Source: Microglena sp. YARC (lineage: Eukaryota > Chlorophyta > Chlorophyceae > Chlamydomonadales > Chlamydomonadaceae). From it: a DNA stretch of 64,000 bases. Below are positions 1 to 64,000 of this stretch, piece by piece; the first letter of the stretch is position 1; each line of letters begins with the position of its first letter. Location of the stretch: the NCBI GenBank assembly GCA_022414725.1, contig CM039467.1:6362931-6426930 (forward strand), given 5' to 3'. The notes below the pieces were generated by a model. It saw only the letters and a program-made list of their open reading frames with translations, ran no database searches and was not told the origin of the DNA. A program made the translations under genes and the position numbers.

Positions 1-638
1 NNNNNNNNNNNNNNNNNNNNNNNNNNNNNNNNNNNNNNNNNNNNNNNNNNNNNNNNNNNNNNNNNNNNNNNNNNNNNNNNNNNNNNNNNNNNNNNNNNNN
101 NNNNNNNNNNNNNNNNNNNNNNNNNNNNNNNNNNNNNNNNNNNNNNNNNNNNNNNNNNNNNNNNNNNNNNNNNNNNNNNNNNNNNNNNNNNNNNNNNNNN
201 NNNNNNNNNNNNNNNNNNNNNNNNNNNNNNNNNNNNNNNNNNNNNNNNNNNNNNNNNNNNNNNNNNNNNNNNNNNNNNNNNNNNNNNNNNNNNNNNNNNN
301 NNNNNNNNNNNNNNNNNNNNNNNNNNNNNNNNNNNNNNNNNNNNNNNNNNNNNNNNNNNNNNNNNNNNNNNNNNNNNNNNNNNNNNNNNNNNNNNNNNNN
401 NNNNNNNNNNNNNNNNNNNNNNNNNNNNNNNNNNNNNNNNNNNNNNNNNNNNNNNNNNNNNNNNNNNNNNNNNNNNNNNNNNNNNNNNNNNNNNNNNNNN
501 NNNNNNNNNNNNNNNNNNNNNNNNNNNNNNNNNNNNNNNNNNNNNNNNNNNNNNNNNNNNNNNNNNNNNNNNNNNNNNNNNNNNNNNNNNNNNNNNNNNN
601 NNNNNNNNNNNNNNNNNNNNNNNNNNNNNNNNNNNNNN
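1..638. other. Assembly gap (run of N)
   Basis: All bases are N, so nothing can be said about this stretch. The gap ends directly against a noisy tandem array, which is a common place for assemblies to break. Confidence 0.99.
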
Positions 639-3600
639 ACAATGTAGTCTTAGAGGTGGCTCGGAGAGCACGGTGATAAGAGCGAGCGCTTGTTCCAGTG
701 TTGGGTTACATTTAGGTTTTCGAGTTCCACCGTATTGTACATGGCTGGAACAGGGGAAAAGGAAGGGTTCCATTGTTGGCCTATACTATTTAGTCCTAAT
801 GTAGTGAGCATGGCTTGGGGAACAAGGAAGCAGAGAGTGTTGTCCCAAGTTTTTGCGGTAGTCGCTACTTAATAGTTACAGTAATCGGTCACTTGTACAT
901 GGCTGGGAACCAGGGAAGAGGAGGTGTGTGCGCCCAGTGCAATGTTGAATGGGGTATATGTAAAGGTTCGTTAATGTAGGTGATACAGGCTGGGGAAAAC
1001 AGGGGAAGGAGAAGGTTTTCCCACGTTTAGTTGGGTACTATTTAAGTTAGTAATGTATTTGTACATTGCTGGGGAACAGGGGATAGAAGGAGTGCTGTTA
1101 CCGCCAGTTTGTTGGTTACTAATTTAAGTCGTATTAGATGGGGATTGTACCATGCGGCTGGGGAACAAGGGAATAGGAGGTGTGTTCAGTGTCTGGGTTT
1201 TGGTCTATTTAGAATTCGATTAATGTGGTATGTGTACATTGCTGGAGAGCAGGAAAGGATTGTGTTGTTCCATGTGTGTGGGTTTACTCTATTTAAGCTT
1301 GCGTTTATTGCATTGGTAGAGTGGTCTGTGGTAACAGTAGGCAATAAAGTAGGTGTGTTGGCAGTTTGTATTGGTAACGAAGTGTTAGATTGACGTATCC
1401 TTTACTATTAAGTTCGAGTTAAATTGTACCCATTTGTTACGACTGGCCCGGGAGGAATCTAGCTGGAGACGCCTCCCGAGCAGGTGTCTTATCCAGTTAC
1501 ATTGCGTTTGCTCTACGCTAGTGTAAGTCGTTAATATATGTACAGTTGCTCGGTGAACAGGGACGACACGAGGAGAGGGTATGGTTTCCGAGTTTGTTCG
1601 CGGTTAATCTATTTTGTTAAGTTCGTAATATGGTATGTACATGGCTGGGAGAACAGGGGAAAGAGGAGTTTTTCCCCAGGTTGTTGGGTAGCTATTAAGT
1701 GTTGCGTTGAATTGTAGATTTTAAGTGACATGCTGGAGAACACCGCCGGAAGTAGGGATGTGTTCCGAGTTGTTGTTTGGGTTACTATTGTAAGTCGTTA
1801 ATGTATGTTGTATTCATGGCTTGAGAACAGGGCCGGAGACGAGAGTGTTTCTAGTTTGTCTCGGTACTATTAATCTACGTTAATGTATGTACATCTGAGG
1901 GCAACTAGGGAAGAGGGGTGCGTTACCCAGTTTGTTGGGTTACTATTCTAGGGTTCGTTAAGGCTATGTAACATGGCCTGGGAACGCAGTGAGGAAGCAG
2001 AGGTAGTGTTCCCATATGTGGTTAAACTAATTTAAGTTCGTTAATGTATTGTACCATGGCTGGGGAACGAGGCGAAGGAGAGTGTGTTCCACGTTGTGGG
2101 GTTAATCCGCTACTTTACAGTTCGTTAATTACTTGTGTGTACCACAATTCGGCTGGGACATCCAGGGGAGAGGAGGTGTGTCCACTTTGCAGTGGGTGTA
2201 CTATTTAAGTTTCGTTTAATGTAGTTGTACATTTGCTGCCGGGAATACAGGGGAAGAGGAGTGTGTTCCAGCTCTTGTTGACGTTATCTGTGATCCATCT
2301 AAGTCTGTTTAATGTATGACATGGTGGGGAAAGGGGTAAGAGGAGGTTTCACTTAAATTGTGTTGGGTTACTATTTAAGTTTGCGTTAATCTGCTATTGT
2401 ATCAATGGACTGGAATGCTGAGGGGGAGATGTGTTCAGTTTGTTGGGTTAGCTATTTAAGGTCGTTAATGTATTGTACGATGGCTGAAACAGGAGAGATG
2501 GAGTGGTTCCATTTGGTTGGATAGTACGTATTTGAGGGTTCGGTCCACTGTATTTGATCATTGGCCTGGGGAACAGAGGAAGAGGAGGTTTGTTCCGAGT
2601 TTGTCGGTAGCTATTTAAGTTCGTTAATGTATTTGGAGGCGGGCCTGGGAATCCAGGGAGAGATAGAGTGTTCCGAGTCTTAGTGGGCTATCGTATTAAG
2701 TTCGTTAATCTATTGTTATGATGGCTGGGGAGACAGGGCAAAGGGTTAGGTTGTCCAGTTTGTTGGGTTTACATTTTTAAAGTTCGTATTAGGAGTGTAT
2801 TTGTACATTGCTTGGGGGAAGCAGCGGGAAGCAGAAGTGGTGTTCCAGTTTGTTGGTTCTATTTAAGATTCGTTAGGGTGCCTGACGATGCTTGGGGAAC
2901 ATGAAGGAGTAGCAGAGGTGTGTTCCATGGTTGTTTGGTCTGACTATTTAAATTGATAGTCGTTAAATTGGTTATTGGTCATTGCGCTTGGGGAATCAAG
3001 TGGATAGGAGGGAGGTGGGGTTTCCAGTTGGGTGCTTGGTACATTGCAGAGTTCCGTTAACTTATGGGACATGTGGGCTTGGAGGACAGGGAAGAGGAAG
3101 GTGTGTGGTCCAGGTTGGGTGGGGTACAGAATTAATTTGTTTTTTTTTTTAGGGTTGGGAGGTCTTTCGTAATGGGTCAAGTATTATGTACAAACAGCTG
3201 CGTTGCGGAAACAGGGATAGAGAGGTGTGTCCAGTTTGTTGGATAAGCATTTAACGTTCGTTAATGTATTGTCACATGCTGGGGAACCAGGTGAAAAGGA
3301 GGTTGTCCCAGTTTGTTTGGGTTAACTATTTTAAGTTTTAATTGTATGTACAGGCCTGGGAAGGGGAAGAGGAGTGTGTTCCAGTTTTGGGTTGAGCTTA
3401 TTTGTTTAAGCTGTCGTCTTCAGTACTGTACACGCGCTGGTGGAACAGGGAGGAGAGGATGCTTGTAGTCCAAGTTTGTTGGTTAGCATAAGGTCGTTAA
3501 GTGTTAATCCTTAACTGGCTGGAACGAGGGAAGAGTGAGTTGGGGTTCTCAGTTTGTTGGGTATAACTATCTAGAGTTCGTGAATAATATGTACACTGAC

Positions 3601-5490
3601 TGGGGAACAGAGGAAAGGAGGTGTGTTCATGTTGTTGGGTTACTATTTAAGTGTTCTTTCATATTGACATGGCTGGGACAGGAAGAGAAGTGTAGTTCCT
3701 GCAGCTTGTTGGTTAAGTCTCTGAGTGTATAGTCGTTAATTATTTGTACATGGCTGGGAACAGGGAAGTAGGAGGGTGTGTTCCAGTTTTGTTGGGTTAG
3801 CATTAAGTTCGTTAAAGGAGTTGTACATGGCTGGGGAACAGGGAAGAGAGGTGGTCCAGTTTGTTGGGATTACGCTAATTTTAGAGGTTTTCGTTAATTG
3901 TAGTTTTGGTACCATGGCTGGGGAGACATGGAAGAGGGGAAAGGTGTTTACAGTTTGTTTGGTTACTATTTTAAGTTCGTTAATGCTATCTGTAGCAGTG
4001 GCTGGGGGGTAACAGGGGAGAGGTAGAGGTGTGTTCCAGTTTGGGTTACTATTTAAAGTTCGTTAACTGTTAAATTTTGACATTGTTCTGGACAGGCGAA
4101 AGGAGTGGGTCCAGTTCTGTCGGTTACATAAGTTCCGTTAATTGTATGTACATGCTCGGGAACAGGGCCAAGAGGAGTTGTGTCAGTGGTGGGTACTATT
4201 TAATCTGTCGTAATGTATTTGTACATGCGGGGAACAGAGAAGAAGGAGGTGGTGTTCCCAGTTTGTTGGGATAGTACCGATTCTAAGTCGTTATGTATGT
4301 ACAGTGGCTGGGAACAGGGTGAAGAAGGGAGTGTGTTCACATTTGTTGGGTTAATCATTAAGTTGTTAAGGAGTATTCGTACGATGCGCTGTGGGAACAG
4401 GGGAAGAGGGGTGTTCTCAGTTTGTTGGTTACTATTGTGAAGTTTCAAGTTGAATGTAAATTGTTACATGGCTGGGGGAACAGCGGGTAAGAGGAGGTGT
4501 GTTCCAGTTTTGTTTGGTTATACATATGTAAATCTTAATGTATTGTAACATTGGGCTGGGAACAGGGGAAGAGGGAGGCGTGTGTCCAGGTTTCTGTGGG
4601 TACTATTAATGTTCGTTAATGTTTGAACATGGCTGGGAAAGGGAAGAAGGAGTGTTTCCAGTTTGGGTCTAGTAAGTTCGTTAATGTATTGTATCATGGC
4701 GGGGAAACACGGGATAGGAGAGTGTGTCCAGTGGTGGGTTACATTAAGGTTCGTTAATCGGTCATGTACGATGGCTGGGGAAACACGGGAAGAGGATGGT
4801 GTTTCCAGTTATGGTATATCAGTTGGGATTTAAGTTCGTTAATGTATTTTGTACATGCTGTGGAACAGGGAAGAGTGAGGTTGTTCCCGATTTTGTGTTA
4901 CTATTTAAGTTTCGTTAGTGTAATTCGTATCATTGCTGGGGAACAGGGAAGAGGAAGGTGTGTTCCAGTTTTTGGTGGTTACCTATTTAAGTTGCGTTAA
5001 TCGTATTGTAACACGCGGGGAAAGGGGAAGAGGAGGTGTTTTCCAGTTTGTTGGGTACTATTTAAGTTCGAAATGTATTGTACATGCTGGAAAGGGGAAG
5101 AAGAGGTGTGTTCCAGTTGTTGGGTTATCTAATTAAGTCGTTAATATGTACATGCTGGGAACAGGGGAATGTAGAGTTGTTCCAGTTATGGGTACTATTT
5201 AAGTTCGTTAATGTATTGTGTACTATGGCGTGCGGAAGCAGGGAAACGAAGGAGGGTGTTCCATTGTGGGTTACTATTAAGTTCGTAATGTATATTGTAC
5301 ATGGCTGGAACAGGTGGAGAGGAGGTGTGTCCAAGTTTGTTTGGGTGTACTATTTAAGTCGTTACTGGGTATTTGTACATGGCTGGGAAGCAGGGGGAAT
5401 GAGAGGGTGTTTCCAGTTGTTGGTACATTAAGTTCTTAATGTATTGTAGGCACTGGCTGGGGAACAGGGAATGAGGAGGGTGTGTTCCAT
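639..5490. repeat. Minisatellite, unit about 76 bp, roughly 60 noisy copies
   Basis: The unit reads approximately gttcgttaatgtattgtaca, then tggctggggaacaggggaag, then aggaggtgtgttccagtttg, then ttgggttactatttaa, and recurs throughout. Copies differ mainly by one-base insertions and deletions in short homopolymers. That is more typical of uncorrected single-molecule reads than of substitution-driven decay. Short open frames here are chance products of the array. No gene is supported. Confidence 0.9.
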
Positions 5491-6059
5491 TTGTGTCGGG
5501 CAGCATGCACGGCCCTCAAGCTTGGTACCTAAAAAAAAATGATCAAATACAAAATGGGTCAATCAAAGGGCACTCTCATACGGTATCTGATTGGTGGGTC
5601 GGGGTCGGGGCGGGGTGGTGGAAGGGGTGGTGATAGGGTGAGTGGGGGTGGGTGAGGTGGAGTTAAGGAAAACAATAAGGCCAGACAACCACCTGCCAAA
5701 TTCCACCCTTGGAGCAGAAACCCCTCAGTCAGCTAGTACCGGAAGCCACACGCTCGACACTTCTTAAGCATTCCTTTATAAAGAGTTGACTGGTGTTGCG
5801 GCAGGCGAACAGAGCTATAGTGACGGGGGGTTTGATTCGGGGGTAAGGCGCCATTAACCGCATGGCCAGCTGTGTCCATATACATGCCAGAAGTAGGGTC
5901 GTCCGCCCCCCATACCTGTGTGTGTTTGTGTATTGTGTGTGTGTTGTGTGTGTGTGTGTGGTGTGTGTGTTGTGGTTGTGTGTTGTGTGTGTGTGTGTGA
6001 TAGAGAGTGCGTTTGTGTGGGCCTAAGTGGTGGGTGTGGGTGGGTGTGGTGGGTGGGGT

Positions 6060-6100
<41 letters not shown>

Positions 6101-6313
6101 GGGGGGGGCACACACACACTAGTTTTGATCTCAAATATGGGTTGGAGGGTGGGGGTGGGAGAGGGCACAAAGACACGCCACACAGAACGTAGGTATCCTG
6201 TCTTCCCCCTATAACTGTAGTTAGGTATTTATAATAATCTACTGTTTTTATTTTTAGAAATGTCAATCTTACCTCGTGATCCTTTCTGTACTTTTCAATG
6301 TTTTGGTACTCTG
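5491..6313. other. Non-genic spacer with (GT)n and a poly-G tract
   Basis: The stretch leaves the minisatellite at about 5490. It contains a G-rich segment at 5590-5665, a GT-rich microsatellite at about 5917-6003 and a G homopolymer of about 43 bases near 6057-6099. Proline- and glycine-rich open frames here only translate these simple repeats. I see no gene. Confidence 0.7.
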
Positions 6314-6520
6314 GTAATGATAACGCCTGGTGCGGGCGTGTGTTAAAGGGAGCCCCGGTCTTACGGCGTCGTAGGAACAGGCTGCTACTTTCCCTGGACA
6401 AAGCTACCATTGGCGGTTGACACGCGACCGCTAACACTAAAATCGCACCCGTGGGGAATTCGAACCCGGCAAAAACTCTTCTTCGTCTTTCTAGGAGCTC
6501 AACCATTGAGATGTAACTCT
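6314..6520 (-). mobile_element. tRNA-derived SINE, copy 1
   Basis: On the minus strand the element starts with a tRNA-like head. A box-A-like segment (tggttgagctcc) is followed by a box-B-like segment (gggttcgaattcc), then a body and the tail motif caccaggcgttatcatta. Related copies lie at 12046-12232, 35950-36013, 49362-49475, 51228-51310, 52085-52280 and 53440-53705. The split-promoter arrangement is typical of Pol III SINEs. The family name is unknown to me. Confidence 0.7.
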
Positions 6521-6900
6521 AATATCTATGGCGGTACTGCGCAGCTCCAAGCCCTCCCAACCGGGTCCTCATTACAGCCCTCAATGTAGCAGAGACTTAA
6601 CATCGCTACACTGTTAGGGCACCGAGGGATCTAATACAGTTTTGACTTTATACTGGTCATCGTTTGGGGAAGTGGACAGAACCTCGCCCCACCACGGCAC
6701 CTTCGCAACATGAACCCCATGCATGGCCGCTTGCTGGAACTCACCTTGTCCTGCATAAGTGGCGGTCCGGTGTGATTAAAGGGCGGTCAGGTTTTCCGCA
6801 GTATTCTGCTGTTGTCAAGCTCAAGGCCGTGTGACCCGATGGCCTAGAGGGCGTCCCCCTGTGCTTATTATCTGCTGCACCCTTCATGATCTAATTTAGG
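6521..6900. other. No gene seen; spacer resembling the sequence near 52640-52800
   Basis: I see no coding signal. Short blocks such as gccctcaatgtag around 6575 resemble gccctcgatgtag near 52661, and both lie near SINE copies, so this may be part of a composite repeat. Confidence 0.4.
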
Positions 6901-9900
6901 GGCGGTCTCTCTGCATACCCCTTCCTCACCTTCATCTGACCCTGCCACCCATTCCTATTTTAGGGGTCTTCTGCACCCTTCCTATTGCATGATAGGGTCT
7001 TCTCAGCAATATAGGGTCTCTGCACCCATGCATGGCCTGAAACCCTCATGCGAAAACTCCCTTCTATTGGGTCTCTTCTGCATTCTATTTAGGGGGTCTG
7101 TCTGCACCCTTCCTATTGGGTCTATCTTCTCACCCTTCTAAACCCTTCTATTCGCGGGGTCTCTAGCACCCTAAACATTTGGGGGTCTCTGAATGTTAGG
7201 GGTGACACTATCTTGCGGCCTCTCTGCACCCTACTTATTTCTAGTCTATTTGGGGGGTCTTCTGCACCCTTCCCTTCGCACAACCTTTCTCATTTTGGGG
7301 GGTCTTCTGTCTACACCCCCTTCTATTTGGGGTCTTCTGCTCCTTCTGCACCCTTCTATTGGCGGGGTCTTCTGCACCAGCTTCTATTTGGGGTCTTCTG
7401 CACCCTTCTCATCTATCTTGTCTTCGGCACCCTTCCTATCTCTGGGGGGTACTCTTCTATATTGGGGGGTCACGAAACCAAGTTGGGGGTCTTCTGCACC
7501 CCTTCTACTTGTTGCGGGGGTCTTCTTCTGGGCGGGGTCCTTCTCACTTCTATTGGCGGGGTCTCGCACCCAAACAGCGCGTCTATTTGGCGGGGGTCCT
7601 TATTCGCACCCTCTAGTCAGGGGAATTTGGGGGTCTTACTGCACCCTTCTATTTAAGGCGAGGGGTCTTCTGCACCCTTCTATTTGGGGGGTCTTCTGCA
7701 CCCTTCTATTCCTTCTTCTGCACCCTTCTATTTGGGCGTCTTCTGCACCCTTCTATTTGCACCCTTCTATTTGGGGGTCTTCTTCTGCACCCTTCTATTT
7801 GGGGGGTCTTCTGCTATTTGGGGGTCCGATTCTGCACCCTTCTATCTGCACCCTTCTTGGCGGGGTCTGCACCTTCTTTGGGGGTCTTCTGCCCCTTCTA
7901 TTTGGGGGCTTTCTGCACCCTTCTATTTGGGGGGTCTTCTGCACCCTTCTATTTAGGGGGGTCTTCTGCACCCTTCTATTAGGGGTCTAATCTTTCTACC
8001 TTGGGGGGTCTTCTGCACCCTTCTAATTGGGCGGGTCTTCTGCACCCTTCTATTTCAGGGGGTCTTCTGCACCCCTTCTATTTGAGGGGGTCTTCTGCAC
8101 CCTATTCTATTGAGGGGATCTTCTGCACCCTTTCTAATTTGGGGTCCTTCTCACCCTTCCTATTTAGGGGGTCTTCTGCACCCCTCTTATATTGGGGGGT
8201 CTTCTGCACCCTTCTATTGGCGGGGTCTTCTGCACCCTTCTCAATTGGGGGGTTCTTCTGCACCCTTCTAATTTGGGGGTCTTCTGCACCCTTCTATTTG
8301 GGGGTCTTCTGCACCCTTCTATTTGGGGGGTCTTCTGCAACCCTTCTAATTGGGTACTTCTGCACCCCTTCTATGTTGGGGCGGTCTTCTGCACCCTTCA
8401 TTGGCCGGGTCCTTGCCTGCCACCTTCTATATGGGGGGTCTTCTGCACCCCTTCTATTCTGGGGGGTCATTTTCTGCACCCTTCTGCACCCTTTAGGGGG
8501 TCTTCTGCACCCTTCTTTTAGGGGGTCTTCTGTCCACCCTTCTATTTGGGGGGTCTTTCTTTCTGCGGGGTCTTCTGCAACCCTTCCTATTTAGGGGGGG
8601 TCTTCTGCACCCTTCTATTGGCGGGGTCTTCTGCACCCTTCTATTTGCGGGGGTCTCTGCACCCTTCTATTTGGGGGTCTTCTGCACCCTTCTATTTAGG
8701 GGGTCTTCTGCACCCTTCTATTTGGGGGGTCTTCTGCACCCTTCTATTTGGGGGGTCTTCTGCACCCTTCTATTTGGGGGGTCTTCTGCACCCTTCTATT
8801 GGCGGGGTCTTCTGCACCCTTCTATTTGGGGGGTCTTCTGCACCCTTCTATTGGCGGGTCTGGGGGGTCTGCACCCTTCTATTTGGGGGCGTCTTTTGCA
8901 CCCTTCTATTTGGGGGTCTTCTGCACCCCCTTCTATTTAGGGGTCTTCTGCACCCTTCTATTTGGGGGGTCTTCTGCACCCTTCTATTTGGGGGGTCTTC
9001 TGCACCCTTCTATTTGGGGGGTCTTCTGCACCCTTCTATTTGGGGGGTCTTCTGCACCCTTCCGGGGGTCTTCCGCTACACCCTTCTATTTAGGGGTCTT
9101 TCTTTCCTTCTACCCTTCTACTTGCGGTGTCTTTGAGGGTCTTCTGCACCCTTCTATTCTGGGGGTCTTCTGCACCCTTCCTTCTGCACCCTTCTAGGGG
9201 TTCTGAATTTGGGGGTCTTGCACCCTTCACCCTTCTGCACCCTTCTATTGGCGGGGTTTTCTGCACCCTTCGGTCTGCACCCTTCTCTTCTGCACCCTTC
9301 ATTTGGGGGGGTCTTCTGCACCCTTCTAACCCTTCGGGGTCTTCTGCATCTATTGGGGGGTCTTCTCTTCTGGGGGTCTTCTGCTTCTATTTAGGGGGTC
9401 TTTCTGCACCCTTCTACTTCTTTCTATTGGGAGGGGCGGGGTCTTCTGCACCCTTCTATTTGGGGTGCACCCTTCTATTGGCGGGGTCTTCTGCACCCTT
9501 CTATTTGGGGGTCTTTCTGCACCCTCTATTGGGGGTCTTCTGCCACCCTTCTATTGGCGGGGTCTTCTGCACCCTTCTATTTGGGTCTTCTGCAGGGGTC
9601 TCTATTTGTCTTCTTCTGCACCCTTTCTATTTTTGGCGGGGTCTTCTGCACCCTTCTATATTGGCGGGGGTCTTCTGCACCCTTCTATTTGGGGGGTCTT
9701 CTGCACCCTTCTATTTGGGGGGTCTTCTGCACCCCTTCTAGTTGGCGGGGTCTTCTGCTCACACCTTCTATTGGCGGGGTTGCTTCTGCACCCTTCTATT
9801 TGGGGGGCTTCTGTCACCCTTCTATTTTGGGGGGTCTTCTGCAACCCTTCTATTTGGGGGTCCTTTCTTGCACCCTTCTATTTGCACTCCTCTTATTTAG

Positions 9901-12030
9901 GGGGTCTTCTGCACCCTTCTATTTAGGGGGTTTCTTCTGCACCCTTCTATTTGGGGTCTTTCTGCACCCTTCTATTGGGGTTCTTCTGCACCCTTCTATT
10001 TGGGGGGTCTTTCTGCACCCTTCTATTTGGGGGTCTTCTGCACCCTTCTATTTGGCGGGGTCTTCTGCATTGGCCTTCTTCTGCACCCTCTTATTGGCGG
10101 GGTCTTCTGCACCCTTCTATTTGGGGGTTCTTCTGCACCCTTCTATTTGGGGGGTCTTCTGCACCCTTCTATTTAGGGGGTCTTCTGCACCCTTCTATTT
10201 GGGGGGTCTTCTGCACCCTTCTATTTGGGGGGTCTTCTGCACCCTTCTATTTGGGGGTTCCTTCTATTTGGGGTTCCTTCTGCACCCCTTCTATTGGGGG
10301 TCTTCTGCACCCCTTCAATTTGGGGGGTCTTCTGCACCCTTCTATTTGGGGGGTCTTCTGCACCCTTCTAATTTGGGGGGTCTTCTTGCACCCTTCTATT
10401 TGGGGGGTCTTCTGCACCCTTCTATTTTGGGGGTCTTCTGCACCCTTCTATTTGGGGGGTCTTCTGCACCCTTCTATTGGCGGGGTCTTCTGCACCCTTC
10501 TATTGGGGGGGTCTTCTGCACCCTTCTATTTGGGGGGGTTCTCTGCACCCTTCTATTTAGGGGGTCTTCTGCACCTTCTATTTGGGGGGTCTCTGCACCC
10601 TTCTATTGGGGGGTCCTGCACCCTTCTATTTGGGGGGGTCTTCTGCACCCTTCTATTTGGGGGGTTTCTGCACCCTTCTATTTGGGGGGTCTTCTGCACC
10701 CTTCTATTGGGGGGTCTTCTGCACCCTTCTATTTGGGGGTCTTCTGTCTATTTAGGGGGCTTGCACCCTTCTATTTGGGGTCTATTTCTGCACCTTCTAT
10801 TTGGCTATCTTGGCGGGTCTTCTGCACCCTTCTATTTGGGGGGGTCTTCTGCACCCTTCTATTGTGGGGGGTCTTCTGCACCGGCTTCTATTGGTCCTTC
10901 TGCACCTTTCTATTGGCGGGGTCTTCTGCACCCTTCTATTTGGCGGGGGTCTTCTGCACCCTTTATTTGGGGGGCACCCTTCTATTTTGGGGGGTCTGCA
11001 CCCTTCTATTTAGGGGGTCTTCTGCACCCTTCTATTTGGGGGGTCTTCTGCACCCTTCTATTGGCGGGGGTCTTCTGCACCCTTCTATTTTGTGGGTTCT
11101 TTTGCAACCCTCCTATTTAGGGGTCTTCTGCACCCTTCTATTTGGGGGGTCTTCTGCACCTCTATTTGGGGGGTTCTGCATTGGGGGGTCTTCTGCACCT
11201 TTATCCTTGGGGGGTCTTCTGCACCCTTCTATTTTGGGGGGTCTTCTGCACCCTTCTATTCTATATTGGGGGGGTCTTCTGCACCCTTCTATTTGGGGGG
11301 TCTTCTGCACCCTTCTATTGGCGGGGTCTTTGGCTATTGGGGGTCTGCTATTTGGGGTCTCTATGCAACCCTTCTATTGGGGGTCTTCTGCACCCTTCTA
11401 TTTGGGGGTCTTCTGCTACCTTCTATTAGCCCTTCCCTTCTATTTTGGCTTTTGGGGGTCTTCTGCACCGGGTCCTTCTATTTGCACCCTCTATGGGGGG
11501 TCTTCTGCACCCTTCTATTTGGGGGTCTATTTTAGGGGTCTTCTGCACCTTCTATTTTGGGGTCTTCTGCATTCTATTTGGGGGTCTTCTGCACCCTTCT
11601 ATTTGGGGGGTCTTCTATTGGGGTCTCTGCACCCTTCTATTAGGGGTCTTCTGCACCCTTCCTACTTTGGGGGGTCTTCTGCACCCTTCTATTGGCTGGT
11701 CTTCTGCGGGTCTCTGGGGGGTCTTCTGCACCTTCTATTGGCCTTCTCCTTCTAGGTCTTCTGCTTCGTCTTCTGTACCCTCTATTGGCGGGGGCACCCT
11801 CTATTAGGGGGGTCTTCTGCATATTGGTCTTCTGCACCCTTCCGGGTCTCTCTCTATGGGGGTCTATTTTCTGCACCCTTCTATTGGCGGGTCTTCTGCA
11901 CCCTTCTATTGGCGGGGTCTTCTGCACCCTTCTATTTGGGGGGTCTTCTGCACCCTTCTATTTAGGGGGTCTTCTGCACCCTTCTATTCAGGGGGTCCTC
12001 TGCACCCTTCTATTTGGCTTCCAAGGGTGT
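6895..12030. repeat. 26-bp minisatellite, about 5 kb
   Basis: The core unit is tcttctgcacccttctattt followed by about six G, 26 bp in total. It recurs nearly perfectly in 8650-9060 and 10100-11050 and noisily elsewhere; one variant has ctattggcgggg. Because 26 is not a multiple of 3, all frames rotate through the unit, and none of the rotations contains a stop codon. That is why frames up to about 730 codons stay open, with a peptide periodicity of 26 residues. These frames are not genes. Confidence 0.92.
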
Positions 12031-12045
12031 ATTCTGGGTGTATAC

Positions 12046-12232
12046 AGCCTTTAGACCAGAATGCTTGAGGATGAAGAGTCGGGGGTTCGACTCCTCCTTC
12101 GGTCGCTCTAGGCGTGGCAGGTCGTCGTCAACCGCGATGGTAGCTTGTCCAGTTGAGGTAGGAGACTGCTCCCCACCCACGTACGACGGGCTCCCTTAAC
12201 ACCACACCCCACCAGGCGTTATTATTACCTAT
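12046..12232 (+). mobile_element. tRNA-derived SINE, copy 2
   Basis: The plus strand carries a box-B-like gggggttcgactcc near 12080, then the family body (gtcaaccgcgatggtagctt) and the tail caccaggcgttattatta. It lies in the opposite orientation to the 6314 copy and directly follows the minisatellite. Confidence 0.65.
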
Positions 12233-14016
12233 TCTGGGTGTAAAAGAGTGCCGCAGGGGTGTAGAGGAAGGTGCCGAAGACCCCCCCAATGTGCAGTGTT
12301 TACGTGCTTGATAATTGTTAAAATACCCTTGAGATAGTCTATAATTATCTTGATCCTTTGAGGTCGGGCAATGCCCTTCAGCCTAATTGGCTACCCCCTA
12401 GACTTTAACATACATTTGAATAGGCAGAACAAAACACGGTGAGCTGTGCAACGTGTTGAGCGTAACTAAGATGAGTGGTTCCTGAGATGCTCACGTTGAA
12501 CAAGACCTTTTCCAAGACGTCTGCTGCCCATGGTGTATTGGATCAGATAGCAGACGACTGTAACATAGATACACACCTGTTTCTTTGCCCTCCCCGCGCT
12601 CCCCTTGGCCGCCGGTACATCCTTCTGTACTTCTGTGCTGTGTACGGTGCGCTGATGCGGCAAGCTAGTGTGGCAAGCTAAATTCAGTTTGGAGATCTGG
12701 AGTGGCTGTCAAATAATCATGCAACGAGGCACCAGATTGGAGTGTAACTCGATGGATCTGGTTTTGTGTGTTGATGTTGTAGCGAGTTCATAGGGATGAA
12801 TTCGATAATTCTAGCCTCGCAGGCAGCCTGGCATGGATGGAGGATCTACGTCTCTCGGGTATCGGAAGACAGCTGTCGCATGGCGTAGCTCGTACAGACG
12901 AAGGAATGCAATCGAGAGGAGATGACGGAAAGGGGTCAACGGGTGGCGTGGCCTCGGAATCCTTCGTGCTCGTACCTGATCTGGCACCGTCATGGGAATT
13001 CAAGTACCGGATTCGGACACCGGGGCAGGAAGTATGGTTACACTTAGGAGCCCCTGGGATACAGGCTCCCCTCGAGCCTCGAGCTACACGCAAAGCGAAC
13101 GGGCAGGTATTTACACACACACCCTCGCACACACCTCCTCATACCTGTCGTACAATCAAAGGCCACCAAGGTGACATAATCAATACAATTCCATGCACGG
13201 CCAAATTTGCAGTAGGACCCAGGTAGGACCCCGGACAAGTATGGACACGGCCAGGGTGTGTTTATACAGTCCAGCCGGTTAAGGTGTACCCAAATAGGCT
13301 TAATTGACTTGCCCAACCTCAACATTAGGAAGGGCTGTTCCGTACGCGCAGCATTAAATTGCAAGATTAAAAGTCGGCAAAAACCGTTTTTGTCGAAAAG
13401 TGTGTCTCAAATTGCATGGCATGGATAACTTGGCCAAAGTACTTTTGTAAACTTAAAAAAAGTGACTCAAGTTTACACCTGTAAAACATTTGGCAAAGGG
13501 TCAATTCGCTTGTTACATGTTGAAAATAACCAGCCAGTTCATGCAGTAAATAAAGAGAGATGAAGTTGGAGCTGTTTATAATTTTTGACACATTTTACAC
13601 ACGAGGCAGCAGGAGGATACATTTTACACACGAGGCAGCAGGAGGATACATTTTACAGATCAATATGTTTCCTTGTCGTATTGCTCGCGAGGTTAGAGGG
13701 ATAGAGAGCCCCCCGCCCTTAAATATAAATTAGAGGCAAGACCTCGGGCATGACTTGAAATTATATAAGGATTCTGGGTATTCACACTACGGCGCATCCT
13801 CAGAATTACCAAAATTGAAATTGAAATTGTTACATCCAAGAAATATAAATACACTAGGGACGTGAGATTAAGGACACCACAGCGTACGCAGAAGCTAGCT
13901 GTAGTCACCATAGATAAACACAAAAAATATCCAGTACTAGTTGTGATCCCACCCGTAACTGACTGAGAGTCATTTCAGTCAGTCACGTGGGTGGCACTAG
14001 CTGGACCAAAAAAATG
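12233..14016. other. No gene seen; dispersed-repeat fragments and LINE 3' flank
   Basis: I find no convincing coding sequence. Two fragments of a dispersed repeat with the core gggcaagtcccttaggctta occur at about 12363-12420 (plus) and 13262-13340 (minus). A 32-bp sequence starting acattttacacacgaggcag is duplicated at about 13589-13650. From about 13690 to 14016 the sequence probably belongs to the 3' untranslated region of the minus-strand LINE. Confidence 0.5.
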
Positions 14017-14720
14017 TTAATCTCCGGCGGGGTGGTGTTCCATGAATCTACGACATTGTAAAATAGTCTGAAAGCTGTCAACAGAGTGGTGGTGCAGCTG
14101 GTCTGCTAATGTAAGAATTTCTAAATTGGTAAGACCAAGGGTGGTCATGGAGGTCACAAAGGTTCTGGGGATGGTGCCAGTGGTACCAATGGTAACAACT
14201 AGTAGTGAACAAGGTAGCCAGCTAGTCTTAGGCCGGCCACCAACTGGGTGTGTTGGTATGTTTTATCCTCTGCCTTAGTGGCATGGTTGGTGTCAGAGCA
14301 GTATCCCAGCTTCTAGAATCCAGATTTCCTTGTCAGCAGCAATGGTGGGTGAGTCCACCTCGGGCAGGATGGCGAGAATCTGGCCTCAGTTTGGGCCAGA
14401 TCTCTGCTGAGATGGAGGGAGGCGTAACCAGTCAGGCAGTGTTTTGCCAAGGACTCCGCGGGGGAGGTCCTCCAGCCTACCTTGCGTCCATGATAACGCG
14501 GCGGGAATCCAAGGGCGCCTTTGCTGATGGCCTTGTGCAGTAAGTGGACAGCTGCGTCATGACGCTTGATGTAACATGCCCTTGAAAGGTGGCGTGTGTG
14601 CAGCCAGCAAGAATGTGGCCAGCTCCGTCCTCGTGGGTGGTACAAATAGGGCATGTGGGGGAGTTGGTGGCAGGGTTGGGGTTGTTAGCATAGGGGCATC
14701 TTCCAGCAATAGGCAAGCTT
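14017..14720 (-). pseudogene. C-terminal CCHC motif and restriction-like endonuclease (RLE)
   Basis: The minus strand encodes CPICTTHEDGAGHILAGC, a C-x2-C-x8-H-x4-C motif of the kind that precedes the RLE of R2-like and Dualen elements. It is followed by TRHDAAVHLLHKAISKGA (the RH motif), LRPD and then EIWILEAG with GYCSDTNHATKAEDK, which together form the expected RPD...E/D nuclease core. The last block, TIPRTFVTSMTTLGLTNLE, ends at the stop at 14017-14019. Frames switch at about 14380 and 14310. Finding an RLE at the end of an element that also carries an APE is what identifies the clade. Confidence 0.7.
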
Positions 14721-15199
14721 CTTGTTCCACAGTCGGCCCCATCTGGCCTTGAGGATGCAGAACTTAGTTTTGTGGGTGATGTGAGAGGATGTCCAGAATT
14801 TATTGCTGGAGTGGGGTAGATGCAAGGGGGTGTTAATCAGCCCAGGTGGTGGCATATATGCCTTTGAGGGGATGTTGTCCGAGGTGGCAGCTAGTGGGAA
14901 GGTTAAAGACTGATCCCCGTTTGGTGAGGTTAGGTGCTAAGGCTCGTGGGGGAGTTGTGCCAAGAGGTGTGCAGGGGGGTTGGACAGTGGGCCAATAGGT
15001 GTTGTGGCGGGGGTTTGTTCTCCAGAGGTGTCCGGTGTATCGTACAGATGCTGGGTTGGTGGCTGCATTGCGTGCCTAGTGCATCTGCTCTAATCATTGC
15101 CCAATATGCCAGTGTGTGAGCGTACTTTGCAGAGGGTAGTGTGTGATCCTGCCAGAATGCGTTTGGAACAAGGTGAGTGCGGGATAGAATGCAGGAGTT

Positions 15200-15520
15200 C
15201 AGAGTGAAGAGAAACGTGTAGAGGTAGTAGGATCTTGAATCATTTTGTTAATGAGTTGGAGTGGAGCAGAGGCTGTCAGTGTGCAGGGTGAGGTCAGTAT
15301 TATAGTCAATGCGTGCTATGGCTTGATGTGGATGGCCACTTAAGCTTCAGCCCGGTGTTAGTTCTGGTGGCGCCTTGGCCTCCTGGGTTAATGGAATAGC
15401 TCATACCAGCCACAGGTATGTAGAACCCCTGCACCTATTTTGCTGGGGGTGCCAGGGGCTTCCCTTGATCAGGCTGCCATCAGTATAGACCTGCAGACCT
15501 AGGGTTAGGTAATGGCTGGG
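15200..15520 (-). pseudogene. RNase H domain of the Dualen-like LINE
   Basis: On the minus strand the first catalytic Asp sits in LQVYTDGSLIKG (about 15480-15510). It is followed in another frame by GFYIPVAGMSYSINPGGQGA and then by DLTLHTDSLCS, the expected TDS motif. The spacing fits LINE-type RNase H. The usual NRAEL motif is altered to a TNTGLKL-like sequence, and one frameshift separates the two halves, so the domain is not functional in this copy. Coding-like fragments at 15604-16523 link it to the RT region. Confidence 0.7.
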
Positions 15521-16531
15521 TAGTGGGCAGGGGTAGATAACTGTGGGGAGCAGAGGGGGGCAGTGGTGGGTGGTAGGCCTGCCAGGGCAGGGTAGTGAGG
15601 GATTTAAGAGTCCTGGGTAGGTGATTTGTGTATCTGAAGAGGTAAGGGTAGGATGTGCAGGGAGGTTATGTGGGTTCCCAGTAGGGTGAGATGCTGAGCA
15701 TGTTGCTGTGACCAGATGTCTTTGAACCCCTGGAGACGGTTTAGGTATTCAGGTTGGCTGCTTGGGTTGCTGATGATGAGAATGTGGAGCTTGTGGGAGA
15801 GGTAGGGTTGGGATGTTTGCCCCCTAGCCAGGTTCAGAGTGCTGTAGATTTCAGAGAAAGGTCTGGAGTCCACGTGATGGATCCAGGGGTGGTGCAATAG
15901 TTTCTTGTAGGGGGCATTATAGTTGTCTGGGATGAGTAAGACAGTGCATGTTGGGATGTGTTTGTGCTTCTGCGTGGTCAGCACTGGCTAGAGCCCACCT
16001 GAGTGCCTTGTGTGCATCGGTGACGGAGGTAGGGATGTCCACCAGTGATCCCCCTGTCCAGATGCTGTGGAAGAGATCCCCGTTGGCTCCAAAGAGCTGG
16101 TCAGCTGGGTTCATGAGGAAAATTCTTCATAGGCAGAATCTAGGTTGAGTGGGGTAGCAGTGCGGTGATGGGTGATGTTGAGGTGTAGGTTAGCTTGGTG
16201 CAGGGCTGGGGGAAGAGTGTAGGTGGAGGCAGGGTGTCCTTGTGTCTGGTGTATAGGGCTGCAAGGTCAGGTAGGAATCCTCCTTGTGTGAGTTGGTTTC
16301 GAAGTTGAAGGGCGTGTAGTTTTTTATTGTATTCATAGTGTGTGTGGAGGGAGGTGAGAAGGGTGTTTGGTACTATGACCCACACATTTCCCGGTGGGGT
16401 TATAGAGGAAATGTAGTGTCTGCATGCGTGGTGGGTTTGATGGCCCTTCTGAGCCAGTGAGGATGCCAGTTTGGGCTGTGTGTTTGAGTGGTGATTGGAT
16501 GTCCCAGGTAGGGTTTCGGTCATGAGTGTCT

Positions 16532-16985
16532 ATGTTACATTACATTACATTACATTACATTACATTACATTACATTACATGTTAAAGTCTACTTGACACC
16601 GCGAGGGTGTATGAGACTCTGTGCTTTAAACAAAAAGAAAAAGCACCCACAAAGCCAAAAAACCCCAATTACATCAGGGGTGTGTCGAGGACAAACAAAC
16701 CAAACTCCCAACCACCGTTTTGGTGGCGTAGGTATTACCCCTTAGAGCAGGACCCAGATCTCACCACTTACAGTGGCGGGAGGTAAGAAAGCTAACAAAT
16801 GAGAAGTCTCAAGAAGAAAAAAAAGGGATAATAAATTACGGTGCCACTAAGCAGTCCAGGGCTTCCTGTCTTGCTCTTCTACAAGTAGAAAGATAGTCGG
16901 CTAGGTTGCTCCAAAAAGACTTAGTGCCATTTCCATTCATAAAGGTTCTGAATGTGGAATCGCAGAATTCCACATTCCATACGGT
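16532..16985 (-). mobile_element. 5'-truncated LINE tail inserted in the Dualen-like element
   Basis: The insert interrupts the coding-like sequence of the larger LINE. On the minus strand it begins near 16985 and contains the end of an ORF (TFMNGNGTKSFWSNLADYLS, then CRRARQEALDCLVAP) with its stop at 16836-16838. A 3' UTR follows, and it ends in a (TGTAA)n tail at about 16533-16580. It is flanked by an 11-bp direct repeat with one mismatch (acatagagact / acatagacact on the minus strand). A simple-repeat tail plus target duplication is the signature of target-primed reverse transcription. The family is a different LINE from the host element. Confidence 0.7.
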
Positions 16986-18299
16986 TAAGTCTCTATGTGA
17001 AGAAGTTTGTGGACAAGGGCATGGTTATCAGCGTTGAAGCCAGGTGTAGTGGCCCATTGTCCTTGTTGCTGGGAGTTAGTAAGGTGGGAGTCTCTTCTGG
17101 GGTTAAGATGGGTTGTTGGTGGTGGGTGTGTCTTTGAAGGCGTGCCTGGAGAAGGGTGTCATAGGTGGATTGGCCCAGCATAGTGATGAGGTGGGTGGTG
17201 TGGTATGGTTGTGGGTTTCCAGTGGACCTCAGAGGTGGTGGGAGTAATTGGGTTACTGTGAAAGGATAGTGTAACCAATTTTGGGTGTATTGACTGATAA
17301 TGGTCGTTGTGGCATGGTGAATGGGGGCCCCATTGGAGGTGGGCAGTGGTGGTTGATGCTGGTGTCCCCTAGTGTCCATGCGTCCGTTTGCTGCGCCAGC
17401 TGGTGATGCTGAGGGGTTTTGTACTGGTTACCATAGGTGAGGTGAAGGAGACGGGTTAAGGGGGGATGGGGATCCAGGGGTAGGGTGGAGCATTGCTGCC
17501 TTGAGAAGTTATCAGGGTTGGAGACCTTAGTGATGTTGTAGTGCTTAAAGAAGGGCTTGGCTGGGCCGCGGATGATGGCCTTGCAGAGGTGAAGGGCGGG
17601 ATGCCCAGGTTGTCGCGGCTTCATTTGTTGCCCCATGCTTTAACCGTAGTGGTCGACGTTTGGCGTTCCATTCGGCTGTGGAGTTTGCAGGTGGTCCACG
17701 CCCACCATTGTTTCCCCCGCTGAGGTCTCGGAGAGGGTCTGCTGTGTAGTCCGCTTCCTTGACAGGAGGTTGCGCTCGGCTGGTGGGGTAGCGCTGAGTT
17801 TTGGGGTGGAGGCCGGGCGGGCGACAAACATGTTCTTGCGCATCGGCTGACGGCTTGGGTTGGGATGGTGTATGACGAGGTAAGTTGTCGCTGCGGTAAT
17901 GGAAGAGGGTTGGCATGGCTGAAGGAGGGGAAGCAGGTCGGGGCTGTTGCCAGTGAGGTGTGCTGTAAGGAGGTTGAGGGAGCGCCGATGGTGCTTTGTG
18001 ACTTTGCCCTGTGTGATAAGAGGGAGATCCGTGGGTAGTGATAAAGGTGAGTGCCTGCTGGAGTAACCAGGTCGTGGTATGTATAGATCCTAGGTTCGTG
18101 GAAGGGAGTCACAAGGGAGACAGGGAATGCGAGCCAGGTTGAGGGAGTACTGATTGGGATGTTGAAGCTTATCCAGGAGTTCTGTGTCATTCCAGGTAAA
18201 CTTTGGATGTTTGAATGGTCTAGGAGATTGAAGTTGCCGGGCAAGAGATGAGTATTGGAGGAGTTTGGGAAGAGAGAGAGGTTGGAGTGAAGAGTGTGG

Positions 18300-19900
18300 A
18301 AAGTTTTTGAAGGTTTTAGTGAGGAGAGATTTGGTTAGTATGCCCAGGCGTCCAGTGTCATTCATGGCGTGGGTGAGGGCAGAGGCAAGTAATTTTGTGT
18401 GTATTCAGTGAGGAGAGAGGGGATCCCTAGGCCTGCCTCTGTTTTGGGCAGTGTGTAGTGCCCTAAGTGGGGAAGGGACATGGGAAGGCTGCTGCACAGT
18501 TTGACTGTCTTAAGTACTGCTTTATCTATAATGTGGATGTCTGTGAGAGAGAAGGGGGCTACGATCATAGGGTATTTGATGGCTGCTCTGATGCATTGTG
18601 TGATTATGCGTATGCATTGTTCAGGGGTTGCCCTGCTTTTAGCTTTGTTGAGTATATGTCAGGCCCTTGGTGTGGATAAATGTCAAGGGTGGCAATGCAG
18701 TTGGGACCTTTTCCAGTTGAGGGTGAGAGAGATGTGGACTCCTAAGTATTTGTAGGCTATATCTGGTGGTTGATAAGTGGCATATGTGTCTCCAAGGGCT
18801 ATTTTGTCCTGGAGTCTTTGTTTGAGGATATCAGTGTGGGTGGGGTTTGAGGGTGTGTCTTGTGAAGGATGCCACTGACCACACTTTGGTAGCATTGAGA
18901 GGATGCAGACCAGGTGCTGAACAGTTGGACTTTACCACATTGGATGCGGAGGTCCTCGACCGTTCCAGTGAGGACTGCGGTGTCATCCGCGTACCCCAGG
19001 CTGCTGTGAGGTGCTCGTCAGCCTCCGCGGTGGGAAAGGGAGGCAGCCGCGGTATCCCCTACCTCCTGAGCATAGCCATCGGTGGAGGGGTTCAATAAAG
19101 ATGATGAAGAGGAGAGGGGAGAGTGTGTCCCCTTGGATGGATCCCCTGGTGATGGGGATGGGTTGACCAGGTGTGTTGTTAAGGAGGATGTGAGTGTTGG
19201 AGTTGGTATAGATCCCTTTGACTGTGTCTATGGTGTCGTGGGTGAATCCAAGGTTGTGCATAATGCAAAGAAGTTTTTTGGTGATCTATCATGTTGAAGG
19301 CAGAGCTAAAGTCAAAGTAAGCTGCGTACAAGTCTTGTTGGAAGAGGGAGGCATCCTCTATGTTGTGAAGGAGGTTGAGGAGCTGCCTATAGGTGCTCTT
19401 GTCTTTTCTAAATCCCTCTTGGCAGGTGCTGAGAATATGATTGGTTTCTGAGTAGGTGGAAATTGTGTTGGTGATGAGAGAGGTCCAGAGTTTTAGCCAC
19501 AAGAATTGTTAAGTCCTATGGGTCTATAGTTCTGGGGAAGGTACGGGTCAGATTTTTTGTAAAGCATAACTGTGTGAAGAAGTTTTTCCAGCAGTCTGGG
19601 GTTTCTCCAGGATCCAGGAGAATTTGCATAAGTTTGTGAATGACAGTGTGCATTTCGGTGGGGAGACACATCAGTAATTCATTGGGTATCCCATCTGGTC
19701 CTGTGGCTTTATTTGTGGCCAGTTTTCTGATGCAGTCGGTGTAGGCAGTGGGGATGAGAGGTAGGTGTAGGGTGAGGCAGTATGCTGAATAGAGGTGGCG
19801 GGGGTTCGAGTTGAAATTTGTCAGTGTGTGTTTCCCAGGGGGGATGGGTAGAGTAGGCAGTGTAGTTGCCATTGGGTGGGGGCACAGGGGGAGACATGAG
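18300..19900 (-). pseudogene. Reverse transcriptase of the Dualen-like LINE
   Basis: Conserved non-LTR RT blocks appear in sequence on the minus strand. They are NKATGPDGIPNELL (about 19680-19720), AAYFDFSSAFNMIDH with the first catalytic Asp, RGSIQGDTLSPLLFIIFIEP, YADDTAVLTGTV with the catalytic YADD at 18982-18993, and the thumb-region motif TEAGLGIPSL near 18420. The blocks lie in different frames, so there are several indels. A linker region (19971-20462) joins RT to the APE. Downstream, 16993-18250 continues in coding-like but broken frames between RT and RNase H that I cannot assign. Confidence 0.85.
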
Positions 19901-20699
19901 TTTGCCCATGTGTTTGGTCAAAAGGTCAAGGAGATCTTTAGTTTTAGTATGAAGGGTTCCAGTTTGCTGGTTAAGAAGGACAGTGGGAGAGTGGGGGCTG
20001 GCCGTCTGGTTTGAAGATGTGTCTATGCGTAACCCGCGCCTGTGTATTAAAGGCGATGGCGAAACTTCTTGATGGCCTTGGTGCTTCTTTCCTCCTTTTG
20101 CAGGGCTTGGATAGTGCGTATCTCCTGGATAGTGTGTTGTATGTCATCAGTGAGTGATTGACGGTATTGGGGTAAGAAGGGGTTTGTGGAGGAGAAGGAG
20201 TTGGACTTGCGTTGTAGTTTGTAGAGGGCAGTCTGGAGGAAAGGATGGGGGGAAGAGCGCAGGTTATCATATCCAGATTGGTCCATGGAGTAGGATTGGG
20301 TGCGGAGAGTTTTTTAATGTGTTTCACGTGTTGGTTAAGTTGTTGGTAGGATTTAGCTGTCTTTCTGGGGAGGAAGATGCCAGAGATGGTTTGTTTAGTG
20401 GGGCAAGTCTCTATCATTATACTGAGGGCTTGATGCAGGGTGGTCATAAGGTGGTCGGCCATACTGTTGAGGTCTTCTGGTAAGTGTAGTCATCAGTTCC
20501 TGCCTGATGGATTGAATGTGAGAGGCAGTCCTGTCTTCCCCAAGAAGGTCCTGAGCAGTTTGCCAGGCGGATTCTATGTTAGTGTGGGAGCTCAGGAATT
20601 GGTGGAGGTATTGAGTAGTGATGGCTTGCCTAGTTTTCTCTTTGTCTGATTGTTTAAGAGGGAGAAGGAGCTGAGGGGAGGTGTAGGTGTTGGTTGGAG

Positions 20700-21480
20700 G
20701 TATGGCAGGAGGGGGGAGGAGAGTGGAGGTGAGGCGTTGCTCAAGTGCATGGTGGTCTAGGGTGTCCCCCATTTGGTGGGTGCTTTCAGTGGTGTGGGTG
20801 CCCGGAGGTGAGTTGATGAGCAGGATATCATCAATACGACTGCTTGTAGGGGGTGTTGTTGCTGCAAGAAAAGTATGTGTGAGGTCTGGGTTGTGTTTGT
20901 GGAGTGATACAGAGTTGAGAAATGTGTTGCTGGTGAGAAATGTCATCTGGATATTTGGTTAGACTGCTTCTGTCAGTGGTGTGGCACGTGGCATTCCAGT
21001 CCCCAGCTAGGATGTAGTGGTGGGTAGGATTTTTCTCAGTAATGTGGTGGATGTAGGAGTAGATGTTCTCTCTTTTGGGGGCATTGTTACAGGGCATGTA
21101 GACGCCCAGGACATGGGTTATGTTGTTTTATGGTTTGGTGAGTAATGTGTCCAGAGAGTTCGACTGGAGTTTCATGATTGACTGGGTGAGCAGTGACTGT
21201 TTTCCTGATTAGGGTAATGACCCCTGCTGAGGGGGTGACTATTTTGTCAGGGCTGGTAGCTTGGAGAGTAGTTTTTGCTGTTGTGGTGGAAGTGAATAAT
21301 CATGCATGTCTGATTTAATCATGTTTAGAATGGATTTTCTGTGTGAGAGTAGTTTGGTTTCAGTGAGAATTATTATATCATTATCCTGGATCTAATGTGA
21401 TCATAGATGACTTCCCAGGAGGATCCAATTCCCCTGCAGTTGATAGTGGTGATGTTAGTGTCATTAAGAATGTGTTCCTG
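20700..21480 (-). pseudogene. APE-type (EEP) endonuclease domain of the LINE
   Basis: The minus strand shows the family landmarks in order: ITTINCRGIGSSWEV (start of domain), IIILTETKLLSHRKS (the ET motif), HVLGVYMPCNNAPKR (the VY.P motif), HYILAGDWNATCHTTDR (the GDWN metal-site motif) and SRIDDILLI, then TLDHHALE (the terminal DH motif). These enzymes nick target DNA to prime reverse transcription. At least two frame changes and one stop break it, so no intact enzyme can be made from this copy as given. Confidence 0.8.
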
Positions 21481-21913
21481 CTGTTGGACAGGGTGGTCTG
21501 AGGTTTGTTCAGAGTATTTAGGCTTACTACGGTTTCACCGGTGAGGTGGGCTTGTAGTGCTGATGGACTGCTGCTTCTTGGACGGGGGGGGAGCTCCAGG
21601 GATCCGGGTCTGTCTGAGCTTGTTGTATTCAGGGATGGTAGGTCTGCTGGGGGTGGGGAGCCTTGCTGCCTGTATTGGGGGGGGGAAGGTCACTTCGTGA
21701 CCGTTTTTTAGTGGTGGTAGTTTTCTTGGATTTTTTTAGATTTTTTGGTAGGGTTTCTTACGTTTTTGCGTGGGATTCATCCTCAGATACTAGATAGATA
21801 ATGTCATCATCTTCGTCTGTGGGTGTTTCAGTGTTATTTTGAGTGGTAGGGATTGTTTGATCTGGTGGTGAAGGTGGTGGATTGGTGTAGGTGTTGATCT
21901 GTTTGAGAGTCTT

Positions 21914-22726
21914 CTAGGATGGTACCATTGGTATTAGGGTGGGGATTGGTTGGATCAAAATAGAGATCAGTTGAAATGGATGGCCATGGAAGGAGGGTGT
22001 AGCCTGGCTAAGAGTGTAGATGCGCCCTGGAGCTGGTTGCCAGTCTTGGGGGGTTAGGATGGTGGGTCCAGAGATTTCAGAGTCAAGGTTGTACCATTTA
22101 TTGTTGTAGTATTTGATAGTGATTGCATGACCATAGCCATTGGACCAGTAGTGCAGTATGAATTTGGTGCTATTGATGGGAATTCTGCTAAGGATTTGTT
22201 GTTTGGTGCTACCAAGTTGGATGCCTGTTTCATAATTTTCTTCAGTGTTAGGAGATGAGGTGTGTAGTGGTGTGTATGGGTGGTTCCTGTGGCTGACCAG
22301 GTATCCAGTGCCAGTCTGCTTGGTGAAGGTGTAGTAGTCAATAAGGGCATTATTATAGTTTCCAGAGGGGTTGAGAAAATATGATCCCATAACCTTCCAG
22401 TGATTATCAGTGGCTCTAGTGACTTGAGTGTGGAGTTTGTTAGCAAAGTCTAGGACTAGATTGATATCCATGGCTTTGTAGCTTTTTCGTCTGCTTCCTC
22501 TGGGTCTACCTCCTCTGAGTGTGGGGGGTGTAGGAGGAGTGGAGAGGGGGCAGCTGTAGGGGTACTTACTGCTGTGAGCATCCTCCTGAGTATCTGAGCT
22601 GTCTATGGGTAGAGTGAGAGCAGGAGAGATAGGGGAGGGAAGAGTGCAGGCAAGGTTTAATCTGTTACAGGTTGTAATCTCAGCACAGGAGTGGCAGGCT
22701 GTGCCTTTGGTCTGGCAGGGGTTCAC
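21914..22726 (-). pseudogene. Josephin-like cysteine protease domain of the LINE
   Basis: This open frame gives about 270 residues. The N-terminal 30 residues are Cys-rich (CxxC spacing, possibly zinc binding), followed by a Pro/Arg linker. From about residue 86 the sequence resembles the Josephin fold of ataxin-3-type deubiquitinases: a helical part, FLNPSGNY (117-124), a strand with GHAIT containing His200, and WYNLDSEISGP containing Asn213. The order H then N matches the Josephin catalytic pair. The nucleophilic Cys is not obvious; a Q-x5-C at residues 5-11 is only a weak candidate. A cysteine protease is a known part of Dualen elements; the Josephin assignment is mine, by eye. No ATG opens this frame at 22726 (the codon is GTG), so it is probably a segment of a longer polyprotein. 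Confidence 0.6.
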
Positions 22727-25400
22727 AATATAAGGAGATAGTGTCCAGAGGGGCTCATATCCATGTCTATTTTTTTTCTTTTGTTGCTCTTGCTATGGAT
22801 GTTTCCACTGGGACAGTGGGTAGTGCTGATAAGAGAGAAGAGCAGGAGGAGCAGTGCTGTTATCCAGAGGTCCAGGGGGTTTGCTACTTCCTGTGTCCCT
22901 TGAAGGTGTTGGCTTTGGGGTAAGCCTTGTTGGCTGTGGTGCTGGCAACCTGTGGAGTGGTGAGTGTTTTGATGTTGTTGGTTTTTGGTGGCAGGGATGC
23001 AGGTGTAGAAGGTACTATAGGGTTTGGTTTGATTGGGGTTTACCTTGAGAGCAGCTGTTTGGAGGAAGCTGCTCCAGTCATTTCCCAGTTCAGGGTCTGC
23101 TGGGGTGTTGCAGTGCTCACTGGTGATGGCACCTGCTCCAAAGATGTCATCATCATCAGCGGCTTCATAGGGTGCAGGTGGCCAAGCTGCAGGTGGATCA
23201 GGGGTTTCATGGTTGAGGAGCATGTCAACAATGGCCTTCTGGTAGGTGGTGACATGGTATTCGGGGGGGTGTCCATCCAGGGAGGTCTTGAGAGCCTTCC
23301 ATTGGTCCAGGTCACCCTTGGTGTGGGGGTCAAGGGGGCCTTTTCCCTTGGCGGAATTCTCGGAGATCTCTCTCCTGATCATCCAAGTGGCCAGGCAGTT
23401 CCAGATCTTGCCTGGCTTGCCCTTGGTCATGGCAGGGTCGTAGTCAGGGAGGAAGGAGGGCCTGAGGGTGTAGGTAGAGCCACCAGAATGGAGGATGCCT
23501 CTGGTGGAGAGGAAGGTTATCAGGACTGTAGCTCTGTTTAAGAGCATGAGGTGGATGCCTCGGTTGGCTTGTGTTGACCTGGTGATAGGATCATGTAAGT
23601 AGAGAGGGATGCCCTCCCTAGTGACAAGGGAGTTGTTAATGTGAGCAGCGGTGGTGACATAATCGCTGCAGATCTTTTCCCTGGAGATGATGTCCCACAG
23701 GTCTGGTGAGTGTAGGTCCTCATCAAGGCCCTCCAGCTCCTTGGGGAGCATCCTCCTCAGAGTAGCGAGGTAGTGCCTGTTGGATTCCATGATGACTTGG
23801 TGCAGTCCAAGGCGGTCTTCAAGGTTGACGATCTGGTCAGTCTTCAAGATCACTGAGCACTGGTAGGCATCTGAGGGGATGTTGGAGGGGCTGATGAAGA
23901 GGCTGTAGTGGTCAGTCCTCCTGATGTGGAGGGGGAGCAGGGACTCAATGGACTCCTTGATTGCGGGAGTGGCGCACATGGCGCTGGTGACAGTCCTCTT
24001 GTCGCGAGTGGTCTCTACCAGCATGAAGTTGAGTGAGTTATGCACTGTCATGGTGTCGTCGTGGTCTTCTTTGTTAATCAAGGCGAGCTGGAGGATGACC
24101 TCGAGCTTCACAAGCCAGTTGGGGTTTGTCTTCTGCTTCGATGTTCCTCCAGTCGGAGTGCATGTAAGCTTCAGAGGCTCGGCGAACCTCCTCGATGTCG
24201 TGGAAGTCGAGGTGGTCAGGAGGGGGATAAGTCACTGGGACAGAGAAGCTGAGGGGAGGTGATGGTGAGGTGAGTTTCCTGGGGGGGTCCTGCGACTTCC
24301 GCATCATCTGCGGCGTTGGTCTTCTGCCCCTTGGCCTTCTTGGTGGGAGGGGCATGGTCATGGCCAGGGGCATCAGGGTTGGAGAAGGGTGTGGGAGGGT
24401 CAGTGACATCTGTGCCCTGTGCTTCTGTCATATGCTCATCTCCCCCTTCAGCTAGGGGGTCTGGAGATGCCCCTGGGGCTGGTGGGTGTGCAGGGTTGGT
24501 TGTTCTGCCAGGGGGATAGTGGGGAATGGGTACAAGTGTTGTGGCAGTAGGTGCAGTGGGTTGCTCTGAGAGGACACTTCCACTGGGAGTATGGGTGGGG
24601 ATCCTGGTCTGCTGACAAACATCAATGATCTGCCAGGCAGGGTTTCTGGTGGACCTGCCCAGGGAGGTAAGTCTAGTGATGGTGTTGGCTCTAGAGATGG
24701 TGCCCTTGGGATAGAGGCTCTCACTGTCTTCAATATTGACTAAGATTTTGCAGGGGATGAGGTGGTTGGTGTTTACTAGAGGGGTGAGAGTGGGTACCCC
24801 TGTCTCAAGGTTTCTGCTTTTGGCTAGGACTGCAAAGTTGCAGAGGTGTTTGATAGTCAGGAGGGGGAGTTTGTGCAGGTGAGTGGCATGAATGTGGACT
24901 GTTACTTTCCACTCTACGGGTGTAGTAGGGGTGCTGCAGACTTGGTCGACATGCTTCTCACTGATGTCGCCAGCCAGTATGCCAGGGGGCATCTGGCGGA
25001 ATGCTGCGTTGACATGCCTAGCAACTGAGTCAGGGGTGGTGCAAGCCAAGGCATTGTCAGGGAAGAAGCCGGGTCTGGGCCTGTTGGTAAGCCTCATGCT
25101 GGTGGTGTTGCCAACAATGCCTCCCAGCACCACCTTGATAATCTTGGCATCTTGGGGAATGCCGTGGATGGGGTAAGTCACAACTGTTTGGTCGCTCAGC
25201 TCGGCCGCGAAGGGGTCGAATATGGAAGACTGATTCGTCGTTGGGTGACGGAGGGTGGATGGTTGCGTTAATTTCCTCGAGGGTCTCATAGACTCGGATG
25301 GCTCGCTGTAGGTGAGTATCCAGGAAGACGTGGCGTTGCGCGGTGAATCCTCGGGGGGGGGTAGAGGACGTCCCCTCTGGATTCGAGCACAGGCTTGGTG
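22723..25400 (-). pseudogene. ORF1-like protein of the Dualen-like LINE, frameshifted
   Basis: Coding-like sequence runs through at least four frame blocks. 25270-25400 contains HVFLDTHLQRAIRVYETLEE. 24216-25250 is a long open block with LGGIVGNTTSMRLTNRPRPG and a Lys-rich PPTKKAKGQK near its end. 24120-24260 reads HLDFHDIEEVRRASEAYMHS. 22723-24229 is a second long open block, with a hydrophobic stretch (LWITALLLLLFSLIS) near its C-terminus. I do not recognise a family. Position upstream of the protease and APE argues for an ORF1 (RNA-binding/gag-like) role, which is inference. The next ORF begins within the stop region at 22723-22726. The switches between blocks are indels or decay. The 5' part, 25400-26300, also has open frames, but I cannot choose between them. 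Confidence 0.55.
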
Positions 25401-26300
25401 CCACTGAGACCTGTCGAGGAGATATTGTTATTTGCGAGGTTCGGATAGCTGCCGTCAGGCTTATGCTTTCCATTTTGGGGGCTGCCGTCAGGCTTTTGCC
25501 CCCCATTGAATCTGCAGGATTCAATAGGACTCTCACCTTCGCCACGATGGACGGTATTATCCCAGTAAGGGTGGATTTGGGGGAGATGTTGGTTTGGATG
25601 GAATGTGTTGTTGCGGAGCAGGGAGACGCAGCAATGGTCGAAGGGAGGTTGAGGGTCGGTGCGTGAGTACAGGTCGTTACTGGGGAGGCACGACTCGTAG
25701 TTCTCACCTGTGAGGAGCTTAGATTGGAAGGGGCCATATCGGAGCATTGTATCGTTGGAGGGTTGGGGGCTTGAGAGTTGCAAGTGTTGTGGTGTTGGAA
25801 GGCTGTGCTTGTTAGGAGGATAAGAAGGACGACGATGTGGATCGTCGCGTTGGAGATGGTAATCTTTTCCATAGTAGGGTTTGGTGGTGATTTTTGATTG
25901 TTTGATGCTGGAAGTGGAGATGATATTTTTTTTGATGGTGGTCAGGATTCGTCGGAGGGTGGTGACGATCATCGTGGGATTTGGTATGCAGGTGCCCCAT
26001 CCTGGAATATCTGTATAGCAGGTGTTCCAGGATCGCTTCGCGACAGCGTGTCCGCTCGAAACGTGGTGTTGTTCTTCTTGTTTGGTGTAGATTTGGTAAT
26101 CCGCCCGGTACGGGGATTTGGTGGTAGAATTTGGTTGGGTGATGCTGGCAGAGGCGTTGGGCGCTTTGATATTCCCTACCTTTTTCCATGGGTTTTGCTG
26201 CGCTCTGGTGCTTCCAGAGCGCTGCTTCCCTGGATTCGAACTGCTCGCTCGCCGACAGTTGAGATGGATCACTTTGGAGGAGGTGGAGGTGGGGAGCGGT

Positions 26301-26684
26301 GGATCTGAGATGGGGGCACATTGCTCATTTCCCTCGAGGGTGTGATCGTTACAAAGCCTAGCGTCGCGGCATTCCGAATCCAGTTTCCGCTAATGCGGAG
26401 GGGAAGTAGCGCCTACGAAATCTGCTCTCGATGTTTGTCGGTTGTTATTTTGGTAAGTTAAAAAAAAAAAAAGCCAGAATTACCAAACAGGGACAGTGTG
26501 ATTGTCAAAATACCCACCCATTCACCCAACCACATTACTCACCCCTCCATACCATCCATTGACCCACCCCGGATCTTAAGTGGTGCCAATGAGCTGCCTT
26601 TTTCGATCCCGAATCTCAATGGTCGTCTCAGAATGTCTTTTGGAGATCTAAGTAAAAAGATAGCAAACACACCTGAGGAGGGCT

Positions 26685-26715
<31 letters not shown>

Positions 26716-26936
26716 TTGGCCCCCTATCCTAAGAGGATGAATGAGGGCATGAATCGTTGAGCATGAATAATCTAACAAGAATCGGAGGGCAAGAAATGAA
26801 TGCTTGACCCCGGTTCCCGTGCATACGGCCGCAGTGTTTCCGATAGTCTAGAAATAATATTCTACCAGTCGTGGCACATGTATACAGTGACACTATCAAA
26901 GGATATGGGAAGCGTGGGGACTTAAGCATAGAGGAC
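26301..26936. other. No gene seen; spacer with a poly-C tract
   Basis: The spacer lies between the 5' end of the minus-strand LINE and the copia fragment. A C homopolymer of about 27 bases sits at 26689-26715 and an A-run at about 26460. I find no coding signal. Confidence 0.5.
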
Positions 26937-26993
26937 CAGGGTACTACTAAGTGCGTGCGGCGACGCGATTTTGCGCACGCTTTTTGAGCCCCA
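26937..26993 (+). mobile_element. hAT MITE fragment, left end only
   Basis: It begins with the family terminus cagggtact and matches the 56044-56229 copy up to tttttgagcccca, where it stops abruptly. The next bases belong to the copia polyprotein. The right half and right terminal repeat are missing, so this is a deletion or recombination junction. Confidence 0.7.
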
Positions 26994-26996
26994 TTC

Positions 26997-29900
26997 ATAT
27001 TCAAAAACTGGATCATGGACACGGGGGCAACATCCCACATGACAGGAGATGAATCCCTCCTGCACGACATAAAATACATCAGTCTTGTCAAAGTCCAAAC
27101 TGCATCAGGGTACACTTATATCACCCAGTCAGGGACAGTCATGATCAGAGGTGACAGTGGGAAAATCCATAAGCTTCAAAATGTTCACCTCAACAAAGAT
27201 TCTGCCACTCCTAACCTGTTCTCCATGGCATCAGCCATCAGATCTGACCCTTCCATGTCAGTCGTGTTCAATTCTGAAGTATGCACCATGTCAATCAACA
27301 ACAGAACTATCATCACTGGCCAAAAGAAAATAAACCTCTATCTCACCCCAGTTCTCAAACCGAATAAGACACTCATTCATGGAACCTCTCTTAGAATTGC
27401 CATGGCAGCCATCTCCCGCAACACACCACAGACAGCAGAACTTCTTCACAACAGATACGGACACCTAGCATACAGTAGCATAGCTAGACTGATATCTGAA
27501 AACATGGTGATAGAAACAGACGTCACCACAGCAGCCTGCAACAAAATGAAAAGGCAAACCTGTGAGATCTGTGTCCTCTCCAAAATGGACAAAAACACTT
27601 ATCCTACATCACACACACGTGCCACACGCCCCATGGTCATCCTGCACATTGATATGCGTGGGAAAATTAAGGTCCCCAGCCTCAATGGTAGCCTGTACTT
27701 CCAAGGCATTTTAGACGACCACTCCAAATATTCCATAGTCACCTTCCATAAAACCAAAGACACAGTAGCCAGAGACACCATCATAGAACTGGAGAGATAT
27801 GAAGACCTGATAGGAAACAAGATAGGAACCATATTCTGTGACAATGGATCTGAGTACATCTGCATCAAATTCAAAAACTGGTGCAAAAAGAAGGGAATCA
27901 CTCTCCAATTCACAGTCCCTGGCAATCCTTCCACCAATGGTGCAGCTGAACGCCTCAACCTCTGCATGACAGATCCACTGCTCTTCTGCTATCATCCAAA
28001 TTCCCTGACAGGTACTGGGCTGAAATGGTCAAGAATGCAAGCATCCTCAGAAACCTCAGCCCCACCTCTGAGTCAGACAAGACTCCCAACGAAATGTTCC
28101 ATGGTGTCAAGCCAAAGATTGATCACCTCAGAACTATTGGCTACACTGCATGTGTCCACATCCCATCCAAAACAAGAAAATAGAAATTTGCACCCTCAGC
28201 TAAGATCACCAGGCGGCTCATTAGATACTCTGATACCATAAAAGCCTATAGTGTTGTAAATTCTGATCACAAGATTTTTGATGCTAGAGACATCACCTTC
28301 AATGAATCTGAGAACCTAGCAGGACAGAAAGGATTTCCAGGACCAGATTCTGTTATCCTAGGTAACCACGAAGAAGATGCCCCCGTTGAGCATGATGAAG
28401 ACGATATCCCACCCTCAGAACTGAAGCAAGGAACGTGAAGAATACCAGGCCAGGATCCTCAGAATCAGAGAAGCACCTCCTCAATGGGGTTCCCCAGATG
28501 ATCTTGACACCTCTTATTACACACCTAGTACCATGCATCAATAAGCATCCATTCCTCCACAACACAGTGCACAAAACCTCAACAACACTGTAGAGCAGAG
28601 TAACGAACATAACCCTTCACAATCCCAAACTGCTGCTCCTACCAGCCCGATGGCACAACCACCTTCACATGCACCTGCCCACGCATCTCATCCAACTGCA
28701 CAGCCACCTGCACAAGCACCTGCACTACAAGATCCCAGCCCCCCTCTTAACACTACCCAGACTCAACCACGTCGCGGTGGGAGAGAAAGACATGCACCAA
28801 ATTACCTAGCATTCCTAGCTGCAGACCAGATTGTCATACCCAAAAATGAGAGAGAAGCCCTAGCAGGTCCCCAATCACTAGAATGGAGAGCTGCCATGGA
28901 AGAAGAACTGGCAGCACTTGCAGACATGAAATCCTGGACATTGGCAGAGCTGCCCCATGGCTCCAAATCCATTGGGACCAAGTGGGTCTTTGATATCAAG
29001 CAATCAGTCGATGGACAAATTGTTAGGTACAAAGCACGGCTAGTTGCCAAGGGCTATGCCCAGCGCCCTGGCATGGACTATGATGAGGTCTTTGCACCAG
29101 TTGCCAAACATGCAACCATCCGCTACATCCTGTCCATGGCTGCAGACCCCTCAGCACACCTTGCCCAACTAGATGTCTCCACAGCATTCCTAAATGGTGT
29201 GGTAGGAGAAGAACTGCATTGCTCTCAGCCACCAGGATTTGAGAGAGACCACAGAGTCTGCCGCATGGAAATGTCTCTATGGTCTCAAGCAAGCATCTCG
29301 CCAGTGGTATCTCAAGGTCAAGGAAGACATGACCGCCATTGGATTCAGAGAAGTTGTGTTGGACCAGGGTCTATTTCTCCTGCCTGGCCCATCCACCAGA
29401 CCACTCATCTGGGTCCTCCTCTGGGTTGATGATTTCCTCCTGCTGTCCTTCGACAAGGCCATCCTCCAGCAGTACAAGGATGCCATCATGAAACTGTACA
29501 AGACAAGAGACCTTGGAGAACCGTCTGTCTTTGTGGGATATGAAATCACCAGGGATGCATCAGCTGGCAGCCTGGCACACTCCACATCTGCCAATCCCGG
29601 TTCATACAAGACCTCCTCAGAGCAAACAGCATGCTCCCTGAGCCCAACAGCACCAGGTTCCCCATTCCCCTCCAGCCAGATGCTCCTCTCCTCTACCCTG
29701 AAAAGGGAACACCAGCCACTGGTCTCCCCCTTGCCCAAATTGTAGGATCCCTCAACTACGTGGCAGTCAACACCAGATCAGACATCGCACAGGCTGTCAA
29801 CAGATTGGCAAGACACGCACAGTGCTCACCCTCTACATGACCACATGGAAGCTGCAACTGGCATCCTCAAGTACCTCTCCTGACCATGGAATTACCTACA

Positions 29901-30397
29901 ACCACTCCAAGAAACTCCTCATTGGGTACTGTGACTCTGACCATGCTGCTTGCCCCATCTCAAGAAAGTCAACCACAGGGTTTGTATTTCTCAACCAGGG
30001 GGGAGCCATCTCATGGGCATCCAAAATCCAAGCATCTGCCACAGCCCTGTCCACCACAGAAGGTGAGTTCATGGCAGCCACTTCTGCAGCCCAAGAGGGA
30101 ATGTGGTTGAGGAAACTTCAATTCTCTGCCACAGGTACCATGCCTCCCGCCCTCACCATTAATGGTGACAACCAAGCTGCACCCAGTGCGTGGAACCAAG
30201 AGAAGCTCTCCTCCAGACTCAAGCACATGGAGACCAGGTTGTACTTCCTCAAAGAACAGTCCAAGAAAGAAGGCGTCAAGCTCAACTGGATCCCCACTGC
30301 TGCCAACTTGGCTGACATGCTCACCAAGGCCCTCCCAAGGTCCAAGTTCTGTGACTTCAGAGAGCAGATTGGCTGCATTGGAAAGTCCTACATATAG
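26997..30397 (+). pseudogene. Ty1/copia retrotransposon polyprotein, 5'-truncated and frameshifted
   Basis: The first recognisable residues are WIMDTGATSHM, the aspartic protease active site. Then come a pre-integrase zinc region (HNRYGHL ... CEIC), the integrase core with LHIDMRG, CDNGSEY and NGAAERLN (the D, D, E residues), YWAEMVKNASILRN in a shifted frame (about 28014-28060), and ARDITFNESE (about 28284-28315). RT follows: YKARLVAKGYAQRPGMDYDE at about 29030, QLDVSTAFLNG, LKQASRQWY, and WVDDFLLLS at about 29424. RNase H has YCDSDHAACPISRKSTTGF and ADMLTKALP. The order PR-IN-RT-RH defines copia. Gag and the 5' LTR are absent, and there are frameshifts near 28010, 29270 and 29590-29830 plus a stop near 28182, so it is inactive. 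A purine tract (aatcaagggggg, about 30437) follows the stop. Confidence 0.88.
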
Positions 30398-32061
30398 ATA
30401 CTAGACAGCTCCCTGATTTGGCATTTGAAAATCCCAATCAAGGGGGGCCTTCCTTACTGACCTTATGTATCTGCCGATCTCTTTCTAGACTTCCTGATTC
30501 TTCCCCTCCCAAACACTGACTCCATAGACTTTATCTGCTTATCGACTGATTGCTTCTTGACTGATTGCTTTCTTCTATTTAGCCTAAGTCTGCACAGTCA
30601 GAGAGATTTCCCTGATCCCAGCCTGCACCTGCCTGGCAGCTACTAGCTGACCCTATAGAACAGTTATCTTAAAATTATCTAGATCGAGTTCTTCCTCTGG
30701 ACATGCTTGCCCACCTGCAACTGCCAGACTTTTCCCCTTTGAACTCTTTGAGAGCCTGGCCCTGTACAGCTGTACATGCCATATTATTTAGACTGTCCCT
30801 CTAGTATTTTTAAATCTCCTAATTCCCGGAATACTTCTATATCCGTCTCCTAGTCTCCTATATTCTTCTATATCCGTCTCTCCATCCATCTGTCCAGGCG
30901 TTTGAACTATCCCGGGCACCTCCGCACCCAACCATTTGGCTCAAAGTTGGAGTGCGCATGACTAGAGTTATCAGCATCGCAGAGGTCAAGATCCTTCACA
31001 CAAGTTGTTCAATGTTTGTAGCTCTATTCGGCTACGAGTAGCTACTTTCTCCACTACTTTCGGAACTCCCTGCCGGTGACTGCTAAAACGATTTTCCGCG
31101 TCGCTTGCGACACGATCTTAGAACTTGTCACTACGGGAAGGGAGCGAAGCTCAAACCGTCACTTGGGATTTTCGAAGCGATGCGCAATGGAAGTGCTGTT
31201 GCACCCGGTTAGGGGGGTTAGGGCGGGTTAGGGGGTCCCCTTGCTGGTCCCCTTGCTGCTCAGGCCCAGATGGGGTAGGGGGTCACGCGGGCACGGGGTC
31301 ACGTGAGAGGCGTGAACTGGGGATAGAAGCCCGCCCGGAACCTTAGGGTTTCCAGACCACCTCCCAGTGTCGTACTCCACTCCAGCCATGGCGATGACAT
31401 GTCCGCGACCAACCGGCGACCGACCAGCGACCATCCGCGGATGCATCCGACCAGCGACCAACTCGGACCAACTCGGACCAACTGCCTTAAAAAACTGCAG
31501 GGGTACAGGTCCGGTCCGTTGCCACCTGTCGTTCCGGTTGCCTGCACTCTCCGCCAATTTCCCATCGCAAGCGACGCTGTCTAAGACCCTGTAGTGTGTA
31601 TTACTACAGCCATCGGCGTGTGACAGGGTGACATATGTGCTCTATTGAGAAACTGATCGGTTAGAACTGTGTTGATACCAGCCCTCTTCACCTTTCTACC
31701 ATCCCATCTGGAGAACTTAGAGCAACTTTCGTAAAACCAGTCACAGGAGTCGAAGGGCTTTCGACCCTTTCAATTGATATCGCTTCAGTTCGGCTTGCTC
31801 TTTGATGAGCGCAGCAACCACCTCCTATTCCTAAAGCCACGCATATTTGCTTACTGTTTCTACTATATTTGCGTACTGTTTCTTTCAAACGCCAGACAAT
31901 CTGATCGTGGATGGTGCTATGTCCTTCTGGTCTGCTTTCACATAGTCGATCATTCCGTCCCCCAATTCGTGGGTTCTCGCCTGTTGATACTGAGTCTGCG
32001 TAGGTATATTTTGGCTGCGAGTCCGTCTGTCTAACGCAAGAAACCCATTACTTGTCGAACT
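30398..32061. other. Copia 3' flank and 5' flank of the permease gene
   Basis: A likely polypurine tract near 30437 should mark the start of the 3' LTR, but without a second LTR its limits cannot be set. A short repeat of ttctatatccgtctcc occurs near 30835-30890. A fragment of the GCGTCGC-hairpin dispersed repeat lies at about 31500-31590. The permease promoter should be in the last part of this stretch, but I see no clear core element. An in-frame TAA at 32032-32034 precedes the chosen ATG. Confidence 0.45.
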
Positions 32062-35000
32062 ATGACGAGGAAATCAGCTTCTGGAGGCACTGCGTCCTCG
32101 GATACTCAAATCTCCCTTGCCCCTGACTTGTCAGATGGGCAACCAGTCATTGCTATCTTCCAAGACCCAAAAACTAAATTCGACGTCGCCGGGAAATTAG
32201 CTGGCAGAGACATCGCTTCAGGTGTGACAACTTAACATAAGCCAGCCCCGTCACAGGCCGCTCAGCCCCTCCTCTCCCCCCCTCCCATGCCTTGATCGTT
32301 TAGATCTCCATAGCAAGAAGACTGCTGAAGGAGCTAACCCTGATAAGTCTTGTCTGTACCATCGCTTCGCATGTCTCATCTTGTTCCATCTCTATTTGCG
32401 AGTGCTACAGACCAATTCGGTAGTTAAGGTCGCAACAGGAAACGAGGCTCCCTACTATACCTCAGCTTCATCACTTGGCTTCATTTGTTTTGGTCCTCAC
32501 ATGCTTGGTTCCCACCACCATTTTGTAATGCATGTCTTGAAAGAGCCTCGATAGCCCTACGCTAACGGTTCCCACCCTTTTCATATGCTCGTTAGCTGCT
32601 CCACACAATGTGCCGGAGAGAAGAGGAGAAGTCTTCAATCGCGACGACTGGCTACCTATTAATGGCGAAGGTTCCGTCAGTTACGTGAGAAGAATTATGT
32701 TCGAGGGCCATGTGTGGTGTATGAGGAAAACGTGTTGTCCGATTGGGGAATCTCATGGTTATATCCGTATGATACACCACAACTCACCCCCCTTTCGAAG
32801 GTCCGACGCCCACCTCCTGTCTGAGATGTGCACGTCCGGCCGAGCCAGCCCCCTCCTAGCGAAGGTTTCCTTCATGCGCCAGCCCGGGATCGAACCCGCG
32901 CGGAACTGGCGAAGGCCCCAACTTCCGTCCAGTCGATCCACTCGACCAAGCTCGAAACCAAATGTGGTGTATGAGGAAAACGTGTTGTCTAATTGGGGAA
33001 TCTCATGGTTATATCCGTATGATACACCACACCATACCTGTGCCGACGCCTTCATGACGACTTCATGCGCCCAGATTGGCCAGATCATGTTGAACACCCC
33101 CTCAGCGCTGTTTGCAACAGGCCTGTACTCCGGCAGCATATCGATGTTCATTTTCTTGCTGTTTGGATTCTGCTAAGTTTCCTTCCCTGAGGCATAACAA
33201 TGTTCTAATAAGCTTTTGATGTGAGGAGTTGAAAACTGTGCCATTGTTAGTGGTGAAGGTTGACATTTATGACAGAGACACTGTTCCCGATTGTGTTGTT
33301 CTGACCACACTGACAAAACCCCCCAATCTGATGTCCAATACAGCATCTGTGTTCTTACTTTGAAGGTTTTGCAAAATCACATATCTCAATATCTGATATC
33401 TGTTTGATAACCTGGACATTCTGCTTGGACAATGTTAGCACTTTGGGGGAGAGTAAGAGTGATTAAAATTGTGAAAGGCAAGTAAGCGTCACATTGGAAT
33501 CCACACGCCCGCTGCGATGGCAGGAAGGGGTCTGCTAAGATGGGAATGAATTGGATCTTTAGTTATTTTGAATTCACCCTCACTGTTGCAGCAGTGCCCT
33601 GAGACATAACTAAATATTAAAAATTCTCATTCAATTTTGGTTTCTGTGGTTCGTAGTGCAGCTTTTCACACTCTGCCCCATGAACCATGAACAACCAGGG
33701 CCCCAGCTTACTGAACATGCATCCCCAGCAATGTGTAAATATGCTTTGGGTCTACTGGCATCGTGCATGGTTTAGCAAGCTGCCATGGGAGTCCCTATGT
33801 ATGCAGCAGCCACAACGTGTCATGTAACTGACCTCGTGGATTATGTTACTGGCATCATGTTACTGACCTCTTGGATTATCTTCCCGTCCGCAGGACCTTG
33901 TACGTACTGTTGGCTCTATATCTGCAGTACAAGGCTGATATGGTGAGACCCCTTGTGCACTGTTTTTCTTTTCGGCTGCAAGCAGCAGCTTCTAGGCAGT
34001 TCCCCTGGCTTGCTTGTCAGCCAAACCTAAAGCAACCTAGAGCACCTTGAAGCTGACGTCGTCAGCTTTCTAGCGCTGCTGATTTGTTTTTAGCGTAGCC
34101 CAGTGGCTGGCTCAGGAAGCTGCCTAGAAGCTGCTGCTCGTAGCTGAAAAGGAAACTAAGCCCTAGTGCTGCTGCGATCATCTGGGTGCACCCAAGCCAT
34201 CGCTTTTCCCCCCCGCTACGAGCAGCAGCTTCTAGGCAGCTCCCCTGGCTTTCTACCCAGTCAATCCTATTGCAATGTAGTGCAACTGGAAGCTGACATA
34301 ATCATCGTTCCAATACTGTTGACATTTTGGGGCTTAGCCCAGTGGCTGGCTCATGGAGCTTCCCCGAAGCTGCTGCTTGAGCGGAAAAGAAAAGCTATGT
34401 TCCAAACCTCTCCTTTGTTCCTCTCTTACTGTTTCTTGTAAGGCTATGCACAGCAGCCTCTAGCTAGCTCTCCGATCGAGCTACAGAGTCTGTACTTGGT
34501 TGCCCATAATGCCCATAATGCCAGCTTTCAGAAACACTACCTAGCTCCAAGCTTCTCCCACTGATGGGGAATGGAGCTGCCTATAAGCTTTTACATCTAG
34601 CCAAATGGAAACAGGCCTCCCAACTAGCTGATCAGGACAGACAGGCCCTGTAACACAGCTCTCCTCGTTTTGCTACCTGCAGGTGCACATTAACAAAACA
34701 TATTAGCTTGGGAATGTGTTCAACTATACTTCAATTCATATGCATGTACGGTGCAGTCCAGGGGTAGTCGAAAAGGCTAAAGGGATTTGCCCAATCTTGA
34801 ACAATCAAGATAACCTCTAGATGACCAGGAGGTTCTAATTGAAAGAAACACTACAATAAATTAATAGTACCCCTTGTTACGAGGCGTGAGGTTGAGGGGG
34901 CCAGCCCGTTTGCTTTCACTGGGGCCAACCACCAACAGGGGGGGGGGGGGGGGATATCATCCACCTGGTGAAAAACAACAATAGTACCGGGATAGTACTA

Positions 35001-38000
35001 AACATTTCCTCCCTTTGCGATCATAGATCAGAGCTGGTACCTGGTGGGACGAAGACGGCAGGCACAAGAAGGTTGTTCAGTATTTTGAGGTCTTCAAGCA
35101 CTTCGTTGGCCCCTGGGGCTTCTGGTCGACTCTGGTCGTTGTGGTCATAGCACTTCTAGGAGTCTGCCAGGTCCAGGTAAGTCGACTACACTGTTTCTTT
35201 TTTGGGGCTACAAGTTGCAGCTTCCACCCAGCTCTATTAGCCAGCGGCTGAGTTGAGCCCAAAGATTGCATTTGTACTTGACAGCCTGTCATGCCAGCTT
35301 TCAGAAGCACTAGCTAGTTTCAAGTTCGTCCATAGGGTGGGCGAAAGGAGCTGCCTAGAAGCTACTAAGCGTAGCCTCAAAATGAACAGTGGTAGATCAA
35401 TACCATCAGAAGCAGAAGCAGAAGCCACAGTGACGGATTCTGGTTTTCCCCTGCCCCAGTGGGGAAATCTATACCCTCCTCCAACAGCTCATTGCAGTTT
35501 GCCATCATCAGGAGCATGGGCTTCTTGAATAGTAGAGCCCTTGAGTGCCCTGATAGAGCTTTACAAATGAGGTGTACTAATGAGATGTACTAAAAAATTA
35601 CACTCTAGATGTACAAATGAGGTGTACTAATGAGATAAACTAAAAAGTTACAAACGAGGTTCACAAATGAGGTGTACTAATGAGATGTACTAACACGTTA
35701 CAAATGAGGTGTACAAATAAGGTGTACTTATGAGATGTACTTACACGTTCCAAATGAGGTGTACAAATAATGTGGACTTATGAGATGTACTAACACGTTA
35801 CAAATGAGGTGTATAAATAAGGTGTACTTATGAGATGTACTAAAACGTTACAAATGAGGTGTGCAAATGAGATGTACTAAAACTATAATAAATCATGGAC
35901 CTAGCATGACTGTCACCTGTCTCCGGATATTTAACCTTGTTTCTAATAATGGTGACTTTACCCAGCTGTGGCGTACGGGAGGGTCCCCTTAACACCACGC
36001 CCCTCGAGGCATTATCTTTTTTTCAACCTTGTTTCCACGATTTTGGATAACAGATGCTGCCCTGTACATCTCCTCCTCTCTCTCAATATGTACCGACCAA
36101 TATGTACCCACCACCCACCATCTCCTCCACCCTCCTGATATGTACCCACCACCCACCATCTCCTCCACCCTCCTGATATGTACCCACCACCCACCATCTC
36201 CTCCACCCTCCTGATATGTACCCACCACCCACCATCTCCTCCACCCTCCTGATATGTACCCACCACCCACCATCTCCTCCACCCTCCTGATATGTACCCA
36301 CCACCCACCATCTCCTCCACCCTCCTGATATGGACCCGCCACCCACCATCTCCTCCACCCTCCTGATATGTACCCACCACCCACCATCTCCTCTATTGCT
36401 GTTCTCTGTTCCTTGTGGCTTTGCTTGGCATTGGCTGCACCACCAATCACCATCCACCACCACCACCACCACCACATTCAGCACCCACCCATCACCATTC
36501 ACCACCACCACCACCATTCACCACCACCACCACCATTCACCACCACCACCACCACCACCTAACACCCACCCACTGTGTATTCATTGACATATTATTACAT
36601 GTGCCACCAATATGTACCCACTACCCAACACCACCCAATAGCACCACCACCCACCACCACCCACCCACTATAATCCATGACCAGAATATCGCATGTGCCA
36701 CCAACATGTACCCACTACCCACCACCCACCACCTCCACCACCACTCACCACCACCACCCTCCCACTAAAATTCTTCCGCAGATTATCGCATGTGCCACCG
36801 ATATGTATTACATTGACAAGTCCAGATCCAAGAGAGAGTGGTCACTCATCTTCGGAGGCGTGATGGTGGGTACTGCGGTTATCACTTTATTTGACCCTTT
36901 TAACCCTTTGATAATTCAGAGGAGAAAGGTCTTGATAATTCATAGGTGAATACCCTTTGATTATTCATAGGAGAAGACCCTTTGATTATTCATAGGACAA
37001 GATCCTTTGATTATTCATAGGAGAAGACCCTTAGATTATTCATAGGACAAGATCCTTTGATTATTCGTAGGAGAAGACCCTTTGATTATTCGTAGGAGAA
37101 GACCCTTTGATTATTCATAGGAGAAGACCCTTCGATTATTCATAGGACACGATCCTTTGATAATTCGTAGGAGAAGACCCTTTGATTATTAATAGGAGAA
37201 GACCCTTTGATTATTCATAGGAAAAGGGTCTTGATTATTCATAGGAGAAGACCCCCCAAGATGTTATGTATCAGGCTTGTCTTGGGTCAAAAATGGTTTG
37301 TCTATGACAACTGCTTGGCTTGGCTTGGCTTGGCTTGGCTTGGCTTGGCTTGGCTTGGCTTGGGTCAACAATGGCTTGTCTATGAAACAATGGCTTGGAT
37401 TGGGTCAACAATGGCTTGGCAATGACAATGGCTTGGCTTTGCTTTGCTTGGCCTGGGTCAACAATGGCTTGTCTATGAAACAATGGCTTGGATTGGGTCA
37501 ACAAAGGCTTGGCGATGACAATGGCTTGGCTTTGCTTGGATTGGATTGGCTTGGGTCAACAATGGCTTGGCAATGAAAATGGCTTGGCTTTGCTTGGCTT
37601 GGCCTGGGTCAACAATGGCTTGTCTATGCCAATGTGATGGGTGTACTTCTCATAACTGATGTGGCTCAAATGATTTGGGCAATTGCGATGTGTTTTCAAC
37701 GACAGGATGTTCCGCAGCCTATTTTTGCTACCCCCTAGCCTGCAGTACACATACATGCTATCGGTATTCAATTTGGATTGTCGTGAGACTGGATAGAGGG
37801 ACTCAACCTCATGACTCTGCCAACAGAGTAATTGCTCTGTCATTTCCTCTTTTGAATTTAATTTAATTTAATTGAATTCTTCAATTGCCAATAGAGTAAT
37901 TGCTCTGTCATTTCCTCTTCTGGGGGGTGGAGCCTCCCCCAACTGGGGGGCGGGACCCCTAGGGTCACCCTGTTGTCCGATTGTCTGTCTGTCTGACTAA

Positions 38001-41000
38001 CGACCGAGACGAAGCCAGGCGTGTCAGCCAACCGTCTCGTAACTAACTGGCTCCGGTCCTTCCATTCCGTTGCCACATGTTGTTCCGATAGCCAACACTC
38101 TCCGCCAATTTTCTGCGTCGCTTGCGACGCTGCCTAGTACTTGTTTTCAAATGCTGTGCTCTGTTCTTCGTGGCTTTGCTTGGCATTGGCTACCCCACTG
38201 ATCACTACCCACCATCACCACAGCCACCACCACCAACACCAGGTGTTCACAATGTCGGCTCTGCCACGCTTCGACAAATTTTGTTTGCTCAGCATCGTTG
38301 GCCTGCTCGGCACTGGCATGACTGCCATCTACATCATTGTTCCCCACCAATCACCACCCACCACAACCACACGCACCACCCGCCACCCACCACAACCACC
38401 ACACCCAACACCACCACCACCTCCCACCGTCTACCACCCACAGGTGTTTACAATGTTGGCTCTGCCACGCTTCAACAAGTTTCGTTTGCTCAACATCATC
38501 GGTCTCATCGGCACCGGCATGACGGCCATCTACATCATCGTGGATTCCAGTTACCATGGGTTTGACATTGAACACATCAATGGGTGAGTCTAGAAAAGTG
38601 TAATTGTTTCTTGTTTAGATACCATGGGTTTGACATTGAACACGCCAACGGTCGGGTCTAGAAAATGAGTAATTGTTTGTTATGTAGATACCATGGGTTA
38701 GACTTTGAACACGTCAACAGGTGAGTCTAGAAAATGAGTTATTATTTCTTGTTTGGATACCATGGGTTTGGCATTGAACACGCCAACGTGTGAGTCTAGG
38801 AAAAGAGCAATTGTTTCTTATTTGGATACCATGGGTTTGACATTAAACACGTCAACATTCGAGGCTAGAAAATGAGTAATTGTTTCTTGTTTGGATACCA
38901 TGGGTTAGACTTTGAACACATCAATGGGTGAGTATAGAAAATGAGTAATTGTTTCTTGTTTGGATACCATGGGTTTGACGTTAAACACGTCAACAGTCGA
39001 GGCTAGAAAATGAGTAATTGTTACTTGTTTGGATAGCATGGGTTAGACTTCAAACACGTCAACGTGTGAGTCTAGAAAAATAGCAATTGTTTCTTGTTTG
39101 GATACCACGGGTTTGACATTGAACACGTCAACAGGTGAGTCTAGAAAAAGAGTAATTGTTTCTTGTTTGGATACCTCATATATAGGGTCTGGCCTTTACA
39201 GCGGCAATGGTTAGTCTAGAAGAAGCATAGGCGTCACATTCTTATGTTGTCACAGGCCCCTATTACAGGCTTATATTGTTACATGCTCCTATTACAAGCT
39301 CCTATTGTAACAGGATCTTATTGATACAGGCTACTATTACAGGCGCCTATTGTTACATACTCCTATTACAAGCTCCTATTGCCACAGCCTCCTTCTGACA
39401 CTGCCTCCTATTACAAGCTCCTATTGCCACAGCCTCCTTCTGACACTGCCTCCTATTACAAGCTCCTATTGCCACAGCCTCCTTCTGATGCTGCCTCCTA
39501 TTACAAGCTCCTATTGCCACAGCCTCCTTCTGATGCTGCCTCCTATTACAAGCTCCTATAGCCACAGCCTCCTTCTGACACTGCCTCCTATTACAAGCTC
39601 CTATAGCCACAGCCTCCTTCTGATGCTGCCTCCTATTACAAGCTCCTATTGCCACAGCCTCCTTCTGATGCTGCCTCCTATTACAAGCTCCTATAGCCAC
39701 AGCCTCCTTCTGACACTGCCTCCTATTACAAGCTCCTATTGCCACAGCCTCCTTCTGACACTGCCTCCTATTACAAGCTCCTAAAGCCACAGCCTCCTTC
39801 TGAGACTGCCTCCTATTACAAGCTCCTATTGCCACAGCCTCCTTCTGGCACTGCCTCCTATTACAAGCTCCTATTGCCACAGCCTCCTTCTGATGCTGCC
39901 TCCTATTACAAGCTCCTATTGCCACAGCCTCCTTCTGATGCTGCCTCCTATTACAAGCTCCTATTGCCACAGCCTCCTTCTGATGCTGCCTCCTATTACA
40001 AGCTCCTATTGCCACAGCCTCCTTCAGGCTCCTGACGGTATCGTGGATGTCTCATGCGCAATACACATGCTTCTATATCTATTGGTTAGGCTATGTAGTA
40101 TTCCCCAGCATCAATCAGACAGGTCTGCGATTCGAGCCCTGTCCAGGTTCCCAAATTCAGACTTGCCGCCCTGGAAGAGGTAGATCCTTCCACTGTGCAG
40201 TCGCCGTAGTAGTAGTCCAAGCTCAGACGCAGTTGCCGTCTGGGAAACCAAATATCTTAACATAGTAGCCATTGTCCAGTATGTACAGTACACACAAATA
40301 GGAGGGTTCCTTCACGTCCTGTGGCAGCTCGTACAAATGTTCGATTGTCAAGTTTTGTTAGGCTACCCCTGAGCTGTAAAAACATACAAAGAAACAACTT
40401 TACATGTATATTTGTAGACATACTCGGCGGTGTCGGTGGGTGCGCTTGGGGTGTGTGTGTCTGTGTACCGTACTGACTGCAATATGTAACGTTTTTACAA
40501 TTTAACGTTTTTATTCGGTGACGACGCACGCGGGTCATCCGTCGAACTCGGGACTGTCGAATCGGCGGTATGGTTTTGTAAGGCCTCGAGCACCTTGCGA
40601 CCCGGGTTAGAACCCTGGTTAGAACCCGCGGAACCCGGGTTAGAACCCGCGGAGTCCCATTTTGGCCCCTTCGCGTCGCCAATTTAAAAAGCGTTAAATT
40701 TTGCAGTCAGTATGGTATTTCAGTGCAGGTAAGGGGGGCACGAGGGACGGAAGGGATTGCGCAGGGAGGGGTATGTTTGTCTGTTCAAGGGGGCATGGAG
40801 GTGTGGCATGAGGGACGGGGCATTTGGCTGTACATGCCTGTAGTTGTAGACAAATGCTGGACAGGGTTATGTGCACACTGAAAATGTTGTGTAGACATAA
40901 TTGTTTCAGTACAAACGTGTGAGCGAGTAACGTTTGCAAGTGAGAGACATGTTAACCGAACAAATTGTGAACACAGAAATGTCCATGCCGTTTTGTAACT

Positions 41001-44000
41001 AAGTAAGAGCCTAAATTACCCTTGGGGGGTGGGGTGGGGATGGCCAACGGCCGCACAGGCTACCCTACTAGAACATACCTACATACGAAAAGACAGACAG
41101 ACAGCCAGACAGACAGACAAGCAGGCAAACAAACAAGCAAACCACGATAAAACAAACAAACAAGCAAGCAGGTAAGCAAACAAACAAACCCAGCAACAAA
41201 TTATCCCTCACTATTGTATTATGCAGCTGGGCCATTGACACTCAGCACTGGTTCAACGGCGCAGCTGTCCTCCTAGCTTGCTTGGGCAGTCACGGAATAA
41301 CCCCAGCAACTAATCATCCCTCACTAATGTATTATGCAGCTGGGCTGTGGACTCTCAGCACTGGTTCAACGGCGCAGCTGTCCTCCTAGCTTGCTTGGGC
41401 AGTCACGGAATCATGTTTGAAATCATGGAGTCGATGGAGCAACCAGCACATTTCAAGACCTCTTACCATGGTGCTTGGGTTTGGACAGTCTTTGTCGTCG
41501 TCCCTCATTCCATCCTCGTGAACTTGGCGTATCCCCGAACCCTAGCACTGGGCGTACGTGAGTTCCACTTGTATTATACAACACTTATAAAATTGCTTTT
41601 AAACAAGATTTAATTCCGATTTTTTATATAAACACTTATCATTAGGGATCGGCATCTAATATTAGTCTGTAAAAAACCCAATGTTAACTAATATTAACTA
41701 ATATTAGAATGTTAGATTTCAGTTTTGTTTTTGCCCAAATCAACTTTTGAAAATGGAATCAAATATTGCATTGAATAATTAAGCTAGCAATGGAGCCGGA
41801 TTTTTATGGGAGCCAATCTGGATGGTTACAAAAATGAAACCAAGCATTTGTATCGCGGAACTAGCGTAACACGGAATTGGCCCGTGGCCTAATGCCCAAT
41901 CAAAATTGTGTCCAAACAGTGTGGGCTTGGCCAGCAGAGGTAGTGTAGTAACACTATGTCTGAATCACTAGAAAAAGCTACGACCAGCAGCTCCTAGGCA
42001 GCTCTGTGAGCGAGCCACTGGGCTATGTCCTAGGATTTTAGTGGTGAAAGAAATTTAATTATGCTAGCTTCGAGGCGCACTAGCTTGTTTTGGTTTGGGC
42101 TGAATAGCCAGCCAGGGGAGCTGCCTAGAAGCTACACCCCATCTCGGAAGTAGTTGCCATTTCTGTGGACATCTGCTGCTCAGAGTTGGCTACGTGAGAA
42201 CTACGGTTTACTCGTCATCATCATCCATGTCAGTGTGTGTGTCTGTTTGTTTGTATGCATGCATGTGAGTGTGTTTGTGTGGGTGGGTGGGTGGGTGGGG
42301 GGGGGGAGGGCAGTCCCATGGCAGTTTGTGTGTATTTGTGTGTGTGTGTGGGGGTGGGGGTGGGGGTGGGGGGGCAGTCCCATGGCAGTTTGTTTGTATT
42401 TGTGTGTGTGGGTGTGTGTGTGTGTGTGTGGTGGTGGTGGGGGGGGGGGGCAGTCTTATGTCAGTGAGATCTCTAAGTAGTCCAACGTTACTAGGCAGTC
42501 ATCCTTCACTTTGGATGAATGGTGAGCCATGATCCCAACCATTTTCGCTGCCTTCACAACAGCTCCAAGAGTGCCTGGGTCATTGCTGATGACCATGTCG
42601 AATTGTTCATAGTAAGTGAACGTGCTCAGGTTAAGGTGAGCTAGTAGCAACTCCGGCTTCCACAGTGAGCCGGAGTTTTGCTGCATTCCATCGTCGTTCA
42701 GTTGCTTGAGCAACGTTCTACCGCGCTTGGCCGTGGCTTTCGGGGGCATCGCAGTCGCGCACCAACAGAAACGAAAATACGAGAACTCGCGTTGCCTAGG
42801 CAAGCTGTCAGGGTGCGACAAGGTAGGAAGATGCGAGAAGAAAGAAAGAGCAACGCCGTGCACGCGCAGAGCAGCGCGCAAGGCGCAAGAAAGAGGAAAA
42901 GGCCCTGAAGTACGGGCAGTACAAAATCCGTCTAATATTAGTCGGCTCCGCCGTCTAACATTAGTTAATGTTAACTAATATTAGTTGTTAACTAACATTA
43001 ACTAACATAGCCGATCCCTACTTATCATGCTTGGGTGTTGACTGTCTTTGTCGTGGTCCCTCATTCTTTCATGGTCAAGCTGGCTTCTCCCAAACCCTAG
43101 CACTGTGCGTATGTAACTTCCCCAAATATCTTTCAATCTCGTAGGTTTGTGGGGTTGCCTCGAAAACCCTTATCCTGACGTAAAACCCTTGTCCTGTTTT
43201 TGGCGGAGCCCCCTCTACTGGGGGGTGGGAGCCCCCAGGGTTACCCGTTGTCAGTTTGTCCGATAAACTAAAAAATTGAAGCCTTACACGTCAACCAGCT
43301 GTCTCATAACTAACTGGCTTCAGTTGCTTTCTTGCTTGCTTGCTTGCTTTCTTGCTTGCTTGCCCTTTGCTTGCCCTTTGCTTGCCCTTTGCTTGCCCTT
43401 TGCTTCCCCTTTGCTTGCCCTTTGCTTGCCCTTTGCTTGCCCTTTGCTTGCTCTTTGCTTGCTTGCTTGCTTGCCCTTTGCTTGCCCTTTGCTTGCCCTT
43501 TGCTTGCCCTTTGCTTGCCCTTTGCTTGCCCTTTGCTTGCTTGCTTGCTTGCTTGCTTGCCCTTTGCTTCTTATTTTTATGATTGGTTGAAAGTCCTGTT
43601 GTAAAATTGGACTGTAGGAAAAAGTCATTCTGATCCCTATGCTTGCAAAACTGTGACCCCAAATAATGCAATTGGGTCTGTGCATTTGTGAACATAATCA
43701 GTCACTCCTACAACGGCCCAAAACGTGCAAAGAATCAGTTATGTTTTGCTTTGTACTGCCCGTATCGTCTTACAGTACCTACCATAACCTGCTACGACAA
43801 TGCATGCTTGAACACTGTATGCTTGAAAGGGAAAACGTGAAAAGCAGGCCTACCTATTCATTTCCCCAAATAACCTTTTCGACTGCGGCAGGCTCTGTCC
43901 CAGATTTGTGTAATGTAATCTGTTCGAATTTGGGAACTCCGTAGTAAAAAATAGAGGTTTTACTTATTCTTGTTCCCAATCTCTGAGCAAACCCAAATCT

Positions 44001-47000
44001 GAGTATTCATATGTTGACCCGTTGATGTGATTAAGCGAGCATATTTGTAGCTTCTGCATTTTTAGCATTTGCATTTAGTATTTGCATTTTAAGCATTTGC
44101 ATTTGCATTTGTAGGATTTGGATTTGTTGCATTTTCAGCATTTGTATGTGTAGCATATTTATTGCCACTAGGCTAGAGTTCATAGGTCTAAACATATGCC
44201 CCAAAAGCCCAATAATTAGGCACTAATGGAGATACTGCAAAACAATTCGAAAAACGAACTTTTAATTTGTCTTCAAACATCCACATCTGAAATTTGATTT
44301 CGATTTGGGATCAGAAGGCGAATTTTCAGGTTGGGAAGTAGGATTCAGACTTTGGGTTGAACTCAACTTTGACTGCTACTCCAGTAGATTCAGAGGCCCA
44401 GGCTGAAGCGCAGCCTCCGACCTTGTGGTAGGGGTCCGATTAGCCTTTCGTCACGCGAAAACTGTATTAGCGATAGCTCGCATAGTTATACTGCTATTTC
44501 ATTAGATTCAGAGGCTGAGGCTGAAGTGCAGCCTCCGACCTTGTAGTAGGGGTCTGACTAGCCTGCGGAAACTTTATTCGCTATAGCTCGCATGACCTCA
44601 CACCCCTTTCACCTACCACCCCCTGTCCCTCTCCCCCTCACCCCCTCACCCCTTGCCCCCTCATCCCCCATCCCCTCTGCCCCTCCCCTGTCCCCCCCCT
44701 CCCTCACCCCTCACCCCCAGCCCTCCTCACCCTCACCTTCGCCCCCTCATCCCTACCCCCCTCTACCCCCCCCCCCCCCCCCTCTGCCCCCTCATCCCTC
44801 TACCCCTCTACCCCCCCCCCCCCCCCCCTCGCCCCTGTCCCCCTCACCCCTCGCCCCCTCATCCCTCACCCCCTCTACCCCTCACCCCCTGCCCCCCTCT
44901 CGCTCACCCCTCGTCCCTCATCACTCACCCCCTCTACCCCTCACCCCCTACCCCCCCATCCCTCTACCCCACACCCCCTCCACCCCTGACCCCCTGACCC
45001 CCTCTACCCTCACCCCTGTCCCCCCCCCACCCCTGCCCCCCTACCCCTCACCTCTTGTCCCCCTCTACCCCTCAGCCCCTCGCCCCCTCACCCCCTCCAC
45101 CCCTGCCCCCCTCTACCCCTCACCCCCTGTCCCCCCCACCCCCTCACCCCCGACCCCCCTACCCCTCACCCCTTGTCCCCCTCTACCCCTCACCCCCTGC
45201 CCCCTCTACCCCCTCACCCCCTCTACCCACCACATCCTCTACCCCCTCTACTCCCTCTACCCCCACCCCTCTACCCCTCACCCCCATCCCCTCACCCTCT
45301 CTACCCCTCACCCTGTACCCCACACCCCTTCTACCCTCACCCCTCACCCCTCTACCCCTCACCCCCTCTACCCCCCACCCCTCCACCCTCGAACAGAGAA
45401 CGTGTATCAGGTACTGCCCATGTCTGATGCCAAACGGATATCCGTGTACCTCATGATCGTCCACCAGTATGTGGCCTTTGCCATTTACTCCATGCCCCTC
45501 AGTTTTGCGTGGGAGAAGCTCCTAAGGGTTCACACCAAGCCATTCTGGATCCGCTTCATCGCCAGGGTGCCAATTGGTAGGTTGTAACTGTATGGCTGCA
45601 TGCATGACTGCATTGAGACACTAGTATGTGGCCTTTGCCATTTATTCCATGCCCCTCAGTTTTGCGTGGGAGAAGCTCCTGAGGGTTCACACCAAGCCAT
45701 TCTGGATCTGGTTCATCGCCAGGGTGCCAATTGGTAGGTTGTAACTGTATGGCTGCATGCATGACTGCATTGAGACACTAATATGTGGCCTTGGCCATTT
45801 ACTCCATGCCCCTCAGTTTTGCGTGGGAGAAGCTCCTGAGGGTTCACACCAAGCCATTCTGGATCTGGTTCATCGCCAGGGAGCCAGTTGGTAGGTTGTG
45901 AGTGAGTGTTTGACTGCATGCATGACTGTTTTGAGACACCAGTACGTGGCCTTGGCCATTTACTCCATGCCTCTCAGCTTAGCTTGGAAGAAGCTCCTTA
46001 AGGTTCACACCAAGCCATCCTGGATCCGCTTCATCGCCAGGGTGCCAGTTCGTAGGTTGAGTGACTGTACCAGGATTGTAGGTAGGTAGGTTTTTTGTCG
46101 TTGATTGGTAGGTTTTGTTTGTAGATTGGAAGGTTTTGTTTGTAGATTGGAAGGTTTTGTTTTGTAGATTGGTAGGTTTTGAGCAATAGTACTGGATTGG
46201 TTTATAACGAAATTAACCAGTGTCACAATGCGCTGTGTGCCCTTTTTGCCTTCTGAGCTCAACACCCCCAGGTGGCTTCATCTGGTTCTTGGCGATCCTC
46301 GCCCCTTTCTATGGCGCCATGAATGCGCTGTATGCGTTTTTGCCCTCTGAGCTCAACACCCCCCCATGCACTACCCAGGTTGCTTCATCTGGTTCATAGC
46401 GATTCTCGCCCCTTTCTATGGCGCCATGAATGCGCTGTATGCCTCCTTGGCCACGCCCTTCCTAGGCTTCATCTTGCCTTGCAGTACCATCCTCTGGGTC
46501 TATCGCACCAAGGAAGCTCGTGACAACGCTATCGTCAAGCCCTACAAGTAAGTACACCTGTTTGCATCACTGCATGGCTAGCCTAGTCAGAAATGCCCCC
46601 CCGACCCTCACAGGCCAGGGCTTTTCCCGCTTTATGTAGTGATCGGTAGTTTTGACCGTTTTGGCGAAATGATCTCTATAAAATGTAAATATATGTGTGC
46701 CCTAATTGGCCCTAGAAAGCTACGAAAGGCTACAAAGCAATAAAAGCTATAAAAAGCTATAAGAAGCACTAAAACGCTGTCCCTATAGGAGGCCTACAAA
46801 CATAAATCTATAAAGAAAAAAACTTACTCAGATTTTGAAAAAAGCCCTTAGTCAGAAAGGGTCCCCCAAACCCCCCGGGCTCCATGCAAAACAAGTCCTA
46901 CGCAGCGTCGCAAACGACGCGGAAAATTGGCGGAGTGTGTTGTCAACGGAACGAAAGGTGGCAACGATGGAGCTGACCAAAGCGAGTTAGTTACGCGGCC

Positions 47001-49352
47001 GTTGGCTGACATGTCGGGTTTCAACTTTGTTCCCGGTCAAACGGACAAATGGGTAAACATGGGGGCTCCCGCCCCCTTGAAGAGGGGGCTCTGCCAAAAA
47101 CGCAATCATCAAGCCCTATGAGTACGTGCAAATACAAAAAACAAATAGTACGCCTTATTACAAGGCGTGGGGTTGAAGGGCCCCCCCGAACCCAACTCAC
47201 CATTTGCCTAATTGCTTTTCTTTTCGGCTGCGAGCAGTGGCTTATATGCAGATCCTTGAGCCAGCCACTGATCTGAACCAACATATTTTAGCAGTTCTGG
47301 ACAGCTTAATGTGTCTGCTACAAGGTGCACAAGGTAGCATTTGGTTTGCCTCAATTGCCAGTCAGAGGAGCTGCTAAGAAGCTGTTGCTCGTAGCTGAAA
47401 AGAAAAGCTATGATTTGCCTCTGTACCAAACTCCGACCTTGTGCCCCACCTCCCCTTCCCCTCAAATCCCCTGACCCCAGCCCCACCCTCACCCCCACCG
47501 TTTACTTCGCCCCACCCCACCGTGTACTTCATCACCACCCCGCCGTGTACTTCACCCATCCACCGTGTACTTCTCCCCGACCCCCACCGTGTACTTCACC
47601 CCACCCCCACCGTGTACTTCACCCCCACCGCCGCCGTGTACTTCACTCCACCCCCACCCCCACTTCGTAACCACCAGATTTTTCCAAGCCTACAACTATG
47701 TGCTTTGGAAGGCCATCAACGTTTTTATGGTGCTCATCTTCCTCGGATTTGGAGGCACATCAATTTATTACAGGTAACATTTTAATCAATTTTTCGATTT
47801 AATCGTTTTTTTTTTAAATCAATTTATGACAGATAACATTTTATTTTGGATGAAACGTGTTATCGGTAATTTATTATAACATGCGACTACATGCTTTGGA
47901 AGGCCATCAATATTTTCATAGTGCCCATCTACCTCGGATTCGGAGGCACATCAATTTATTAAAGGTGACATTTTAATCAATGTATTTATTATTTGTATAT
48001 TATCATTTTTAAATCAATTTATTACGGGTAACATTTTCTTTTGTATGGCATGTATTGCCGGTAATTTATTAAAACATGCTACTGCATGCTTTGGAAGGCC
48101 ATCAATATTTTCGTGGGGCCCATCTACCTCGGATCTTGAGGTATATCAATTTATTACAGGCAACATTTAAATCAATTTATGCATTATTTGTATAATATCA
48201 TTTTTTATTTGTGTAATCAATTTATTATAGGTACCAATTTTTTGTGTGCTATGCATTGGTATATTTTGCATGCAACCTTTTCTCAGCCAAGATCTTGCCA
48301 GGCCTCAGTTATTTCGCTGGATTAGTTCATTTAATCAAAGACATAAAACATGAAATACTTTGGGGGAAAAAAATATTTTTAATATGTGTGTTATAATGTC
48401 TTGTCAATTTGTGGACTGCATGGTTGTATGTAATACATTGGTTGCATAGACTGCATAACTGCACACTGCATAATAACTGCATGGAATCCAAATCGCTTGG
48501 CCTGCATGGAATTCATTACTGGATGGATTGTATAAATGCATGGAAGTCATCACTGCATCACAACATAAGCTGCATGGACTGTATCATTGGATGAACTGCA
48601 TGGATGGCATAAGCTGCATGGACTGTATCATTGGACAAATTGCATGGATGGCATAAGCTGCATGGACTGTATCATTGGACAAACTGCATGGATGGCATAA
48701 GCTGCATGGACTGTATCATTGGATGAGCTGCACGGATGGCATAAGCTGCATGGACTGTATCATTGGATGAGCTGCATGGATGGCATAAGCTGCATGGATG
48801 GCATAAGCTGCATGGACTGTATCATTGGATGAGCTGCATGGATGGCATAAGCTGCATGGACTGTATCATTGGATGAGCTGCATGGATGGCATAAGCTGCA
48901 TGGACTGTATCATTGGATGAGCTGCATGGATGGCATAAGCTGCATGGATGGCATAAGCTGCATGGACTGTATCATTGGATGAACTGCAGGGATGGCATAA
49001 GCTGCATGGACTGTATCATTGGACAATCTGCATGGATGGCATAAGCTGCATGGATGGCATAAACTGCATGGATGGCATAAACTGCGTGGATGGCATAAGC
49101 TGCATGGGCTGTATCATTGGCCAAACTGCATGGATGGCATAAGCTGCATGGACTGTATCATTGAATGAATTGCATGGATGGCATAAGCTGCATGAACTGT
49201 ATCATTAGATAAACTGCATGGATTGAATACACTGCATGCTGAAGGATTCACCCCCCTCTTGTTTCAGCTCGCTGCTGGTGAAGCAGAACTACAGTACCTG
49301 GGGAGCATTCGCTGAGTGCTACGGTTGTCCGGTCGCCCGTCCGACAGGCTAA
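32062..49352 (+). CDS. AUX1/LAX-like amino-acid/auxin permease, 12 exons
   Basis: Exons in phase: 32062-32221, 32596-32684, about 33042-33172, 33894-33942, 35027-35176, 36782-36865, 38444-38583, 41340-41553, 45399-45576, 46379-46547, 47678-47773, 49268-49352, giving about 514 residues (plant AUX1 is about 485). The product should be a multi-spanning plasma-membrane H+ symporter of the AAAP family. Residues lining up with AUX1/LAX are SCAQIGQIML (exon 3), FWTLYVLLALYLQYKADM (exons 3/4), IIACATDMYYID (exon 6), LIGTGMTAIYI (exon 7), WFNGAAVLLACLGSHGIMFE (exon 8), MIVHQYVAFAIYSMPLSFAW (exon 9), FIWFIAILAPFYG (exon 10), FLGFGGTSIYY (exon 11) and TWGAFAECYGC (exon 12). The ATG is the first after an in-frame stop. 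Most introns have GT-AG ends. Exceptions: exon 3 has no AG acceptor, and its donor reads CTAAGT. Transport substrate is inference. Confidence 0.82.
32713..33031. repeat. 69-bp direct repeats around a SINE-like insert in intron 2
   Basis: Nearly identical 69-bp copies lie at 32713-32781 and 32963-33031. Each is bounded by an imperfect inverted repeat (tgtggtgtat ... atacaccaca). Between them is a segment whose minus strand has a box-B-like gggttcgatccc and a box-A-like tggtcgagtgg, so it looks like a tRNA-derived SINE or tRNA relic. The right copy directly abuts exon 3, where no normal acceptor AG can be found. Confidence 0.65.
33963..34155. mobile_element. Inverted-repeat element (AGCAGCTTCTAGGCAGCTC family), copy in intron 4
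   Basis: Long terminal inverted repeats of about 45 bp are visible: left ttcggctgcaagcagcagct and right ctgctgctcgtagctgaaaa, with inner halves ggcagttcccctggct and agtggctggctcaggaagct. The core is about 190 bp and has no ORF, which is the structure of a MITE. I could not settle the target-site duplication. Confidence 0.75.
34202..34395. mobile_element. Inverted-repeat element, second copy in intron 4
   Basis: This is the same family as the 33963 copy: left arm gctacgagcagcagcttcta, right arm ctgctgcttgagcggaaaag. Two copies lie within 50 bp of each other, and a third, degraded one follows at about 34441-34610 (gcctctagctagctctccga ... gagctgcctataagctttta). Confidence 0.75.
35194..35381. 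mobile_element. Inverted-repeat element, copy in intron 5
   Basis: The left arm is ggggctacaagttgcagctt and the right arm is gagctgcctagaagctacta, directly after the exon 5 donor. The middle contains cagctttcagaagcactagc, a block shared with the copies at 34441 and 51752, so two subfamilies may exist. Confidence 0.65.
35555..35885. repeat. Tandem array, about 50-bp unit, intron 5
   Basis: The unit resembles gttacaaatgaggtgtacaa followed by ataaggtgtacttatgagat and gtactaacac. About six copies are seen with small differences. It is non-coding. Confidence 0.75.
35950..36013 (+). mobile_element. SINE 3' fragment in intron 5
   Basis: It carries gtggcgtacgggagggtccc and taacaccacgcccctcgagg cattat, the tail end of the tRNA-derived SINE. 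The tRNA-like head is missing, so it is truncated at its 5' end. Confidence 0.55.
36085..36780. repeat. 38-bp array and CCA-rich tract with echoes of exon 6
   Basis: From 36085 to 36405 a 38-bp unit (gatatgtacccaccacccac then catctcctccaccctcct) repeats about eight times. From 36440 to 36780 the sequence is CCA/CAC-rich. Within this tract, copies of the start of exon 6 appear at about 36588 (acatgtgccaccaatatgta) and 36685 (atatcgcatgtgccaccaac). The second still has an AG before it. The true exon 6 starts at 36782 with attatcgcatgtgccaccga. The 38-bp unit itself begins like this exon segment. Confidence 0.75.
36895..37260. repeat. 24-bp tandem array, intron 6
   Basis: The unit resembles gaccctttgattattcatag gaga, with about 14 copies. 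The first unit grades into sequence just after the exon 6 donor. Non-coding. Confidence 0.75.
37305..37640. repeat. GGCTTG-rich array, intron 6
   Basis: Runs of ggctt alternate with a higher-order unit containing gggtcaacaatggcttgtct and atgaaacaatggcttggatt. Non-coding, although frames stay open on both strands. Confidence 0.75.
37918..38138 (+). repeat. Dispersed repeat with GCGTCGC hairpin, intron 6
   Basis: It starts around ctggggggtggagcctcccc, continues through gaccgagacgaagccaggcg and ttccattccgttgccacatg, and ends in tctgcgtcgcttgcgacgct. The last part forms a short hairpin (GCGTCGC/GCGACGC). Relatives lie at 31500 (fragment), 43197 (5' part), 46888 (minus), 52365 (fragment) and 53760 (minus). 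I see no terminal inverted repeats or ORF. It may be a SINE-like or other non-autonomous element. Confidence 0.65.
38243..38341 (+). repeat. Partial duplicate of permease exon 7 (5' part)
   Basis: Preceded by an AG (accaacaccag), it encodes VFTMSALPRFDKFCLL, then SIVGLLGTGMTAIYII in the same frame as the complete exon 7 at 38444-38583. It stops before the exon's last third and has no good donor. It is either an acceptor-side echo of exon 7 or a remnant alternative exon. Confidence 0.75.
38584..39185 (+). repeat. 69-bp array repeating the 3' end and donor of exon 7
   Basis: The last part of exon 7 (taccatgggtttgacattga acacatcaatgg) and the start of intron 7 (gtgagtctagaaaa) recur with starts at 38620, 38690, 38758, 38827, 38897, 38965, 39034, 39103 and 39171, a regular 69-bp period. 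Several copies keep a GTGAGT donor, for example near 38711, 38928 and 39134. 69 is a multiple of 3. Confidence 0.88.
39230..40030. repeat. 45-bp tandem array, intron 7
   Basis: The unit is gccacagcctccttctgaca followed by ctgcctcctattacaagctc ctatt, with about 15 well-conserved copies after a looser start near 39230. Because 45 is a multiple of 3 and the unit lacks stops in some frames on each strand, 144 to 220-codon frames are open on both strands. It sits inside intron 7, so no gene is called. Confidence 0.85.
40031..41226. other. Remainder of intron 7, no gene seen
   Basis: Contains a fragment of the dispersed repeat with gttaggctacccctgagctg near 40347 and a tetranucleotide-rich tract (acagacag, acaaacaagc) at about 41085-41195. 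No coding signal. Confidence 0.5.
41227..41302 (+). repeat. Partial duplicate of permease exon 8 (acceptor side)
   Basis: It follows tattatgcag, exactly as the true exon 8 does at 41340. It reads WAIDTQHWFNGAAVLLACLG in the right frame, then diverges after SHGI. The repeat period is 113 bp, including the 3' end of the intron. Confidence 0.82.
41972..42140. mobile_element. Inverted-repeat element nested inside the hAT transposon
   Basis: The left arm is gctacgaccagcagctccta and the right arm is gagctgcctagaagctacac, the family seen at 33963. Its presence inside the hAT element dates it as the younger insertion. Confidence 0.7.
42456..42749 (-). CDS. Small ORF inside the hAT element, unknown function
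   Basis: An ATG at 42747-42749 opens a 97-codon frame starting MPPKATAKRGRTLLKQ and ending VTLDYLEISLT. The start is basic, followed by a segment (LLAHLNLSTFTYYEQFDM) that looks like ordinary protein, not repeat translation. It begins about 270 bp inside the right terminus and reads inwards, as a transposase would. It could be the N-terminal remnant of a transposase or an accessory protein of the parent element. I recognise no motif, and no BED finger or DDE residues are visible. Confidence 0.4.
   Translation of the reverse strand: MPPKATAKRGRTLLKQLNDDGMQQNSGSLWKPELLLAHLNLSTFTYYEQFDMVISNDPGTLGAVVKAAKMVGIMAHHSSKVKDDCLVTLDYLEISLT
43021..43112 (+). repeat. Degraded duplicate of the 3' part of exon 8 and its donor
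   Basis: The sequence cttatcatgcttgggtgttg then actgtctttgtcgtggtccc matches the end of exon 8 (cttaccatggtgcttgggtt ... gtctttgtcgtcgtccctca) and continues to aaaccctagcactgtgcgta, matching ccctagcactgggcgtacgt at the exon 8 donor. The hAT element landed at the left edge of this duplicate. Confidence 0.8.
43197..43325 (+). repeat. Dispersed repeat with GCGTCGC hairpin, 5' part, intron 8
   Basis: It matches the first half of the 37918 copy (gggtgggagcccccagggtt, then cgtcaaccagctgtctcata and actggctt) and is cut off where an 11-bp array begins. Confidence 0.6.
43325..43572. repeat. 11-bp array (CTTTGCTTGCC), intron 8
   Basis: About 20 copies of ctttgcttgcc mixed with gcttgcttgcttgc. Open frames on both strands are consequences of the repeat. 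Confidence 0.8.
43573..44590. other. Intron 8 interior, no gene seen
   Basis: Includes a short array of gcatttgcatttgtag-like units near 44050-44160 and a duplicated block (cagcctccgaccttgtggta gggg) at about 44411 and 44530. No coding signal. Confidence 0.5.
44590..45395. repeat. Pyrimidine-rich (CCCCTCACC/CCCTCTACC) array before exon 9
   Basis: About 800 bp are made almost entirely of cccctcaccc, cccctctacc and C runs. The plus-strand frame stays open for over 250 codons as Pro-, Ser- and Leu-rich sequence and runs into exon 9, which would mislead gene finders. The tract forms an extreme polypyrimidine region upstream of the exon 9 acceptor. Confidence 0.85.
45577..46060 (+). repeat. Three further tandem copies of the 3' part of exon 9
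   Basis: The segment tatgtggcctttgccattta ... caggtgccaattggtaggtt recurs with starts at 45468 (true exon), 45625, 45782 and 45943, a period of 157-161 bp. Copies 2 and 4 are preceded by an AG (cactag, caccag). Copies 1 and 2 keep the gtaggt donor after the same phase. Copy 4 is open throughout (SMPLSLAWKKLLKVHTKPSW) and also ends at gtaggt. Confidence 0.88.
46073..46190. repeat. Short tandem array (TTTGTAGATTGGAAGGTT), intron 9
   Basis: Four to five imperfect copies of ttgtagattggaaggttttg. Non-coding. Confidence 0.65.
46272..46378 (+). repeat. Partial duplicate of exon 10 (acceptor side)
   Basis: It follows an AG (acacccccag) and encodes GGFIWFLAILAPFYGAMNAL in the correct phase, then runs into tctgagctcaacacccc and a second acceptor just before the complete exon 10 at 46379 (GCFIWFIAILAPFYGAMNAL). 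The period is 107 bp. The first copy retains GG at the position where the second has GC. Confidence 0.85.
46888..47097 (-). repeat. Dispersed repeat with GCGTCGC hairpin, intron 10
   Basis: Reverse orientation relative to the 37918 copy: cgcagcgtcgcaaacgacgc, gaaaattggcggagtgtgtt, and agagggggctctgccaaaaa at its other end. It is close to full length. Confidence 0.65.
47212..47408. mobile_element. Inverted-repeat element, copy in intron 10
   Basis: The left terminus is gcttttcttttcggctgcga and the right terminus is gctcgtagctgaaaagaaaa gc, the best-preserved outer ends of the family. The body differs from the 33963 copy. Confidence 0.72.
47500..47660. repeat. CCGTGTACTTC-rich array before exon 11
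   Basis: About seven copies of accgtgtacttcaccc-like units in a C-rich tract directly upstream of the exon 11 acceptor at 47677. Confidence 0.7.
47774..48240 (+). repeat. Tandem duplicates of exon 11 and its donor
   Basis: Exon 11 sequence (tgctttggaaggccatcaac ... tcaatttattacaggtaaca) recurs with starts at 47701 (true), 47892 and 48088, a period of 191-196 bp, plus a shorter tail copy near 48210. The copies carry changes that break the frame or donor (ttattaaaggtgaca, ttattacaggcaaca). Confidence 0.85.
48400..49230. repeat. GCATGGA-rich tandem array, intron 11
   Basis: A unit of about 44 bp (ggcataagctgcatggactg, then tatcattggatgagctgcat ggat) repeats about 14 times after a looser start near 48410. 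Non-coding. Confidence 0.82.
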
Positions 49353-49361
49353 TGGTAGCAT

Positions 49362-49475
49362 GAGTAATGAGAACGCCTGGTGGGGCGTGGTATTAAGGAA
49401 ACCCGTTGTACGTGGGCAAAGAACGGTCTACCACCTCGACTGGACAAGCTACCATCGCGGTGGACAGCGACCTTA
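49362..49475 (-). mobile_element. SINE fragment downstream of the permease
   Basis: Contains taatgagaacgcctggtggg and gcgtggtattaagg on the plus strand, the reverse complement of the SINE tail. It is truncated before the tRNA-like head. Confidence 0.55.
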
Positions 49476-50035
49476 ATGGTCGCATGATTAATGTGCCATC
49501 AAGCGCCACCAAGTGGAAGCTCAGTGCTATGAATGCAACCTGGGCCTAGGACATGAAGGGAAGGCATCACCACCAGGCTGACGGTCGCGTGATTGATGCG
49601 CCATCAAGTGTAATGAAGTTGAAGCTCAGTGCTATGGATGCAACCTGGGCCTAGGACATGAAGGGAAGGCATCACCACCAAATTGGCGGTCGCGTGATTA
49701 ATGTGCCATCAAGCGCCACCAAGTGGAAGCTCGGCTATGGATGCAGCCTGGGCTTTCCGACATGAAGGGAAGGCATCACCACCAGACTGGCGGTCGCGTG
49801 ATTAATATGCCATCAAGCGCCACCAAGTGGAAGCTCGGCTATGGATGCAGCCTGGGCTGTCCGACATGAAGGGAAGGCATCACCACCAGGCTAATGGTCG
49901 CATGATTAATATGCCATCAAGCGCCACCAAGTGGAAGCTCGGCTATAGATGCAGCCTGGGCCGTCCGACATGAAGGGAAGACGTCACCACCAGGCTGACG
50001 GTGGCGAGATTGATGGGCCATGAAGTGAAAGCTCG
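49466..50035. repeat. Tandem array, about 105-bp unit
   Basis: Each unit contains ggtcgcgtgattaatgtgcc, atcaagcgccaccaagtgga and catgaagggaaggcatcacc. About five to six copies. Non-coding. Confidence 0.75.
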
Positions 50036-50480
50036 AGGATGTGGATCAGTGTTTTTTATTTCAGATTTCTTTAGTCCAGGTTGAGTAGCTACTTGGGCTG
50101 CTCGACCCTGATTTCAGAATAGTTGCGTAGCCATCGCATGGCGGAGCGCAAAGCGCGGAGCCTGGGGGGGGCGGGGGGCAGCGTGTCCCAATATCGGGGG
50201 GTCCGGGGGTGTAGCATTCGACAGAATGGCGACGTGTCGTCAAAAAAAGAAACACTGATGTGGATGTTGGCCTCTACCCCGGGGCGGAGATTGATGTGAG
50301 CAATCAAGTGCAAGCCTATTAAGCCGGCCGGTCCCCCGGGTCCTGGGTGTTGAAGATAATGCTCAGCACGAGCATGAAGAGGCCCTTCATCAGCATCGGG
50401 TCTGGCAGGATGCAGAATCAGGGTTGCCAAGGGCGGCAAGTTGTCTAGCCTCCCGCGCGCGATCATCGACCAGGTGGAGA
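50036..50480. other. No gene seen
   Basis: GC-rich stretch between two arrays. A minus-strand open frame exists, but its composition does not persuade me that it is a gene. Confidence 0.4.
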
Positions 50481-50930
50481 TTGATGGGCCATGAAGTCGG
50501 GAAGGATTGCGTGCAGCTGTGTGATTTTCAAATAGTGCAGCCATCCCATCAAGGTGTCAGCAAGGTATGCGTGCAGCTTAGTGATTTGCAAATAGTCAAG
50601 CGAACCCCTTGAGCCTTCAGCAAGGTTAGTGTGCAGCTCAGTGGTTTGCCAGTAGTCTGTCCGTCCCCTCAAGGTGTCGGCAAGGTCGTTGTTCAGCTTA
50701 GTTATTTGCCAACAGTCGAGCGAGCCCCTTGAGCCTTTAGCAAGGTTTGCGTGCAGCTGTGTGATTTGCCAATAGTCTATCCATCCCCTCAAGGTGTCGG
50801 CAAGGTATGCGTGCAGCTGTGTGATATTCCAATAGTGTGTCCATCCCCTCGAGGTGTCGGCAAGGTATGTGCGCAGGTGTGTGATTCACCAATTGTTGGC
50901 AGCTCTTGGAAATGCCGTCTGATGCCCTTT
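50480..50930. repeat. Tandem array, about 60-bp unit
   Basis: The unit resembles gcgtgcagctgtgtgatttg, ccaatagtctatccatcccc, tcaaggtgtcggcaaggtat. About seven copies. Because 60 is a multiple of 3, the minus strand stays open, but no gene is supported. Confidence 0.78.
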
Positions 50931-51029
50931 GTCCGTGCAACGCGTCGCAAATTAAGAGACTTGTTGGATCCCCACGAGTTGTCGGCAGGGTATGTGTGCA
51001 GCTATGTGATTTACAAATAGTATTTTTAT

Positions 51030-51440
51030 TTTCAGTTACAAGCACCAGCTTCTAGGCAGCTCCCCTGACTGCCTATACAGCCAGGCTTGGCACAACTAAC
51101 CTATTGCACGTACAAGCATCAGCTTCTAGGCAGCTCCCCTGACTGCCTATACAGCCAGGCTTGGCACAACTAACCTATTGCACCTTGAAACTGACACCAT
51201 ATCTTGCCAATTACTGCTGGATAAAACAATGATAACGCCTGGAGGGGCGCGGTGTAAAGGGGACCCTCCCGTACCGGGCAGCTGGGGAAAGTCACCATGG
51301 CAGACATAGTAAGTGTCGCCCTCCAGGCGGTTGTGACTTCTTCATGTGACGTGTCATAACTGCTGAAATATTCGGAGATGGCTCAGTGGCTGGCTCAAGG
51401 AGCTGCCTAGAAGCTACTGCTTGTAGCTGGAAAAAAAGCT
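51030..51440. mobile_element. Inverted-repeat element with a partly duplicated left arm and a nested SINE
   Basis: The left arm (accagcttctaggcagctcc, then cctgactgcctatacagcca) appears twice, at 51043 and 51116. The right arm (gagctgcctagaagctactg, then cttgtagctgg) ends near 51430. Between them lies a minus-strand SINE fragment at 51228-51310 (aatgataacgcctggagggg). The nesting shows the SINE moved after the element. Confidence 0.65.
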
Positions 51441-51469
51441 CTTCTGATGGCATTGAGAAGAATGCTTTC

Positions 51470-51745
51470 ACATAGCATTTCGGAGCCATTAGCATTAGAA
51501 GGATTATAAGAGCACTTCGTCCAGAGTGTCGCTGTTTCTGTTTTGGGAAAGGAAGACAATTGAGACAACAGCGTCCACGGAGTATTTCAGGGTCATTAGC
51601 ATAAGTAGCATTATCAGAGCAATTCAGATTGACACTGTTTCTGTTTTGCGAAAGGAAGACAATTGAGACAAAAGCATCCATAGAGCATTTCAGACCCATC
51701 AGCATTGGGAGCATTAACAGAGCAGTTCAGATTGACGCTGTTTCT
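51470..51745. repeat. Tandem array, about 107-bp unit, three copies
   Basis: Copies share gagcatttcagacccatcag, gagcagttcagattgacgct and gaaaggaagacaattgagac. Non-coding. Confidence 0.7.
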
Positions 51746-51751
51746 GTGTTG

Positions 51752-52079
51752 GGCTACGGAAGGGAGTTTCCAGCACGCTCCACAAGCCAGCCACTCGGCC
51801 AAGCCCAAGGCTTTCTGGGTAGGTTGGGCTGTTCTGGGTAGGTTGGGCTGGGCAGCTGTGTGGAAGGTACCAGGGGTCCTTCAGGGGGGTCCTTCCACAC
51901 GTGCACATGTGTAGTCCACAAGTGCACTCGCGTACTATGCCATGGACACAGTCACAGCATAACAAAGCCTAAGGCTTTCTGCTGCTTTTCAATGTCTGTC
52001 ATGTCGGCTTTCATACGCACTAGCTAGCTTCAGGTTTGGCCCAAGGACGGGCAAAGAGAGCTTCCTAGAGGCTGCTACG
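51752..52079. mobile_element. Degraded inverted-repeat element
   Basis: The left arm is near ggctacggaagggagtttcc, the middle has ggctttcatacgcactagct, and the right end has gagcttcctagaggctgcta cgg. It resembles the subfamily at 34441 and 35194 but is longer and altered, so confidence is moderate. Confidence 0.45.
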
Positions 52080-52084
52080 GTTAG

Positions 52085-52280
52085 TAATGAAAGCGCCTGG
52101 TGGGGCGTGGTATTAAGGGAGCCCTGTCTTATGGCGGGAGAAACGGGCTGCTACTTTACCTAGACACTGCTACCATGGCGGTTGACAGCAACCGCGGACA
52201 CTAAAGCGCACCCGTAAGGATTTGAACCCGCACCTTCTTGTTTCGACGAGCTCTATTGTTGAGCCATTCGTCGAAACAAG
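52085..52280 (-). mobile_element. tRNA-derived SINE, near full length
   Basis: The plus strand starts taatgaaagcgcctggtggg and ends in the tRNA-like head. Read on the minus strand the head has gggttcaaatcc (box B) and tggctcaacaatagagctc (box A). The A and B spacing is tRNA-like. Confidence 0.7.
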
Positions 52281-52364
52281 ATTACGGTAGCATAAATCAA
52301 AAACAGTGATTTGTGATTGATAAGTCTGCCCATCGAATGGCAGCACTCAAGTCTTAAGGACAAC

Positions 52365-52440
52365 TCCTAGGCGGTGTCGTAAGCAACCCGGAGAATTGGG
52401 AGAAAGTGTTGGCTATCGGAACGTCAGTTGGCAACGGATT
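52365..52440 (-). repeat. Fragment of the dispersed repeat with GCGTCGC hairpin
   Basis: Contains ctaggcggtgtcgtaagcaa, gagaattgggagaaagtgtt and ggctatcggaacgtcagttg. It is diverged in the hairpin compared with 53760. Confidence 0.5.
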
Positions 52441-52859
52441 TCTGATTTCGCATTCGGCGAGTGGAGTGGTTTCAATAGTACAGCTTCAGTGCTCAAGAAG
52501 TTGCTGTGCTGTGGGCTCCAGCCCCACAGAAGGGAGGGGGGGGGGGGGCTTAGCCCAATATAGGACCCTGGCTTCTTCGTTACCCTTAGTGCACATAGGG
52601 GTAAATAGTTTTTTTATGGGACCTATTTTGATATTACCGGGCCTGAGATTTAGTTACCGCCCTCGATGTAGGCGAGACCCCACTGTTACACTGGGTACGC
52701 CGGGTGCGCTGCCGATTATACCTAAGCGTTCGCCGCGGACCTAGGCCCTCTGCCCACGCCACCTGCGCATGAACCCGCAACATGGGCTGGTCACCTCATG
52801 AGGGCAGTCAGGTTGTCTTTGCACTACGCATGAAGATGCTCGTATTAGGGATTGCCCAC
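52441..52859. other. No gene seen
   Basis: A G-run sits at about 52536-52548, and a spacer resembling 6540-6750 lies at 52640-52800. No coding signal. Confidence 0.4.
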
Positions 52860-52867
52860 ATCCTTGC

Positions 52868-53058
52868 AAGTGTACTGCATTTTGTCAAATTGGTCAGTGC
52901 TAAAAGCGCACAAACGTCAAATTGGTCAGAGTTTTTTAGTGCAAAAAGCGCAAAAATTGTGCGCTGCGCCCACAGGGGGTTGAACAAACTGCAGGGCGCA
53001 GTGGGGCTCAAAAAGCGTGCGCAAAATCGCGCTGCCGCGCACGCTTTGTGGTACCCTG
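52868..53058 (-). mobile_element. hAT MITE, 191 bp, perfect 8-bp target duplication
   Basis: The 8-bp duplication atccttgc lies at 52860-52867 and 53059-53066. The right end is ggtaccctg and the left end aagtgtact, a mutated form of cagggtact. Inside are gcaaaaagcgcaaaaattgt, gcccacagggggttgaa and gcagtggggctcaaaaagcg, shared with all other copies. Confidence 0.85.
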
Positions 53059-53170
53059 ATCCTTGCATTTCGGCAGTCAACCGAAAGTTTTAGAATATGC
53101 GCATTTGCTACTTGTTGGCCCATGAGAAGGTACTCAGATCTGAGGGGGTCGGCTAGTAGGCTCTCCACGA

Positions 53171-53324
53171 TAGAGTACTACATTTTGTCAAATTGGTCAG
53201 CGCTTTGTAGTGCAAAAAGCCCCAAAATTGCTGCGTCCACAGGGGGTTGAAAAGACTGCAGGGCGCAGTGGGGCTCAAAAGCGTGTGCAATATCGCGCTG
53301 CTGCGCGCACTTGGTAGTACCCTG
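53171..53324 (-). mobile_element. hAT MITE, diverged copy
   Basis: Same interior (gtgcaaaaagccccaaaatt, gcagtggggctcaaaagcgt). The right end is ggtagtaccctg and the left end tagagtact. I see no clean target duplication. Confidence 0.7.
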
Positions 53325-53439
53325 ATCCATGGTGTGTGGTCATGGACGGAGGTCATCACTGCTCCATGGACTGTGATGACCTCCATCAGCTTGCAATTCT
53401 CAGAGACCTCAGAAACTTGTGATCCTCAGTTCCCCCAAG

Positions 53440-53705
53440 TAATGATAACACCTGGTGGTCATGTTGGCAAGCTGGCACAAGTAGCCGTCCAGAAGTGTTG
53501 AAATCTTGGAGCATAGCCTCGCTGGTGGGGCGTGGTATTAAGGGAGCCTTGTCTTACGGCGGTTGGGAACCGGCTTCTACTTAACCTTGGACAAAGCTAC
53601 GACGGCGGTTGACAGCGACCGCAAACGCTAAAGCGCACCTGTAGGGATTCGAACCCGGCACCTTCTTCGTTCAAGGAGCTCTGCCATTGACAATTCTTCC
53701 AAGGT
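53440..53705 (-). mobile_element. tRNA-derived SINE with an internal insertion
   Basis: The tail motif taatgataacacctggtgg at 53440 is interrupted by about 65 bp and then resumes as tggtggggcgtggtattaag. The head, on the minus strand, shows gggttcgaatcc and tggcagagctcc. The interruption may be a duplication or a small insertion. Confidence 0.65.
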
Positions 53706-53759
53706 GTTGCGAGGAACAGGGCAGTGACTTCCTAAGCATGCGATTCTCAAAGACCAAAA

Positions 53760-53960
53760 AACAAGTCCTATGCAGCGTCGCAAGCGACGCAGAAAATTGG
53801 CGGAGTGTGTTAGCGATGGAACAACAGGTGGCGGCGATGGAGCTGACCAAAGCCAGTTAGTTATGAGACAGTTGGCTGACGTGTCAGGCTTCAATTTTTC
53901 AGTCGGTCGTACGCACAGACGGACAAATGGACAACCCAGAGGAGGGGGCTCCGCCAAAAA
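53760..53960 (-). repeat. Dispersed repeat with GCGTCGC hairpin
   Basis: Near full length: gcagcgtcgcaagcgacgca with a perfect GCGTCGC-AA-GCGACGC hairpin, then aaaattggcggagtgtgtta, and ending gagggggctccgccaaaaa. Confidence 0.68.
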
Positions 53961-55010
53961 TCGCGATTCTCTGTTCCTCCACAGTGCTGTGAGGAATTCT
54001 GGGCCGTGACTTCCTAATTGTGCGTTTCTCAGTTTCTCCAAAGTTCAGAAGAACTGGGCCGTGACTTTCTAATTGTGCGTTTCTCAGTTTCTCCAAAGTT
54101 CAGAAGAACTGGGCCGTGACTTCCTAATTGTGCGTTTCTCAGTTTCTCCAAAGTTCAGAAGAACTGGGCCGTGACTTCCTAATTGTGCGTTTCTCAGTTT
54201 CTCCAAAGTTCAGAAGAACTGGGCCGTGACTTCCTAATTGTGCGATTCTCGTTACCTCCGAAGTTCAGAACAACTAGGCCGTGACCTCCATCAGCTTGCA
54301 ATTCTTGAAGACAAAAAAAATCGCGATTCTCACTTCCTCCAATTTGTCATGAGGAACTCTGGGCAGTGTCTTCCTAATTATGCAATTCTCAGTTTCTATG
54401 AAGTTCAGAAGAACTGGGCAGTAATCTCCATCAGCTTGCAAATCTCGAAGACAAAAAAACGATTCTCACTTCCTCCACAGTATTGTGAGGAACTCTGGGC
54501 AGCGACTTCCAAATTATGCGATTCTCATTACCTCCAAACAGTTGTGAGGGACTCTGGGCAGCGACTTTCTAAGTAAGCGATTCTCATTACCTCCAAACAG
54601 TTGTGAGGAACTGGGCAGTGGCTTTCTAAGTAAGCGATTCTCAGTACCTCCAAAGGTCAGTAGAACTGGGAAGTGACTTCCAAATTATGCGATTCTCATT
54701 ACCTCTAGACTGTTGTGAGGAACTGGGCCGTGACTTCCTAATTGTGTGATTCTCAGTGCCTAGAGAGTTCAGAAGAACTGGGCAGTGACTACCAAATTGT
54801 GCGATTCTCAGTTTCTCCTAAGTTCAGAAGAACTGGGCAGTGACCTCCATCAGCTTGCAATTCTCCAAGACCAAAAATAAGTCGCAATTCTCAGTTCATC
54901 CACCATGTTGTGAGGAACTCTGGCAGTGACTTCCAAGGTATGCCATTCTCAGTTTTCCGAAGGTTCGGAAGAGCTGGGCAGTGACCTCCAATGTTTACGA
55001 TTCTCAGTTC
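53960..55010. repeat. Tandem array, about 59-bp unit
   Basis: The unit resembles gaactgggccgtgacttcct, aattgtgcgtttctcagttt, ctccaaagttcagaa. The four copies at 54000-54240 are nearly identical. Later copies diverge, and some contain an extra ctccatcagcttgcaattct block. Non-coding. Confidence 0.82.
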
Positions 55011-55104
55011 CTTTTCTTCATTCTCCTTTCGTTTGGGTTAGGCTGAGCTTACGCCATATTTTTTATTTTAGCAGTTTCTAGGCACAAGCCAACGGACCCT
55101 CCCC

Positions 55105-55466
55105 TTGTTGCGTCCTGCGATGCAACGGACCCTTCAACGCTGCGTCTGCGACGGAGGACGCAGCGTCCTGAACAACCCAGGCAAGTACACGCCTTAAGCA
55201 CAAGCCACCCCTCGGCAGCCTGCACCTGTTCAGGTTGATAAACAGGTGCTCAGGGTGTTAAACACCTGTATATGTACAACATTGGTTAAACAAGTAGTTG
55301 TTGAACAGGGTTTGAAAACCCTGAACACCTGTTTAACAACCTGGACAGGTGCAGGCTGCCGAGGGGTGGTTCGTGCTTAAAGCGTATAGTTGCCTGGGTT
55401 GTTCAGGACGCTGCGTCCTCCGTCGCAGACGCAACGTCGAAGGGTCTGTTGCGTCGCAGGACGCAG
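55105..55466. repeat. Long palindrome (inverted repeat), arms about 150 bp or more
   Basis: The left arm begins tgcgtcctgcgatgcaacgg and the right arm ends tgttgcgtcgcaggacgca, its reverse complement. The arms continue inward through acgctgcgtctgcgacggag, gaacaacccaggcaa, cctcggcagcctgcacctgt and aaacaggtgctcagggt, with few mismatches, to a small centre near 55285. Each arm also contains an inner hairpin (gctgcgtc / gacgcagc). No ORF. Confidence 0.88.
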
Positions 55467-55556
55467 GCTATAAAATTTGTTGCGTTTCAGGCGGCAGAGC
55501 TGGTAGTCCTCCTCAAGTATCCCGAAATGCTAACCTGAGTATGATGCCTTGCAAGT

Positions 55557-55692
55557 AGGGATGGGCATCTCATATTATTTTGGCCAAAGGTGAGTATGTT
55601 ATCATATGATATCATACAAATTGCATCATATGATCTCGTTTTTAAATGGTAACTTTGGCCTAGTCGGACCGCTGGCATCATATGATATCACA
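55557..55692. repeat. hAT-like end and arm of a dispersed inverted pair
   Basis: Starts tagggatgggcatctcatat, similar to hAT termini. The block gtaactttggcctagtcgga ... gcatcatatgatat at about 55649-55690 recurs in reverse orientation at about 57990-58028. A complete element between them could not be confirmed. Confidence 0.4.
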
Positions 55693-55769
55693 CCGTTCCC
55701 TGCTTGCAAATCCTACTCCCTCAGCCCCGCCCACAGTCCTAAAGTCGATGAAAGCTATTTCCTTGAATA

Positions 55770-55875
55770 GCTTTTCTTTTCATCTACGAGCAGCAGCTTC
55801 TAGGCAGCTCCCTGGACTTGAACTTGGTTACATGGCTTTAGCCAGCAATTTCCCTGCTCGCCGTCTTCAGCAGTA
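55770..55875. repeat. Single end of the AGCAGC inverted-repeat family plus a second repeat block
   Basis: ttttcatctacgagcagcag then cttctaggcagctccctgg is a left arm only. It is followed by gaacttggttacatggcttt ... tgctcgccgtcttcagcag, which is the reverse complement of units in the array at 59990-60300. Confidence 0.6.
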
Positions 55876-56043
55876 GAAAACTATCTACCAGTAAAATGTA
55901 AACGCGAACATATCACTTTTTTCTTTGACGATAAAAACGGTACAAAGAACGAATCATACCCATCAAACAAGAGTTGATCCAATTTTGTATATTCATGGAT
56001 GAACAGAGGAAGCTTCGCTCGAGCTTCAACGTTTGGATTGCAC

Positions 56044-56229
56044 CAGGGTACTTCTAAGCGCGCGCTTTTGCGCGCCGGCGCGCTGCCTTTTTGAGCCCCA
56101 CTGCGCAGAGTTTTGCAACCCCCTTTGGGCGCAGCAAGCAAATTTTGCGCTTATTTCCCTACAAAGCGCAATTTGTTTGTTTTCAAGTGCGCTAAAGCGC
56201 TGGCTAATTTGGTCAATGGAAGTACCCTG
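56044..56229 (+). mobile_element. hAT MITE, 186 bp, with terminal inverted repeats and 8-bp duplication
   Basis: The ends are cagggtacttc and gaagtaccctg, perfect inverted repeats. Flanks are gattgcac (56036-56043) and gatcgcac (56230-56237), an 8-bp duplication with one mismatch. The interior is shared with the copies at 26937, 52868, 53171 and 56804 and has no ORF. Confidence 0.88.
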
Positions 56230-56803
56230 GATCGCACATCAGTTATGCAGAGGAATCATTTTAATCTCAGATTGGGAAATCAGGTTCTGATATGGGCCGA
56301 ATTAAATCAGGCTTCGTCAGTACATTCAAAGCCAACATGGTGTTCATTTTGAACGGTTCAAGAATCACACAGGTAACACACTGCCACACTCGATCCTTCC
56401 AAGGGACAATTTGACGTTTAGGGTTGAGGGTTCCTTCAGGTAGTGGAAGAAAGTTCTAGACATATCACGTGCGACCTTGTGAGCCACCTCATTATGCATG
56501 TCAGGCTTCCCACTCTCATCCCATGAGGAGGACATCCAAGTCTGGTATACAGCATTCTTCCTTCCTTCACTTGCGACCGTGAGCTTTCATCTGTAGGGCG
56601 CAAAATCCCGCACATCTGATGACTTGGTGCTACAGTGCGGTACTAAGATGCATTCAGAGATATAGTGTTAAACATTATCTGGTATCCTTCAGGATAACCA
56701 TACGTCACTGAGAAAGATTGACTTAGGAACGATGAAGGCATCTCTAAAATAACAGACACTGACTAGCTATCCCTAGTAACAGTGAACTAAACTTGGTGAT
56801 AAG

Positions 56804-56994
56804 CAGGGGACTTCCATTGACCAAATTGGCTAGCGCTTTAGCACACTTGAAAACAAAAAAATGCGCTTGGAGTGCAAAAAACGCAAAAATTGCTTGCTGC
56901 ACCCACAGGGGAGTGCAAAAAACTGCGCGAAACGCGCAGTGGGGCTCAAAAAGGCAGCGCGTCAGCGCGCAAAAGTGCGCTTGGAAGAACTTTG
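56804..56994 (-). mobile_element. hAT MITE, 191 bp, perfect 8-bp target duplication
   Basis: Flanked by gtgataag at 56796-56803 and 56995-57002. The left end caggggacttcc is preserved; the right end (ggaagaactttg) is mutated. The interior contains ggctagcgctttagcacact and gcagtggggctcaaaaaggc. Confidence 0.85.
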
Positions 56995-57002
56995 GTGATA
57001 AG

Positions 57003-57735
57003 TGATAACCAAGGAGCCGGTATTAAATCTATTACTCATGCAACTTGGCTGATGTCAAAGGATGTTCCACATACCGGTACTTCAACTCATTAAATAAGAG
57101 GGATGGTATTCAATGCATAAGTGCATAACACGACTACGCCTTCGAGCTCACAATTTGAATGTTGAATCATACAGGAGTACCTCTCGTTCTGGCAGATTTT
57201 TCAGGTGCTGTGATACCGTATGGTGGTTGACGGTAGAAGAGTGGTCGAAGATGAAATGAATTTCATGTCAGAATGTCCTTCATACCGTACGCTGAGGATA
57301 CCGGTAGATTTTTTTTTATAAACTGAAAAGTGAACATGGATTGGTTGATAAAGACTTTAACATGAAGCTGGTCATGAATCCTGATTCCTTGGAAGGATCG
57401 AAATAACGTATATAAAAAAATGTTTGGATAATAACAATAAGAACCGCACCAATAAATCATCATCAAATTATCACTGTAGCACGAACTCAAGGCCCCCATA
57501 GGTAAAACGACGGGTTCAGTTCATCAATACCTTTTCTTTCCAGCCCTTCCTAACACGGTTGGGCAAGTACCTTCAGCTTACTTGTCCTACACCTGGATCA
57601 GGGGCCCTGGCCTGCAACTTACATACAAACTGTGTAACCCGCTCAGTGTGCTCCCTGGTTTCCGTGGGCACCAATCCCTAACCAAGTCATCCCAGCATTG
57701 CACACACCCCCGTCCCTAGGGCCCACGGCTGTTAC
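57003..57735. other. No gene seen; contains a fragment of the TTGGGCAAG dispersed repeat
   Basis: At about 57538-57610, gcccttcctaacacggttgg gcaagtaccttcagcttact matches 59190-59260 (gcccttcctacacggttggg caagtcccttaggcttattt). Nothing else is recognisable. Confidence 0.45.
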
Positions 57736-57926
57736 AGCAATTCAGCGGATGACAGTTGGAGGTCATACTTCGTAAATAGAATTTTTCGGGGGAAATTCAC
57801 GATAATTCTCATAGAATTCCGAGAATTCTTGGAATTTCAGGCAAAATGTTTGGTGCAAAGTACTACCAGTACGTACGGCCTGTTTCGAAAAATCAAATCC
57901 AATTCCAAATCATCCGCTGAATTGCT
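57736..57926. mobile_element. Small inverted-repeat element, 191 bp, 17-bp perfect ends
   Basis: agcaattcagcggatga at 57736-57752 and its exact reverse complement tcatccgctgaattgct at 57910-57926 bound a non-coding core that includes an inner palindrome-rich stretch (gaattccgagaattcttgga). A TA lies next to each end, but the exact target duplication is unclear. MITE-like. Confidence 0.65.
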
Positions 57927-58039
57927 ACAAGTGGCGTATATATAGAGAACAACAATATTATATCATGTCATCCAATGTCATCATACAATATCATATGATG
58001 CCGGCAGTCTGACAAGGCTAAAGTTACATTGCTCAGCCC

Positions 58040-58812
58040 TCTCAATGATCTCTCCAAATAACGATCTGCACCTCTGGAAAACTTCCAAAACAGTCCAGAA
58101 CCAACTCCTCACCACACATTTCACACAACATCTCTCCAAATGTCAATCCAAATGTCAATCTACACCTCTGGAAAACTTCCAAAGTATTCCAGAAGCAATC
58201 GCTCACGACACCTTCCACAACTTCCAAAAGCAATCCCGGACAACAGTCAGAACCAATCCCTCACAACACGTTTCACACAACTTCACAACATCTCGCCAAA
58301 TTCCAATCTAACCCTCTGGCAAAATTCCAAAATTGCATCAGACAAAACCTTAAATCCACACCATCTCTCTATCTCTCTATCAAAATAAGCTGCATCACAG
58401 GAGACCTTAACACTGAATCCACACCCTCGGGCACTCTGTTTAAGGGTTTGGGTGTGTCTCTCTCTCTCTCTCTCTCTAAGTGAGCTGCACCAAACACAAC
58501 CCTAAACTCTAAATCCACACCCTCAGACACTCAATCTGAGGCCGTGGGCGGATCTCTCTCTCAAAGTGAACTGCACCAAACAAAATCATGAACCCTAAAT
58601 CCATACCCTTGGACGCTCTGTTTGAGGGTGTGGGTGGATCTTTCTCTCTCTCTCTCTCTAAAAATGAGTTGCATAAGACAAAACCATAACCCCTGAATCC
58701 ACATCCCCAGGCGCTCTGTTTTAGGGTGTGGGTAGATATCTCTATCTCTCTCAAAACTAGATGTGCCAGACAACTCTCAGTCAACCCTTTCCCCCACACC
58801 TCTTCCCCTCCA

Positions 58813-58863
<51 letters not shown>

Positions 58864-58870
58864 ATGATGC
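58040..58870. repeat. Two arrays: CCAAAATTCCAGA-type units, then (CT)n-bearing units
   Basis: 58050-58330 repeats blocks such as acacctctggaaaacttcca and catttcacacaacatctc. 58370-58870 repeats a unit of about 115 bp containing ctgcaccaaacacaacccta, aatccacaccctcagacact and a (CT)n tract, the longest being at 58818-58859. Non-coding. Confidence 0.7.
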
Positions 58871-59189
58871 ATTCTGTACTGAGGACTAAAATAACCATCT
58901 GGTTGCATTCTGTACTCAGGAGTGTGGTGTAGTGGTCTCTTTACTACCCATGCTTACCAGTCAGAGCTCCACTTGCAGACGGCGGGCAGCCTGAAGGCCG
59001 ACATACCATGCACTAAATTAAATTCTCAAATGCCCTGCATCGTACGGAACTCCCAATCTCCCCCTTCCCCTCCACCCCCCCGGACGTCCCTATACACCCC
59101 TTCCCCTCCACCCTACCGGAAGCTTCTATGCACACCTTCCCCTCCACCCCACCGCCCCGCTCACAGGCACCCCAACAGCCTTTTCTTTT

Positions 59190-59265
59190 TAAGCCCTTCC
59201 TACACGGTTGGGCAAGTCCCTTAGGCTTATTTGGCCTACCCCTGGACTGTAACATTCATACACCC
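59190..59265 (+). repeat. Dispersed repeat (core TTGGGCAAGTCCCTTAGGCT)
   Basis: acggttgggcaagtccctta ggcttatttggcctacccct ggactgtaacat. Related fragments occur at 12363, 13262 (minus), 34745 (minus), 40347, 57538 and 60340, so it is a genome-wide family. No structure or ORF recognised. Confidence 0.6.
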
Positions 59266-59425
59266 CATCACATCTTGGGTCAACCCTCACCCTGAAACAG
59301 TCTCAGACGAGAGACAAATGTGCGGATTGAAATTCAAATTGAAATTCAAATACCTGGCTCGTTCAATGTGAGATTTTGCTTGGTTTGCTCAATGTTTGTT
59401 TGGAGTTTTTCTCTTGTTTCAATGT

Positions 59426-59842
59426 CCTAGATCACAATGGGTGTACCAGAAGCCACATACAGCTCATAACTGGTATGCAGTGCTGACTCGCCCACACGCG
59501 CGATATAAGGGGGCAATCAACACAAGCTCTGAGCCAGCGCGACTGAGAAGTATTGGAAGATGTCCTAGATCACGATGGGTGTATCAGAAGCAACATACAG
59601 CTCATAACTGTTATGCCGTGCTGACTCGTCCACACGCGCGACATAAGGGGGCAATCAACGTAAGCTCTGAGCCAGCGCAACTGAGAAGTATTGGAAGATG
59701 TCCTAGATCACGATGGGTGTATCAGAAGCCACATACAGCTTGGAATTGTGGTGAAGAGCTGGTACGTCCCCACACGTGCGACAAACGGGGCAATCTCCAC
59801 AAGCTCTCTGATCCAGCGCATTTGACAATGTTGGAAGATGTC
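59426..59842 (-). repeat. Three degraded tandem copies of the RING terminal exon
   Basis: The stop-containing block ctagatcacgatgggtgtat marks copies starting at 59426, 59564 and 59703 beyond the true exon (59843-59959), a period of about 139 bp. Their CPVC codons are altered or frameshifted (for example DCPLMSR and DCPLISR), and one acceptor has changed from tcag to tcaa. They look like non-functional duplicates downstream of the gene's stop. Confidence 0.82.
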
Positions 59843-60530
59843 CTAGATCACGATGGGTGTATCAGATGCCACATACAGCTTGGAATTGTGGTGAAGAGCT
59901 GGTACGTCCACGCACGTGCGACAAACAGGGCAATCTCCACGAGCTCTGAGCCAGCGAATCTGAAAAGGTTGGAAGATATGGTTAAGAGTTTGCCTACAGC
60001 CGAGATATTACTGCCGACACGGCGAGCAGCCAAGTTGCTGGCTGAAGCTATGTAACCAAGTTCAAGTTCAAGTTCTACTGCCCTGATAGCCTAGAATGAG
60101 TTTGTCTACAGCCTTGATACAAAAATACTGCCGAGACTGCGAGCAGCCAAATTGCTGGCTGGAGCTGTGTAACCAAGTTCAAGTTCTACTACCCTGATAG
60201 CCTAGAATGAGTTTGTCGAGAGCCCTGATAATGCTTTTTACTATTTAAGACGGCTAGCAGCCAAATTGCTGACTGAAGCTAAGTAACCAAGTTCAAGTTC
60301 TACAGCCTATAATTATCCTGATTCGTTGAGATTGTGCAAGTCCCTTTAGCCCAATTGTAATGCGACGATTCAATTCAACTAAATTGGCCACATTGGCTAC
60401 CCCTGGACTGTAACGTAACATACAGTTGAAGCTATATTTCTTGTTGTGACAAAGAGACAGGGGACTAAATACCTCCTGCTCGGGTCGAAAAAGTTGAAAT
60501 ATTTATGGAAGGGGTGTGCGGGGGAGGGAT

Positions 60531-60561
<31 letters not shown>

Positions 60562-62308
60562 GGAGGGTACCTGACCCCATGGAATTAACTGTATGTTAGC
60601 TCATCTGACAGCAAACAATCTCCTATTTCACATTAATTCAGTAAAAAACCATAATATTGAGTGAAACCAGAGATAACATAGCATTTCAGCTTCCCATAGC
60701 CAGCCAGCCAAGTTGGATGGTCTCATTGGAGTGCTGAAAATAAATCAAAATCATGATGAGATAGTTCACTAAGCATATTGTATATCTTTGGAGACGGCAA
60801 CTTTCGATGGCAAGGCGACAGCCTTGCCTTCTGAGAGTCGTTGTGAACCCCTCAAGCAGTACCCCTCGTCCAGCCTCGGCCCATATGGTCGCGACTCCCC
60901 CTATACGTAGGGAACAGCAACTTATATTACTGCTTGAAAAACTAATATTAACTAATATTATTATTGTGTCACAATAACATTAGTTTTTCAAATAAATTCG
61001 AAATCCTGGTGAGCCGGCTCGTCCGACTAATACTAAGCGTATTATATAATATTATTTATTCACTAATATTATGTGTATTATATAATATTATATATTCACT
61101 AATATTATGTGTATTATATAATATTATATATTCACTAATATTATATAAATAGCCAACCCCTACCCCAATGCCATGCATGACGACCGCAGCAGTGCCAATA
61201 AATGTGGGCGTGACTCATATTTTCATAATTGTATGAGAGACTCACCACACAGGCCTTATGGAAAGCTTGGCCACAGGCAGGGAGGGTGCACCATGCCTCC
61301 CCGCCCTCCAAATGTGACAGGCCCTGTTTACATAAGCGGCCCTCTTTACATAATTGTGAGCCTGACTCCTATTTACATCATTTGTGCGAGACTCACCACA
61401 CAGACCCCATGGAAAGCATGACCACAAGCAGGGAGCGTACACAACACCTCCCCGCCCTCAAAATGTGACAGGCCCTCTTTACTTTTTTGTGAGCCTGACC
61501 CATTTTTATATCATTTGCGCGTGACTCATCACACAGGCCCCATGGGAAGCATGGCCACAGGCAGGGAGGGTGCACAACACCTCCCCGCCCTCAAAATGTG
61601 ACAGGCAGATGGCCATATTTACATAATTGAGGGCCTGTCTCATATTTACATCATTTGTGAGTGATTCACCACACAGGCCTCATGGAAAGCAGGGCCACAA
61701 ACAGAGAGCGTATACAATGCCTCCCCGCCCTCAAAACGTGACAGGCCCTCTTTACATAAGCGCCCCTCTTTACATAATTGTGAGCCTGACTCATTTTCTC
61801 ATCATTGTATGCGAGACTCACCACACAGGCCTCATGGAAAGCATGGCCACACGCAGGGGAGGGTGCACAACGCCTCCTTGCCTTCAAAATGTGACAGGCC
61901 CTCTTTACATTATTGTGAGCCTGGCCCATATTTATATCATTTGTGCGTGACTCACCACACAGGCCTCATGAAAAGCAGGCCCACAAGCAGGAGGGTGCAC
62001 AACGCCTCCCCGCCCTCAAAATGTGACAGACCCTCTTTACTTTTTTGTGAGCCTCGCCCATATTTATATCATTTGTGCGTGACTCACCACACAGGCCTCA
62101 TGGAAAGCATGGCCACAGGCAGGGAGGGTGCACAACGCCTCCCCGCCCTCAAATTGTGACAGACAGATGGTGCAGCAGTTGCCTTGCGCTTCGTCTTCCC
62201 CACTCCCGTCCACTGGGGGTGCGACGGAGGACCTTGGAAGTGTGCAGAGCACTCGCTCAGGCACCATGGGTGGGGTTTCATTGGACCCCATTATTGCATA
62301 AACCTCGT
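59843..62308 (-). CDS. RING-H2 zinc-finger protein (probable E3 ubiquitin ligase), 5' end uncertain
   Basis: Two exons on the minus strand are visible: 62308-62088 and 59959-59843. The upstream exon has a donor GTGAGT after ...HAFHEACV, and the downstream exon follows ttttcag. Joined in phase 0 they make a complete C3H2C3 RING: CTIC, then 14 residues, CGHAFHEAC, then IRWLRARGD and CPVC, with the usual Trp. The protein ends LYVASDTPIVI. RING-H2 proteins recruit E2 enzymes to ubiquitinate targets. The first visible exon begins after ctgtag in phase (DEVYA..., upstream of MGSNETPPMVPERV), so more coding sequence probably lies beyond 63090 or outside the window. From the ATG at 62289-62291 the product would be only 106 residues. 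No membrane segment is seen in this part. Confidence 0.78.
59990..60310. repeat. Tandem array, about 110-bp unit, upstream of the RING terminal exon
   Basis: Three copies contain gcgagcagccaagttgctgg, ctatgtaaccaagttcaagt and tgatagcctagaatgagttt. They lie in the RING gene intron, just before the terminal-exon acceptor on the minus strand. Confidence 0.72.
60311..60900. other. RING gene intron, no exon seen
   Basis: Contains another copy of the TTGGGCAAG dispersed repeat (about 60335-60425), a GT/G-rich tract at 60528-60564, and otherwise unremarkable sequence. Confidence 0.5.
60905..61165. repeat. AT-rich ACTAATATTA array
   Basis: Units of about 45 bp (cactaatattatgtgtatta tataatatta) repeat three to four times. 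The left boundary tagggaacagc and right boundary gccaacccct a are weakly inverted, hinting at another hAT-related element, but the flanks do not match. Confidence 0.5.
61170..62081 (-). repeat. Six tandem echoes of the 3' end and donor of the RING exon
   Basis: The true donor region (plus strand ctcaccacacaggcctcatg, then gaaagcatggccacaggcag) lies near 62083. Copies recur near 61951, 61817, 61666, 61529, 61391 and 61241, periods 132-151 bp. Each copy includes about 75 nt of exon, from tgtcacattttgagggcggg to the Cys codon, plus the GT donor and about 55 nt of intron. Most copies have frame-breaking changes. Confidence 0.87.
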
Positions 62309-62309
62309 C

Positions 62310-63090
62310 TACAGAGGGCGGATTTAGGGTGTAGGGTTTAGGGTGTCTCGCGCGGGTACCATGGGTGGGGTTTCATAGGATCCCATCATTGCATAAACCT
62401 CATCTGTAGAGGGCAGATTTAGGGTGTAGAGTTTAGGGATCAGGGTGTGAGGATCTTGACAGTGCACTCGTTCAGGCACCATGGGCGGGGTTTCATTGGA
62501 CCCCATCATTGCATAAACCTTGTCTACAGAGGGCGGATTTAGGGATCAGGGTGTGAGGATCTTGACAGTGCACTCGTTCAGGCACCATGGGGTTTCATTG
62601 GACACCATCATTGCGTAAACCCCGTCTGTTGAGGTCAGTTTGAAGGCGTGTTTAGGGTTTTGGGGATCAGGGTGTGAGGATCTTGGCAGTGCACTCGCTC
62701 AGGCACCATGGGTGGGTTTCATTGGACACCATCGTTGCGTAAACCTCCTCTCCAGAAGACGGATTTAGGGATCAGAGTTTGAGGATCCTGACAGTGCACT
62801 CGCTCAGGCACCATGGGTGGGGTTTCATTGGACACCATCATTGCATAAACCTTGTCTGTAGAGGGCGGATTTAGGGCTGGTTTAGGGTTTAGGGATCAGG
62901 GTGTGAGGATCTTGATAGTGCACTGGCTCAAACACCATGGGTGGGGTTTCATTGGACACCATCGTTGCGTAAACCTTGTCTGTAAAGGGCGGATTTAGGG
63001 TTAAGCGTTGAAGGATCAGGGTGTCTCGCTCAGGCGGCATGGGTGGGTCTTATTGGACACCATCATTGCGTAGACCTCGTATGCAGTGCT
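62310..63090 (-). repeat. Tandem echoes of the 5' end and acceptor of the RING exon
   Basis: The start of the exon (minus strand gtagacgaggtttatgcaat, then aatggggtccaatgaaaccc and cacccatggtgcctgagcga) recurs about seven more times upstream, near 62370, 62490, 62590, 62715, 62830, 62945 and 63045. Most copies keep an AG in the form ctgtag or ctacag before gtttatgca. Spacer length varies, so spacing is irregular. Confidence 0.83.
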
Positions 63091-63169
63091 GGCACCAGTG
63101 CAAGCAAACGGGCTGGCCCGTCAACTTTGCTCCTTGTAACAAGGCATACTTTTTTACCTATTTATTTAT

Positions 63170-64000
63170 AAGATTCCAAATCCCACCGTAGCCCATGTCT
63201 GCCCTCAAGGCATCCATTCGGCACATTATATTGGCACCCAGCCTCACTATACCCCCCCCACACACAACCCCCCCACACACATATCCCATGTCTCCCAAAG
63301 CTAACAAAAACCCATGTCTGCCCTCTAGGCATCCATTCGGCAAATGGCAGCAGCACGCAGCCTCACTATGTCCCCCCCCCCCCCCCCAACCAGCCTCACA
63401 ATGTCCCCATCCCCACCCCCCCACCCAGCCTCACTATGTCCCCCCATCCCCGCCCCACCCAGTCTCCTAAATCCCCACCCCCACATCCAAACCCAAAACA
63501 CACCGATATCCCATGTCTCCTAAAGCTCACTTAAGCCCATGCCTGCCCTCAAGGCATCCATTTAAGATACTAAAGCTCACCAAAGCCCATGTCAATGCAT
63601 TCAGCATATTGCAAAGGCACTCAGCCTCACTATGCCGCCCCCCCCCCCCCCCCCCCCCCCCCCTGCCCCCCCACACATATCCCAAGTATCCAAAGCTCAC
63701 CTTAGCCCATGTCTGCCCTCAAGGCATCCATTCAGCATATTGCTTAGGCACCCAGCATCACTATTCGCCCCCCCCCCCCCCCCCCCTACACACACACATA
63801 TCCCATGTCTCCCAAAGCTCACCTAAGCTGATGCCAATCCATTCAGCATATTGCATTGGCACCCAGCCTCACTATGCCCACCACCACCACCACAACACAC
63901 ACACACATATCCCATGTCTCCCAAAGCTAACTTTAGCCCATGCCTGCCCTCAAGGCATCCATTTCGGCATATTGTAGCAGCACCCAGGCTCACTATGTCC
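63170..64000 (-). repeat. Array of about 130-bp units, possible echoes of a further upstream exon
   Basis: Plus-strand ggcatccattcggcatattg, cacccagcctcactatg and catgtctcccaaagctcacc recur near 63211, 63333, 63555, 63728, 63836 and 63956, with C runs between. On the minus strand each unit reads like an exon end (CRMDALRADMG) followed by a gtgagctttggg donor-like site. Their parent exon, if real, is outside the window. The coding status is uncertain. Confidence 0.55.

Follow-up and report, generated by a model that had tools for sequence, protein, structure and literature searches.

Junction-spanning tandem copies of exon edges in a permease gene, and at exons elsewhere in the genome, of the green alga Microglena sp. 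YARC

The introns of the chlorophyte Microglena sp. YARC carry tandem copies of the edges of the exons that they adjoin (hereafter echoes), which in the gene analyzed most closely hold exon and intron sequence alike and so reproduce the splice junction itself. With a probability that we place at roughly 0.85, these echoes are traces of local tandem duplication that is frequent, blind to sequence and active widely in the genome, and that is filtered by purifying selection. The type of event is a known one; what is unusual is its density genome-wide. Our analysis started from a stretch of 64,000 nucleotides, here called the window (GenBank assembly GCA_022414725.1, contig CM039467.1, positions 6,362,931 to 6,426,930 of the forward strand), and from a permease gene within it, and was then extended to a sample of exons from the whole assembly.

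The gene in question codes for an AUX1/LAX-like amino-acid/auxin permease (Table 1). Joined, the exons of the model amount to 1518 nt with an open frame of 505 aa, in which the Pfam Aa_trans domain is recognized at E=1.2e-31; five database relatives share 30-46% identity with this protein, the nearest named one being from Haematococcus lacustris (43%), while another is named 'auxin influx carrier (AUX1 LAX family)'. Every junction accommodates a canonical AG or GT except the donor of exon 3 (33173), which reads CTAAGT in place of a GT donor; the joined protein at this point (GFWTLY) is still like its relatives, and a sequencing error, a mutation or a non-canonical donor may account for it. Exons 2 and 3 are separated by an LTR-like element (32713-33031) with two near-identical terminal copies of ~69 bp at 32713 and 32963, each starting with TGTGGTG and ending with CACCACA, and with CCAT adjoining each end of the element. 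It falls between the codons of an EGH / TCADAF stretch that is conserved in the relatives; this may represent an interruption of the gene, or else a GT-AG intron spanning 32685-33074 may remove the stretch.

Table 1. The permease gene, its exons and its exon-edge echoes (positions in the window)
Feature	Position	Strand	Remarks
AUX1/LAX-like amino-acid/auxin permease gene	32062..49352	+	Hand-built 12-exon model; Pfam Aa_trans and database relatives
Exons 1-4	32062-32221, 32596-32684 (or to 32708), 33075-33172 (or from 33043), 33894-33942	+	
Exons 5-8	35027-35176, 36782-36865, 38444-38583, 41340-41557	+	
Exons 9-12	45397-45576, 46379-46547, 47678-47773, 49268-49352	+	
Exon 6 acceptor array	36508..36807	+	Two copies (36508-36616, 36598-36710) upstream of the real junction at 36782; period about 94; 26 nt of exon per unit
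Exon 7 acceptor echo	38207..38541	+	One copy (38207-38340), parent 38385-38541; period about 201; 98 nt of exon head
Exon 7 donor array	38552..39175	+	69-bp unit, 9 units counting the parent; unit of about 32 nt exon tail and 37 nt intron head; GT in 5/8 copies (copy alignment) or 5/7 (pairwise count)
Exon 8 acceptor echo	41183..41411	+	113-bp unit, one copy; 72 nt of exon head; 92% identity
Exon 8 donor echo	43021..43121	+	One copy; parent 41462-41566
Transposon-like insert within the exon 8 donor array	41644..43019	.	10-bp terminal inverted repeats AGGGATCGGC
Exon 9 donor array	45462..46069	+	157-bp unit, three copies downstream of the parent; unit of 115 nt exon tail and 42 nt intron; GT in 3/3 copies
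Exon 10 acceptor echo	46227..46442	+	One copy (46227-46335), parent 46322-46442; 64 nt of exon head; period 107 in the exon part, 95 in the intron part
Exon 11 donor array	47695..48246	+	191-195-bp unit, two copies, one with GC for GT; 79 nt of exon tail

Echoes were sought by comparing each permease exon plus 60 nt with the gene and then re-aligning the matches, an approach chosen because TRF by itself catches only 5 of the 8 junctions concerned. They are present at 8 of the 22 junctions (8/20 if exons 2 and 3 are counted as a single exon split by an insertion), namely at the acceptors of exons 6, 7, 8 and 10 and the donors of exons 7, 8, 9 and 11. These are exactly the junctions that had been singled out in the preliminary description of this DNA; its estimate that about half of the junctions are affected proves too high, the actual share being 36%. 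The matches have E-values from 6e-12 to 1e-80 and identities of 77-97%, and the units consist of exon together with intron sequence and span the junction, as expected from the earlier portrayal of mutated, tandem and junction-spanning copies. That the copies carry exon sequence is likewise confirmed, with the range of 30-130 nt formerly given for it corrected to 26-115 nt. The same comparison of each exon plus 60 nt with the gene yielded no interior-only copy for any permease exon and no echo at the nine junctions from the exon 1 donor through the exon 5 donor. Whole-exon copies with both splice sites are absent from the gene, which contains partial copies only. The echo of the exon 8 donor lies 1.5 kb from its parent because a transposon-like insert is situated in between; as read by eye, this insert is flanked by the direct repeat ACTTATCAT.

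Beyond the window, we searched the genome assembly (568 Mb, 2390 contigs) by Pfam family and drew from it a sample of 69 exon cores, comprising 20 kinesin, the best 30 CCT and 19 transporter matches. The kinesin exons were taken in order of E-value, skipping rows with internal stops and one row within an already chosen region, and the sample includes some overlapping loci (L012/L025, L014/L026, L019/L020 and L072/L077). When these loci were aligned with themselves after masking repeats of period 15 or less, nearby self-copies emerged for 37 of the 69 cores (kinesin 14/20, CCT 14/30, transporter 9/19). Their orientation is absolute: where the left edge is copied (21 cores), the copies are always upstream, and where the right edge is copied (28 cores), they are always downstream, with no core showing the opposite arrangement. 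In all, 49 of 138 core edges are matched, which is probably a lower bound, since the end of a profile match is no exact guide to the end of the exon and some core edges do not coincide with junctions. Interior-only copies occur in 8 of the 69 cores, several of these cases apparently stemming, by eye, from profile matches that overrun the exon, and a whole-exon copy occurs in just one. The earlier proposal that tandem duplication across a junction lengthens an intron while one complete junction is kept, and that this is a general route, thus finds support well outside the permease gene.

Each of the arrays examined matches its own exon edge and adjoins it, and a canonical AG or GT could be placed by hand at 25 kinesin edges. 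Over 50 arrays, the spacing to the nearest copy has a median of 180.5 bp and the exon part a median of 73 nt (range 19-180), with the spacings at the permease exon 8 donor (1556) and at locus L023 (625, 1146) including other sequence. For example, kinesin locus L032 has eight acceptor copies, each made up of a C-rich intron tail, the AG and about 65 nt of exon, and a tRNA-synthetase-domain gene (PF00133) has four junction-spanning acceptor copies, two of them with an in-frame TGA. A check at the protein level, based on profile-match tables of 236 rows (kinesin 114, CCT 62, tRNA-synt_1 41, Aa_trans 19) and run without 14 long, near-full-length kinesin rows, two full-length CCT rows and the kinase table, gave 21 copy-parent pairs within 3 kb. 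Ten of these have a common profile start with the copy upstream and seven a common end with the copy downstream, while the opposite arrangements number zero; two further pairs match at both ends and two at neither. The 17 edge-sharing copies trace to 12 parent exons, and the DNA sample includes 4 of these as well.

Briefly, we advance the following mechanism to account for these patterns. Local tandem duplication would generate units of about 60-200 bp, which would often be iterated into arrays. An event across a donor would turn the locus into exon - unit - unit - intron, such that the exon body retains the first junction and the exon tails further on are absorbed into the intron; an event across an acceptor would be the mirror image, with the last junction remaining functional. 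Since the protein would be unchanged as long as the spliceosome uses the junction beside the exon body, junction-spanning events would survive and lengthen the intron, whereas events interior to an exon would be removed because they alter the protein. The copies would thereafter decay roughly neutrally, and their fixed orientation would be set by the need for an intact exon beside its junction. At the level of DNA, slippage or microhomology-mediated repair would be the presumable cause.

A competing reading has exon edges as specific targets, with some feature of splicing or of the boundary (R-loops, a change in composition or reverse-spliced RNA) promoting duplication there; we regard it as unlikely. 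A comparison that bears on it used pseudo-exons of matched length (<=400 nt) placed in the flanks of 64 loci, with positions masked over more than 30% skipped and with five full-length or single-frame loci (L011, L012, L025, L054, L059), none of which had copies, left out. As the flanks contain echo arrays themselves, this control compares coverage rather than founding events. A match of any kind was found for 37 real exons versus 35.0 pseudo-exons (p=0.71, 64 loci), and edge-type matches numbered 49 versus 44.3. Given that pseudo-exons are matched about as often as real exons, the duplication process does not strongly favor exon edges, and the systematic targeting of edges suggested by the preliminary description is not supported. 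Where real exons do depart from pseudo-exons is in their interiors and orientations: interior-only matches number 8 in real exons versus 21.9 in pseudo-exons (p=0.0001), and matches in the 'wrong' orientation 0 versus 17.6. The prevalence of edges over interiors is partly a matter of geometry, and the remainder fits selection against interior duplications.

The permease gene itself gives a comparable picture. TRF arrays of period >=30 cover 35% of its intron bases, 20% of its exon bases and 0.3% of the flank at 12.1-32 kb, and 5 of its 22 junctions fall within such arrays, as against the 8 with echoes by alignment. Further, a unit that touches an exon crosses a junction in 66-100% of its placements, as calculated for seven pairs of unit length (69-201 bp) and exon length (84-218 bp) from this gene. 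Because of this coverage and geometry, the edge pattern is about what randomly placed arrays would produce; the matches are far beyond chance, but the preference for edges is not, and the refuting condition set in the preliminary description, that exon edges be duplicated no more than random intron sequence, is borne out as far as this gene and the 64 loci go. Some observations do lean toward targeting: among kinesin edges, 23 of 40 have copies, coverage by tandem arrays declines away from kinesin exons (0.54 to 0.40) and CCT exons (0.37 to 0.19), and tandem repeats are dense in the introns of Chlamydomonas reinhardtii and Volvox carteri, where they are reported to be commoner toward intron ends (PMC3887541). 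The fall in coverage makes a mild preference for exon neighborhoods possible. Against this, the transporter loci display no such fall (0.38 to 0.46), and arrays are frequent far from exons. Outside the gene, too, tandem arrays take up much of the unmasked sequence, with 25% and 39% of bases in the two flanks of 10 kb beside the window and 32-73% at 52-64 kb of the window, but 0.00 in the 12-32 kb block.

The fate of the splice sites in the copies informs a second set of alternatives. Retention was counted pairwise; a MAFFT alignment of the copies had mis-set the AG positions in L044. The count was made without unsure junctions (the donors of L014, L019, L027, L065 and L073 and the acceptor of L026), the donor of L083 and the acceptor of permease exon 6 yielded no junction-reaching copy, and three donor copies that end before the junction were left uncounted. 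Of 80 acceptor copies, 72 retain the junction AG, compared with 281/363 for the remaining AGs of exon parts (Fisher p=0.013) and 31/49 for those of intron parts (p=0.0005); the copies lack mutual independence, however, and the control values may be depressed by dinucleotides close to the ends of the alignments. For donors, the junction GT is kept in 64 of 78 copies versus 182/237 in exon parts (p=0.43) and 257/345 in intron parts (p=0.19). Thus, the decoy splice sites are not eroded beyond background, and the acceptor AGs may be retained better than it. Since the copies keep AG and GT at least as well as neighboring dinucleotides of the same kind, splicing would have to ignore intact decoys: the echo copies would go unused in mRNA, and exon definition would probably pick the correct junction. 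Reed and Maniatis reportedly found in 1986, with duplicated splice sites in vitro, that proximity and exon sequence affect the choice.

With respect to the reading frame, 17 of the 50 arrays have a nearest-copy spacing divisible by three, which is the chance value (18/50 if the permease exon 7 donor is scored at its nearest copy, 69 bp away, rather than at 137), and there is no frame preference. In kinesin genes, parent and copy agree at 90.7% in the exon parts and 86.0% in the intron parts of acceptor units, and at 87.6% and 84.5%, respectively, in those of donor units, a pattern that fits neutral copies of a constrained parent exon. When copies are compared with one another, 9 of 11 acceptor arrays and 5 of 10 donor arrays show greater identity over the exon portion than over the intron portion. 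This excess is not predicted by simple neutrality; low-complexity intron tails and their alignment may lie behind it.

One pair of kinesin paralogs suggests that an exon and its echo may, on occasion, recombine. The genes at L087:525-1591 (C1:190771084-190772150) and L041:1452-1727 lie 25.7 kb apart and align without gaps between -524 and 158 (counted from the exon core), differing at 11 of 683 positions. From 159 to 238, L087 is identical, with zero mismatches over 80 nt, to the donor echo of L041 (shifted by 128 bp), while 5 positions distinguish it from the L041 exon; past 238 there is no match to either. The simplest reading of this one case would be recombination between the exon end and its echo, with loss of the normal exon end. 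Taken together with the retention of AG above background and the greater likeness of the exon parts, it raises the prospect, in our view a doubtful one, that acceptor copies are maintained as decoy or staging splice sites or through exon-echo gene conversion, in which case introns would act as a live reservoir that rewrites exon ends.

The same three observations could also be marshaled for copies that are functional as alternative or recursive splice sites, or as alternative exon ends, and are kept by selection or gene conversion. We consider this quite improbable: the spacings have no preference for the frame, the retention of GT is not significantly above control, two of the four synthetase copies contain in-frame stops and, as far as they were read, the acceptor copies of L032 are not followed by a donor of their own, so that their use would put spacer into the mRNA.

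Tandem duplication of an exonic AGGT-containing segment is a known model of intron birth (Rogers 1989 and Hellsten 2011, as cited in PMC4974935), and it has to be weighed whether the introns themselves arose in this way. This is highly improbable. The Rogers model needs a wholly exonic unit, whereas the units in the alga hold intron as well as exon sequence, which suggests that the intron is older than the duplication; moreover, the introns of the kinesin loci L040 and L041 have an equal profile position and phase, by eye, but an acceptor array is found in L041 only. Finally, an assembly artefact, in which repeat-bearing reads were mis-stacked at junctions, is scarcely credible, for although satellite blocks in the window have 13-22% indels and possibly a poor consensus, the TRF-listed echo arrays have only 0-3%, the copies diverge from their parents by 3-23% and the structure recurs at dozens of loci in a fixed orientation, whereas an artefact would predict near-identical copies and no rule of orientation.

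We therefore return to sequence-blind duplication under purifying selection, and to how its products compare with known systems. Intron evolution in general has been reviewed (PMC3488318). The closest counterpart that we encountered is the RdRp gene of potato (PMC4974935), where one duplication of an intron 3' end and the 5' part of the exon gave rise to a new intron. The potato unit and the acceptor echoes are alike in comprising the 3' end of an intron and the 5' part of the next exon with the splice signals included, and units that span the boundary head to tail with their parent, as in potato, are seen at the 8 permease junctions with echoes and among the 37 of 69 cores elsewhere with self-copies. 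They differ in that the potato case is a single event with a new intron and an exonic insert, demonstrated by RNA reads, whereas in the alga dozens of junctions are involved, frequently through multiple copies that seem not to be translated, and the apparent result is a longer old intron. As in the alga, the intron repeats of C. reinhardtii and V. carteri lie toward intron ends; that work (PMC3887541), insofar as its text was accessible, counted repeat motifs according to their position and related these to the regulation of splicing, and units with exon sequence and splice sites are not described in this part of it.

The echoes also resemble minisatellites, or variable number tandem repeats, in their head-to-tail units of tens to about 200 bp, and TRF indeed finds tandem arrays of similar units here; unlike minisatellites, however, echo units include coding sequence and a splice junction and stand in a fixed orientation to the exon. 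Tandem exon duplication, including mutually exclusive exons, shares with them the local duplication of exon sequence within a gene. It was considered and rejected as an account of the echoes: whole-exon copies are rare in the alga (1/69 exon cores, 2/21 pairs from the tables), and those in the permease gene are partial. Introner-like mobile introns, a single sequence family inserted at many unrelated sites, were considered too and rated at most a weak account, each array examined being matched to the exon edge next to it. Among the titles and abstract openings returned by a literature search that left most subscription journals outside its reach, there was no report of exon-edge echoes on a genome-wide scale.

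These results bear on several questions. The growth of introns is usually put down to transposons, whereas here a large share of the intron sequence is recognizable tandem duplication (35% of intron bases in the permease gene by TRF). With about a third of the sampled edges involved, the contribution of junction-crossing duplication to intron expansion can be measured. Should the sample be representative, intact duplicate splice sites would lie between the sites to be joined in thousands of introns of this alga, and the alga would have to choose by position (exon definition) and not by the quality of the site. The duplicates amount to a natural experiment on splicing. On the practical side, gene finders and homology searches in such genomes meet repeated fragments of exons, and fragmented gene models may result.

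A few further observations concern the surroundings of the permease gene and the exons sampled. A Copia-type retrotransposon with gag pre-integrase, integrase core and RVT_2 domains occupies 26988-29429 of the window, and tandem arrays are almost absent from the block at 12-32 kb around it. The satellite blocks mentioned above (3210-12017) are built of 78-bp and 26-bp units, with the indels between units as given by TRF. An interspersed repeat of ~250 bp at 40096-40346 recurs at 39 or more other sites in the genome with 77-82% identity. Among the CCT matches, the CCT-beta gene (L054:1480-3066, C6:13962293-13963762) is a single intronless frame of 528 aa whose coding region is free of self-copies, as is that of a second near-full-length match, L059; the other CCT matches, unlike these two intronless ones, are mostly partial exons. 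The CCT-beta protein has a fully identical (100%) counterpart in EukProt, and the next in Chlamydomonadales is that of Chlamydomonas eustigma at 87%, in keeping with a chlamydomonadalean green alga; C. eustigma, UWO241 and ICE-L are grouped in a single clade in PMC11228838. Lastly, full-length rbcL is found in four places on three small contigs (C996, C1833 and C2356), two of them on C996 in opposite orientation, which suggests that the contigs are plastid ones carrying an inverted repeat, or else duplicates.
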